Shown here piece after piece: positions 1-45,657 of a stretch of DNA of 45,657 nucleotides. The translations under genes were made by a program, and so were the position numbers. The stretch covers positions 1 to 45,657 of IMG/VR virus record IMGVR_UViG_3300025781_000843; one strand, written 5' to 3'. The notes beneath the pieces are model-generated. The model was not told where the DNA came from. It saw only the letters and a list, made by a program, of their open reading frames with translations, and made no database searches. Origin of the DNA: a virus. Numbering within the stretch: the stretch's first letter is position 1; each line of letters opens with the position of its first letter.

Positions 1-1
1 A

Positions 2-472
2 CCTGAACCAAAACCAATAGTATCTAAACCAATAAAAGAATTGGAACCAAAACCAGTTGAAAAACCAAAGGTAACAAATATACCGCCAGCACCTGAACCT
101 ACTATTAAAACATTTAACATAGGAGGTAGATTTCCGGGTGCAGATGCAAGAAATGAAAATAATGTTTTTGATATGTTAAATGAGAGAAAATCATTATCTA
201 GTAATATATCTAAATTATTAAATCCTCCTGAAAAACAAGAAAAAACTACTACTGCTACGAATGAAGATAGTAAGTCGATGATGCTAGAAGATATCGAGTC
301 TAATAATAAAAAATTATTTCAATATTATGAGAATCAAAAAATAGCTAGTTCTAATACAATATCACTATTACAGGAAATGATCGTTAAATTAACTGATTTG
401 ACAGATGCAACTAAAACACAGACTAGTGCTGTTACTAGTTCTATTAGTAAAAGTAGTTCAACATTAATATAA
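2..472 (+). CDS. C-terminal part of an unknown P/K/E-rich phage protein (5' end outside window)
   Basis: The frame is open from the left edge of the window and ends with TAA at 470-472, so the start lies upstream. The visible N-terminal part is made of short proline/lysine/glutamate repeats (PEPKP-like units), which look like a disordered linker. The C-terminal half is polar, Asn/Ser/Thr-rich and probably helical, with a run of alternating Ser/Lys near the end. No catalytic motif or membrane segment is visible. Its position upstream of the portal gene suggests, but does not prove, a virion or head-assembly protein. I do not recognise the family. A leftward small gene starts its stop codon only 1 nt downstream, so the two genes converge with almost no spacer. 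Confidence 0.6.
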   Translation, partial: PEPKPIVSKPIKELEPKPVEKPKVTNIPPAPEPTIKTFNIGGRFPGADARNENNVFDMLNERKSLSSNISKLLNPPEKQEKTTTATNEDSKSMMLEDIESNNKKLFQYYENQKIASSNTISLLQEMIVKLTDLTDATKTQTSAVTSSISKSSSTLI

Positions 473-473
473 A

Positions 474-647
474 TTATATATTTTTAAAGTGATTATTTGT
501 TTTATTGCAACAAAAATCTATCATTTTGTATATTATATAAAACGGTCCTACAATAAAAATTAATCCTGTTAAAAATAGGACCATAACTCCCACTACAATT
601 ATAAGGTTTTCTGTAGTGGTATTTTGTAAGTTTTGGTCTTCAAACAT
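474..647 (-). CDS. small single-pass membrane protein, 57 aa
   Basis: Leftward ORF from ATG at 645-647 to TAA at 474-476. It has a clear GGAG ribosome site 7 nt upstream of the ATG and a near-consensus host-type promoter further upstream (-35 at 696-701, extended -10 at 674-679). The protein has a short polar N-terminus (about residues 1-14, beginning MFEDQNL), one long hydrophobic stretch at about residues 15-43, and a polar tail with a CC pair at 46-47. It therefore looks like a single-pass inner-membrane protein. Its function is unknown. Small early membrane proteins of phages often act in superinfection exclusion or lysis control, but nothing here points to one role. The promoter, ribosome site and hydrophobic segment together argue that it is real. 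Confidence 0.62.
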   Translation of the reverse strand: MFEDQNLQNTTTENLIIVVGVMVLFLTGLIFIVGPFYIIYKMIDFCCNKTNNHFKNI

Positions 648-673
648 GTGTATGCTCCACTAGTTATAGTTTT

Positions 674-701
674 ATAATAGCATCTAACTAGCAACTGTCA
701 A
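674..701 (-). promoter_or_regulatory. sigma70-type extended -10 promoter for the 57-aa membrane gene
   Basis: On the minus strand a perfect TTGACA (696-701) is separated by 16 nt from TATTAT (674-679), with TGC directly before it (extended -10). The start codon lies about 27 nt downstream, with a GGAG ribosome site between. The upstream flank ATTTTGG is shared with the promoter at 42892. Confidence 0.7.
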
Positions 702-722
702 CCAAAATTTAGATTTTTGAAC

Positions 723-827
723 TTATTTAGATGTAAACAATAACTTTTTTATTATCAAATAAATCAAATATATAGGAATAACTATTAATATAAGCCCTGG
801 AATAATAGCATCTAGATTTTTTTTCAT
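723..827 (-). CDS. very small membrane protein, 34 aa
   Basis: Leftward ORF from ATG at 825-827 to TAA at 723-725. The product starts MKKNLD, has one hydrophobic segment at about residues 8-26 and ends with a basic KK...K tail, the pattern of a single-pass inner-membrane peptide with a positively charged cytoplasmic end. There is no Shine-Dalgarno sequence, but a host-type promoter (-35 TTGACA at 859-864, -10 TACTTT at 836-841) ends only 8 nt before the ATG, so the mRNA would be nearly leaderless. It is followed by a second leftward membrane gene with its own promoter. Function unknown; a chance ORF of this size cannot be excluded, so confidence is moderate. Confidence 0.42.
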   Translation of the reverse strand: MKKNLDAIIPGLILIVIPIYLIYLIIKKLLFTSK

Positions 828-835
828 AATATTTT

Positions 836-864
836 AAAGTAGCATAGAAAATAGGCAATGTCAA
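836..864 (-). promoter_or_regulatory. sigma70-type promoter for the 34-aa membrane gene
   Basis: On the minus strand TTGACA (859-864), a 17-nt spacer ending in TGC, then TACTTT (836-841). The ATG at 827 begins 8 nt after the -10, leaving at most one or two leader bases. Confidence 0.58.
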
Positions 865-958
865 CTATGATGATATAAATTTAAAGCTTGTTTACATTAA
901 ATATTCAAGTGTTTACATTCAAATATCAATTTAATTGATTTTGGGGTTTTGTATAGAC

Positions 959-966
959 TATAAATA
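959..966 (+). promoter_or_regulatory. T4-type late promoter for the portal gene
   Basis: Perfect TATAAATA, the T4 late-promoter element recognised by the phage sigma factor gp55. Transcription would start near 972, giving about a 20-nt leader with an AAGG ribosome site before the ATG at 992. Confidence 0.85.
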
Positions 967-991
967 TCATACGTATCAAATAAGGTATCCT

Positions 992-2764
992 ATGGCCTCT
1001 TGGAAAAAGTATTTTAGTGCCGTGCCTACACAGGCAAGGCTAAATCAACGATTGCAACAGCAAAATAGCGAAGGTGGTGCATCTGGCGGAAGTGCAGCAA
1101 AGTTTAGTAGCTATTTGCCAGAGGTTTATAGTGGTGCACCTAATCGCATTGAACGTTATGTTCAATACGAGCAAATGGATCTCGATAGTGAAATATCTAA
1201 AGCATTAGATACTATTGCAGATTTTAGCACCCAAACTTGGGAAAACGAAGATGAACCTTTTAAGATAGAATATAAAGGCGAAAATCTTTCTGAAACTGAA
1301 GTTAGACTACTAACTGACTCTCTACAACAATGGTGTAGCCTCAATAAATGGCAACAACGCTTGTGGAGAATGTTCCGTAATACCATTAAGTATGGCGACC
1401 AGGTTTTCATTCGTGACCCTGAAACTTTTAAGTTGATTTGGGTAGATCCTACTAAAGTTGAAAAGATCATTGTTAATGAGAGCAAGGGTAAAAGTATCGA
1501 ACAGTATGTTGTTAGAGATCTTGATTTAAATTTACAAACTCTAGTAGGTACTAATCTATTAGTACATGATCAGTATAGCTTTCCGGGCGGTTATCCGCGC
1601 AGTAGTAATCCAGCAGCAGGTGCTGGTACTGTAAATTACGGACAATCGAGTACACCGGGTTCAAGAGGTAGTCGTTTTAATAACCCAGAAAACAGTGTTG
1701 CAATTGATGCTAGCCATGTATTACATCTAAGCCTAAGTGAAGGATTAGATAATCAATGGCCATTTGGTACCAGCATATTAGAAGCTGTATATAAAGTATA
1801 CAAGCAGAAAGACTTGCTTGAAGATGCTATTATTATCTATCGTATTGTACGTGCACCAGAACGTCGTATTTTCTATATTGATGTGGGAAGTTTACAAGGT
1901 CCTCGTGCTATGCAGTATGTTGAACGTATTAAGAATGAAATTTATCAACGTCGTATCCCAAATAGAACAGGCGGCGGACAAAGCGTTATTGATGCTAGTT
2001 ACAATCCCATTAGTATTAATGAAGACTTTTTCTTGGCTACAAACAGTGAAGGCAAAGGTACAAGAATTGATACACTTCAAGGCGGTGAAAATCTTGGACA
2101 GATTGATGACTTAAAGTACTTTAATAACAAAATGGTTAGAGGACTGGGTGTTCCTAGCAGCTATCTACCAACTGGTGCAGATGATGGTACAGCAACTTAT
2201 AACGATGGTAAGGTTGGTACTGCTATGATTCAAGAGTATCGATTTAGCAAGTATTGTCAGAGATTGCAGAATCTCATGATTACAACACTTGACCATGAGT
2301 TTAAGATGTTTTTAAAACAGAGAGGTATTGAAATTTCAAGTAATCAATTTGAATTACAGTTTCATCCACCTCAGAGCTTTAGTCAGTATCGTCAGATACA
2401 AATTGATACTGAACAAATTGGTGTGTTTAGTAATTTAATGAGCACAGAAGCAGCCAAATATGTTAGCAAGCGTTATGCTCTACAGCGGTATCTAGGATGG
2501 ACAGAAGAAGAAGTACTAGAAAACGAAAAACTTTGGAAGGAAGAAAACGCCAAGAAAGTAAAAGACAAAATTGGACAAAGTCCAGCAGAAGAAAACCAAA
2601 TTGGATTAGGTGGTGTTGGTATTCGACCTCCTACTGAAGATTTAGAAGGATTAGGCGGAGAAGAAGAAATACCGCCAGAAACAGAAGGACCAGAAACTGG
2701 ATCTACTACGCCTGCTGGTAACGAAGCTGGGGGAGCAGAATCACCAACATTACCAGCAGTATAA
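992..2764 (+). CDS. 20: portal vertex protein (T4 gp20-like)
   Basis: A 590-residue protein starting MASWKKYFSAVP; the sequence and length fit the T4-type portal protein that forms the dodecameric ring at the unique vertex, nucleates prohead assembly and is the DNA channel docked to terminase. The start at 992 is chosen over a TTG 57 nt upstream, because the late promoter lies at 959-966 and AAGG precedes this ATG. The body has recognisable portal blocks such as YEQMDLDSEISKALDTIADF near the N-terminus and the central region ending in LGVPSSYLPTG. The last 60 residues are low-complexity, rich in Glu, Gly and Pro. It heads the head-gene block, followed by a small protein, the fiber, core protein, protease, scaffold and capsid. 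Confidence 0.95.
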   Translation: MASWKKYFSAVPTQARLNQRLQQQNSEGGASGGSAAKFSSYLPEVYSGAPNRIERYVQYEQMDLDSEISKALDTIADFSTQTWENEDEPFKIEYKGENLSETEVRLLTDSLQQWCSLNKWQQRLWRMFRNTIKYGDQVFIRDPETFKLIWVDPTKVEKIIVNESKGKSIEQYVVRDLDLNLQTLVGTNLLVHDQYSFPGGYPRSSNPAAGAGTVNYGQSSTPGSRGSRFNNPENSVAIDASHVLHLSLSEGLDNQWPFGTSILEAVYKVYKQKDLLEDAIIIYRIVRAPERRIFYIDVGSLQGPRAMQYVERIKNEIYQRRIPNRTGGGQSVIDASYNPISINEDFFLATNSEGKGTRIDTLQGGENLGQIDDLKYFNNKMVRGLGVPSSYLPTGADDGTATYNDGKVGTAMIQEYRFSKYCQRLQNLMITTLDHEFKMFLKQRGIEISSNQFELQFHPPQSFSQYRQIQIDTEQIGVFSNLMSTEAAKYVSKRYALQRYLGWTEEEVLENEKLWKEENAKKVKDKIGQSPAEENQIGLGGVGIRPPTEDLEGLGGEEEIPPETEGPETGSTTPAGNEAGGAESPTLPAV

Positions 2765-2770
2765 TACAAT

Positions 2771-2778
2771 TATAAATA
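2771..2778 (+). promoter_or_regulatory. T4-type late promoter
   Basis: Perfect TATAAATA 6 nt after the portal stop codon. Predicted transcript start is near 2784. A GAGG ribosome site precedes the ATG at 2806. It probably drives the small protein and the fiber gene. Confidence 0.85.
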
Positions 2779-2805
2779 TGGTGTGTAGACTACGAGGAAT
2801 AATTA

Positions 2806-3030
2806 ATGAGAGCTGATGAATTTGATGGCAAATATGCTGATATAGCTGCTGATAAACAAGAACAGCAAACGGTTACCAGCACTCGTAAACCTAAATTTAC
2901 ACTGAAACATTTGAATAAGTTAAAAAAAATGCGTTCAGCAGAAGATTTAGAACGCTTAATGCGTATGGATACACTTGAAATAATATACGGTACACCAGAA
3001 GAAGAAGCAGCTAGCGGATTGGGAATGTGA
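2806..3030 (+). CDS. small conserved head-region protein, 74 aa
   Basis: Starts MRADEFDGKYADIA, preceded by a GAGG ribosome site and a perfect late promoter at 2771-2778. The middle is basic and helical (KFTLKHLNKLKKMR), followed by an acidic amphipathic helix. No enzyme motif, no membrane segment. It sits directly after the portal gene, the place where T4 carries the small prohead-core genes 67 and 68, so a role in the prohead core is possible by position only. The fiber gene follows after 8 nt, with its own GAGG site overlapping the stop region, which suggests co-translation. Confidence 0.8.
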   Translation: MRADEFDGKYADIAADKQEQQTVTSTRKPKFTLKHLNKLKKMRSAEDLERLMRMDTLEIIYGTPEEEAASGLGM

Positions 3031-3038
3031 GGATTTGA

Positions 3039-6000
3039 ATGGTTTATAATATTACAAAAAGCGATAGTTCGCCTTTAGTAAGTATTCCTGATAGCACACA
3101 GGATACTACAAGTACTAGTCTCATATTACCAGGACGTAACTCAGTTAATTTTGGACTAAGCATCGATCAGAATTTTGTAAAATTATTACAGCATTTTGCT
3201 AATACAACATCACCGCCAAATCCTTTACAAGGTCAAGTGTGGTTTGATTCTATAAACAATAATTTAAAAGTATATGACGGTAGTAAGTGGGTAGAAATAT
3301 CAACTGGATTTGACGGATCTAGTGGTATAACTACTACACCTGTTGGCCCTAATAATACAAATATAACCATAGTTGTTAGTCAATATCAGATAATTGTAGC
3401 TGTTAGTGCTGATAGCATAGCTAGAAGTGATTGTCCGGATAATATTATATATAATGACACATCATATGCATTTGCAACTAGATTTCCAAACGGTATAAGT
3501 CCCGGTGTAAATGTTTCTAGTGATCCGAGTGGTTTAATTAATTATCAATTTAATGGAACTAGCACTGCTGCAAATATATTATCACAATCTCGTACAATTT
3601 TTATTAACGGATCTGTATACGGACATTATAAATTTGATGGTAGTAGCGATGTAAATGTTACTATAACAGATAGTAATGTATACGTTACAAATGCAGCTGG
3701 ATTTACCAGTAACATAACTGTTGCAGGTACTTGGACTAAAGTTTTAGTTAGTAACGGTGGTAGGATTTTAGCAGGTAATAATATTTCTCAAAGTGATATT
3801 GTTGCAGCATTAGGATACACTCCGTACGACGGTGCAAATATAAATGTAAATGCCATTAGTAATACTGTTGTAGCTAGAGATCAAAATGCAAATTTTGGGG
3901 CAAATATTGTAGTGTGTAACAATCTTGCAACAAATGCAGTTTTAGGTAATTTAATTGGTACAGCATCAAATGCACTGGTTTTAACTAATCCTAGAACCAT
4001 TTATATTGATGGCGATGTTTACGGTAATGTGAGATTTGATGGTAGTAGTAATGTTGTAATTGAATCTAATTTAGTAACAAGCGGGGTTACTGCCGGAGTT
4101 TATAACCTTGTCAACGTTGATGAAAAAGGTAGAGTTACAAATGGCGGATACTATGATCAGTCTCCTTTTAATGCTATCGTTATGTTTCCTTCAGCAGGTT
4201 TTATACCAAATGGATGGGCCCCGTGTAATGGAAATACGGTAGTAGATACTACAACTGGAACAGTTACCATCACACCTAATTTAATAGCAGCCTCTTCTAA
4301 TTTATCAATGGTTGCCGGAGTTCCTTTAAAGTATTACATAAAGTATATAAGTGCAGCAGTAAAATCTGATGAAATACCATTAACAACTGGTACACTTGGA
4401 ACCGGTCCGGCGGTGATATTAGGACTTCAAAGTACTCCTATAACACCGAGTGTAACAACAGTAGCAACTCCGGCATTAATGGGAGGACCTCTTCCTAAAT
4501 CATTAGCAGGAGGATTTAAAAATATTACTACTAATAATAGTACATCATTGAACACATCAGCAGTCACACCGTTTGTTAATACAACATTTACTGATAATAC
4601 ATTTTTTGATGCAGTAGCCTTAATAATGGGATTAGGTGATACTAATGGTATTATGTTTAGTACTTACGATGTATGGAATAATTTATCCAGTTTAGCTGTT
4701 CAAGACATGATTGATAATTTGCATAAACGTGCAGAACAGAACTTACCGGCAGCAGCCGGTAAGTATATGATAACAATATCATTACTTAGACAACAAGTTA
4801 AAAGCCTTAATATACCTAATAATATTGCATTTAGTCCGTTGCTACAAGATCAATTGATGTCTAGTATTATTAATAATTTTGCCCATCAGTTGCTTATAGC
4901 TGGTATACCGGCTGTTGACAATAACTTATTTGGTTGTTATTATTTTGGTTCTGCAGCAGCATGGATAGCTATTGCTAAAAGTAATCCAACAGATATTGTA
5001 AGCACAACATTGCATAATGCTGGGTTTTTTACAACAAGTACAAGTGATTTGGGATCATATACTAGAGATCAATTGTTTTCTCTATTTGCAAATGTAATGC
5101 AAGTGGCTAAACAGGAAATACAGTATAGAATAGAAAACGATATTGATATAATTTCATCTGGACAGCCTATTTCAACAGGTAATACTAATGTTATAGTTAC
5201 TACAGCATCAATAAATGGTTATAAAATAGGTGATAGTAACTTTACAGATCTACAAGGTGGATATTTTCCAGAATATGATGTATTAACTATACCTGGTTTG
5301 GGTAGTAATATTGCAGTTGTTGGATCGTCTACTACACACGGATCAATTGGAACTGTGTCAATGAGTTTGGCGGACGCTGGTGCTTGTGCATTAGTTGGAG
5401 TATTAACTTCTGATAATACATATGATCAAGCAGGTATAGCACAAGTAATTGTCAATAGAACTGGTGCTAGTGCTAGTCAACTAGTTGATTTTAGTGGTAA
5501 AAATGGTTTTGATTGTGCAACAGCTCAGAATTCTTTTGATTATATGGATGCAGCTATATATGGCCCAAATGCTAATTCGGATGCAAGTCAGAAATATGGA
5601 AATCTGTATGTTAATACAGCTTATTTAAAATCAGCACTTGATATTGAAGATCACACAGAGTTTAAAATTTCAATTGGAAGTTTATTCCAAGGAACACTAA
5701 GCAATATTCAGTTAGATAGGTTAGATACTCTTAGATCACAAGTGTATAATGATGGTTCTGAAATGGTTCAAGCTCAAGCAACAATTGGATCTACAGTTGA
5801 AATCGTAAGTAATACAACAGTTGCATCATCAGTTGTTAGTAAACCTTTTGGTGAAAACGAAACAGGATATCTTTTTATATCACCATTAGCCGGATTCTTT
5901 GTACCTAACACTTGTGATACTACAGCATCAGCACCATTTCCTAGTCCTTCTTCAATTCTAGATAGACTTAATATTAATCTTGTTAGTGGGCAACCTTCCT

Positions 6001-6170
6001 CTACATATACAGCTGGTATAACTTTTAACAATAATCAAAGTGGTATTCCGGACAGTAATATTACGGCATCGGGTAGTACATATGTCGAAAATAACCAAAA
6101 TTCGGTGTCAAATCAGCCATTACAACCGCAAGGTAATAACTATAGTACCACAAGTAATAGCAGTAACTGA
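3039..6170 (+). CDS. large tail fiber / virion appendage protein, 1043 aa
   Basis: A 1043-residue Asn/Ser/Thr/Gly-rich protein, typical of phage fibers. The N-terminal about 95 residues carry the block seen in marine T4-like fibers (LQGQVWFDSINNNLKVYDG, followed by KWVEIS). Two copies of a fiber repeat follow: one around residues 185-215 (TIFINGSVYGHYKFDGSSDV) and one around 315-345 (TIYIDGDVYGNVRFDGSSNV), with an ALGYTPYDG motif between them. The rest has little recognisable homology and probably includes the receptor-binding part. It should form trimeric fibers that contact the host surface. It lies between the portal and protease genes, an unusual place for a fiber gene, and shares the late promoter at 2771. 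Codon use and AT content match the neighbours. Confidence 0.85.
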   Translation: MVYNITKSDSSPLVSIPDSTQDTTSTSLILPGRNSVNFGLSIDQNFVKLLQHFANTTSPPNPLQGQVWFDSINNNLKVYDGSKWVEISTGFDGSSGITTTPVGPNNTNITIVVSQYQIIVAVSADSIARSDCPDNIIYNDTSYAFATRFPNGISPGVNVSSDPSGLINYQFNGTSTAANILSQSRTIFINGSVYGHYKFDGSSDVNVTITDSNVYVTNAAGFTSNITVAGTWTKVLVSNGGRILAGNNISQSDIVAALGYTPYDGANINVNAISNTVVARDQNANFGANIVVCNNLATNAVLGNLIGTASNALVLTNPRTIYIDGDVYGNVRFDGSSNVVIESNLVTSGVTAGVYNLVNVDEKGRVTNGGYYDQSPFNAIVMFPSAGFIPNGWAPCNGNTVVDTTTGTVTITPNLIAASSNLSMVAGVPLKYYIKYISAAVKSDEIPLTTGTLGTGPAVILGLQSTPITPSVTTVATPALMGGPLPKSLAGGFKNITTNNSTSLNTSAVTPFVNTTFTDNTFFDAVALIMGLGDTNGIMFSTYDVWNNLSSLAVQDMIDNLHKRAEQNLPAAAGKYMITISLLRQQVKSLNIPNNIAFSPLLQDQLMSSIINNFAHQLLIAGIPAVDNNLFGCYYFGSAAAWIAIAKSNPTDIVSTTLHNAGFFTTSTSDLGSYTRDQLFSLFANVMQVAKQEIQYRIENDIDIISSGQPISTGNTNVIVTTASINGYKIGDSNFTDLQGGYFPEYDVLTIPGLGSNIAVVGSSTTHGSIGTVSMSLADAGACALVGVLTSDNTYDQAGIAQVIVNRTGASASQLVDFSGKNGFDCATAQNSFDYMDAAIYGPNANSDASQKYGNLYVNTAYLKSALDIEDHTEFKISIGSLFQGTLSNIQLDRLDTLRSQVYNDGSEMVQAQATIGSTVEIVSNTTVASSVVSKPFGENETGYLFISPLAGFFVPNTCDTTASAPFPSPSSILDRLNINLVSGQPSSTYTAGITFNNNQSGIPDSNITASGSTYVENNQNSVSNQPLQPQGNNYSTTSNSSN

Positions 6171-6291
6171 AGAGTAATTTAACAGAAATAAGACAAAAAA
6201 GACATTTTTTTGGTTATTTTGTTATAAAAAATCAAAAGTTTATTAAATAGTGTCGAGTCTGTTTAACATCTTAACAACAAGGAGACCCATT

Positions 6292-7293
6292 ATGAGTAGT
6301 AAAAAGCTTGAAAAAGTTTTAGAATACTTGATTAACAATCAAGAAGACAAAGCCAAAGAACTATTACATCAAGTGTTTATTGAAAAGGCACGTGCAATCC
6401 ATGAAGACCTCATAAACATGGATGAAGAAGAAATGGAACTAGAGGATGGATGCGGGGACGAAGGCGACGAGTTTAAACACGACGTTATGAACCACGATGA
6501 TCACCTCGACGAACTCAGCCAAGAAATCGAATCTGAAGAAACAATGGCAGAAGGCGACGACGATATGGACATTGATATGCCAGATATGGGTGCAGATGAC
6601 GACATGATGGACATGGACGACATGGGCGCAGATGACGACATGATGGACATGGGCGATGAAGATCATGTTGATGCTGGCGAAGTTGATATCGACGCTGTTG
6701 AAGATTCAATGGGCGACTTGGAAGATGCACTTGCACAGTTAAAAGCAGAGTTTGAAAAGCTAGAAGCTGGTGAAGACGCATCAGACGAAGAAGGCACAGA
6801 AGACTTTGAAGCTGGTGAAGAAGCTGGTGAAGAAGAAGCAAGTGACGAAGAAGCAAGTGACGAAGAAGCTGATGAAGAAGGCGAAGAAGAAGAAATGGAC
6901 GAAAGCTGGTTAGCAGAGTTCGACGATCTTGACGAAAGCATGACATTAGATAAAGCTCCTGTTGCAGATATGGACGGTGAAGTAGGTGCTGGTAAGTTTT
7001 CAAAAGTAGAAGCTAACACCAAGAGTCCAATCGCTAAAGCACCAGAAGCAATGTTTGGTGCAAAGCCAGTTAAAACTGGTGAAGGTGCTACTAAAAGTGG
7101 ATTCGAACGCGAAACTGCTCCGAGTGCTGCTACACTAAAAGGCATGAAAGAAGACAACCGTCGCAAGAAGTCAACTGATGAAACAAAGTCAGTTAGCAAA
7201 GAAGGCGACAGTTCAGCTCTTTTAAATAAAAAGGGTGACGGCTTTGGCGAAACAGGCAAGAAAAGCCCACTTACAACAAGCCCACGTAAGTAA
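6292..7293 (+). CDS. very acidic prohead core / scaffold-associated protein
   Basis: 333 residues from the ATG at 6292, chosen over an upstream in-frame start because AAGGAG stands 8 nt before it and the N-terminus then reads MSSKKLEKVLEYLINNQED, a helical block typical of prohead-core proteins in marine T4-like phages. From about residue 40 to 220 the protein is extremely rich in Asp and Glu, including two 12-residue tandem repeats (MGADDDMMDM units) and short EEASDEEA repeats. The C-terminal 100 residues are basic and Lys/Ser/Thr-rich. The likely role is an internal core component packed in the prohead and degraded by the gp21 protease; it lies just upstream of that protease. Assignment rests on position, charge and the N-terminal block. 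Confidence 0.75.
   Translation: MSSKKLEKVLEYLINNQEDKAKELLHQVFIEKARAIHEDLINMDEEEMELEDGCGDEGDEFKHDVMNHDDHLDELSQEIESEETMAEGDDDMDIDMPDMGADDDMMDMDDMGADDDMMDMGDEDHVDAGEVDIDAVEDSMGDLEDALAQLKAEFEKLEAGEDASDEEGTEDFEAGEEAGEEEASDEEASDEEADEEGEEEEMDESWLAEFDDLDESMTLDKAPVADMDGEVGAGKFSKVEANTKSPIAKAPEAMFGAKPVKTGEGATKSGFERETAPSAATLKGMKEDNRRKKSTDETKSVSKEGDSSALLNKKGDGFGETGKKSPLTTSPRK
6586..6657 (+). repeat. two 36-bp tandem repeats in the acidic core gene
   Basis: Units 6586-6621 and 6622-6657 differ at only three positions and each codes for a 12-residue Asp/Met-rich unit starting MGADDD. The repeat is in frame, so copy-number change would lengthen or shorten the acidic domain without a frameshift. Confidence 0.85.
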
Positions 7294-7316
7294 AAATAAC
7301 ACATACTATATAAACA

Positions 7317-7360
7317 AAAATGAGTCGCAATTTACAGATTACGACTCATTTTCTGTCAAA
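7317..7360 (+). terminator. Rho-independent terminator after the acidic core gene
   Basis: An 11-bp perfect stem: AAAATGAGTCG at 7317-7327 pairs with CGACTCATTTT at 7342-7352. The 14-nt loop can pair further (AAT/ATT). The T-rich 3' side of the stem supplies the U tract. Confidence 0.75.
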
Positions 7361-7394
7361 AAACTGTTATTTTAGCTATAAGTTATTAAATTTC

Positions 7395-7402
7395 AATAAA
7401 TA
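7395..7402 (+). promoter_or_regulatory. late promoter-like element for the gp21 protease gene
   Basis: AATAAATA differs from the TATAAATA consensus only at the first base. It lies after the terminator at 7317-7352 and 30 nt before the gp21 start, so it can restart late transcription for genes 21, 22 and 23. Confidence 0.65.
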
Positions 7403-7432
7403 TCTATAGGCACTTAGATAATAAGGTACCAA

Positions 7433-8071
7433 ATGAAGAATAGTTTACTGGTTGAACATTTAGATTATGATACATCACACGCTGAAGTTATCACTGAAAG
7501 TGATGACAGTGGTGCTGAGAAGAAAGTATTCATGAAGGGTATTTTCGTTCAGGGTGGTATACGTAATCACAATGGTCGCGTATATCCAGTTAGCGAAATC
7601 AGAAAGGCAGTTGATAGTATCAATGATGCCATTAAGAAGGATGCAGGAGTATTGGGCGAGTGTGATCACCCGCAAGAACTACAAATACACCTGGATCGAG
7701 TTAGTCACAAGATCACTGAAATGTGGATGGATGGAGGTAACGGTTACGGAAAGCTCCAAATTCTTCCTACACCTTGTGGCAACATAGTAAAGACACTACT
7801 AGAATGTGGGGTTAAGTTAGGTGTTAGTTCCCGCGGTTCTGGCAACGTTGATGACAGTGGCGAAGTTTCAGATTTTGAAATGTTAACTGTTGACATTGTT
7901 GCTAAACCCAGTGCGCCTAATGCATACCCAGTACCAATGTACGAAGCATTAATGCATCGTAGATACGGTAATACTGTGTATGACCTTGCAGAAAGTGTAA
8001 AGTTTGACCCGAAGGCGCAGAAACATTTAAAAAAGATTCTGTTAGGTTGGGTTGATGAGTTGAAGATATAA
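7433..8071 (+). CDS. 21: prohead core protease (T4 gp21-like)
   Basis: A 212-residue protein matching the T4 gp21 prohead protease family, which cleaves scaffold, core and capsid proteins during head maturation. Visible features: the block GIRNHNGRVYP (residues 42-52), GECDHP with His79, and GVSSRG with Ser132/Ser133, which fit the His and Ser of the herpesvirus-assemblin-like Ser-His-His catalytic site; His92 is another candidate. Length is normal for the family. An AAGG ribosome site precedes the ATG, and a late promoter-like element stands 30 nt upstream. The scaffold gene follows after 16 nt and the capsid gene after that, the same order as in T4. Confidence 0.93.
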   Translation: MKNSLLVEHLDYDTSHAEVITESDDSGAEKKVFMKGIFVQGGIRNHNGRVYPVSEIRKAVDSINDAIKKDAGVLGECDHPQELQIHLDRVSHKITEMWMDGGNGYGKLQILPTPCGNIVKTLLECGVKLGVSSRGSGNVDDSGEVSDFEMLTVDIVAKPSAPNAYPVPMYEALMHRRYGNTVYDLAESVKFDPKAQKHLKKILLGWVDELKI

Positions 8072-8087
8072 CAAGGAGTAATGTCTG

Positions 8088-9302
8088 ATGGAAAAGGAAC
8101 TAAAAGATCTTCTTGAAAATGAAGTTTTGGGTGAAGACGTTAAAACTGCATTACAAGAGGCCTTTGACAGCAAGATAAAAGCCGTTGAGCAAAAACTCAA
8201 CGAGGATTATGCTGCTCGTTACGCCAATGACAAGTCTACTCTTGTTGAAGCAATGGACAATATGCTTACAGATGCAATCAAAGCTGAATTAAATGAGTTT
8301 GCAGAAGACCGTAAGGCAGTAATCTCACAAAAAGCTAAGTTAAGCAAAGCAACACTAGAAGCTAAAAAAGTTTACGGTGCAAAGCTTGCTGAGCATTCTA
8401 AACTTTTAAATGCTTTCTTAGCAAAGCAGTTAAAAGAAGAGATTGCAGAGTTTCATGCTGATAGAAAGCAGCTTGAAAGTCAACGTAAGCAAATGGCCAA
8501 GGAAGTAAAGACTATCAAGGAAAGTGCAAGAAAAGCTGTAGCAGATCGTATAGAGAAGCTAGAGGGTTTTGTGCTTAAAAATCTTTCCGAAGAAATCACT
8601 GAATTCCAAATTGACAAGAAGGCACTTGTAGAGCAGAGAGCTAAGCTCGCTGCTGAAGGCAAGAAGCAAATCACAGAAACTCGTGCTAATTTCTTAAAGA
8701 AGGCTACATCAGTTGTTGATAAAACACTGAATGAAGTAATCAAGAACGAAATGGTACAATGGAGAGACGATATTAAAGTTGCTCGTGAGAATAACTTTGG
8801 TCGTCGTATTTTTGAAGCTGTTGCAGCAGAGTACATGGCTAGCTACCTTTCAGAAGGAAGCGAAGTTAAAGCTCTTAAAGCACAGTTAGACGAGAGCAAA
8901 AAGAAGATAGCTGAAAGCATCTCACTAGCCCAGAAGCAACAAAAACTAATGGAAAGTGTAGAAGCTAAAGCTCGCATGGCCAGCGATCGTGCGGTGAGAT
9001 TAGAAACACTCAACGAGTTACTTTCTCCTCTTAACCGTGAGAAAAAGGCAGTAATGGGAGAAATGCTTAAAGACATTAAGACTGCAAGTCTTAAGGAAGC
9101 CTTTAATCGTTACCTTCCAGCCGTGATGAACGGTAGCAACCAGAGTGTTCCCGGAAAGGTAGCCCTTTCTGAGACTACTCAAACAAAATCCGTGGCGGTC
9201 ACGGGCGACAGGATGAATAAACTGTCTGAAGCAGTGATGGAAAATTCAACCGGTGAAGACATTGGCCAGATTTTACATCTTGCTGGTTTAAAAAGAAGTT
9301 AA
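8088..9302 (+). CDS. 22: prohead scaffold protein (T4 gp22-like)
   Basis: A 404-residue, highly charged protein that is almost entirely alpha-helical, rich in Glu, Lys, Ala and Leu with heptad-like coiled-coil spacing (for example repeated EFxxDRKxLxxQRxxL units around residues 70-200). Internal repetition is seen: the pattern FxxxxLxEEIxEFxxDxK occurs at least twice. This fits the major scaffold of the T4-type prohead, the internal core that is cut by gp21 and removed before packaging. The gene lies between the protease and the capsid genes, as in T4. An AAGGAG ribosome site stands upstream of the ATG at 8088. Confidence 0.88.
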   Translation: MEKELKDLLENEVLGEDVKTALQEAFDSKIKAVEQKLNEDYAARYANDKSTLVEAMDNMLTDAIKAELNEFAEDRKAVISQKAKLSKATLEAKKVYGAKLAEHSKLLNAFLAKQLKEEIAEFHADRKQLESQRKQMAKEVKTIKESARKAVADRIEKLEGFVLKNLSEEITEFQIDKKALVEQRAKLAAEGKKQITETRANFLKKATSVVDKTLNEVIKNEMVQWRDDIKVARENNFGRRIFEAVAAEYMASYLSEGSEVKALKAQLDESKKKIAESISLAQKQQKLMESVEAKARMASDRAVRLETLNELLSPLNREKKAVMGEMLKDIKTASLKEAFNRYLPAVMNGSNQSVPGKVALSETTQTKSVAVTGDRMNKLSEAVMENSTGEDIGQILHLAGLKRS

Positions 9303-9320
9303 TTAGGAGAATATATTAAA

Positions 9321-10520
9321 ATGAGTAAGAACCTCTTTGAAACACATTGGGCAGCAACCAAAACAGCCCTCTGCGAAGGTCTAACAGGCAATCGCAAGAA
9401 GGTTATGGAAGTAGTCCTAGAAAACACCAAGAAGGACCTCTCTTCTAAGAGTGGTATACTTTTTGAAAGTGCAACAGCTGGCTCAACAAGCGCAGGTAAC
9501 GTTGCTACTTTAAACAAAGTTATCCTTCCAGTAATACGTCGCGTTATGCCAACTGTTATTGCTAACGAAATCATCGGCGTTCAACCAATGACTGGCCCAG
9601 TTGGCCAGATCCATACTCTACGTGTTCGTTATGCTGACACCTTTGGTGCACCAGCAGGCGTCGCAGCAGGAACAGAAGCACTATCTCCTTTCGAGATTGC
9701 ACGTTTCTATTCAGGTAACGGCGATAGCAACACACCAAAAGCTGCACCAGTAAGCGTACTAGAAGGTACAGCTGGTAAGCGTTTGAACATCCAGGTTTTG
9801 AAAGAAACTGTTGAAGCAAAGACTCGTAAGCTCAGCGCTCGTTGGACTTTTGAAGCTGCTCAGGATGCTCAGGCACAGCAGGGAATCGACATCGAAGCAG
9901 AAATCATGGCAGCTCTTGCACAGGAAATCACTGCTGAAATCGATCAGGAAATCCTTGTTTCACTACGTACACTAGCTGGAACAACATTAACATACGATCA
10001 AGGTGCTGTATCAGGTACTGCAACTTACGTTGGTGACGAACATGCTGCTCTAGCAGTTCTAATCAACCGTGGTGCAAACTTGATTGCTGCTCGCACACGT
10101 CGTGGTGCTGGTAACTGGGTTGTTGTAAGTCCAACTGCTCTTACAATCCTCCAGTCAGCAACAACTTCAGCATTTGCTCGTACAACTGAAGGTACATTCG
10201 AAGCTCCAACTAACACTAAATTCGTTGGTACACTCAACAACAGCATGAGAGTCTATGTTGACCAGTATGCTGCTGATGACACTAACGTTCTTGTTGGTTA
10301 CAAAGGCCCAGGTGAGATAGACGCTGCTGCGTACTATTGCCCGTACGTTCCTTTAACAAGCTCAGGCGTCATTATTGATCCAAATACTTTCGAACCAGTT
10401 GTTAGCTTTATGACTAGATATGGTTATCTAGAACTCAGCAACACAGCAAGCAGCTTAGGTAACGCAGCTGATTACCTCGCAGGTATTGCAATCAATACTG
10501 CACATTTGAAATTTCTGTAA
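9321..10520 (+). CDS. 23: major capsid protein (T4 gp23-like)
   Basis: A 399-residue protein starting MSKNLFETHWAATKTALCEG. It carries the conserved gp23 blocks, including ATLNKVILPVIRRVMPTVIA followed by IGVQPMTGPVGQIHTLRVRY, and RWTFEAAQDAQAQQGIDIEA. It forms the hexamers of the HK97-fold capsid shell. The first 50-65 residues are the probable region removed by the gp21 protease. It is shorter than T4 gp23 (521 aa) because the T4 insertion domain is missing, as in many marine relatives. An AGGAG site stands 12 nt upstream. A strong terminator follows at 10560. Codon use is richer in C-ending codons than in the neighbouring accessory genes, as expected for a highly expressed protein. Confidence 0.96.
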   Translation: MSKNLFETHWAATKTALCEGLTGNRKKVMEVVLENTKKDLSSKSGILFESATAGSTSAGNVATLNKVILPVIRRVMPTVIANEIIGVQPMTGPVGQIHTLRVRYADTFGAPAGVAAGTEALSPFEIARFYSGNGDSNTPKAAPVSVLEGTAGKRLNIQVLKETVEAKTRKLSARWTFEAAQDAQAQQGIDIEAEIMAALAQEITAEIDQEILVSLRTLAGTTLTYDQGAVSGTATYVGDEHAALAVLINRGANLIAARTRRGAGNWVVVSPTALTILQSATTSAFARTTEGTFEAPTNTKFVGTLNNSMRVYVDQYAADDTNVLVGYKGPGEIDAAAYYCPYVPLTSSGVIIDPNTFEPVVSFMTRYGYLELSNTASSLGNAADYLAGIAINTAHLKFL

Positions 10521-10559
10521 AATATTGTTTTTACAAGAGTTTTTGTATAAATTTTGTAG

Positions 10560-10590
10560 AACTGGGAGCAATAGCTCCCAGTTTTATTTT
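10560..10590 (+). terminator. strong Rho-independent terminator after the capsid gene
   Basis: AACTGGGAGC (10560-10569) pairs perfectly with GCTCCCAGTT (10574-10583) around a 4-nt AATA loop, followed by TTTATTTT. It closes the head-gene transcription unit. Confidence 0.93.
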
Positions 10591-10647
10591 GTCTAAAATA
10601 GATCAAAGCCTTGTTGTTCTAATTAATCTAGTTAATTTTTATTATAA

Positions 10648-10676
10648 TTGACAATTACACCTTAACCTTATATATA
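10648..10676 (+). promoter_or_regulatory. sigma70-type promoter of the EDxHD endonuclease gene
   Basis: TTGACA (10648-10653), 17-nt spacer, TATATA (10671-10676). The ATG at 10683 starts 6 nt after the -10, where transcription should begin, and no ribosome site is visible: a leaderless mRNA is predicted. Confidence 0.65.
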
Positions 10677-10682
10677 TAATAT

Positions 10683-12248
10683 ATGCAAGATACAATTTTA
10701 GACAAAGTAAAAGATCTTATTAAAATTTCTAAGCCAGACGGCATTGTTACCAAATTGAGACATAATTCTGAATTATGGCCTATAATATTAGAATATACTA
10801 AGAATTTTCAATTTCAAAACAAGTCCGAACAAATATATTTTTATGCTGAGCAATTAAAATCGAAACCTCAATGTAAGTGTGGTCAACCTGTAACATTTGT
10901 ATCTATTGTGTTAGGATATAGAGAATTTTGTAGCAGAAGTTGTATATATTCTAAAGAAGCTGCATTAGAAAGACGTGTTGCTGCAATGAAACTCAATGGC
11001 GGAGTTGGATTAGCTAATCCAAAAACTTACCTAAAAGCTAAAGGTAAACTTCAAGAAAAATATGGTGAGGATGTTATAAATCCGGGACAAATCAAATCTC
11101 ATAGAGAGAGTATGATAATTAATAATCCTATGTTCTTAGAAGAAAACAAAAAGAAATTACAGAAAACATTTGAAGAAAAATATGGATTAGGTAGAAATAA
11201 TCCAGGAAGAAAAAATTGTACAGATACTCAACTCGATATTCTTATAAATGATAATAAATTTGCATCTATTGTTAAAGGTAAAAGTGCTGTAACAGTTGCT
11301 AACGAGACTGGACTAAATCATTCAACTATTATGAGAAGGGCATATAAGTTAAATTTAATAGATACTATGGATTATAAACCACCAAGTGCAATGGAAAATG
11401 ATTTAGCATTATGGTTAGATAGTATGAATATTGAATATCAAAGAAGAAATCGTAAGATCTTATCAAATCAATTAGAACTTGACTTTTATTTTCCGCAATG
11501 GAATTTAGCTGTAGAATTACACGGATTATATTATCATTCAGAGATAAGCGGTAAAAAAGACAAACGTTATCATCATCAAAAATATCTAGGATGTCAGATA
11601 AAAAATATACAACTTTTACAATTTTGGCAAGATGAATATTGGAAACATAATAATGTAATTCGAAGTAAAATTTTATATCTTGCTAATATTATTCAAAATA
11701 AAATACCTGCTAGAAAATGCAAGTTAATGGTACTCACAGATAGTGTAATTGAACGCGATTTTATGAATAAAAATCATATACAGGGTTTTGCAGATTATCG
11801 TCAATGGAGTTTAGGAGCATGGTATAATGAAGAATTGGTTGGGGTGATGTCATTTTCTACTCAAATGAAACGACTAGAACTGATTAGATATGCTACTAAA
11901 ATAGATGCAGTAGCCTCCGGACTATTTTCTAAAATGTTAAAAAAGTCAATTAATGAATTTAAATTTTCGGGACATATTGTAAGTTTAAGTGATAATAGAA
12001 TTAGTAATGGACGGTTATATTATAATAGCGGATTTACATTTGTAAATGAATCAACTCCCGGATATTGTTATACGTATGATTATGAAACTCGTATTAATAG
12101 ACAACAGTGTATGAAACATAAACTTATTAAAAGACATAAGTTAGATCCTAAAATTATCAACACAATAACAGAATGGGAATTGGCACAGAATTTAGGTTAT
12201 GATCGGTTATGGGACGTAGGAAAAAAGAAGTGGGTTATAAAAATTTAA
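10683..12248 (+). CDS. free-standing endonuclease of the EDxHD (Vsr-like) type
   Basis: A 521-residue protein. The N-terminal zinc-binding motif is CxC-16-CxxxC (C64, C66, C83, C87). It is followed by repeated EKYGxxNP units (about 126-175) and a helix-turn-helix-like segment (about 200-222). A Vsr-type nuclease core lies at about 237-290: E239, ELDFYF with D267, and AVELHGLYYHSE with H280/H285. The C-terminal 170 residues form another, unidentified domain. Such proteins are mobile homing endonucleases of phages that cut at allelic sites lacking the gene. It sits in an intergenic gap just after the capsid gene and has its own host-type promoter. A second, partial member with the same Cys spacing starts at 45206. 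Confidence 0.82.
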   Translation: MQDTILDKVKDLIKISKPDGIVTKLRHNSELWPIILEYTKNFQFQNKSEQIYFYAEQLKSKPQCKCGQPVTFVSIVLGYREFCSRSCIYSKEAALERRVAAMKLNGGVGLANPKTYLKAKGKLQEKYGEDVINPGQIKSHRESMIINNPMFLEENKKKLQKTFEEKYGLGRNNPGRKNCTDTQLDILINDNKFASIVKGKSAVTVANETGLNHSTIMRRAYKLNLIDTMDYKPPSAMENDLALWLDSMNIEYQRRNRKILSNQLELDFYFPQWNLAVELHGLYYHSEISGKKDKRYHHQKYLGCQIKNIQLLQFWQDEYWKHNNVIRSKILYLANIIQNKIPARKCKLMVLTDSVIERDFMNKNHIQGFADYRQWSLGAWYNEELVGVMSFSTQMKRLELIRYATKIDAVASGLFSKMLKKSINEFKFSGHIVSLSDNRISNGRLYYNSGFTFVNESTPGYCYTYDYETRINRQQCMKHKLIKRHKLDPKIINTITEWELAQNLGYDRLWDVGKKKWVIKI

Positions 12249-12264
12249 GTAGTATTGAAGATTT

Positions 12265-12294
12265 ATTGAACTCTTCTCCTAATACATAGTATCA
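12265..12294 (+). promoter_or_regulatory. possible sigma70-type promoter for the fadA-fadB-nagZ operon
   Basis: TTGAAC (12265-12270), 18-nt spacer, TATCAT (12289-12294). The spacing is slightly long and neither hexamer is perfect. The start at 12321 is about 26 nt downstream with a GGGG ribosome site. No late element was found here. Confidence 0.4.
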
Positions 12295-12320
12295 TTATAC
12301 AACAGAATAGGGGATAAGTA

Positions 12321-13526
12321 ATGGATTGCTATATCTATGACACAGTAAGAACACCGCGAGGCAAAGGTAAGCCCGACGGTGCATTACATGAAGTATCAAC
12401 TTTACGATTACTTACAACCGTTCTTGAGAGTATCAAAAATCGAAACAATATCACAGGACCAGAAGTTGATGATTGTGTTATTGGCTGCGTTGATCCTGTT
12501 GGGGAAGCCGGCGGTGATATAGCAAGAGCAGGTACAATTGCTGCTGGATATGGTAATGATGTCCCTGGAGTTCAAATTAATCGTTTCTGTGCATCAGGAC
12601 TAGATGCAGTTAACCTAGCAGCCGCTAAGATCATGTGTGGACAAGATGAATTGACAATTGGCGGCGGTGTTGAGTCAATGTCTCGTGTTGGACTAGGTGC
12701 AAGTGGTGGTGCTTGGCCTGCAGATCCATTTATAGCAATACCCTCTTACTTTATGCCACAAGGTGTTAGTGCAGACTTGATTGCAACCAAATACGGATTT
12801 GCTCGTAGTGACGTAGATGCATATGCTGTTGAATCACAGCGTCGTGCTGCCGCAGCCTGGGCAGAAGGTAGATTTAGTAATTCAGTGGTGCCTGTTCGAG
12901 ATTTGAACGGTGTAACAATACTTGATAACGATGAGCATATGAGACCAAATGCAACATTGGAATCAATGGGTGCATTAAAGCCATCATTTAAAATGTATGG
13001 AGAAATGGGCGGATTTGATGCAGTAGCGACTCAAGCATATCCAGCTATTGAAAAACTGGACTATGTGCATCATGCTGGTAATAGTTCAGGTATAGTTGAC
13101 GGGTCGGGTGCTGTATTACTTGGTACAAGAGAAGCAGGTAAACGACTGGGACTTAAACCACGAGCACGTATAGTTGGTTTTCAAAATATTGGATCAGAAC
13201 CTGCAATAATGCTTACAGGTCCAGTTGATGTAACCAATAAACTGTTGGCAAGACTAAAAATGAATATTGCAGACATTGATTTGTTTGAAGTCAATGAAGC
13301 ATTTGCTGCGGTTGTGTTGCGATACTTGCAAGCATTTGATCTTGATCCTGCTAGAGTTAATCCAAATGGCGGAGCTATTGCTATGGGACATCCACTAGGA
13401 GCAACAGGTGCAATGCTAGTCGGTCATGCTGTTGATGAACTTGAAAGAACAAATAAAAGTACTGCACTTGTAACACTGTGTATTGGTGCAGGTATGGGTA
13501 CTGCTACAATTATTGAACGAGTTTAA
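12321..13526 (+). CDS. fadA: acetyl-CoA acyltransferase / thiolase (FadA-like)
   Basis: A 401-residue, full-length thiolase. It cleaves 3-ketoacyl-CoA with CoA to give acetyl-CoA, the last step of beta-oxidation (or the reverse condensation). The key residues are all present: Cys90 in NRFCASGLDAVNLAAAKI, His357 in NPNGGAIAMGHPLGATGA, Cys387 in CIGAGMG, and the HHAGNSSGIVDGSGAVL and EVNEAFA blocks. Nothing is truncated, so it should be active. It lies 13 nt upstream of the FadB-like gene, as in bacterial fad operons, although the bacterial order is usually fadB before fadA. This is a very unusual gene for a phage. Base composition is as AT-rich as the neighbours, so it is not a recent, unamelioriated acquisition. 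Confidence 0.93.
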   Translation: MDCYIYDTVRTPRGKGKPDGALHEVSTLRLLTTVLESIKNRNNITGPEVDDCVIGCVDPVGEAGGDIARAGTIAAGYGNDVPGVQINRFCASGLDAVNLAAAKIMCGQDELTIGGGVESMSRVGLGASGGAWPADPFIAIPSYFMPQGVSADLIATKYGFARSDVDAYAVESQRRAAAAWAEGRFSNSVVPVRDLNGVTILDNDEHMRPNATLESMGALKPSFKMYGEMGGFDAVATQAYPAIEKLDYVHHAGNSSGIVDGSGAVLLGTREAGKRLGLKPRARIVGFQNIGSEPAIMLTGPVDVTNKLLARLKMNIADIDLFEVNEAFAAVVLRYLQAFDLDPARVNPNGGAIAMGHPLGATGAMLVGHAVDELERTNKSTALVTLCIGAGMGTATIIERV

Positions 13527-13539
13527 TGGGGAGCTAGTG

Positions 13540-15678
13540 ATGAATTTAGTAAACTTTGAAATTGAGTTTGATAAACATGTTTTAGTTGCATATTGGAACA
13601 TGCCCGATCGCTCCGTTAACGTAATTAATGATAGTGTAATGGATGAACTTGATCAAATTATTAATCAAGTAGTAGTCGATGAAAGCATTAAAGGATGTGT
13701 TATAGCATCTAAGAAAGCAGCGTTCTCCCCTGGTGCAGATTTGTCTTTGCTTGAGGAAAGCAAAAGACTGTATGAGAAAACCGTTGCAGAACAGGGAGAA
13801 GAACAAGCTAACGTATGGTTCCTCAACAATTCTAGCAAGTTGTCGAGATTACTACGAAAGCTAGAAACTTGTGGAAAATCATTTGCTTGTGCAATACACG
13901 GTTACTGCTTTGGTGGATCATTTGAATTGGCACTTGCATGTCATCATCGTGTTATGGATTCGAACGCTAAGATTGGATTACCCGAAGTTAAAGTGGGTAT
14001 ATTCCCAGGTGCAGGTGGTACGCAGCGTGTGGCAAGATTACTTGAAACTGAACAAGCACTTCAATTCATGCTGAAAGGTAATCCAATGGATGCAGTAAAA
14101 GCATTGAAATCAAATCTCGTACATGAGATTTGTGCTGAAATTGATCCTGTAGAACTTGCTAAACAGTGGGTTGAGGATCAGGGAGATCCAGTTGCTCCCT
14201 GGGATAAGAAAGACTTTAAGAACCCGTCGGGTAAGGTATTTTCTCCTAAAGGTATGATGATTTGGCCGGCAGCTAATGCTATCTATAGACGTGAAACATA
14301 CAATAACTATCTCGGAGCAAGAGCAATTCTCACAGCAGTATTTGAAGGACTTCAACTGCCAATAGATAAAGGCTTAATGGTCGAGTCGAGATTATTTGCT
14401 AATATTGTTCGTTCAAAAGAAGCAGAAGCAATGATACGCTCACTGTTTCTATCCAAGAATGAGTTAGACAAAGGTGCTCGTAGACCAGCTGATATTCCGC
14501 CTGTTACCCTTAATAAGATTGCTGTTATTGGTGCAGGGTTAATGGGTGCAGGTATTGCTTATGTATCTGCACAGAACGGATTAGAAGTTGTACTAGTTGA
14601 CAGCACACAAGAACGTGCTGATGCAGGTAAAGCATCAGTAGACAAGTTAGTATCTGGATTGGTTTCTAAAAAGCGTACTACTGTAGAAGCTAAAGATGCA
14701 TTGCTTGCTAAAATTACAGCAACAGCAGACTACTCTACGTTACAAGGAGTTGATCTTGTTGTTGAAGCAGTTTTTGAAGATCGTGATGTTAAAGCAACTG
14801 TTATCAAAAATGTTCAAGCGGTAATTGGTTCTGAGGTTATATTTGCATCAAATACTTCTACACTTCCTATTACCAGTCTTGCTGAAAACTCACTTGATCC
14901 TGGCAAGTTTGTTGGCATACACTTCTTCTCCCCTGTTGATAAGATGCAGTTAGTTGAAGTTATCAAGGGCAAAAAAACAGGTGATCTTGCACTTGCTACT
15001 GCACTAGACTTTGTGCGTATCATTAAGAAGACTCCCATCGTAGTTAATGACACTCGTGGATTCTACGCTAATCGTTGTGTACTGAATTATGTGCGTGAAG
15101 GACATCTTATGCTTGCGGAAGGGATACCTGCTGCAATGATTGAAAACTGTGCTAAAATGGCAGGTATGCCAGTTGGTCCGCTAGCACTTAACGACGAAGT
15201 TGGACTCGACTTAGGTTGGAAAATACTTCAAGCAACTAAGAAGGATCTGGGCAATGATGCAGTAGATCCGGTACAAGAATGCCTTTTACATTGTATGGTT
15301 GAAACTAACGAGCGCTTGGGTCGTAAAAACGGTCGGGGGTTCTACGACTATTCTGCAGACGGTAAGAAATCACTATGGACCGGAATTACAGACATATTTA
15401 AAACTGTAGTTGATCCAGATACTATTAATGTTGAAGAACTTAAACAGAGATTTCTTGTTGTTCAAGCAGTTGAAGCAGCTAGAACTATTGAAGAAGGAAT
15501 CATTACCGAGCAAGAAGCAGATGTTGGTTCTATCTTTGGATTTGGGTTCCCGCCTTTCACTGGAGGAACAATCTCATACATTAATCAAATGGGTAAACAC
15601 GCATTTGTTGAACTATGTGACAGTTTTGAAGCAAAGTATGGATATAGATTTAAAGCACCCGAATCCTTGCGTAAATAA
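13540..15678 (+). CDS. fadB: bifunctional enoyl-CoA hydratase / 3-hydroxyacyl-CoA dehydrogenase (FadB/FadJ-like)
   Basis: A 712-residue protein. The start at 13540 is chosen because GGGGAG stands 8 nt upstream; a longer frame overlapping the thiolase end is less likely. The N-terminal crotonase domain (about 1-200) has the two catalytic glutamates in GGSFELALACHHRV and IGLPEVKVGIFPGAGGTQR. The central Rossmann domain (about 325-500) has GAGLMGAGIA for NAD and the catalytic His in GIHFFSPVDKMQLVEVIKG. The C-terminal domain (about 510-700) ends with FGFGFPPFTGGTISYI. Length and order match the alpha subunit of the bacterial beta-oxidation complex, which hydrates enoyl-CoA and oxidises 3-hydroxyacyl-CoA. 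The partner thiolase is directly upstream. All active-site residues look intact. Confidence 0.93.
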   Translation: MNLVNFEIEFDKHVLVAYWNMPDRSVNVINDSVMDELDQIINQVVVDESIKGCVIASKKAAFSPGADLSLLEESKRLYEKTVAEQGEEQANVWFLNNSSKLSRLLRKLETCGKSFACAIHGYCFGGSFELALACHHRVMDSNAKIGLPEVKVGIFPGAGGTQRVARLLETEQALQFMLKGNPMDAVKALKSNLVHEICAEIDPVELAKQWVEDQGDPVAPWDKKDFKNPSGKVFSPKGMMIWPAANAIYRRETYNNYLGARAILTAVFEGLQLPIDKGLMVESRLFANIVRSKEAEAMIRSLFLSKNELDKGARRPADIPPVTLNKIAVIGAGLMGAGIAYVSAQNGLEVVLVDSTQERADAGKASVDKLVSGLVSKKRTTVEAKDALLAKITATADYSTLQGVDLVVEAVFEDRDVKATVIKNVQAVIGSEVIFASNTSTLPITSLAENSLDPGKFVGIHFFSPVDKMQLVEVIKGKKTGDLALATALDFVRIIKKTPIVVNDTRGFYANRCVLNYVREGHLMLAEGIPAAMIENCAKMAGMPVGPLALNDEVGLDLGWKILQATKKDLGNDAVDPVQECLLHCMVETNERLGRKNGRGFYDYSADGKKSLWTGITDIFKTVVDPDTINVEELKQRFLVVQAVEAARTIEEGIITEQEADVGSIFGFGFPPFTGGTISYINQMGKHAFVELCDSFEAKYGYRFKAPESLRK

Positions 15679-15695
15679 TGTAAAGGAGAATGGTT

Positions 15696-16652
15696 ATGGC
15701 TAAGAAAGCATTTATATGTGCATTACACAGTTCTACATTAGGAGACGATGAAAAGAAGTTTCTAACTGAGCACCAACCGTGGGGTATAATTATCTTTGGT
15801 TATAGTGCTAGGACCAAAGAGCAACTAACTACACTTATTAACGATATTAAGAGTGTTCTCGGTAATGACACTATGATTCTTGTTGATCAAGAAGGCGGTC
15901 GTATTCAACGACTTAAACCGCCAGCTTGGAAAGTACACCCTGCTGCAAGATCATATATAGATGCTGCACCCAATCATTTGGTAACTAATGAAACATTACT
16001 AGAAGTAATGAATGGTGCACAAGATATAGCTACTGAATTAAAAGAAGTGGGAATAAATGTAGATTGTTTTCCTGATATGGATGTTCCGGTACCAGGTGCA
16101 AATGATGTAATAGGTGATAGAGCATATTCTGAAGATACTGCTCAGGTTGCTATACTAGCAAGAGCTGCTGCATTTGGATTAATGCAGGGAGGAGCTTTGC
16201 CAGTTATTAAACACATGCCAGGACATGGTAGAGCTACTGTAAATAGTCATTTAGCACTACCTACTGTAACAGAGTCTATTGACGTTTTAAAGAGTACAGA
16301 TTTCCTACCATTCAAATTGAACGCAGATTTACCAATGGGCATGGTAGCTCATATTGTATATTCTGCAATTGATTCAACTGAGCCTGCATCGCAATCAGCA
16401 AAAGTTGTAAATGAAGTAATCAGAGAACATATCGGATTTAAAGGTATATTAATGACAGATGATTTGACTATGGAGGCATTAAGTGGTACTTATGCTGAAC
16501 GTGCCCAGAAAGCTATTGCTGCTGGAATTGATATAGTTCTTATCTGTGATGAGTTCAAGGACCAGTCAACAATAGATGTTGCTAATAATGTTCCAGAAAT
16601 TTCAGATAGAGTAGCTGAATTAACTAAAGCTGCATTAGCTAGAATTAGTTAA
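15696..16652 (+). CDS. nagZ: GH3 beta-N-acetylhexosaminidase (NagZ-like) with altered catalytic dyad
   Basis: A 318-residue cytoplasmic enzyme (no signal peptide). The start at 15696 is chosen because AAGGAG is 7 nt upstream of it but only 1 nt from the alternative ATG at 15690. NagZ removes GlcNAc from anhydro-muropeptides in cell-wall recycling. Visible motifs: DQEGGRIQR (64-72), KHMPGHGRATVNSHLALP (172-189) and LMTDDLTMEAL with the nucleophile in D255/D256. NagZ enzymes normally carry Asp-x-His (DSH) as the acid/base dyad; here Asp is replaced by Asn183, with His185 kept. It follows fadB after 17 nt and should be co-transcribed. Its stop codon overlaps the stop of the leftward porin gene by 4 nt. 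Confidence 0.87.
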   Translation: MAKKAFICALHSSTLGDDEKKFLTEHQPWGIIIFGYSARTKEQLTTLINDIKSVLGNDTMILVDQEGGRIQRLKPPAWKVHPAARSYIDAAPNHLVTNETLLEVMNGAQDIATELKEVGINVDCFPDMDVPVPGANDVIGDRAYSEDTAQVAILARAAAFGLMQGGALPVIKHMPGHGRATVNSHLALPTVTESIDVLKSTDFLPFKLNADLPMGMVAHIVYSAIDSTEPASQSAKVVNEVIREHIGFKGILMTDDLTMEALSGTYAERAQKAIAAGIDIVLICDEFKDQSTIDVANNVPEISDRVAELTKAALARIS

Positions 16653-18025
16653 AAATGTGCATTTAGTCTAATCCCGAACACATTTACTGGACCTCGGTCT
16701 TTGTTATAACCGGGGTTCATAAGTCTTTGATAATCAAACGTAACATCTAAGTTTTTGTTAAATCCTAACTTGTAGTAGGCTTCTAGATCTTTTTCAGGAC
16801 CATAGTTTAATGCACCGTCACCTATATTCAATCCTGTACCACCTGCTGATAAGAATCTAATCTGAGGTCCGTTGATAGCGTTAATTGATCCTGCAATACC
16901 AAACTCATCAAACGGTCTATTCCATGCCTGACCTGCTGCTACAAAACCCATAGCCCAAGAACGATCAATGTCAGTATTAGCAATAGTTTCTATTCTACCA
17001 TCGCTCATACCTGCACGTACAAACATGCCGAGGTTTGGTATTATTTGTTGTTGCCAATTGAACCCTACACCCATTTTGTTTGTTCTGGTTCTTAGATCTG
17101 ACTGTGCAGGAGGACTATTGCCATTGAAATTTTCATATGCTAATAATTGATCTAATACAGCGTATTTGCCCCAATTCTCATACGCTAAGAGTTTTAAAGA
17201 ACCTCGTTGACCAAGTATTTCGTAGCGATGTTCAAACTCCATAACAGCACCCCATTGATTGAAGATCTGTCGATCAAAGTTCATAGCTCCCGGGTATTGT
17301 GGCAATTCGAACACACCAGCTCTGAAGATGTTGTTACCCTTCTTGAATTCTGCAGCCGCACCCCATGTATAACCCCATTGATCTTGTGCATAGTTAAACG
17401 ATCCGATACTGTTAAAGGATAGATTTATAAACCCTTGTGTGGGATCGTGTGCATAGATATTGTCATTAAAAATATCGCCTACATTAAACTTACCAACGGT
17501 AAAGACAATACGATCTTTGCTAACCTTACCTCTCAATTGATTCTCAGTTGATGCAAGCACTTGGCTTCGTGCACCAGTCTTGGGATCGTAAACATAATCG
17601 CCGCCCAAGTTGATAGTTTGTTTAAAGTATAGACGCTGAAGCTCTACATATGGCGTACTGGCACCTTGTCCGACAATACCATTTGGATAACCAGCAGCAC
17701 CATTTGAAGTACCACCTATGCCATAACCCGATTGCAGTGCAGGATTTGCAAAAACTTCTGCACCCTCCCATAGTTTAACACCCACAAACAAGTTGTTCAT
17801 AGATGTAAATCTAGCTTCACCGTAAGATGGTAAACTGTTTTGTCCATCATATAGTGCTGGAAAACGCGGATATCCTTGTACAAATTGCACAGCCTGACCG
17901 TGAACACTCCATCTGTAATTTTCGTCACTATTGATCAAAGGTTGACTAGTAACGTCATCTGCTGATGCTGATACAACTTTTAAACTTAATAAAAGTCCAA
18001 CAGCAATCGAACGTGATCGTAACAT
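16649..18025 (-). CDS. OprB-type carbohydrate porin, copy A
   Basis: A 458-residue protein with a signal peptide (MLRSRSIAVGLLLSL core, likely cut after ASA at residue 22). The mature part is an outer-membrane beta-barrel of the proteobacterial OprB/carbohydrate-selective porin family: LFVGVKLWEGAEVFANPALQ, VGKFNVGDIFNDNIYAHDP, QWGYTWGAAAEF and the end MNPGYNKDRGPVNVFGIRL leading to a terminal Phe, the signal for BAM-mediated insertion. OprB porins let sugars diffuse across the outer membrane. The start codon overlaps the stop of the upstream porin gene (TAATG), so the two are translationally coupled. The gene is intact. Porin genes are highly unusual in phage genomes. Confidence 0.9.
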   Translation of the reverse strand: MLRSRSIAVGLLLSLKVVSASADDVTSQPLINSDENYRWSVHGQAVQFVQGYPRFPALYDGQNSLPSYGEARFTSMNNLFVGVKLWEGAEVFANPALQSGYGIGGTSNGAAGYPNGIVGQGASTPYVELQRLYFKQTINLGGDYVYDPKTGARSQVLASTENQLRGKVSKDRIVFTVGKFNVGDIFNDNIYAHDPTQGFINLSFNSIGSFNYAQDQWGYTWGAAAEFKKGNNIFRAGVFELPQYPGAMNFDRQIFNQWGAVMEFEHRYEILGQRGSLKLLAYENWGKYAVLDQLLAYENFNGNSPPAQSDLRTRTNKMGVGFNWQQQIIPNLGMFVRAGMSDGRIETIANTDIDRSWAMGFVAAGQAWNRPFDEFGIAGSINAINGPQIRFLSAGGTGLNIGDGALNYGPEKDLEAYYKLGFNKNLDVTFDYQRLMNPGYNKDRGPVNVFGIRLNAHF

Positions 18026-19422
18026 TAAAAGTTAGTCCTTAATCTAATACCAAATATATTAGCAGGCCCTCGATTTTTACTTAGATTTGGATTTGCTACC
18101 AATTGATAGTCAAATGATAAATCTACATGATCATTAATACCTATTCTATAATAAGTCTCTAGATTCTTTTCTGCACTGTAATTTTTATTACCGTCACCTT
18201 CTATTCCGATTGTACCATTTGGTAGCACAGCTCTGACACCTTTCATACCAGCATACCCGCCACCTATACCAAACTCATCTAGAGGACGATTCCATAACTT
18301 GCCAGATAATACAAAGCCACCTGATATGCTTTTATTAATGTCCTTATAATCAAAAGTTTTATTATCAACACCTGCACGTAAGAAAAAACCAATATTTGTT
18401 ACAATTTGCTGTTGAATGTTTATTCCCATTCCTAATTTGGTTCGTCGTAATTCATTTTTAACAATAGTTGGTACAACATCTGTATCCTTGTATTGGTATA
18501 AATTATCTCCTAGACTATTAAGATACCCATTATCTTGATAACCTATAAACTTAATACTACCCGGTTGTCCAAAAAACTTATCATGTCTGATTTCAAATTC
18601 TCCAATTGCCTGGTACTGATTAAGCGGCTTAGGATCAACATTAACACTGTTTCCGGGCAACGATCCTTGAAAGAGTCCCACTCTGACCGTCCACCAATCG
18701 TTAGTCCATTCTAAAGCACCACCGTATGTAAAACCCCACAAGTCCCACGCAAAATCTACACTATCTAATCCATTGAATGTCCAATTCAAAAAATGTCTAC
18801 TGGGATCGTGCGCATAAATGTTGTCATCAAAAATATCTGCTACAGAGAATTTACCAATAGTAAATCTCAGACGATTCTTACTTACCTTACCGGTTAGTTG
18901 ATTTTGTAGTTTTTCAAGTGCAACATTTCTAGCACCTTCTAACTGTGCTTCAGATCTGTCATTATCTAAATTGATTTCCTGTTGTAAAAATAATCGTTGC
19001 AATCTAAGATATGGACTAGAACTTTTCATTTTTGGTGTTGTAACATTAACTGAATTTTCAACATTGAGGTAATCAGAAATATTATATCCCTGCATAATTT
19101 CTGGATTAGCAAAAACAGTTGCACCGTCCCAGATATTCATTCCGAGGAATAAATTAGACCTAACTCCGTTTACCACGTGCCCGCGGTTTATATTATTTGG
19201 TTTAGTATCATCATTGAATGCAGGATATCCTTGTGTAACATCAGTCATTGTCCAAGTATACGTTAACGTATTAAGTGGGTTAGATTTATCTAGCATCATT
19301 GGTATTGGAACATGTTGATCCTCTGTATGCTCAGCATGTAACGGTGTTGAAATCAAGCAAAATGTAAACAACAGTGCCAGACTGTTGCTGTAAAAATTGC
19401 GAGTTTCAGCTTTTAGTTTCAT
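18025..19422 (-). CDS. OprB-type carbohydrate porin, copy B
   Basis: A 465-residue paralogue of the downstream porin. The signal peptide is longer, with a hydrophobic core at 14-26 and a probable cut after LHA (residue 30). Matching blocks are LFLGMNIWDGATVFANPEIM, IGKFSVADIFDDNIYAHDPS, WGFTYGGALEW and the end NPNLSKNRGPANIFGIRLRT with terminal Phe. It is the first gene of a two-gene operon. The host-type promoter at 19430-19457 ends 7 nt before the ATG and no Shine-Dalgarno is visible, so the mRNA should be leaderless. The two copies differ widely in the loop regions, which suggests an old duplication or two separate captures with different pore specificity. Confidence 0.9.
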   Translation of the reverse strand: MKLKAETRNFYSNSLALLFTFCLISTPLHAEHTEDQHVPIPMMLDKSNPLNTLTYTWTMTDVTQGYPAFNDDTKPNNINRGHVVNGVRSNLFLGMNIWDGATVFANPEIMQGYNISDYLNVENSVNVTTPKMKSSSPYLRLQRLFLQQEINLDNDRSEAQLEGARNVALEKLQNQLTGKVSKNRLRFTIGKFSVADIFDDNIYAHDPSRHFLNWTFNGLDSVDFAWDLWGFTYGGALEWTNDWWTVRVGLFQGSLPGNSVNVDPKPLNQYQAIGEFEIRHDKFFGQPGSIKFIGYQDNGYLNSLGDNLYQYKDTDVVPTIVKNELRRTKLGMGINIQQQIVTNIGFFLRAGVDNKTFDYKDINKSISGGFVLSGKLWNRPLDEFGIGGGYAGMKGVRAVLPNGTIGIEGDGNKNYSAEKNLETYYRIGINDHVDLSFDYQLVANPNLSKNRGPANIFGIRLRTNF

Positions 19423-19429
19423 TACTTTT

Positions 19430-19457
19430 AATATAGCATCTTACCAAAATTTGTCAA
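19430..19457 (-). promoter_or_regulatory. sigma70-type extended -10 promoter of the porin operon
   Basis: On the minus strand TTGACA (19452-19457), 16-nt spacer ending in TGC, then TATATT (19430-19435). It is a near-consensus host promoter, so the porins are probably expressed early in infection. The ATG begins 7 nt after the -10. Confidence 0.75.
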
Positions 19458-19468
19458 TGCGTGTTAAC

Positions 19469-19496
19469 ATTGTGCTTGCTAAATATCAAGCACAAT
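19469..19496 (+). promoter_or_regulatory. hairpin with late promoter-like element in its loop
   Basis: ATTGTGCTTG (19469-19478) pairs perfectly with CAAGCACAAT (19487-19496); the 8-nt loop is CTAAATAT. The late-type element GCTAAATA (19478-19485) spans the loop. Transcription from it would begin near 19491, inside the right arm, so late mRNA lacks the hairpin while read-through mRNA contains it. The GGAG ribosome site (19500-19503) lies 4 nt after the stem. Confidence 0.65.
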
Positions 19497-19510
19497 AATG
19501 GAGTCAATTT

Positions 19511-19900
19511 ATGGCTGTAGGATATAACTGGACCTGGGGTCCAATGAAAGTGGGATATGTTAATAATACTCCGGATGTTGTTACTGGTATAGCATGGATT
19601 TGCATAGCGATAGATCCCGATTTTAGCTATGACATACATGGTAAAGAATCTGGAATTTTGCTTGCGCCACCGCCAGATCAACAAAATTTTATCAAACTAA
19701 GCGATATCACAGCTGATATTGTAAACAGTTGGATAGTAAATGGATTAGATACTGCTGCTATAGAAGCAACATGTAATGAGTATCTTCAACAACAAATAGA
19801 TTCGATAGTCAGTACTGTAGCAGTACCAGATGGCGTATCTAACATAACAGTTGTAGCACCTGATCCATTATCTACTAATGCAACCGGGTCAACTTTGTAA
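19511..19900 (+). CDS. small conserved phage protein, probable virion protein
   Basis: A 129-residue protein starting MAVGYNWTWGPMKVGYVNN. The N-terminal beta-rich half, with Trp-rich WTW and the phrase TGIAWICIAID, resembles a conserved family of small hypothetical proteins common in marine T4-like phages that often lie near structural genes. The C-terminal tail (about 95-129) is Val/Ala/Pro/Ser-rich and probably disordered. No catalytic motif. The late promoter-like element within the hairpin at 19469-19496 and a GGAG ribosome site 7 nt before the ATG mark it as a late gene. It directly follows, in opposite orientation, the porin operon, and may mark the boundary between accessory and structural functions. 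Confidence 0.78.
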   Translation: MAVGYNWTWGPMKVGYVNNTPDVVTGIAWICIAIDPDFSYDIHGKESGILLAPPPDQQNFIKLSDITADIVNSWIVNGLDTAAIEATCNEYLQQQIDSIVSTVAVPDGVSNITVVAPDPLSTNATGSTL

Positions 19901-19942
19901 CGTTTTAGCACACGTTAGACTACTAATTAATAATATAAATTT

Positions 19943-19950
19943 AATAAATA
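19943..19950 (+). promoter_or_regulatory. late promoter-like element for the 471-aa gene
   Basis: AATAAATA, one base from the TATAAATA consensus, 30 nt before the ATG at 19981. The same variant and a similar distance are found before gene 21. Confidence 0.62.
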
Positions 19951-19980
19951 TTTCTAGACTTAGAGAGTTTGGACAATTAA

Positions 19981-21396
19981 ATGAAAATTAATGAAATTTT
20001 ATCAAAAAACAACAAAAATACAGAAAATTTAAATGAAGTTGCATTAACAGCAAGTCATTTAGTTAGACATAACGGTCAATATCTTATAAATGTAATAGAT
20101 AAAATAATGAACGGCGGCGAGTTTCCGATTGTGGGAAAATATCAGTCAACTTATGGTAAAACTGTGACATTTGATCCGTCGCAAGCTAAAGTTTTAAAAA
20201 AATTATTTTATCTAAATGGTGATCCTAAAAAAGTAAAAATATCAACTGGTGGCAACATTATTCCGCCTGAACCATTGAGAATGATTACGTTAAAAACCAC
20301 ATCTGGACAAAATATTCCAACTGGTGCATTAGAAAAAACTGCTGATATCAAAGGAAAAGATGTAGATTATAATCTTGGAGATATTGGAGAATTTGCCATT
20401 GCAATAGCTGTATATACAAGATTTATTAAAAATGGCGAAACAGTTAGTATTGCTGATGTTGTTCGTATTATTAAAAAATTAAAATTTGGTTATAGTAAAA
20501 CTGGGTCATCTGGTATTGCCGATGTGAGCAGTAAAATTACCTGGCCAAAAGGCAAAGTTGACGAAATTTCTTTAAATTCAGTTTTACCAAGAAGAAGCAT
20601 GGATTATATTTTAAACAATATAAAAGCAACTGGTAAGATTGAAGAACAAATAATACAAGCTACATTTAACGGTGCTATTATGTATGCTAACGATAACGTT
20701 AAAGTTACTAATGGTATAGCTAGTATTAGCAAAAATAAAAAAACCAATTTTATCAAAATATCATGCGACGGGGTTAGTGATCAAAAAGGTACTAAAGCAG
20801 ATGTAATAATGAATATTGACGGAACACCAATTAACATTGTTAGCGCAAAAGTTGGTAGAAGCCAATTAGGACAGGCAAGCGGGCACAATTTTGATAAACA
20901 AAGGTTATTCTTTAAAACTGTTTTTAACGAAAATGTGAGTTCTTTTAAAACATCATGGGGAGAAACACATAAAGAACACGATAAAGTTCTTCAAGCAATT
21001 TGGAATAAAATTAATCCTAAAATTGTAAGAGCTTTAGCTGGTGATAACGCACAAAAAGAATTACCAATTGTAAAACAACTAGCAAATGGATTAATTAAGT
21101 ATAGTAATACAGCAACAGCAGGTGATGTTGACATTGTTAAGCTCATTGCAGTTCCTGGTAGCCCCGGTTATAAACTTTTAAAAGTTGATGAAAGATTATA
21201 TGATGCCCTTAAACAAATAAATCTTATAGCAGTACCCGGTTCTAAAGGTGTTGCAATATATGGAATCTATAACAATAAAAAAATTCTGCTCATGAAATGT
21301 AGAAGTTATCATAGTAAAGTCGGAAACACCGTTAGAACTATAATAGAGGGTGGTGATCTACTAGACATAATGGCCGAGGTTGCTGATGAAAAATAA
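19981..21396 (+). CDS. unknown late protein, possible packaged nuclease-fold protein, 471 aa
   Basis: Starts MKINEILSKN, an N-terminus like the short leader of several head-associated proteins in large myophages. No signal peptide or membrane segment. Around residues 265-300 there is a block KGTKADVIMNIDGTPINIVS followed by AKVGRSQLGQASG. The spacing D...xAK resembles the core of PD-(D/E)XK nucleases, but the Glu is replaced by Ser, so this is only a hint. The phrase LIAVPGS occurs twice near the C-terminus (about residues 386 and 418). Preceded by a late promoter-like element, so it should be made late. The function is not known. It ends 10 nt before the stop of the converging glycosyltransferase gene. 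Confidence 0.72.
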   Translation: MKINEILSKNNKNTENLNEVALTASHLVRHNGQYLINVIDKIMNGGEFPIVGKYQSTYGKTVTFDPSQAKVLKKLFYLNGDPKKVKISTGGNIIPPEPLRMITLKTTSGQNIPTGALEKTADIKGKDVDYNLGDIGEFAIAIAVYTRFIKNGETVSIADVVRIIKKLKFGYSKTGSSGIADVSSKITWPKGKVDEISLNSVLPRRSMDYILNNIKATGKIEEQIIQATFNGAIMYANDNVKVTNGIASISKNKKTNFIKISCDGVSDQKGTKADVIMNIDGTPINIVSAKVGRSQLGQASGHNFDKQRLFFKTVFNENVSSFKTSWGETHKEHDKVLQAIWNKINPKIVRALAGDNAQKELPIVKQLANGLIKYSNTATAGDVDIVKLIAVPGSPGYKLLKVDERLYDALKQINLIAVPGSKGVAIYGIYNNKKILLMKCRSYHSKVGNTVRTIIEGGDLLDIMAEVADEK

Positions 21397-21405
21397 AGAT
21401 AAAAC

Positions 21406-22410
21406 CTAAAAAGGTAACGGTGGTTTTTCTTGAGATTTTGACTTATTTTCTATAGCATGCTTAGCAACCTTTTCTATATCATCAATCGTATTAGATATTA
21501 GATGATTCTCTAAAACATACTTGTAAGCACCATCTAGATCGAACTGTGATTTATCAAAGTTTCTTAGCAGTTCAATTAATTCGTCATCTGTTGTATAGGT
21601 CTTACCCCAGTCTTTGAGTAATGCTGCACCAGATCCATATCTAGCAATCCACGGAGTAGAATTCAACATACTTTCTAGCAATACCAAACCAAAACCTTCC
21701 TTGTAACTATGCATAACATAACAGTCAGCTTCAGAAATAGCACTCATTACATCTGCTTTATCTTCTATCATTAATGGTATAATTCCCGGTGATGCAGCTG
21801 GCATTAGATTGCTACGATTATCATAGCCAGTAGTTACTAGTACTGCATCTTTTATATTGGCTTTTTTGAATACCTCTGTTAATTCTTTCATAGCTTTATT
21901 ATGCCAGTATCCGCCGCAGGACAAGAACATTGGTCCTTGTATATTATACTTGGCCTTGAAGCCCGGTTTGCCAATACTATCATGGTGTTTAATACCGTGT
22001 CTGATATTAACACCTTTACCTTCGGCACTGCTTCTTTTCAAACACTCAAGATCTTCTAATGTGCTCCACCCTACATATTTGCAACTGTTTATTGCTTGTA
22101 AACTTGCTGGACTATAAGAAGGAAGTATTATCATGTATAACATGGGATTAGGTATACTTCCAGCATTGCCCAATACAAAGTTTTGAACGTTTACATCTGC
22201 ACCGTGTACTATGATCAAGTCCCAGGGTTCCAATAATATATTTGCTTCATTTGTCAAAGTAACACCGTTTTGATTGCCCATATGTTCTCCGGCAAGAACA
22301 GCAACCTGATGACCTCTGCTTAACGCCTCTTCGGCCATTGCCTGTACAAAATATTCACTACCACCCGGAAACGGATAATATCTATGCACTACAAATAATA
22401 GTTTTGCCAT
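21406..22410 (-). CDS. GT4-type (GT-B fold) glycosyltransferase
   Basis: A 334-residue protein starting MAKLLFVVHRYYPFPGGSEYF, the N-terminal pattern of GT4 family glycosyltransferases. The C-terminal half has HSYKEGFGLVLLESMLNSTP, the E-x7-E donor-binding motif. FLSCGGYWHNKAMKEL fits the hinge region. It should transfer a sugar from a nucleotide donor to a growing glycan in the cytoplasm. It is slightly shorter than typical GT4 enzymes (350-400 aa). Last gene of the leftward sugar cluster; it begins 3 nt after the stop of the FkbM gene, and has only a weak ribosome site, so translation is probably coupled. The acceptor and donor cannot be told from the sequence. Confidence 0.85.
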   Translation of the reverse strand: MAKLLFVVHRYYPFPGGSEYFVQAMAEEALSRGHQVAVLAGEHMGNQNGVTLTNEANILLEPWDLIIVHGADVNVQNFVLGNAGSIPNPMLYMIILPSYSPASLQAINSCKYVGWSTLEDLECLKRSSAEGKGVNIRHGIKHHDSIGKPGFKAKYNIQGPMFLSCGGYWHNKAMKELTEVFKKANIKDAVLVTTGYDNRSNLMPAASPGIIPLMIEDKADVMSAISEADCYVMHSYKEGFGLVLLESMLNSTPWIARYGSGAALLKDWGKTYTTDDELIELLRNFDKSQFDLDGAYKYVLENHLISNTIDDIEKVAKHAIENKSKSQEKPPLPF

Positions 22411-22413
22411 TGT

Positions 22414-23037
22414 TTACCACCAAATCTTTGCGTCCACTCTATCAGTAACTAATTTATGCATAATATTATTTTTCCAATTGGTATACTTTTCAAGTTCTTC
22501 TGGCCAGAATCTTTCATGCCATTCTATAAACATTTGTTTTGCAAGCGTATGAGTATTATTCTCCAACATCTTAGTTAATGTAGCAAATTCGCTGCCTTCT
22601 ATATCCATTTTAATTACAACTTCATCATAATACTTGGTTCTTTTGTCAATAAACTCACTAAAGCATACGGTCGGAACTTCGACAGTAGAACAGTATTTTT
22701 CACCCATTTTCTCATACATTTCTGGCCATATACCAGTAAAGTACCCATCTTTTAAATCAAAGTTATTTGATCCGACATCTATATAGTCCTGTGCATCGGC
22801 ATCGTAGTAACAATCAATAGTAGTTGTTCCTTCTTGATCGCTCACAGCAGCATTGATAAATTCTATATCTAAACTCTTCAACCACTCATCAGATTCTAAT
22901 TTTTGTTGAGCAATTTTATATGTATAAGGATTAGCTTCAAAACAATATATTTTCCATGTATTATCAAAGTTATAGAATTTATTAAATTCAGATAAACCTT
23001 CAAATAAATGTGTTCCTAGATCATAAAATATTTTCAT
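22414..23037 (-). CDS. FkbM-family SAM-dependent methyltransferase
   Basis: 207 residues from the ATG at 23037, chosen over an upstream frame because AGGA stands 6 nt before it and the family's N-terminal block then starts the protein (MKIFYDLGTHLFEGL). Typical FkbM signs: YCFEANPYTYKIAQQKL (the acidic SAM-ribose binding residue), VVIKMDIEGSEFATLTKML, and IEWHERFW at the end. FkbM enzymes O-methylate sugars or other hydroxyls and are frequent in surface-polysaccharide clusters. The gene lies between two glycosyltransferase genes, so methylation of the same glycan is likely (inference). It overlaps neither neighbour; spacing is 3-7 nt. Confidence 0.87.
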   Translation of the reverse strand: MKIFYDLGTHLFEGLSEFNKFYNFDNTWKIYCFEANPYTYKIAQQKLESDEWLKSLDIEFINAAVSDQEGTTTIDCYYDADAQDYIDVGSNNFDLKDGYFTGIWPEMYEKMGEKYCSTVEVPTVCFSEFIDKRTKYYDEVVIKMDIEGSEFATLTKMLENNTHTLAKQMFIEWHERFWPEELEKYTNWKNNIMHKLVTDRVDAKIWW

Positions 23038-23044
23038 AGTAGTC

Positions 23045-24178
23045 CTAATAATTAAATAAGTTTGCAAGTAATCTATAATCTACTTTTAAAAATTCTAAAT
23101 TAGTATTATAGTCGTCTCGATTTCTACTCCAGGCTGTATTAATCGGCTTGTAATGTCCGTAATAGATATCGTCATTACGTCGCATCGGTGCATTTGACTC
23201 GTGTGTACCCCATTGTGATGACAAACCTCTACCGGGAATCATCATCCATTTTTGTCCAGCGTCTATGGTATTTGATGTGTCAACACAACAATAATGCTTG
23301 TAGGTACGATTTTTTGCAGCAATAGATGCAGCAGGTTTTTTATTTAAAAGATCGTAAGGTTCAATCCAGTTGGCTTTATAAAAGTATCCTGCTAGATTTT
23401 CTACTACAAGATTATCAAAGACTGTGTCTAAGTTTCCATTCTTGATCACTAACAATTCATCAATATCTGCATTTACTACAAGTTTAGCATTAGTCAGGTA
23501 ACGACGTTTAGCATGTTCAAACATGGTATGCTGAGCATAATCACTATCGAATGTATTATATGTATCACAGTCAAAACCCTGAGGACCATAAGGAACATTC
23601 CACTCTACCACTTTAACTTTAACACCAGTGTTTGCTAACTCTTTTTCTAGTTCACTAGCTGTATAATCAGTGCTAGCATTATCATATATCAAAACTCCGT
23701 TTATGCTGACATTGGCTTTATGGTATGCAATCCACTCTCTTATCCAAGATATGGGATTGTCCTTTTGTAGTGTTACTATAACTTTATGATTTTCAAAAGT
23801 ATTATCATATTTGTTTACAGCTATAGATGTATTGCTAGGTTGTAATATAACTGTATCTACTGGCTCAAAAAGTTCTAAAACAGTAATACTAGTTCTTTCT
23901 AAGTCTATACAAGTTAAGATTTTTATATCAACCCCGTCATTGGTTGTAAATTTGCAATTACCTATAATATGATCTTTGGTATTATACAAGCATGGTCCGA
24001 CCAGAAATATATAGTTGTTGGTAATTTGTACTGCATCGTACCATAAGTTATCCCAGTCAAAATTTTCATTAAATTTCATTCCATTAAAATAATCCTTACG
24101 TAATTCAACAGGTCTACTGGGTTCTCTTTTAAATCCCCAAATTTTTGGGTACTTTATAATGTTGCATTTATCAGCCAT
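23045..24178 (-). CDS. GT2/GT92-like glycosyltransferase, copy 1
   Basis: A 377-residue protein. Residues 1-25 form the block KYPKIWGFKREPSRPVELR, shared with the upstream gene. The GT-A domain runs from about residue 130: QKDNPISWIREWIAYHK, GVLIYDNASTDYT and NADIDELL with the DxD metal motif at D238/D240. This pattern fits the Glyco_tranf_2_4 / GT92 group. It should add a sugar using a nucleotide-sugar donor and Mn2+. It is a tandem duplicate of the gene at 24180-25328, but unlike that copy it keeps the catalytic motifs. The start codon follows the upstream stop by 1 nt and has no strong ribosome site, so translational coupling is likely. Confidence 0.83.
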   Translation of the reverse strand: MADKCNIIKYPKIWGFKREPSRPVELRKDYFNGMKFNENFDWDNLWYDAVQITNNYIFLVGPCLYNTKDHIIGNCKFTTNDGVDIKILTCIDLERTSITVLELFEPVDTVILQPSNTSIAVNKYDNTFENHKVIVTLQKDNPISWIREWIAYHKANVSINGVLIYDNASTDYTASELEKELANTGVKVKVVEWNVPYGPQGFDCDTYNTFDSDYAQHTMFEHAKRRYLTNAKLVVNADIDELLVIKNGNLDTVFDNLVVENLAGYFYKANWIEPYDLLNKKPAASIAAKNRTYKHYCCVDTSNTIDAGQKWMMIPGRGLSSQWGTHESNAPMRRNDDIYYGHYKPINTAWSRNRDDYNTNLEFLKVDYRLLANLFNY

Positions 24179-24179
24179 G

Positions 24180-25328
24180 TTACTGCCAATTCACTTTGCT
24201 TAAATTACTTTTAAGAGTTTCTAACACTTTTAAATTAATAGGATCTCTGGTATATTCGTCTCTTTTCCAACTCCAGTTGGTATTCATTGCTAAAAAATGA
24301 CCATAAGATATATCATTATTATGTCTCATAGGTGCATTAACACTATGAGGACCCCATTGGCCGTCCATAGCTAGTCTCGGTATTACAATATATTTTGTTA
24401 CTAATGATTGAAGGTTATTACTATCTGTACAATAATAATCAATATATTTTCTGTCTTTGAATGGTATTTTATCTGCTGAAATATTGTTTACTATGTCATA
24501 AGGTTCTATCCACGGGCCGTTAAATCTATAACCAGCTACACCTTCTTGTAACATGCAATCTACTATATTGTCTAAGTTACCGTCTTTAAGTAATAATAAC
24601 TCATCTGGAAAAAGATTGCTTGCTGATCTCGCACCTGTTAGATATTTTCTTTTTGCATGTTCTAGCATTGTTGGGTAGCTAAAATCACTATCCCACACCC
24701 AATTACCGCCACCAAAATCCACACCAAACGGTCCGTGCGGAACATCCCACTCTACAAGTTTAACTGTAACACCTAAATCTGTTAGCGACTCGTCAAGTTG
24801 TTCTATACTATAAATTGTACTGTTATTGTTATAGATAAGAAAGTGTTTGATACAGTGTATATCTCTATGATATGAAATCCAACCACGGATCCAACTGATT
24901 GGATTGTCTTTTTGCCCGGTTATTATAGTATGTTGGTCTGTAAAAATAGAATCATATTTTGAAATTTTTATAGTAACCGCACCCGGATGCATGGTTAACT
25001 CGTTTTTCCATCCAGATACCTGTATTATTGTATATCCAACTCTATCCATATCTATACATTTAGCTTTGAGTATTTCACCGCTATCTGATACAAATGCACA
25101 ATTTTTTTCAATATACTCTCGTGTATTAAGTAGAGGTGGCCCGATTAATATTATTATATTTGGATTAATTTGAAATGCGTCGTGCCATATATTATCCCAA
25201 TCAAACATCTCATCAAATGATGCACCTGTGTGACGATCATCTAATCTTAATTCTACTGGCCTGCTTGGCTCACGTCTGAATCCCCAGCTTGTGGGATATT
25301 TTATTACACTACAGCGGTCAATGGACAT
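24180..25328 (-). CDS. GT2/GT92-like glycosyltransferase paralogue with degenerate active-site motifs
   Basis: A 382-residue paralogue of the downstream gene, with the same N-terminal block (KYPTSWGFRREPSRPVELR) and the same QKDNPISWIRGWISYH motif. Two key sites differ: the donor-binding IYDNASTD of copy 1 reads IYNNNSTI here, and the metal-binding NADIDE reads NLFPDE (F240 in place of the first Asp). The reading frame is otherwise full-length and has no stops, so it is kept under some selection. It may be inactive and serve as a partner of copy 1, or use another mechanism. A GGAG ribosome site stands 6 nt upstream. It is followed after 1 nt by copy 1. Confidence 0.8.
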   Translation of the reverse strand: MSIDRCSVIKYPTSWGFRREPSRPVELRLDDRHTGASFDEMFDWDNIWHDAFQINPNIIILIGPPLLNTREYIEKNCAFVSDSGEILKAKCIDMDRVGYTIIQVSGWKNELTMHPGAVTIKISKYDSIFTDQHTIITGQKDNPISWIRGWISYHRDIHCIKHFLIYNNNSTIYSIEQLDESLTDLGVTVKLVEWDVPHGPFGVDFGGGNWVWDSDFSYPTMLEHAKRKYLTGARSASNLFPDELLLLKDGNLDNIVDCMLQEGVAGYRFNGPWIEPYDIVNNISADKIPFKDRKYIDYYCTDSNNLQSLVTKYIVIPRLAMDGQWGPHSVNAPMRHNNDISYGHFLAMNTNWSWKRDEYTRDPINLKVLETLKSNLSKVNWQ

Positions 25329-25340
25329 CTACTTCTCCGA

Positions 25341-26291
25341 TTACCAAACAAATTTTTTCATACTAGCTTCGACGATGATTGGTAATTCGTTGTCGAAGTA
25401 TTTTTTATTATTCCATCCTAAGTTCTTTAGTTTACTATCATCTATACTATAACGTACATCTTGCCCTGCTCTAGACCAGGAAAAATCTGCATAATCTTCA
25501 TATTTTTCTGCATCTAGTCCTGCTGTACTTAATATTTTTTTAAATACATTGAGATTGCTGTCTTCGTAGTTGCCAGATATATTATAAACATTGTTAATTT
25601 CTCCGTGTTCTAACAAGAAAATAGTTGCATCAGCTGTGTCTTCTACATGTAGCCAAGTTCTACGAGGTTTTCCTTGTTCGTGCATGGTTACTTTTTTGCC
25701 TAGCATAAGATGTTTACAAGTTTTAGGTATAAATTTTTCTGGGTATTGTCCTATACCATAATTATTAGTTGGTCGTAGAATTATATAAGGAACCTTATGG
25801 GTTCTACCCCATGCTGTAATTAACATATCTGCACTGGCTTTGGTAGCAGAGTATGGATTACTGGGTTTCATTAGATCTTTTTCACTATGACTACCAGTTT
25901 CGATGTCACCGTAGACTTCATCAGTACTAAAATGCACCAACGTTGGCATTTTGAATCTACTTTTGGTCTGTATTAGTCTTAATAAGTTATGAACACCGTC
26001 TATATTACTACGGATAAATTCAGAATTATTAACAATACTATTATCAACATGTGTTTCTGCTGCCATATTAATAATGTAATCGCAATCGTATAACATGTTT
26101 AAATCATTGATGTTTTTATTTTGATATGCAAAGTTTTCGTATTGATTAAACTCATTTAATAAATTAACATCTGCTGCGTAGGTTTCAGAATCAATTCCCA
26201 TCACATACCATCCCCGTAGTAAACATGCACGAGTAACATATGCTCCTATAAAACCTAAACAACCTGTTATATACACCACTTTTTTTGTCAT
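25341..26291 (-). CDS. nucleotide-sugar 4,6-dehydratase, RmlB-like (SDR family)
   Basis: A 316-residue extended SDR. N-terminal NAD motif GCLGFIG (10-16), AAETHVDNSI, HFSTDEVYGD with T123-D124-E125 (the RmlB catalytic triplet), and Y147-x3-K151 in NPYSATKASADM, then LRPTNNYG. These fit dTDP-glucose 4,6-dehydratase and related CDP-glucose 4,6-dehydratases, which make the 4-keto-6-deoxy sugar, the common precursor of deoxysugars. The nucleotide (dTDP, CDP or other) cannot be told. It is a little shorter than typical RmlB (about 350 aa). In the same cluster an E1-type 3-dehydrase could use its product. It follows the SDR gene at 26293 with 1 nt between stop and start. Confidence 0.85.
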   Translation of the reverse strand: MTKKVVYITGCLGFIGAYVTRACLLRGWYVMGIDSETYAADVNLLNEFNQYENFAYQNKNINDLNMLYDCDYIINMAAETHVDNSIVNNSEFIRSNIDGVHNLLRLIQTKSRFKMPTLVHFSTDEVYGDIETGSHSEKDLMKPSNPYSATKASADMLITAWGRTHKVPYIILRPTNNYGIGQYPEKFIPKTCKHLMLGKKVTMHEQGKPRRTWLHVEDTADATIFLLEHGEINNVYNISGNYEDSNLNVFKKILSTAGLDAEKYEDYADFSWSRAGQDVRYSIDDSKLKNLGWNNKKYFDNELPIIVEASMKKFVW

Positions 26292-26292
26292 T

Positions 26293-27243
26293 TTATTTCC
26301 TGTTTAACCAATCTTGATTATTTTGATACCACTTTATAGTTTCACGTAAACGATCTTCTAAATTCTTGGGTTCTACCCAACCAGCATTTTGTAGTTTAGA
26401 TAAGCTCATAGAATAATACGGAGATTGTCCTAGTCTGGGTACTGATACCAAATTATATTTTAATTTGAGTCCAATTATATCTGCAATCATTTGAACAAAA
26501 TCTAAGTTATTTACAAACTTATTACCTACACTATTCCATTTTTCACAAATATTTTTTTGATTGTCTAATATAAATCTTGTTTGTAGAGCTACGTCAGCAG
26601 CATGAAACCATCTTCTACCGCCAATTGTATCACCATTTGCGTGAATATCTATAGTTTCTCCGGCTAGTATCTTTTTAATAGCTATAACAGGTAACCGGTT
26701 ACACTGTGATCGTTGACCAAATGTATTAGTAATATGAGTTATACTAATTGGAATTTTAAACGTATTAGCATATGCTACACACACTTCTTCCCCGCCTGCT
26801 TTACTTGCTGCATACGGACTGGGACTTCGATAAGCATCGTCTTCGCTGGAATGTGTACCCTCGGCGATTGGACCAAATATTTCTCCAGCACTGTAATAAA
26901 ATACTCTTTCTATGGGCAGTTTTCTTGCTAACTCTAATACATGTGCAGTGCCTATAACATTATCTTTGATTACAGATACAGGATCATTAATACTGGCTTC
27001 TGAGCTGGGATTGCCACCTGCATGAAGTATAATATTAACGTCTTTTAATCTATCAAAAATACTATCATAACTTTGATTAATATCATGTTCAACAATTTCT
27101 ATAGAATCTTTAATTTCCTCTAACCTGATTAAATTATTACTACCGGGTCTAGATATGCATATTACATGATGGTCTTTGATAAACTCGTAGGCTAGAAAAT
27201 GACCAATAAATCCTGTAGCACCTGTGATTAAAATTGTTTTCAT
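26293..27243 (-). CDS. NAD-dependent epimerase/dehydratase/reductase (extended SDR)
   Basis: A 316-residue extended SDR starting MKTILITGATGFIG. The catalytic residues are S118 in YYSAGEIFGP and Y144-x3-K148 in SPYAASKAGGEE. HITNTFGQ follows the usual SDR position. It lacks the DE pair of RmlB, so it is more likely an epimerase or 4-ketoreductase acting on a nucleotide sugar than a 4,6-dehydratase. The start overlaps the stop of the HpcH aldolase gene (ATGA), which implies coupled translation and shared function. The substrate is unknown; one possible role is the last reduction of a deoxy sugar made by the neighbouring genes (inference). Confidence 0.83.
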   Translation of the reverse strand: MKTILITGATGFIGHFLAYEFIKDHHVICISRPGSNNLIRLEEIKDSIEIVEHDINQSYDSIFDRLKDVNIILHAGGNPSSEASINDPVSVIKDNVIGTAHVLELARKLPIERVFYYSAGEIFGPIAEGTHSSEDDAYRSPSPYAASKAGGEEVCVAYANTFKIPISITHITNTFGQRSQCNRLPVIAIKKILAGETIDIHANGDTIGGRRWFHAADVALQTRFILDNQKNICEKWNSVGNKFVNNLDFVQMIADIIGLKLKYNLVSVPRLGQSPYYSMSLSKLQNAGWVEPKNLEDRLRETIKWYQNNQDWLNRK

Positions 27244-27962
27244 AAGTCAGACACTACCTGTTTTGCTGCATTAATAAACAAATGAAGGTCAGATGCATAT
27301 TCTATAAAAGATAATCCTCGCCTTTTCCAAAATTGAATACCGTCCCTAGTGTCAGTAAATGTACCAACTTGAATATTCTTATCACAGCATCTTTCCACAA
27401 TATTTTCCATAGCTTTAACTACTTCGTCATCCCATATTTGTCCTGGCTTACCTAGCGATTGTGATAAATCATATGGTCCTATAAAGATAGAAACATTAGG
27501 AGTTAATACTTCTAATATGCTTGATAAATTTGGTAATGCTCTAGTTCCCTCAATTTGTAAAATCAGTTTGTTTGTAGCATTAGCTTGCTCGATATAAACA
27601 GCCTTCTCTATATTTGAAAAATCTGCTGCTCTGACAAATCTACATAAACCCCTTTCGCCCAATGGTGAAAACTCACTGTGTTTCATTGCATATAACGCAT
27701 CTTCCTGTGTTTCGACATGTGGTATTTGTATTGCTGTGACATTTAGATCTCTGCACCATTTGATATAGCTTTCAGTTTTTTGTGGTATACGTACAACTGT
27801 TTTCAAATTTCTTGATTCAGCTGCTAACACTAGTGTATATAAATCTCTAGGACTTAACGGAGTATGCTCCATATCAATTACCGCAAAATCGAATCCAGAA
27901 ATACCAATTGCCTCGATTATTTCCGGTTGGGGACATTTTACAAATAATCCAAGCTCAGTCAT
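27240..27962 (-). CDS. HpcH/HpaI-family class II aldolase
   Basis: A 240-residue (beta/alpha)8-barrel enzyme of the HpcH/HpaI family. Visible motifs: FDFAVIDMEHTPLSPRDL, KTVVRIPQ, AIQIPHVET, LQIEGTRALPNL with the metal-ligand Glu, and IFIGPYDLSQSLGKPGQ with the metal-ligand Asp. Members cleave or form 2-keto-3-deoxy acids with pyruvate or similar ketoacids and need a divalent metal. Length is normal. It is placed between the ThDP enzyme and the SDR, overlapping the SDR by ATGA. A role in providing or using a pyruvate-derived unit in an unusual sugar is possible (inference). An AGGA ribosome site precedes the ATG. Confidence 0.88.
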   Translation of the reverse strand: MTELGLFVKCPQPEIIEAIGISGFDFAVIDMEHTPLSPRDLYTLVLAAESRNLKTVVRIPQKTESYIKWCRDLNVTAIQIPHVETQEDALYAMKHSEFSPLGERGLCRFVRAADFSNIEKAVYIEQANATNKLILQIEGTRALPNLSSILEVLTPNVSIFIGPYDLSQSLGKPGQIWDDEVVKAMENIVERCCDKNIQVGTFTDTRDGIQFWKRRGLSFIEYASDLHLFINAAKQVVSDL

Positions 27963-27964
27963 TG

Positions 27965-29764
27965 CTAATCTTCCTTAATCAATGGTATTAACATTTCACT
28001 TGCTAATTCCTCAGCAGATAAGAACGGATATAAATCCTCAAGAGGACTACTATATACAGTGCCATCTGCCCTAGTCTTTACAGCACTTTTAGGTATTAAC
28101 TCCTGAAATTCAGGCATTATTACTTCGGCTACAATAGTTCCCTTATGCTGTAAAACTGACTTTATCCAGGCATCTAAGCTTCTAGCAGATGATATTCTTG
28201 TAAAATCAAATCCAAACGCACCAGTAACAAGTTCTAAATTAGGAAAGGTGACACCTGACTCTACACCGCATGCCGATGCTGCACCATTACTTTTGTACAA
28301 GGCATTATGTGTATGTTTGATGGTTAGATAACCATTGTTGTTGAGCAAGAAAATCTTTATATCTAATTCTAAATGTTTTACGGTTTGAAACTCTTGCAGG
28401 TTCATCATCAAGCTGCCTTCTCCTACAATGAGAACAACTTGTTTTGTTGATGTGCCTAATGCAGCTCCAATTGCTCCCGGTAATCCAAATCCCATTTCGC
28501 CTAGCCCAGTACTAGTCATAATACGCTGGCCGTCCTTAAGACGTATAGCGGCATGTGTACAGGTTAAACTAGTTCCCATGTCGGTTACAATAATAGTATC
28601 TTTATCTAAATATTCACTAAGACGATCTATAAACCAATAACTATTAATGCCTGTTGTATCTAGATTTTCGGGTAGTGTTGCCATTGGATACTTGTTTTGC
28701 CAACGGCTAATTGTAGATTTCCATTTGGCAAATTCTAAATTATCTAGCGGATTTGTTTCTAGTTCTGCATCAAGAGCATTGATAAAATCTGCAACATTGC
28801 CTAATACAGGAACATCTATATTGAATTTAAACTTATCAAGTTCTATTGGATCTATTTCAACTATGACTTTTTTACTAGCTCTTGAAAAGTATTCGTCTTT
28901 ATAACCTCTTTGAGGTAATGCAAGTCTGGTCCCCAGAGTTATTAGTAGGTCGCAGTTTTGCATCGCTAAGTTACCAAATCGTTGTCCATAAGTACCTGCA
29001 CGACCTGCAAATAAATGATGATCATTTGGCACAAGATCTGCTGCTTGCCAAGTTACTAGTGCAGGTATGTCTAATTTATCTAATACATTTCTAAATTGTT
29101 TTTCTGCTCTTGCTAATCGAATACCATGTCCTACCCATAGTAATGGTCTTTCTGCTTCCCTGATTAATTTAATAGTCTTTAATGCAGCTTTTTTCATATC
29201 AGTTTGTGAGTGGTTGGGTGGCGTAAAACCTACCAATTCTTCTGGATCTACTTGCGCCCATTGTATATTTTGTGGAATTTCTATCCATACTGGTCCCGGA
29301 CGACCTGAATATGCTTCGTAATATGCTTGTTCTAATATACGTTTGATATCTTTAGGATTAATAAGGCACTCTCCAAATTTAGTTATGGTTTTTGTGATAT
29401 TAACCATATCTAAACCTTGCACACCTTTACCCCTCATTGCATTTGGAGGTGTTACGTATTCTGTATTTTCTTGCCCAGCAATAATAAAAAGTGGTAGTGA
29501 ATCTAAGTATGCATCAGCTATACCTATTATAGTATTACTAGCACCTGGACCGCCTGTAACCATCATTACTGCTGGATGTCCGTTGGTTCTCATTCTAGTC
29601 AGACTAGCCATAACACCTGCTTGTTCGTGATGGGGACACACATATTGTATACCTGCATTATTAGCACTTTCAATCAGTCTGATACTGCCAGATCCTGTGA
29701 TAGCAAATACGAGGTCAACGTTTTTACTTTTTAAAAATTCGGCAATATAATCACTTATTTTCAT
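27965..29764 (-). CDS. thiamine-diphosphate enzyme of the acetolactate-synthase superfamily
   Basis: A 599-residue, full-length three-domain ThDP enzyme. The catalytic Glu47 lies in PHHEQAGVMA; GGPGASNTIIGIADA is typical of the Pyr domain; the PP domain has GLGEMGFGLPGAIG and the ThDP/Mg motif GEG (448-450) followed by NN at 475-476. The second position of the usual GDG motif is Glu instead of Asp. The superfamily decarboxylates 2-ketoacids and transfers the aldehyde unit. In a deoxy-sugar cluster that also has an E1-type dehydrase, a YerE-like acetyl transfer to a 4-keto sugar (branched sugar formation) is a possible role, but real acetolactate synthase or another decarboxylase cannot be excluded. 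It overlaps the upstream FMN gene by 14 nt. Confidence 0.88.
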   Translation of the reverse strand: MKISDYIAEFLKSKNVDLVFAITGSGSIRLIESANNAGIQYVCPHHEQAGVMASLTRMRTNGHPAVMMVTGGPGASNTIIGIADAYLDSLPLFIIAGQENTEYVTPPNAMRGKGVQGLDMVNITKTITKFGECLINPKDIKRILEQAYYEAYSGRPGPVWIEIPQNIQWAQVDPEELVGFTPPNHSQTDMKKAALKTIKLIREAERPLLWVGHGIRLARAEKQFRNVLDKLDIPALVTWQAADLVPNDHHLFAGRAGTYGQRFGNLAMQNCDLLITLGTRLALPQRGYKDEYFSRASKKVIVEIDPIELDKFKFNIDVPVLGNVADFINALDAELETNPLDNLEFAKWKSTISRWQNKYPMATLPENLDTTGINSYWFIDRLSEYLDKDTIIVTDMGTSLTCTHAAIRLKDGQRIMTSTGLGEMGFGLPGAIGAALGTSTKQVVLIVGEGSLMMNLQEFQTVKHLELDIKIFLLNNNGYLTIKHTHNALYKSNGAASACGVESGVTFPNLELVTGAFGFDFTRISSARSLDAWIKSVLQHKGTIVAEVIMPEFQELIPKSAVKTRADGTVYSSPLEDLYPFLSAEELASEMLIPLIKED

Positions 29765-30908
29765 TATGATTTTTCCTATATAATATATCTTTTGAAACTG
29801 AATTAATGTTAGTTACTCCGCAAAATGCCATAGTTAAGTCTAATTCCTTAGCAATAATTTCCAAAGATTTAGTAACACCTTTTTTACCCAATGCACCGAC
29901 TCCATAAATATATGGACGACCTATCATAGTTCCAGTAGCTCCTAATGCTAGTGATCGTAACACATCTTGTCCAGATCTAATACCACTATCTAACCAAACT
30001 TCTAAGCCCGAGCCTTTAGCAGTGTTTACCAATTCAGGTAGAACTTCTATGGTGGCAGGTGCACCATCTAACTGTCGACCACCATGATTACTAACAACAA
30101 TAGCATCTGCTCCTAACTTAATAGAATTTAAGACATCTACGGTATCCATAATACCCTTGATAATAAGTTTACCTGGCCATTTGTCCCTGATCCACTGTAT
30201 ATCATCCCAGGTGATTGAAGAATCAAATTGATTATTAGTCCAGGTGCTAATAGAAGAAAGATCTTTAACCCCTGCTGCATGACCTACAATATTACCAAAT
30301 GTTTTATGTTGAGTTCCTAACATACCTAATCCCCATTTAATTTTAGTCATTAGGTTTGCAATATTATACATAGTTGGTTTAACAGGAATTGTTAATCCGT
30401 TTTTAATATCCCTTAATCGTTGACTGGAAATTTGACAATCGAGTGTGATTACCAGCGCTGAACACCTTGCATCTTGTGCTCGTTGTATTAGTTTTTCTGT
30501 AAATGATCTGTCTTTTATCATATACAGTTGGAACCAAAATGGTTTCGTTGTATTAGCAGCCACATCTTCTATAGAACAAATACTCATAGTTGACAAACAA
30601 AAAGGAACTCCGAATTCTTCTGCTGCCTGGGCAGCAAGTATTTCTCCATTTGCATGTTGCATGCCAATCATGCCAACAGGTGACAATGCAACTGGCATAG
30701 CAACGGGTTGACCTAGCATTTGAGATATTATACTTCTATTACTAATATCAATACCAATACGTTGACGAAATTTAATTTCTTGAAACTTTTTTTGATTATT
30801 GTTTAAAGTGCTTTCTGACCAGGACCCACCTATTGTGTAGTCATAAAACATTTTTGGAACACGCCGTTTGTAAAGACAACGTAGATCTTCAATATTAGTA
30901 ACATTCAT
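29751..30908 (-). CDS. FMN-dependent alpha-hydroxy-acid dehydrogenase (LldD/glycolate oxidase family)
   Basis: 385 residues from the ATG at 30908, chosen over an upstream frame because this start overlaps the stop of the HAD gene (ATGA) and has AAGG upstream. The protein begins MNVTNIEDLRCLYKRRVPKM, typical of the family. Further motifs: PVALSPVGMIGMQHANGEI, PFWFQLYMIKDRSF, LVITLDCQI, LIIKGIMDTVDV and VVSNHGGRQLDGAPATIEVL, with the catalytic His in SNHGGRQ. The FMN-binding end GATGTMIGRPYIYG is present. These enzymes oxidise lactate, glycolate or related 2-hydroxyacids to 2-ketoacids in the cytoplasm or at the membrane. The product, for example pyruvate from lactate, could feed the ThDP enzyme downstream (inference). 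Confidence 0.9.
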   Translation of the reverse strand: MNVTNIEDLRCLYKRRVPKMFYDYTIGGSWSESTLNNNQKKFQEIKFRQRIGIDISNRSIISQMLGQPVAMPVALSPVGMIGMQHANGEILAAQAAEEFGVPFCLSTMSICSIEDVAANTTKPFWFQLYMIKDRSFTEKLIQRAQDARCSALVITLDCQISSQRLRDIKNGLTIPVKPTMYNIANLMTKIKWGLGMLGTQHKTFGNIVGHAAGVKDLSSISTWTNNQFDSSITWDDIQWIRDKWPGKLIIKGIMDTVDVLNSIKLGADAIVVSNHGGRQLDGAPATIEVLPELVNTAKGSGLEVWLDSGIRSGQDVLRSLALGATGTMIGRPYIYGVGALGKKGVTKSLEIIAKELDLTMAFCGVTNINSVSKDILYRKNHNENK

Positions 30909-31291
30909 TTTAAACCTTCGACAAACTTCAGTGTGTCGTTCCAATTTTTAAAACGATATCCGTTATCGTCAATATATAAAAAACCTCGTGGTTTTTCAGC
31001 AGTTACTTCGGCGATACAGTCTGCAATGCCATATTGCGTTAACCATTCCCATACTAATTCAGTGCCAGTTTTACCATTAACCAATGGGCGGCTCGGTTTA
31101 GCTTTTGCTGTAAAAATAACAATACGATATTTTTTACTTAATTCAATGATAGCTTCAAGACTTCCCTGTATCGGATCACCGTAGCATGTACCGTCATGCC
31201 AGCCTCGATCGTAGGTATGAATAACACCATCAAAATCTATACATAAATTATTTTCGTCTGAGTCAAACCCAGGAGGGAATCTGTTGGTCAT
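30905..31291 (-). CDS. small HAD-like phosphatase
   Basis: A 128-residue protein with HAD motif I as CIDFDGVIHTYD (D19, D21), motif II as IVIFTAK and a C-terminal motif IV as LYIDDNGYRF. It lacks a cap domain, so it is among the smallest HAD enzymes. Such proteins remove phosphate from sugar phosphates or nucleotides, or act as polynucleotide 3'-phosphatases; many phages carry similar ones. The start overlaps the cupin gene's stop by ATGA and its own stop overlaps the FMN gene's start by ATGA. This tight coupling suggests a role in the same pathway, such as dephosphorylation of a sugar intermediate (inference). Confidence 0.8.
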   Translation of the reverse strand: MTNRFPPGFDSDENNLCIDFDGVIHTYDRGWHDGTCYGDPIQGSLEAIIELSKKYRIVIFTAKAKPSRPLVNGKTGTELVWEWLTQYGIADCIAEVTAEKPRGFLYIDDNGYRFKNWNDTLKFVEGLK

Positions 31292-31959
31292 TCTATCACC
31301 ATAATGATTGTATTGTATTCGAATCCATCCATTTCTTTAGCAACAATATCAACCACCTTAACCTGTCCTACATCTCCGGGTTGTGTAACCAAGTATTGAG
31401 TATCATTTACTTTTTTAACAAGCCCGCCGCGTAAGAACATGATAATCGATTCTGGATTTTTGTTACTCAAGGAAGTTAGTTCACTGATTTTTTCTATTGT
31501 AATAGTTCTATTACAAAAATTATATACGGCAGAATTTTCTTCTATCCATAGGCAATCTTCATTTTTTGGCAGTTCAAACTGCATACCCTCATACCCACGA
31601 TCTTTACGACCGTAATTGTCGTGCAACCTAACAAGATCATCTTTATCTACCGGAGTTTCCACTTCAAACATTAAAACTGGATCAGGACCAATTGCATGAG
31701 TTTGGTGAAATAAACCTCTTCTAATCATTTGCTTAGCAGGTCCTGTGAGCTGTTTACTGTCGGCTATAAAATTGATTTCTGCTTGTCCATTTAGAATTAC
31801 TAATCCTGTGCTTTTATTCGGATGACAATGCATACTGGTACGCTCGCCCGGATCTATATATAGAAACCATAGTGCAACAAATTCATTTTTGAATGCTAGA
31901 TATTCGTATCCCCAAGGCTTCTGAACAATCACTGTTTCATGATTATTAGTTGAGATCAT
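31288..31959 (-). CDS. cupin-domain protein
   Basis: 223 residues from the ATG at 31959, preferred to an upstream frame that would overlap the DJ-1 gene by nearly 60 nt. Residues 12-20 read VQKPWGYEY, a phrase typical of cupins in sugar and mannose-phosphate-isomerase-like groups. The cupin metal motif is visible as PGERTSMHCHPNKSTGLVIL with G-x5-HxH and NGQAEI after it. The second cupin motif is weak (HQTHAIG). Such cupins bind a metal and act as isomerases, epimerases or binding proteins in nucleotide-sugar clusters. The start overlaps the DJ-1 gene stop by 14 nt; the stop overlaps the HAD gene start. Confidence 0.8.
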   Translation of the reverse strand: MISTNNHETVIVQKPWGYEYLAFKNEFVALWFLYIDPGERTSMHCHPNKSTGLVILNGQAEINFIADSKQLTGPAKQMIRRGLFHQTHAIGPDPVLMFEVETPVDKDDLVRLHDNYGRKDRGYEGMQFELPKNEDCLWIEENSAVYNFCNRTITIEKISELTSLSNKNPESIIMFLRGGLVKKVNDTQYLVTQPGDVGQVKVVDIVAKEMDGFEYNTIIMVIE

Positions 31960-32488
31960 TATAAACCTGTAATGCTGCTTCCATCCATTCACCCATATGA
32001 TCATAATGCGGTGAGCATATAATATTATGATCTACAACAAAAGGTGCATCAACAAACTCTGCACCCGCATTTTCAATATCATCTGCTATATTATAGTAAC
32101 CGGATATTTTTCTTCCCTTGACTATTTTAGCTGAAATTAAAATTTGAGCACCTTGACAGATGCTAGCAATCACTTTGTTACGGTTGTTCCATTCTGTAAC
32201 AAAATCAATTACTGGCTTAACTAATCTTAGTTTTTCTAAAGCAACTACGCCGCCGGGTATGACTAAGAAGTTGTAGTTATTTTGATAATGATCTAAATTT
32301 ACTGTAAATTCATTAAGTAACACGTGGCACGGCATGTTAACATTACTAATACCATACACTCTGTTACGATCATCTCGTTTATCGGCTATAATTTTAACTT
32401 TGAATTCTGCACCTAAGAGCCTATAATATGGATAGACTACTTCATGATCTCTAAATCCGGTGGAAGTAATAATTAATGCTTTTTTCAT
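31946..32488 (-). CDS. DJ-1/PfpI-family protein
   Basis: 180 residues from the ATG at 32488 (MKKALIITSTGFRDHEVVYP), matching the family N-terminus; an in-frame ATG 36 nt upstream is possible. NFLVIPGG (about 73-80) and the nucleophile elbow ASICQGAQIL with Cys111 are present, followed by KGRKISGYYNI. The superfamily includes proteases, chaperones, deglycases and amidotransferase-like proteins. Here the Cys-His pattern suggests an active member but not a particular reaction. It is the first gene of the lower half of the leftward cluster, following a divergent gap of 119 nt. No clear Shine-Dalgarno or promoter was found for it. Confidence 0.8.
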   Translation of the reverse strand: MKKALIITSTGFRDHEVVYPYYRLLGAEFKVKIIADKRDDRNRVYGISNVNMPCHVLLNEFTVNLDHYQNNYNFLVIPGGVVALEKLRLVKPVIDFVTEWNNRNKVIASICQGAQILISAKIVKGRKISGYYNIADDIENAGAEFVDAPFVVDHNIICSPHYDHMGEWMEAALQVYNDLN

Positions 32489-32559
32489 AATCGTCTGGCC
32501 AATTGTTTTAAAGTTCAATAACATGATAAGAAGTTTCAATTAATACCACAATATAATAA

Positions 32560-32567
32560 CATAAATA
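32560..32567 (+). promoter_or_regulatory. late promoter-like element for the rightward FkbM gene
   Basis: CATAAATA, one base from consensus. The predicted transcript begins near 32573. An AAAGG ribosome site precedes the ATG at 32608. ATAAAT here can pair with ATTTAT at 32574-32579, a weak 6-bp stem. Confidence 0.58.
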
Positions 32568-32607
32568 TTTTGCATTTATTAGGTATAACTTATAAAAGGT
32601 TTATAAT

Positions 32608-33255
32608 ATGTATAGAAGTATCATTAAAAATTCAGAGGGCTGGTGGTGGCCTAAATATGATGGTAAAGGTGATTTAAACCATCCAATTAGTTGTTGGCAA
32701 GGTACTATTGGATATAAAGATTTACCGCAAAAAGTTGCAACACATGTAACAGAAAAGAAAGTATTAGTGCAAGCTGGAGGAAACTGTGGATATTTTGTTA
32801 AACAATACGCCGAATTGTTTGCAACAGTATATACTTTTGAACCAGACTGTCTGAATTTTTATTGCTTAAATCTTAATGTTACTGAGCCTAATGTTTACAA
32901 GTATCAAGCATGTCTTGGTAATAATCACGAATTAGTTGGTACAACAAGATGGGAAGATAACGTGGGAGCAGTTCATGTTAGTGGAGGTGGTCGAACACCT
33001 ACTCTAATGATAGATGATCTATCACTTGACCGTTGTGATTTAATTCATTTAGATATAGAAGGATATGAATTAAATGCTCTCAAAGGCGGGATAGAAACCA
33101 TTAAAAAATTTAAACCTGTTATTGCACTCGAAGTAGCCGGATGGGCTAGACGTTATGGATACTCAGAAGATGACTTAGTATCATTTTTAACTGAACTTGG
33201 ATACGAGTATGACTCAATAGAATATGAAGATAAAATATATAAGTATAAGGGTTAG
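32608..33255 (+). CDS. FkbM-family methyltransferase on the opposite strand to its cluster
   Basis: A 215-residue protein. FkbM signs: VLVQAGGNCGYFVKQYAELF (SAM-binding loop), VYTFEPDCLNFYCL (acidic residue for SAM ribose), DLIHLDIEGYELNALKGG and PVIALEVAGW. It probably methylates a sugar hydroxyl, or a glycan-linked group. It is the only rightward gene among the sugar genes between 21.4 and 38.9 kb, has its own late promoter-like element, and ends in a hairpin shared with the converging dehydrase gene. This layout suggests a separate insertion and late expression. The sequence is clearly different from the FkbM protein at 22414, so it is not a recent duplicate. Confidence 0.86.
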   Translation: MYRSIIKNSEGWWWPKYDGKGDLNHPISCWQGTIGYKDLPQKVATHVTEKKVLVQAGGNCGYFVKQYAELFATVYTFEPDCLNFYCLNLNVTEPNVYKYQACLGNNHELVGTTRWEDNVGAVHVSGGGRTPTLMIDDLSLDRCDLIHLDIEGYELNALKGGIETIKKFKPVIALEVAGWARRYGYSEDDLVSFLTELGYEYDSIEYEDKIYKYKG

Positions 33256-33270
33256 CAGTTAGCCCTTATA
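33244..33270. terminator. bidirectional terminator hairpin holding both stop codons
   Basis: TATAAGGGTTA (33244-33254) pairs with TAGCCCTTATA (33260-33270), 11 bp with one T-G wobble and a 5-nt loop. The rightward FkbM stop (33253-33255) and the leftward dehydrase stop (33259-33261) both lie inside. A weak T/A-rich tract follows on either side. Confidence 0.7.
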
Positions 33271-34587
33271 CCCTTTAATAAAAACATCAAGTTTCTCACC
33301 TATATATGTGATTTGATCAACAGTTATAACTGGACTTGTTCCCAAGAAGAATGTATCTAACATGACTTTTGTTGCTACAGGATAATTCACCATCATTTGC
33401 TGTTGATCAACTAATCCGCTGTACGCAGGTTGCAGCATAATATTACCAGCAAAATACGGACGAGTCTGAATCTTAGCATCTTCAAAGTATTGTACAATAT
33501 CTTTGCGTTTAAACGGTGCATTATCTTTTACAGTTACAGCAAATGCAAACCAGTTAGGATCACTGTTAACAGTAGCTCGGGGTAAATGAAAAAATTCCTC
33601 ATATTGTTCAAACAATTTAAACAACAGTGCATGGTTGCGCTTACGTAAGTTGGTTATCTCATCTAGCTTTTCTAATTGCGCTAACAATATACTAGCCTGT
33701 AATTCTATCGGCTTCAGGTTGTATCCGATCTCATCATAAATGTATTTGTGATCAAATATCTCGTCGGGCATTGTAGATATCCATTCTTTGAACCTACAAC
33801 CGCATGTACCATTTTTGAGTAGTGCAGCTTTGGGCCCTGCACAGTAACAACCTCTACCCCATTCCCTAAAAGACTTGATAACAGTTTCTTGTTCGGCAGT
33901 TTTACATGAAACAAATCCACCCTCGCCTGCTGTAATATGATGTGCAGGATAAAATGAGCAACTGGCCATTTCGCCGAAGCTACCTAGCTTCTCTCCGTTA
34001 TAAGTACTGCCCAGTGCATCACAACAATCTTCTAATAATATCAAGTTATGCTGTTTAACAAGTTCCATTAACCTATTCATAGCAGGAGGATTACCTAGTA
34101 CGTGAGCAAATGTAATAACTCTGCAATCGGGGTTACTTGCTAATACACTTTCAACTTGATCTAAATTTAAATTAAGAGTATCAATTTCAATATCTACAAA
34201 CAGAGGAATGAATCCAACCTGTAGAATTGGATTAACAGTGGTAGGAAATCCTGCAATAGGAGTAAGAACTTTGGATCCAGCTGGTAAGTTCCATAGACGC
34301 TTACTCTTCAGAGCATTCATTTGTATTAGGTTACTACTACTACCACTGTTGGTTAAAATACCGTATTCTTTTCCAAACTGCTTGGGAAACTCTCGTTCAA
34401 AAATTAATCCATCTTTACCTAAGACTAACCATCCTGCTAGCAGTGTTTCGACCGCCGCAACGTATTCTCTATGATCAAAGTAAGGGCCTGCATATTGAAC
34501 TAGATCAACACCGGGCTGCCATGGCTTCTTTTCTTTGCCGTTTATAAAAGTTGTAATATCTTTTAAAATTGAGTCTGAAGTTGTCAT
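33259..34587 (-). CDS. E1-type PMP/[2Fe-2S] nucleotide-sugar 3-dehydrase (RfbH/DdhC-like)
   Basis: A 442-residue DegT-fold protein. Where aminotransferases have the PLP lysine, this one reads SFYPAHHITAGEGG, with His216-His217: the His replaces Lys, as in the Yersinia/Salmonella E1 enzyme (CDP-6-deoxy-4-hexulose 3-dehydrase). The [2Fe-2S] pattern is also present: C189, then exactly 57 residues, C247-x-C249, then C262 and C264; the last spacing is longer than the C-x7-C of E1. E1 removes the 3-OH of a 4-keto-6-deoxy sugar to give 3,6-dideoxy sugars, using electrons from an E3 reductase, which is not in this window. GAGAG precedes the ATG. Substrate nucleotide is unknown. Confidence 0.87.
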   Translation of the reverse strand: MTTSDSILKDITTFINGKEKKPWQPGVDLVQYAGPYFDHREYVAAVETLLAGWLVLGKDGLIFEREFPKQFGKEYGILTNSGSSSNLIQMNALKSKRLWNLPAGSKVLTPIAGFPTTVNPILQVGFIPLFVDIEIDTLNLNLDQVESVLASNPDCRVITFAHVLGNPPAMNRLMELVKQHNLILLEDCCDALGSTYNGEKLGSFGEMASCSFYPAHHITAGEGGFVSCKTAEQETVIKSFREWGRGCYCAGPKAALLKNGTCGCRFKEWISTMPDEIFDHKYIYDEIGYNLKPIELQASILLAQLEKLDEITNLRKRNHALLFKLFEQYEEFFHLPRATVNSDPNWFAFAVTVKDNAPFKRKDIVQYFEDAKIQTRPYFAGNIMLQPAYSGLVDQQQMMVNYPVATKVMLDTFFLGTSPVITVDQITYIGEKLDVFIKGYKG

Positions 34588-34600
34588 GATGGCTCTCTCA

Positions 34601-35257
34601 TTATTTGTATATTAAAGAAATAATACTTTGATGTACATTTATTTTATCTTGTAAAGGTAATCCGGGACTATGCATTAAGAAATCACCTGGTCTCCAAAGT
34701 CCGCTATAACCTAAAAAATCTAATGTAGTGGGTGCTCGATTAACTTTAAACGTGATATTAGGGTATGCATTTAAATAACGTTGTGGAACAATTTTAATCA
34801 TATCCTTATTGTTCTCATAAGAGTCTATCATTAATCCCTGTTCGAACCATATGGGATGACATACTGGCATACTATCCATTATCATCTGTAACCAGTCTCT
34901 AGCTCGTTGAGTATTTCTTATTAAAAATACATCTGTATTGAAAATAAAATTAAAATCTGATGCAATTGTTACATCATATCCTTCATATAAAAATTCATTT
35001 AATGGAATATGAAAGTTAGTAATTGAAGTGTCAGTGCCGCACCAAAAAAGTGCGTCATGTTCTTTTTTATCCATTATTTCTATAAGTAATTTAATTTTTT
35101 CAAATCCAAGAAATGGATGATTATAATTAAAATTATCATTTTTTGCAATGGCATCATAGTTATATCTATGGGCATATAATAATTTATTGTTATCCCATGT
35201 TGTATTAGCCAGTCCCTGATAATTTGCATCGTGTAAAGTTACTAGTGCGAACCGCAT
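34601..35257 (-). CDS. probable GT-A glycosyltransferase (GT34/GMA12-like)
   Basis: A 218-residue protein starting MRFALVTLHDANYQGLAN. The pattern ALVTLHD, KLLYAHRYNYDAI, KIKLLIEIMDKKEHDALFWC and GTDTSITN resembles galactosyl/mannosyl transferases of the GMA12/MNN10 group, where the DxD-like motif is here TDT in WCGTDTSI. FLIRNTQRARDWLQMI and WFEQGLMIDSY fit the acceptor side. It is short for the family, so it is probably a minimal catalytic domain. It lies between the E1 dehydrase and another glycosyltransferase, with 13 and 11 nt spacers, and belongs to the same transcription unit. AGGT precedes the ATG. Confidence 0.72.
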   Translation of the reverse strand: MRFALVTLHDANYQGLANTTWDNNKLLYAHRYNYDAIAKNDNFNYNHPFLGFEKIKLLIEIMDKKEHDALFWCGTDTSITNFHIPLNEFLYEGYDVTIASDFNFIFNTDVFLIRNTQRARDWLQMIMDSMPVCHPIWFEQGLMIDSYENNKDMIKIVPQRYLNAYPNITFKVNRAPTTLDFLGYSGLWRPGDFLMHSPGLPLQDKINVHQSIISLIYK

Positions 35258-35268
35258 TTTATTACCTA

Positions 35269-36000
35269 TTATGGATTGTGATGTGATATTAATTTTTGAT
35301 GTACATATATTTTATTGTAACCTGCAAGTCTGAAATCTTCACATATTACAGCAGTATCGCAGTCTGATCTTTTCCATCTTGGATTTATATAACCGTATCT
35401 AATACCTTTCTGAAATGGCTCTGCATTATATAAACAAACACCATTTGCTGTTGCCCAGAATTCTTTAACAGGGTTAATTTCCCAATCAATGAATTTTTCC
35501 CCAACTTCCTCAAAATTATTACGTCTTGTACACCATGTGTCATATACATTACCGGTACCGTCGCTTCTATTTAACAATCCGCTGAATACGTCTATAGACT
35601 TGAGTCCAAATTGTTGAAAATTTACTAAATCGTATATTAATTTTGGATTGTATAATATATCAGGTTCTATATTTAAAATATAATCAGCATTTAGATATAA
35701 ATCTTTAGCCACTAATGCTTTATTTCTAGCATTTGCCAGATTACGTACACGATCTTCCTCCATTGTGCTACCGTAATACCTTGTTCCGACATCTTCTGTA
35801 ATAACACTATAGTCAAGAAATTGACTCATGTCTAACTGGTGTAACATTTCTTTTGTACGATCTGTACTATCATTTTCGTAAATGCTGATATACCAGTTTG
35901 CTTGATCCCCTATAAGACTTATAGCAGCATTTAATTGTTTCCAAAAAGTATCTATATGTATTTCTCGATTTCTCATAATAGAGACAACTAGTATGTTCAT
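35269..36000 (-). CDS. probable glycosyltransferase (CAP59/GT69-like GT-A fold)
   Basis: A 243-residue protein. The start MNILVVSIMRNREIHIDTFW, then YISIYENDSTDRTKEMLHQL, NARNKALVAKD and NADYILNIEPDILYNP resemble the CAP59 mannosyltransferase family (GT69), in which YExxSxDxT binds the nucleotide and the acidic triplet near EPD binds metal. GVCLYNAEPF and CEDFRLAGYNKIYVH at the end fit the family too. It should add a hexose, possibly mannose, to the glycan. AAGGA precedes the ATG at 36000. Neighbours on both sides are glycosyltransferases. Confidence 0.75.
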   Translation of the reverse strand: MNILVVSIMRNREIHIDTFWKQLNAAISLIGDQANWYISIYENDSTDRTKEMLHQLDMSQFLDYSVITEDVGTRYYGSTMEEDRVRNLANARNKALVAKDLYLNADYILNIEPDILYNPKLIYDLVNFQQFGLKSIDVFSGLLNRSDGTGNVYDTWCTRRNNFEEVGEKFIDWEINPVKEFWATANGVCLYNAEPFQKGIRYGYINPRWKRSDCDTAVICEDFRLAGYNKIYVHQKLISHHNP

Positions 36001-36017
36001 TGCAAGTCCTTATATTT

Positions 36018-36986
36018 TTATATTTTATATATATTGTTCAATTTACTTAACCAATTATGGTAGTGATTTTCATTTAAAATATCAAGATACTTATTATCGT
36101 CTAACGTAAATCTTGATAAATTTCTATGATTAAATAATTCATCACCGTTTCGATCACGTTGTACCATTACCGATCCGCCGCCCCATTTTCCATATTGATT
36201 AGTAACTCCCTTGCTAAACGGACCATATGGCATAAATCCAAACGGAATGTTTGAATCAGAATGATAATTTATTCGTAAAGCCCGATGACCTTTTAAATGT
36301 CCTATACGCTGCCATGCAAGTTTAAAAGTTTCTTTATCACCGCCAAAGTTATAGTAAATTTCACAGTTGTCAGCATAGTACTTGACTAGCGCAAATTCTA
36401 TCCAACACGTATTTTTGTTTAAAACTAACTGCCCCGATTCAAATGGTTCGCCATCATTTACTGGTACATTGAATATGGGCCACATGCTACTATTACTACT
36501 GTACTGATCAGCTGAATCTGGACTCAACATATCTCTCCAGAATAAACTACCTTTAGCTAGATATTCTGTATCGTCAAATAGAAATTCAGGATTTCTAATT
36601 GGACAATTGTCTGCATCTATCCATAGATTTTCTGCATACGTGCTTTCATATAGCGCATATATTTTACAGGCCCACCCGTGTTTATGACCGTACCTACTGA
36701 TAAAGTCTTTTGGTTGTCCAGTAATAGTTTTAATCTTAATTAAATCTGGATTGACACTTTCTAATAGTGCAATTTGCTCACTGGTTAGTTCGCCAGGTCT
36801 ATGAAAAATTTCAACAGGTAATTCACACTTTAATCTATTCAGCTCATTCAATAGCACCCAAGTACTTGCTAATTCTTTATCATAGCAAGTTGTTACAATA
36901 CTACGACCTTTTGCATAGACTTTTGGTGTTTGACTCTGTAAGAACTCTTGTTCTTTTCTATGTAGATCCTCTAAATTAATTTCCAC
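36018..36986 (-). CDS. GT71-like alpha-mannosyltransferase
   Basis: 322 residues from a GTG at 36986, chosen because GGAG stands 7 nt before it; an ATG at 37001 is possible but has no ribosome site. The body shows YGHKHGWACKIYALYESTY followed by AENLWIDADNCPIRNPEFLF, the pattern of MNN1/GT71 transferases, with DAD as the metal motif, and GEPFESGQLVLNK as the acceptor-side block. This group is known mainly from fungi, but related proteins occur in phage and bacterial sugar clusters. The gene overlaps the end of the gmd gene. A mannose-type donor would fit the GDP-mannose branch implied by Gmd, but the real donor is unknown. Confidence 0.78.
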   Translation of the reverse strand: MEINLEDLHRKEQEFLQSQTPKVYAKGRSIVTTCYDKELASTWVLLNELNRLKCELPVEIFHRPGELTSEQIALLESVNPDLIKIKTITGQPKDFISRYGHKHGWACKIYALYESTYAENLWIDADNCPIRNPEFLFDDTEYLAKGSLFWRDMLSPDSADQYSSNSSMWPIFNVPVNDGEPFESGQLVLNKNTCWIEFALVKYYADNCEIYYNFGGDKETFKLAWQRIGHLKGHRALRINYHSDSNIPFGFMPYGPFSKGVTNQYGKWGGGSVMVQRDRNGDELFNHRNLSRFTLDDNKYLDILNENHYHNWLSKLNNIYKI

Positions 36987-38004
36987 AGAACTTCTCCGCA
37001 TCAGATTTAATCATATCAGTGACAAGATCTTTAAATGTAAATTCTCTGTGCCAGTTTAAGATCTTTCTGGCTTTTGTACTATCTCCAATTAATGTTTTTC
37101 CATCAGCCGGTCTGAAAAATTTTGGATCAATTTCTATTAGAACTTTTCCGGTTGAGTAATCGATGCCTTTGGCATTGATTCCGTTGCCAGACCATATCAA
37201 TTCATAATCAAGGTAAGCAGCAGCAATTTCACAAAATTCTTTAATACTATGACATTCTTCGCTGCTTATCACATAGTCGTCTGCTGTGTTATATTGTAAC
37301 ATAGAATGCATAGCTCTTACAAAATCACTGGCATGACCCCAATCTCGTTTAGCATTAATGTCACCTAGTTTAATTGAATTACCATTATTGAATTTTATGT
37401 TAGCCAGTCCCGATGTAATCTTCTTAGTTACAAATTCTGTACCTCTTAGAGGACTTTCATGATTATAAGTTATACCATTACATCCAAAGAATCCCCGATT
37501 CTCTCTAGCACTTTTAACATACCAGTATGCTGCTACTTTTGCTACGCCGTAAGGGCTGCGGGGATGTAAAATAGTCTGTTCACACTGCGGACTTGTTTCT
37601 GCTTGACCAAACATTTCACTGGTACATGCTTGATAGAACTTGATATTCATATCGGTATTCATAATTGTTTCTACAAATCTATAGACACCGGTACTATTAA
37701 CTTCCATAGTGTATAATGGCACATCTAGACTAGTTGACACAAATGTTTGTGCAGCAAGATTATAAATTTCGGTAGGTTGATACTTGGATAAAAGTCTTTG
37801 TATATTAAACGGTTCTATTAGGTCAAAGTATTCTATTTGAATACTGTTGATATCGACTCTGAGTTTTTCTAGTCTACTTAAATTAAGAGAACTAGAACGT
37901 CTGGCTAAACCAACTATATTATAACCGCCAATGGCTTGTAAGTACTTTGCTAAGTATGCACCGTCCTGCCCGGTGATACCTGTTATAAATGCTGTCTTAG
38001 TCAT
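36976..38004 (-). CDS. gmd: GDP-mannose 4,6-dehydratase
   Basis: A 342-residue extended SDR. GITGQDGAYLAKYL (N-terminal NAD site), TSEMFGQ with T128-S129-E130, Y152-x3-K156 in SPYGVAKVAAYW, NHESPLRGTEFVTKKIT and GDINAKRDWGHASDFVRAM are diagnostic for Gmd. It converts GDP-D-mannose to GDP-4-keto-6-deoxymannose, the precursor of GDP-fucose, rhamnose, colitose and perosamine. Length matches the family. The start overlaps the stop of the upstream gene by ATGA. No fucose synthase follows, so the later steps are done elsewhere or the 4-keto sugar is used by the other enzymes in the cluster. Confidence 0.94.
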   Translation of the reverse strand: MTKTAFITGITGQDGAYLAKYLQAIGGYNIVGLARRSSSLNLSRLEKLRVDINSIQIEYFDLIEPFNIQRLLSKYQPTEIYNLAAQTFVSTSLDVPLYTMEVNSTGVYRFVETIMNTDMNIKFYQACTSEMFGQAETSPQCEQTILHPRSPYGVAKVAAYWYVKSARENRGFFGCNGITYNHESPLRGTEFVTKKITSGLANIKFNNGNSIKLGDINAKRDWGHASDFVRAMHSMLQYNTADDYVISSEECHSIKEFCEIAAAYLDYELIWSGNGINAKGIDYSTGKVLIEIDPKFFRPADGKTLIGDSTKARKILNWHREFTFKDLVTDMIKSDAEKFCGN

Positions 38005-38915
38005 TTATTATCACCGTTGGATTTATCATCATACTCTTGCAATACCAGCGGCTTCAAACTGTCAATTCTATCATATTGATGAACTATACAATAGGGAACA
38101 CCCTGCTCAGTCTTAACAATATGGGCATCTATAATAGGTTGTGTATCCTGATAAGCTTCTAGGTATTTTTTTAAAACTGTAGGGTCCTGCTTGGCCATTA
38201 TACCAATATCTCCGGCACCCGATTCAATAGCAGATCTAGTGGTACCTAGTTGAATAGCCCAGGAATCTCGGTTAGTGGTGTAATGTAGAAGATCATTATA
38301 GGGTTTCTGATTAATTAGGAAGTTATATACTGCTTGATCTACAACAGAAATAGGTCTATTCAAACTCATTTGAAAGATCATCAGTAGCAAATCTTTAACA
38401 TAATCAAACTGACCGGCAATAGTACCTACGTTATGAATCAAACTATCTTTTAATTTATCGTGTAAAAATGGCCCAAAAGTTTGATATAAATTTTGATTAC
38501 CCCATGGTTCATCTTTGTACGCTAACCCTTCTGAACTAGCAATTAATTGTTTGTTTATGCAATGCTTACTTAGATATTCGCTTGGATTAGTTTGAAAAAC
38601 AACGTCTCTGGTATCAGTGACTATAACATATCTATATTTTTCTTTAAGTACATCTAAAAAATTCCAGAGATATATAAATCTTTGTACATGTGGTGCTGTT
38701 TGATCAGTTGATCTATAGGTGCCTGTTGTATCCTTTTCACCGTATACAAACGCCGTAACACCAACTGATTGCAATTTTTCCAGAGTTTCTGTGGTTATAT
38801 TTGTGGCTACTATAACAATATCACCTGTGAAGCCGCAACGTTTAATAGAGTTTACCCAATACTTTAACTCTGACCAGGAATAATTAGCTGCCCCTCCTAT
38901 AATTAGATCTTTCAT
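38001..38915 (-). CDS. putative glycosyltransferase (GT-A fold)
   Basis: A 304-residue protein. MKDLIIGGAANYSWSELKYW and GFTGDIVIVATNITTETLEK form a Rossmann-like N-terminal half; YRYVIVTDTRDVVFQTNPSE gives a DxRD metal-type motif followed by the phrase VVFQTNP, seen in a group of bacterial and viral glycosyltransferases of uncertain family. IHNVGTIAGQFDYVKDLL and VVDQAVYNFL fit the acceptor side. No signal peptide. It is the first glycosyltransferase gene of the leftward cluster, with AAGG before the ATG, and the next gene, gmd, overlaps by ATGA. The linkage it makes cannot be inferred. Confidence 0.75.
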   Translation of the reverse strand: MKDLIIGGAANYSWSELKYWVNSIKRCGFTGDIVIVATNITTETLEKLQSVGVTAFVYGEKDTTGTYRSTDQTAPHVQRFIYLWNFLDVLKEKYRYVIVTDTRDVVFQTNPSEYLSKHCINKQLIASSEGLAYKDEPWGNQNLYQTFGPFLHDKLKDSLIHNVGTIAGQFDYVKDLLLMIFQMSLNRPISVVDQAVYNFLINQKPYNDLLHYTTNRDSWAIQLGTTRSAIESGAGDIGIMAKQDPTVLKKYLEAYQDTQPIIDAHIVKTEQGVPYCIVHQYDRIDSLKPLVLQEYDDKSNGDNK

Positions 38916-38957
38916 AGTAAACCTTATATAAAAGTCTAGTTTACTTTGGTTGGTATA

Positions 38958-39713
38958 TTATGAGCAATTTAAATCGATAAATTTATTAGCACCCATCATG
39001 CACATTAATTCTATAACTTTTCTACCACCCGGACTGGCTACAATATCGCCTAGGGTTTTAGCAGTTTTAGAATCATCTCTAACTTTGGCCAGTAGTGGTA
39101 GTTTGTTTTTTATCAGTTCAAAATCTTCTTGTGGCCATTTTGGATTATCAAAGTATGCTAATGCCTTGAACCAACGCATGATCAAGTCCGGGTGCTTGTC
39201 AATTCTACTGTATGATGCACGAGTAAATCTAATCACACCGTCTTTGATATCCTTTATACCGTCGGCATAATCGTGTATCTTGCCATCCATGTCTAGGCTC
39301 ATGGTATTGATGGTAAGATCTCTACCGAGTGCATCTTCTTCCCAATCATTCCCGCGAGTAATAGCCATCCTCCCTGCATCATCTACGTCTATCTTGTATG
39401 CTATACTGCTAACGTCTACTTTTTCTTTACCAAACACAGCCTTTACTGTACCGTGTTCAATACCACCTGCATCATATTCAATACCTTCCAAATCAAAAAT
39501 CAGTATTAATTCTGCAGGATCTGCATCGGTAACAAAATCCACGTCGCGCGGTACTTTGCCTAATATAAAGTCTCTGACAGCACCGCCGACTACACGTAGA
39601 TCGAAACCATACTTTCGTATAGCATTCACAACTGATTGTATCCCAGGTGAAAAAACTCGTTCAAATTCTTTGATATCAATTGTCTGTATGATTTCGTCTT
39701 CGAATATGTTCAT
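38958..39713 (-). CDS. short CCA-adding enzyme / poly(A) polymerase family nucleotidyltransferase
   Basis: A 251-residue protein, compared with about 380-450 in cellular homologues. Head domain: VVGGAVRDFILGKVPRDVDF with the metal-binding D57/D59, third carboxylate around D100 (KVDVSS), and RDLTINTMSLD (131-141). The neck domain shows DKHPDLIMRWFKALAYFDNP. The long C-terminal body and tail are missing. Bacterial enzymes of this family add CCA to tRNA 3' ends or poly(A) to RNA; class and specificity cannot be told here. The gene lacks a ribosome site, and a late promoter (39718-39725) ends 4 nt before the ATG. Confidence 0.87.
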   Translation of the reverse strand: MNIFEDEIIQTIDIKEFERVFSPGIQSVVNAIRKYGFDLRVVGGAVRDFILGKVPRDVDFVTDADPAELILIFDLEGIEYDAGGIEHGTVKAVFGKEKVDVSSIAYKIDVDDAGRMAITRGNDWEEDALGRDLTINTMSLDMDGKIHDYADGIKDIKDGVIRFTRASYSRIDKHPDLIMRWFKALAYFDNPKWPQEDFELIKNKLPLLAKVRDDSKTAKTLGDIVASPGGRKVIELMCMMGANKFIDLNCS

Positions 39714-39717
39714 GAGA

Positions 39718-39725
39718 TATTTATA
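39718..39725 (-). promoter_or_regulatory. T4-type late promoter (minus strand) for the CCA-enzyme homologue
   Basis: Perfect TATAAATA on the minus strand, overlapping the stop codon of the gp15-like gene. Transcription should begin about at the ATG (39713), so the mRNA would be leaderless. It may also read on into the sugar cluster. Confidence 0.75.
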
Positions 39726-41367
39726 AACTCACTCGCCAAGTTCCGGGTGTATACATTTGTTCTACGTATAAGCTCCATTCACCGTTTGCCCAAGTATAAA
39801 TTTTACCACTAAACAAGTTTGTAACAAATTGTGTGGTATTGATGCTGTTATTAGCAGAAAATACAACTATCCAGCCGGAACCTGTGAATTCGATTACGTC
39901 GTTTATTTCTGCAGATACGTTACCCCAGATTGAGCTTGATTCACTAGGTTTATTTAATAACAAGTATCTCTGTCCTAATGCTGATGCAGGTAATCCTTGA
40001 TTTGGTCCCTTAGCTTGTGGGTCAATGATAGCATTAATAGGTGATAAAGTCATGGAAGGTAAACTTTGTGTATCTATTTTCCAAACGACCCTATTTTGAT
40101 CTATTGGATGTTGACTAAGCCACCCAACAAGATCTTTTGAATTATCTTCGATATCGGATGATTTTATTATTCTCAGTTGGCTCGCATTAGTACCATATAC
40201 CGAGTAATCATTAAACTTACCGTACGGCTCAAATAATCTCCACCATGCTAAATTACCGCCCGGATATGTAGTAGATTCTAGACCAAGTCCTGCTAGTGGC
40301 GTTCCGGCCCCATCTACAAATATGTTATCTCCTCCGGAATTATTAACAAATCTGAGAGAATTGCTATTATACAATTGAATACTATAAGAAGTGTTTGCTA
40401 GTAATGTATGCATATTATCGACAAACGTTGATAAATTGCTAGTTGTAACATTTATGTTGATATTGTTATATAAGAATGTAGTACCAGGAACAAGTGTTGG
40501 ATTAACTGTAGTACTAGTTACAGTTGGTAAACTATCAAGATCTCGCTGATCTCCACTTCTGCTTAATAATCTGATATCATATGTAGAATTTCCGGTGTAA
40601 TCTAAACTAACACTAAAATCACCAAAAGTTGTTATGCTTCTAGAAAGGAACTCATACTCGTTCCATTCCCAGTCATTTTCATCTTTAGTTCCTTCTATAA
40701 TATTGGCTACGATTTCATCTATTATATTTTGTCTTTTAACTTTAGCAGGAGGATTAATCCAAATTGGAACTTTGAACATCAATGTTAATACATCTATCGG
40801 ATTATCAGTTCCTACAGGAATGCTTCTACTAGTCCATGTAATACTATCTTGCATTTCTATATATGATAAGAACGTCCAATCTAACGGATTTGTACTGGTT
40901 TGAAAGTCAATGGATGGATTATATAACATAAAGATTTGTTCTATCAACTGTTCTTTCTGGTCAGTGTTACTAGTCCAAATGTCTACTTGCATTGTGAGAG
41001 TATATGGGATAGGCATATAACGTTCTACGGTATAACGATTACCAATATCTGATGTATATGCTTGATTTTCACTATCATATAGTCGTTCATTTACTTGAAC
41101 TTTTTCAACTAATGTCGGGTCTTGTCGACGGTCAGATGACATAGAAATTCCATTCACTATACAAGATATAAATGGAGTGGTTAGTAAAGTATTCTGACTA
41201 TTACCTTGTACTACAGACTGTGCTATACGGGACGGATCACCATATCTGCATGGTACACGCTGTAATGTTGGACTTGCACCAGTTCCTACATTAACATAAA
41301 AGTTACTGAAAGCTCTAATAAATTGTAATCTGTATTGTCTTAATTGACTAGCATAAAAATAATTCAT
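39721..41367 (-). CDS. 15: tail sheath stabiliser / tail terminator (T4 gp15-like)
   Basis: A 548-residue protein. The N-terminal part (FYASQLRQYRLQFIRAFSNF, then YTVERYMPIPYTLTMQVDIW followed by TSNTDQKEQLIEQIFMLYNP) is the characteristic block of the marine T4-like protein usually annotated as the gp15 proximal tail-sheath stabiliser. It caps the tail and holds the sheath. The C-terminal half (residues about 230-548) is longer than in the usual homologues and has beta-rich, Trp-containing segments. It follows the gp14-like gene on the same strand, with a GIY-YIG gene inserted between them. A late promoter at 41388-41395 drives it. Assigned from motif recognition and gene order; gp3 is the alternative. 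Confidence 0.75.
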   Translation of the reverse strand: MNYFYASQLRQYRLQFIRAFSNFYVNVGTGASPTLQRVPCRYGDPSRIAQSVVQGNSQNTLLTTPFISCIVNGISMSSDRRQDPTLVEKVQVNERLYDSENQAYTSDIGNRYTVERYMPIPYTLTMQVDIWTSNTDQKEQLIEQIFMLYNPSIDFQTSTNPLDWTFLSYIEMQDSITWTSRSIPVGTDNPIDVLTLMFKVPIWINPPAKVKRQNIIDEIVANIIEGTKDENDWEWNEYEFLSRSITTFGDFSVSLDYTGNSTYDIRLLSRSGDQRDLDSLPTVTSTTVNPTLVPGTTFLYNNININVTTSNLSTFVDNMHTLLANTSYSIQLYNSNSLRFVNNSGGDNIFVDGAGTPLAGLGLESTTYPGGNLAWWRLFEPYGKFNDYSVYGTNASQLRIIKSSDIEDNSKDLVGWLSQHPIDQNRVVWKIDTQSLPSMTLSPINAIIDPQAKGPNQGLPASALGQRYLLLNKPSESSSIWGNVSAEINDVIEFTGSGWIVVFSANNSINTTQFVTNLFSGKIYTWANGEWSLYVEQMYTPGTWRVSL

Positions 41368-41386
41368 GATGTTTGCTCTTGTTTCA

Positions 41387-41407
41387 ATATTTATAGCCTA
41401 TAAATAT
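41387..41407. promoter_or_regulatory. bidirectional late promoter palindrome
   Basis: ATATTTATA (41387-41395), GCC, TATAAATAT (41399-41407): 9-bp perfect arms. TATAAATA reads rightward at 41399-41406, for the GIY-YIG gene, and leftward at 41388-41395, for the gp15-like gene. Rightward transcription should begin at the ATG at 41412 itself; leftward near 41382. Confidence 0.82.
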
Positions 41408-41411
41408 CATC

Positions 41412-41747
41412 ATGAGCACAAGTTACATTTATGTTATCGGAACAGATGAACCACCGTTTAAAGTTGGCATCAGTAAAAACCCAAAGTCGCGTCTAAAAAG
41501 TTTACAAACAGGCTTCCCCCATAAACTTAAAATACACGTTATGAAGCCAACTGAGGCTGTTAAAACAAAAATGCTAGAAACTATAATACATCGTAATATT
41601 GATCGCTATAAGACACACGGTGAATGGTTTAATTTGGATTTAGAAACGATTTTACTAGAAATAGACTATGCTCTTATACGGTATGAGGACGACCCAATGT
41701 TAAATTTTCTAGCAAAAGATCAAGTGTTGTTTACTAGATTTAGATAA
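41412..41747 (+). CDS. GIY-YIG nuclease-domain protein (T5orf172/MUG113 type)
   Basis: A 111-residue protein: SYIYVIGTDEPPFKVGISKN followed by PKSRLKSLQTGFPHKL is the short GIY-YIG variant of the T5orf172/Mug113 group, with YIYVIG replacing GIY-YIG and KVGIS as the second motif; R27 and E56 (LETIIHR) are plausible catalytic residues. It probably is a free-standing homing-type endonuclease. It interrupts the leftward gp14-gp15 pair in opposite orientation. No ribosome site is visible; the late promoter ends 5 nt before the ATG, which predicts a leaderless mRNA. The stop overlaps the end of the gp14-like gene by 8 nt. Confidence 0.8.
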   Translation: MSTSYIYVIGTDEPPFKVGISKNPKSRLKSLQTGFPHKLKIHVMKPTEAVKTKMLETIIHRNIDRYKTHGEWFNLDLETILLEIDYALIRYEDDPMLNFLAKDQVLFTRFR

Positions 41748-42846
41748 TATCTGGATCAATTTTTGGTTTTATTGCTTTACGTAGATTTTGTTGCTCACCG
41801 ATGGTTGTTTTATCATCAAGTGTTGTAATATTGGTATTGTTGATAAATGTTTCAAGCACACGATTAGCAGGTGACCAACTTGCTCTATAATTGATTTCAG
41901 TTCTCACCCACTTGTTTGCTTCTCTTTTAAACAATAGATTTGGACTGTAGTCTGTTCTTAAGAACCAATCCCCTATTTCTGGATTGATAGGAAAAGTAAT
42001 ACCATTTGCAACTGGCTTGCTTTGATTTGGAGGAATACCATCACCTGCCCAAATGGTTACAGGTTTATCTAAGTCCCCTTGTAGTACATAATAGTGTGCG
42101 CCCTGTAAGTTTCTAAACGGAACTTCTGCTTCTGCTTCTGTTAATATAGCATCATTGAGTGCAATTTCAGCATTATAAGTGCTTAGTATATCAGTCAATG
42201 ATAGATTAGTGCCACTTCCGTCTGGATTTGGTATAGGATCGCCACTGGCGTCAGTAGCAGGCTTGCTGAGGATATCTTTAAACTCTTGTGCATCTGTAAG
42301 AGGTGAACATTTGACACGCCACATATGGGGCCACCAAGTTGGACTATATCCTTCTGCTGGACGAGTACCCTCATCTACTACATAAAATTTACTGATAGCA
42401 TAAGGTAATCCGGTGACTTGATCATCGCGTTGGTGTAGCAATTCTATAACATCGCCGCTGTTGATACGTCTACCTAATGCTTCTACCATTTGATTCAAAT
42501 GAAATGTGATAAAGATAGTATCGTTAGATAAAAATAAACCAAATTGTCTTAGATCAAATTCAGTGTCACTTACTTGATAATGACCTTTAAGGCTATAAAC
42601 ATCGAGGTCATATTTACGATCCCTGATTTCCATATTAAGCGGATCCTGAATAGTAAGATCAGTAGTACCGTCTACACCTACATTTACGCCGCCTGCTATA
42701 ACATTACCAGCATTTGCAGGACCCAAGTACATGTGAATCCAAAACTCAGTACCACCTACACGATACTGCTCTCCAACAATTCTATCGATGAGTTTGTAAT
42801 CGTTAGTCTTAACATTGGGACCCTTCCAAAGTGTTAACGGTGGCAT
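41740..42846 (-). CDS. 14: neck protein (T4 gp14-like)
   Basis: A 368-residue protein. The N-terminal NDYKLIDRIVGEQYRVGGTE followed by FWIHMYLGP, the middle RDRKYDLDVYSLKGHYQV and DTEFDLRQFGLFLSNDTIFI, and RRINSGDVIELLHQRDD match a conserved structural protein of large T4-like phages identified as the gp14 neck/head-completion component. Gp14 with gp13 seals the filled head and joins it to the tail. The gene lies before the gp15-like gene on the same strand, and the gp13-like gene is nearby on the other strand, which supports the name. GGAG stands upstream of the ATG, and a late promoter lies at 42871-42878. Confidence 0.72.
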   Translation of the reverse strand: MPPLTLWKGPNVKTNDYKLIDRIVGEQYRVGGTEFWIHMYLGPANAGNVIAGGVNVGVDGTTDLTIQDPLNMEIRDRKYDLDVYSLKGHYQVSDTEFDLRQFGLFLSNDTIFITFHLNQMVEALGRRINSGDVIELLHQRDDQVTGLPYAISKFYVVDEGTRPAEGYSPTWWPHMWRVKCSPLTDAQEFKDILSKPATDASGDPIPNPDGSGTNLSLTDILSTYNAEIALNDAILTEAEAEVPFRNLQGAHYYVLQGDLDKPVTIWAGDGIPPNQSKPVANGITFPINPEIGDWFLRTDYSPNLLFKREANKWVRTEINYRASWSPANRVLETFINNTNITTLDDKTTIGEQQNLRKAIKPKIDPDII

Positions 42847-42870
42847 ACTAAGTTACTCCATAATTTGTAT

Positions 42871-42878
42871 TATTTATA
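42871..42878 (-). promoter_or_regulatory. T4-type late promoter for the gp14-like gene
   Basis: Perfect TATAAATA on the minus strand; transcript start near 42865, giving a 19-nt leader with GGAG. It stands 13 nt from a host-type promoter that reads the other way (42892-42919). Confidence 0.85.
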
Positions 42879-42891
42879 GATAAAATTTTGG

Positions 42892-42919
42892 TTGACAACG
42901 AGTATAGGTATGCTACTAT
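42892..42919 (+). promoter_or_regulatory. sigma70-type extended -10 promoter for the 102-aa gene
   Basis: TTGACA (42892-42897), 16-nt spacer ending in TGC, TACTAT (42914-42919). The flank ATTTTGG before the -35 is the same as at the promoter at 674-701. The ATG is about 32 nt downstream with a GGAG site. Confidence 0.75.
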
Positions 42920-42951
42920 GCATATGTTAGCTGTTTGACATGGAGAATTGC

Positions 42952-43260
42952 ATGATCAATGACATACATGATGTTAATACAGTTGTATACAATCAACGAC
43001 GTTTACAATCACTGAGCAAAGCTACTAGAATTGACTTTTATGCTAACGCTATTGCCGATAACAATGCACGTAGCTTGTTTGTAAACGGTAATCGTCCAAA
43101 TGTAAACGACGTTCCGAAAGAAAATTTTGAAGAGCTTGTTAGCTATGATAGCGTAAACACCCAAGCATACCCTGTATTAGTATACCTAAACGGTACACAA
43201 ATGGTTGGATGGTATGACATTGAAAACATGTACGGCTACATTACAAAACACCACAAGTAA
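42952..43260 (+). CDS. conserved hypothetical protein, probable early gene, 102 aa
   Basis: 102 residues from the ATG at 42952, chosen over an in-frame ATG at 42940 because GGAG stands 5 nt before the former and inside the latter's reading. The sequence is polar, Asn- and Tyr-rich, with no signal peptide or membrane segment. The central part has a small alpha/beta look (NARSLFVNGNRPNVNDVPKE; QAYPVLVYLNGTQMVGWYD). No catalytic residues stand out. It has a strong host-type promoter, so it is probably expressed early. I do not recognise the family. The next gene begins 76 nt later behind a second such promoter. Confidence 0.7.
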   Translation: MINDIHDVNTVVYNQRRLQSLSKATRIDFYANAIADNNARSLFVNGNRPNVNDVPKENFEELVSYDSVNTQAYPVLVYLNGTQMVGWYDIENMYGYITKHHK

Positions 43261-43272
43261 ACATATGTAAAC

Positions 43273-43310
43273 ATAGCGGAAACGGTTGACAAAACTGCCG
43301 TTTCCGCTAT
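43273..43310 (+). promoter_or_regulatory. perfect 13-bp inverted repeat around a -35 element
   Basis: ATAGCGGAAACGG (43273-43285) pairs perfectly with CCGTTTCCGCTAT (43298-43310). The 12-nt centre TTGACAAAACTG starts with the -35 hexamer. The right arm shares 3 bases with the -10. No T tract follows, so it does not look like an ordinary intrinsic terminator. An operator for a regulator, or a hairpin on read-through RNA, is likelier. Confidence 0.75.
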
Positions 43311-43313
43311 ACT
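43286..43313 (+). promoter_or_regulatory. sigma70-type promoter for the 353-aa gene
   Basis: TTGACA (43286-43291), 16-nt spacer, TATACT (43308-43313). The -35 sits in the loop of the inverted repeat 43273-43310. The leader carries AAAGGAG before the ATG at 43337. Confidence 0.75.
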
Positions 43314-43336
43314 CATATGTATAAAGGAGACTGTTC

Positions 43337-44398
43337 ATGGCTACTGTATTGGCTAAATCTACTAAAGATTACGGAGTTGATTTCTCCGAAATTTCAGCAT
43401 CCAACGAACGTCATATTCGCAATTGGCAGTGGGGCATGGATACTGCTAGACTTGATATTGATAATGCTACACTAAAACGTGAGTTTCTAGTTTGGGCAGA
43501 AGTTAATGAACTTGAAGGTGTTGAACACTTTGCAGCTCTTCCAGAACATCGATTTTTAACCATTGGGCGTATGGCATGGTTAATGAATAACGGTGCTGAG
43601 ATTCCAGAAAACAGTGCTGCTTTTCTATACAAGCAAATCGAACAGCTAAAAACTCTAGCACCAGAAGCGGTCGAAGCCAAAGAAGATGACGGAAACATAC
43701 CGCTAACAAATGATGCTCGCAAGATCATACAGTATGTAAACTTGTACAGCTATATTGATGCTGTTGTTGTTAAACATGTCGACGAGTTAGATCAAATTGA
43801 AGAGTTAGTACACACCCGCATCAAAGACTTTGCACCACCAATGGCTCAGTTGCGCAAATTGTTTGCACACTACAAAGAGAACCTGGATGATGCACTAAAC
43901 GAGCGCGAAAATGAGTTAGTATTGGCTACTATTGAACCATTAGCTACAGTTGTTAATGTACTAGCTGCTTGTACTGGTAATGCCAAAGCCATTGCTGCTG
44001 TAAAGAAGAAAGTTGGTAATCGAGCTGCAAAAGCTGCTAGCAAAGCGTCTGTTAAGATTGTAGATGCAGATACTAATATTGTTGGATTAAGTCCAGTATT
44101 GCTGGTTGGTAATAATGCAGCCCTTGTGTATAATACCAAAAATCGCAAAGCCATGCTGTATGTAGCCAAAGATGGTGAGACGTTAAGTGTTAAAGGCACC
44201 TACATCACTGGATATGATGAGCAAGCAAGTTTTGGTAAAACACTACGTAAACCAAAAGAGCAGTTTACTAAGATACTTGCCGGTGTTGTCAATGTTAAGA
44301 GACTTACACAAGTACTCGGCGATTATATAGCCGGTAAGCGACACGACTTAAACGGTAAGTTGAATAAAGAAACACTGATTATCAAAGTGTTCAAGTAA
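43337..44398 (+). CDS. conserved early-type phage protein of unknown function, 353 aa
   Basis: A soluble 353-residue protein with the strongest ribosome site in the window (AAAGGAG) and a near-consensus host-type promoter, which suggests high early expression. The N-terminal half is helical and acidic; a central Ala/Lys-rich segment (AKAIAAVKKKVGNRAAKAAS, about residues 213-232) looks like a flexible basic linker that could touch nucleic acid. The C-terminal 115 residues are a compact domain (ALVYNTKNRKAMLYVAKDGE, TYITGYDEQASFGKTLRKP) that resembles conserved hypothetical proteins of marine T4-like phages. No enzyme motif is visible. Function unknown. Confidence 0.78.
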   Translation: MATVLAKSTKDYGVDFSEISASNERHIRNWQWGMDTARLDIDNATLKREFLVWAEVNELEGVEHFAALPEHRFLTIGRMAWLMNNGAEIPENSAAFLYKQIEQLKTLAPEAVEAKEDDGNIPLTNDARKIIQYVNLYSYIDAVVVKHVDELDQIEELVHTRIKDFAPPMAQLRKLFAHYKENLDDALNERENELVLATIEPLATVVNVLAACTGNAKAIAAVKKKVGNRAAKAASKASVKIVDADTNIVGLSPVLLVGNNAALVYNTKNRKAMLYVAKDGETLSVKGTYITGYDEQASFGKTLRKPKEQFTKILAGVVNVKRLTQVLGDYIAGKRHDLNGKLNKETLIIKVFK

Positions 44399-44409
44399 AC
44401 CCATCAAGT

Positions 44410-44443
44410 CATTGGTAAATACTAAAAAAGGTATTTGCCAATG
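44410..44443 (+). promoter_or_regulatory. hairpin covering the gp13 start codon, with a late promoter-like element in its left arm
   Basis: CATTGGTAAATAC (44410-44422) pairs with GTATTTGCCAATG (44431-44443), 13 bp with one T-G wobble. The loop TAAAAAAG (44423-44430) leads into the AAGG ribosome site and the right arm ends with the ATG. GGTAAATA (44414-44421) resembles the late element; a transcript starting near 44427 would lack the left arm. Confidence 0.68.
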
Positions 44444-45190
44444 ACACCGTTACGACAGAAAATAATAGATGAAGTCCGCCTGATGATGGGCGGCGGTATG
44501 GTTGATATCGAACTAGATCCAGAACATTATCAAAATGCTCTGAACTTATCATTTGATAGATACAGACAGCGTAGTGGTGCTAGTAGTGAAGAAGCTTATA
44601 TGTTTCTTAATCTAATATATGAGCAAACTGATTATACTCTGCCAGACGAAGTTGTTAGTGTTAGACAGATATTCCGTAGAGGTCTTGGTGAGACCACAGG
44701 TGGTACACAGTTAGATCCATTCTCATTAGCATACACTAACTTGTATCTATTACAAGCAGGTGCAGGTGGCGGATATACCGCAGGATTGCTGACTTTTGAG
44801 TTGTTTTATCAATACCTTAAGCAAGCTGGTCGTATGTTTGGTCGTGATATTAATTATACGTTTGATCCAGTAACACATAAACTCAGTATCATACGCAAGC
44901 CAACCGGCGACGAAGCTATACTATTATGGGTGTACAAGTATAAATCAGATGATCATATACTATCAGATCCATTTTCTCGTCCTTGGATAAGAGATTACAC
45001 ATTAGCATGGTGTAAAATGCAGCTTGGTGAGGCCTATAGTAAATTTAATACCGTAATCGGTCCACAAGGTGGAACAACCCTCAAGGGTGACGCTCTTAAG
45101 AACGAAGCTAAAGAGATTATGGATCGATTAGAGAAAGAAATAGACCTTTATATTGATTCGGCGATGCCACTTGGAATTATTATTGGTTGA
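44441..45190 (+). CDS. 13: neck protein (T4 gp13-like)
   Basis: 249 residues from the ATG at 44441; an upstream TTG is unlikely. The N-terminal block TPLRQKIIDEVRLMMGGGMV followed by DIELDPEHYQNALNLSFDRY, the middle TLPDEVVSVRQIFRRG, AYTNLYLL, ELFYQYLKQAGRMFGRDINY and the end PWIRDYTLAWCKMQLGEAYS, then GPQGGTTLKGDALKNEA, match the gp13-like neck protein of marine T4-like phages. It closes the packaged head and, with gp14, forms the neck. Translation is probably regulated by the hairpin at 44410-44443, which holds its ribosome site and start codon. It lies on the opposite strand to gp14 and gp15, unlike T4, where 13, 14 and 15 form one run. Confidence 0.82.
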   Translation: MTPLRQKIIDEVRLMMGGGMVDIELDPEHYQNALNLSFDRYRQRSGASSEEAYMFLNLIYEQTDYTLPDEVVSVRQIFRRGLGETTGGTQLDPFSLAYTNLYLLQAGAGGGYTAGLLTFELFYQYLKQAGRMFGRDINYTFDPVTHKLSIIRKPTGDEAILLWVYKYKSDDHILSDPFSRPWIRDYTLAWCKMQLGEAYSKFNTVIGPQGGTTLKGDALKNEAKEIMDRLEKEIDLYIDSAMPLGIIIG

Positions 45191-45199
45191 TTTTATAAT
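45171..45199 (+). promoter_or_regulatory. sigma70-type promoter of the second endonuclease gene
   Basis: TTGGAA (45171-45176), 17-nt spacer, perfect TATAAT (45194-45199), inside the end of the gp13-like gene. The ATG at 45206 starts 6 nt later, the same layout as at 10648-10683. Confidence 0.55.
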
Positions 45200-45205
45200 A
45201 TAGAC

Positions 45206-45657
45206 ATGTTAAGTCATAAATTAGTAGATTTTTGTGTAGAACTGTCAAAAAAGGAAAGATTACATTGGACAAATCTTCTTAAAAGCCAGTTTGCCAATGA
45301 AATAGAGGAAATTAAATCTAATATTGGTGCAAACAGCCCGAGACAGCTCATTTATCACATAATTAATAATTTGTATGAAATACCCACATGCAAATGTGGA
45401 AACCGTGTAAAATGGGACAAAACTAGACTGCGTTATTCATCTTATTGTTCTATAAAATGTGCAGCAATATATACGCAATCTCAAAGAATCGCTACAAATT
45501 TAAATAAATATGGTTGTGAGAATTATGCGCAAAGTGAGGAATTTATAAAAAAATCTAAAAGTACTTTTATAAAAAAATATGGAGTAGACAATCCCAGTAA
45601 ATCAGTAGAAATTCAATTAAAAAAATTAGATACCAATAGAAAAAAATACGGTGTTGA
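45206..45657 (+). CDS. N-terminal part of a second EDxHD-type endonuclease (3' end outside window)
   Basis: Open from the ATG at 45206 to the window edge, 150 residues visible. The zinc motif C62-x-C64, 16 residues, C81-xxx-C85 has exactly the spacing of the endonuclease at 10683. It is followed by NKYGCENYAQSEEFIKKS, KKYGVDNPSKS and KKYGV, the KYGxxN units that precede the nuclease core in the first protein. The nuclease core itself is not in the window. It is probably a second homing-type endonuclease, inserted just after the gp13-like gene. No ribosome site; the promoter TATAAT ends 6 nt before the ATG. Confidence 0.72.
   Translation, partial: MLSHKLVDFCVELSKKERLHWTNLLKSQFANEIEEIKSNIGANSPRQLIYHIINNLYEIPTCKCGNRVKWDKTRLRYSSYCSIKCAAIYTQSQRIATNLNKYGCENYAQSEEFIKKSKSTFIKKYGVDNPSKSVEIQLKKLDTNRKKYGV

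Follow-up and report, generated by a model that had tools for sequence, protein, structure and literature searches.

We analyzed a window of 45,657 bases, an IMG/VR fragment of a T4-like jumbo myophage encoding the portal gp20, the prohead protease gp21, the major capsid protein gp23 and the gp15 sheath stabiliser. Its capsid protein is 78% and 70% identical to those of Sinorhizobium phage Phosso and Pseudomonas phage PA5oct, respectively, and 93-95% identical to that of several viral contigs, the longest of 519 kb. Right of the capsid gene (9321..10520, plus strand; Pfam Gp23, E 2e-97) lies a block of ~8.9 kb in which genes for a homing endonuclease, FadA, FadB, NagZ, porin 2 and porin 1 follow each other in this order. 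A terminator-like hairpin located 3' of the capsid gene (10556..10587, plus strand) marks its left border, and the homing endonuclease (10683..12248, plus strand; phrog_3339, E 8e-75) its left end. On the same strand come a FadA-like acetyl-CoA C-acetyltransferase (12321..13526; over the cut-off of NCBIfam NF006090 and 75-78% identical to methanotroph genes) and a FadB/FadJ-like enoyl-CoA hydratase / 3-hydroxyacyl-CoA dehydrogenase assigned with Pfam (13540..15678; 60-63% identical to methanotroph fadB), for which the ATG is at 13540 and the listed TTG start (13483) lies upstream. A NagZ-like beta-N-acetylhexosaminidase (15690..16652, plus strand; over the cut-off of NCBIfam NF003740 and ~50% identical to Beijerinckiaceae genes) is convergent with the porins. 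The right border is formed by a late-promoter-like motif, CTAAATAT (19479..19486, plus strand), that precedes the gene of a DUF7936 protein (19511..19900, plus strand).

The two porin genes are arranged head to tail on the minus strand. Porin 1 (18025-19422, 465 aa) and porin 2 (16649-18025, 458 aa) each consist of a single OprB barrel, with 125.2 and 116.2 bits, respectively, against the Pfam OprB profile (PF04966), whose curated cut-off is 22.9 bits. In both proteins the match spans positions 24-372 of the 372 of the profile, that is near full length, and Pfam detected no second family in either of them. The stop of porin 1 and the start of porin 2 overlap by one base in TAATG, and the stop of porin 2 overlaps that of NagZ. 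Both frames are intact, retain the conserved OprB columns and end with a Phe, and both proteins have starts that, by inspection, look like signal peptides. The two proteins are 41% identical to each other. We could confirm the earlier note, which had described at these positions a paralogous pair of full-length OprB porins with a terminal Phe, coupled by TAATG. We found no OprB match for either porin among GenBank phages and none in a PHROG search, and searching the sequences of solved structures gave no convincing relative.

AlphaFold models of both porins were built from an alignment of 46 sequences, and reached a pLDDT of 80.4 for porin 1 and 86.6 for porin 2, with 16 strands each. Foldseek returned OprB of P. 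putida (4gey) as the top match for both. In VIA-align, porin 1 was superposed on 4gey with a Z of 31.9 (rmsd 3.3 over 362 residues) and porin 2 with a Z of 32.2 (rmsd 3.4 over 361 residues), while the next-best folds, all of them other porins, had a Z of ~22-22.7, about 9 units lower. The structure prediction proposed in the earlier note therefore yields 16-stranded OprB-type barrels with 4gey in first place. The phage porins share with the OprB family a profile score over cut-off, the 16-stranded barrel, the best fold match and the terminal Phe; they differ from 4gey in being phage-borne and only 17-19% identical to it in the structural alignment.

In two close relatives of the phage, L036 and L037 (a record of 518,643 bases), the capsid gene is directly followed by the DUF7936 gene, with a gap of only ~80-135 bases, which indicates that the ~8.9 kb block was inserted. 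Given that homing endonucleases also follow the capsid gene in L034, L039 and PA5oct (L006), the site (10521-10683 in the window) looks like an insertion hotspot. Two contigs from separately assembled metagenomes support the arrangement: IMGVR_UViG_3300025415_000122 matches positions 5367-24986 at 99.92% and 3300025389_001473 matches positions 6908-16404 at 99.99%. Hence both junctions, where the block is flanked by the capsid gene and other phage genes, are spanned by the window and by one further contig, and between contigs the porins differ by a single, synonymous SNP. Also, the GC3 of the porins (0.25-0.29) is like that of the phage's other genes, whereas it is 0.71-0.76 in the methanotroph homologues. 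With this phage-like GC3 of the porins, the block has probably long resided in phage genomes.

These data bear on the view that the porins are passengers of a chance capture of host DNA, or products of a chimeric contig, with no function for the phage. The absence of the block from close relatives and the host homologues of the cargo genes would fit such an origin. However, three contigs agree at 99.9% or more, one of them across both junctions, all frames are intact, GC3 departs strongly from that of methanotrophs, and porin 1 belongs to a deep phage-only clade with a porin from another viral contig (L185, see below). We therefore consider this view very improbable. Misassembly, which the earlier note had named as the outcome that would undo its reading, and bacterial contamination were rejected because separate contigs agree, GC3 resembles that of phage genes and the site is empty in the relatives. 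Contig L112 (19.6 kb) differs from the window at 16 sites, 13 of which cluster within 61 bases of the capsid gene (9863-9923), change capsid residues 186, 187 and 189, and look like a recombination patch.

Cellular relatives of the porins were then compared. The closest porins of a first genome scan were only ~38% identical, relatives of porin 1 within the bacterial family to which the top FadB match belongs were 41-48% identical, and porin 2 reached 51% to methanotroph porins in blastp. In a maximum-likelihood tree, as had been suggested for placing the porins, both phage proteins grouped with methanotroph sequences at 100/100, inside a methanotroph OprB clade, and the grouping was the same in two trees. 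One genome of this clade is, as its plasmid shows, that of Methylosinus sp. C49, and AmoC/PmoC was found in 10 of the 10 porin-clade genomes compared to 0 of 14 other genomes checked from the family. A new finding is thus that, on this tree, the nearest cellular relatives of the phage porins are OprB porins of pmoC-bearing methanotrophs. Since the porin clade lies in pmoC-bearing genomes and FadA is 75-78% identical to methanotroph genes, the host of the virus is likely a methane-oxidising bacterium. In methanotrophs fadB also adjoins fadA. The neighbours of the methanotroph porin genes vary between genomes, and with ORF calls that were unreliable in this GC-rich DNA they gave no hint of a substrate.

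Cellular members of the clade have lengths of 704-840 aa, and all 8 long forms that we scanned combine an N-terminal OmpA-like barrel (PF13505) with the OprB barrel. Pfam found no PF13505 barrel in either phage porin, which both have the OprB barrel alone. Thus, compared to two-barrel methanotroph OprB porins such as WP_348983927.1 of Methylosinus sp. C49, the phage porins share 41-51% identity over the OprB barrel, the 100/100 clade and the tandem arrangement (OprB pairs are present in two methanotroph genomes), but lack the additional N-terminal barrel and are encoded by AT-rich instead of GC-rich genes.

A wider scan revealed OprB in other viral contigs. First, a 95 kb contig (L185) encodes a porin with 45% identity to porin 1 over almost its entire length, and the two form a clade with 100/100 support. 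The DNA ligase and TilS-like neighbours of this porin are 84% and 61% identical, respectively, to their counterparts in G024, which carries pmoC and FadA-FadB. By these neighbours, the sibling of porin 1 belongs to another phage lineage, one that is related to a pmoC-phage. Second, the OprB proteins of L186-L188 are nearest to a Bacteroidota porin and have phage-type neighbours, for example RNA ligases in L188. Third, OprB is present in a further viral contig of 42.5 kb (L189). In L186 (6554-8510), L187 (7992-9948) and L188 (7459-9350), the Bacteroidota-type OprB adjoins a small secreted protein of 160-186 aa that looks like a small outer-membrane barrel.

To locate the differences between phage and cellular porins, strands and extracellular loops were assigned from the porin 2 model, and for each region we determined the identity to 13 methanotroph porins. 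With loop topology thus taken from a model and a permutation test that treats neighbouring sites as independent although they are not, the identity of porin 1 was 0.50 in the strands, 0.26 in the extracellular loops and 0.55 in the constriction loop (p 0.0002); for the L185 porin the values were 0.43, 0.25 and 0.51 (p 0.0004), and for porin 2 they were 0.48, 0.46 and 0.63 (p 0.37). No loop skew was seen in 12 of the 13 cellular porins, the exception (m12) having 0.68 in strands against 0.55 in loops, and five more distant cellular OprBs had 0.44-0.52 in strands against 0.39-0.44 in loops. Low loop identity together with retained strands and constriction loop therefore suggests that in porin 1 and its L185 sibling the surface has changed around a retained pore, the extracellular loops of porin 1 differing from those of methanotroph OprB. 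The loop divergence of porin 1 could also be due to relaxed constraint. A replacement of the surface or receptor porin, which the earlier note had considered, thus gains support from porin 1, whose loops are selectively changed as in the L185 sibling, and none from porin 2, which has no skew.

Also, the neighbourhood of the porins raises the possibility of auxiliary uptake, in which they would let more small solutes (sugars, organic acids or other nutrients) enter passively and so feed phage replication. They would then form one metabolic package with FadA-FadB, converting acyl-CoA to acetyl-CoA, perhaps from lipids or a storage polymer, and with NagZ, recycling peptidoglycan fragments. Such a role is possible in view of the conserved constriction loop and of FadA, FadB and NagZ, which adjoin the porins in the same inserted block; the OprB family and fold agree with it, and FadA-FadB are seen again in relatives of a pmoC-phage. 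However, the porins are on the opposite strand and not co-directional with the metabolic genes, no FadA, FadB or NagZ was found beside the L185 and L186-L188 porins within the flanks read, and the selective loop change of porin 1 is left unexplained. We thus hold uptake as the purpose of the porins to be rather unlikely. "Sugar" is here only part of the family name, the likely host being a methane oxidiser.

FadA-FadB were seen beside a clamp loader in L191, and in G024 (L113 1-3352; pmoC at L153 15833-16600) they adjoin a DNA ligase on a pmoC-bearing contig, so that phages of methanotrophs may often carry genes for beta-oxidation. Among GenBank phages, most matches to FadA and NagZ resemble bacterial sequence deposited under phage names. 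In common with the pmoC-phages (Chen et al. 2020, PMC7674155), the phage of the window is a large freshwater myophage that carries genes of host origin and probably infects methanotrophs, and with the pmoC-bearing G024 it shares FadA-FadB, while the G024 relative L185 has the porin 1 sibling. It differs from pmoC-phages in belonging to a separate, PA5oct/Phosso-like lineage. A Pfam scan detected no pmoC among the main ORFs of the window, which is a fragment, and pmoC was also absent from the relatives G005, G007 and G009. The main text of the pmoC-phage paper (PMC7674155) does not mention porins.

A sigma-70-type promoter-like site, TTGACA-16 nt-TATATT with an extended TG (19430..19457, minus strand), precedes the ATG of porin 1 by 7 bases and matches the consensus at 11 of 12 positions, so that the near-consensus extended -10 promoter reported before is indeed present as a promoter-like site. 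Three such sites occur in the window compared to 0.22 expected. Since the -10 hexamer ends at 19430, so near the ATG at 19422, the predicted porin 1 mRNA would have almost no leader or none at all, and we saw no Shine-Dalgarno sequence before the gene; the site would be the candidate driver of the porins. Motifs resembling T4 late promoters (ATAAATAT or CTAAATAT) lie ~27-37 bases before the genes at 2806, 7433, 19511, 19981 and 41367. Late motifs like ATAAATAT precede several structural genes but neither porin, so the putative early-type site of the porins contrasts with the late-type motifs of the structural genes.

That a major-type porin is present twice, with an early-type promoter-like site before the pair, would also suit a role in envelope maintenance, the phage supplying a major outer-membrane protein that stabilises the envelope during host shut-off, with neither uptake nor recognition at stake. 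Tandem porins in some methanotroph genomes go in the same direction. However, this explanation accounts neither for the loop change of porin 1 nor for the loss of the second barrel, and OprB is absent from 24 related records, many of them fragments. We regard it as improbable.

The reading that we favor, with a confidence a little short of even, is that the proteins are replacement porins, which keep solutes flowing and change the cell surface. Both porins would be exported during infection, and the BAM machinery would insert them as folded barrels in the outer membrane of the host, where they would partly replace or supplement the two-barrel OprB porins of the host. As the strands and constriction loop L3 are host-like, we propose that the pore is retained and that solutes would still enter the infected cell during host-gene shutdown. 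At the same time, the surface would be changed, the N-terminal OmpA-like barrel missing in both proteins and the extracellular loops being altered in porin 1. This may remove adsorption sites for competing phages (superinfection exclusion) or for the phage's own released virions, and porin 2, with host-like loops, would be mainly a spare channel. Surface replacement is suggested, first, by the selective loop divergence in porin 1 and the L185 sibling, which spares the constriction loop. Second, the missing extra barrel and the grouping of porin 1, at 100/100, with a porin from another phage lineage point the same way. Third, the intact frames, conserved OprB columns, synonymous-only SNP and early-type promoter-like site are consistent with it. 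Against it speak the lack of skew in porin 2, the predicted leaderless transcript of porin 1 and the FadA, FadB and NagZ neighbours, which point to metabolism. Our data show the integrity of the genes, their residence in a phage, the fold, the affinity to methanotroph porins, the missing extra barrel, the loop skew and the recurrence in phages, whereas we infer the host of the phage and the export, expression, timing and receptor effect of the porins. Solute uptake is the main rival of surface replacement, and the two could act together.

Phage-encoded porins as such are already known, since E. coli lambdoid phages encode them (Schnaitman et al. 1975, cited in PMC8065619). The remark in the earlier note that outer-membrane barrels are usually not among the genes of phages therefore needs a caveat: lambdoid phages have them, nmpC is located in prophage DLP12, and a viral structure library contains other predicted porins. 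Lc of phage PA-2 takes the place of OmpC, the receptor of the phage. Lc and NmpC share with our pair that a full outer-membrane porin is encoded in a phage genome, but they are OmpC-type and belong to temperate enterobacterial phages, whereas here two OprB-type copies with metabolic neighbours are carried by a jumbo myophage. In the literature searched, we found no OprB-type porins in jumbo methanotroph phages and nothing relevant on phage OprB or FadA-FadB cargo, and the OprB-type pair in a jumbo phage with a probable methanotroph host is a new form.

More broadly, and as a doubtful but possible extension, these proteins might be "stealth" porins, a phage-specific lineage in methanotroph jumbo phages: host-derived channels without the extra barrel and with new surface loops, common to distinct phage lineages, that would give the infected cell a new surface towards competing phages without starving it. 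A similar solution may have arisen in Bacteroidota-type phages (L186-L188), with OprB beside a small barrel. The pmoC cargo of methanotroph phages is studied for its effect on methane turnover, and the porins are another kind of gene taken from the host, here one directed at the envelope of the cell. The locus offers a concrete, testable case in which a jumbo phage may use a channel of its own to remodel the outer membrane of its host, and one protein pair separates the conserved pore from the changed surface. In addition, porins and FadA-FadB can serve as host markers for methanotroph phages.

Elsewhere in the window (21406-38915), we observed a large sugar and surface-glycan cluster with RfbH, a GDP-mannose dehydratase, several glycosyltransferases and two FkbM methyltransferases, along with acetolactate-synthase-like and lactate-dehydrogenase-like enzymes. 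Parts of this cluster are common to relatives without porins.
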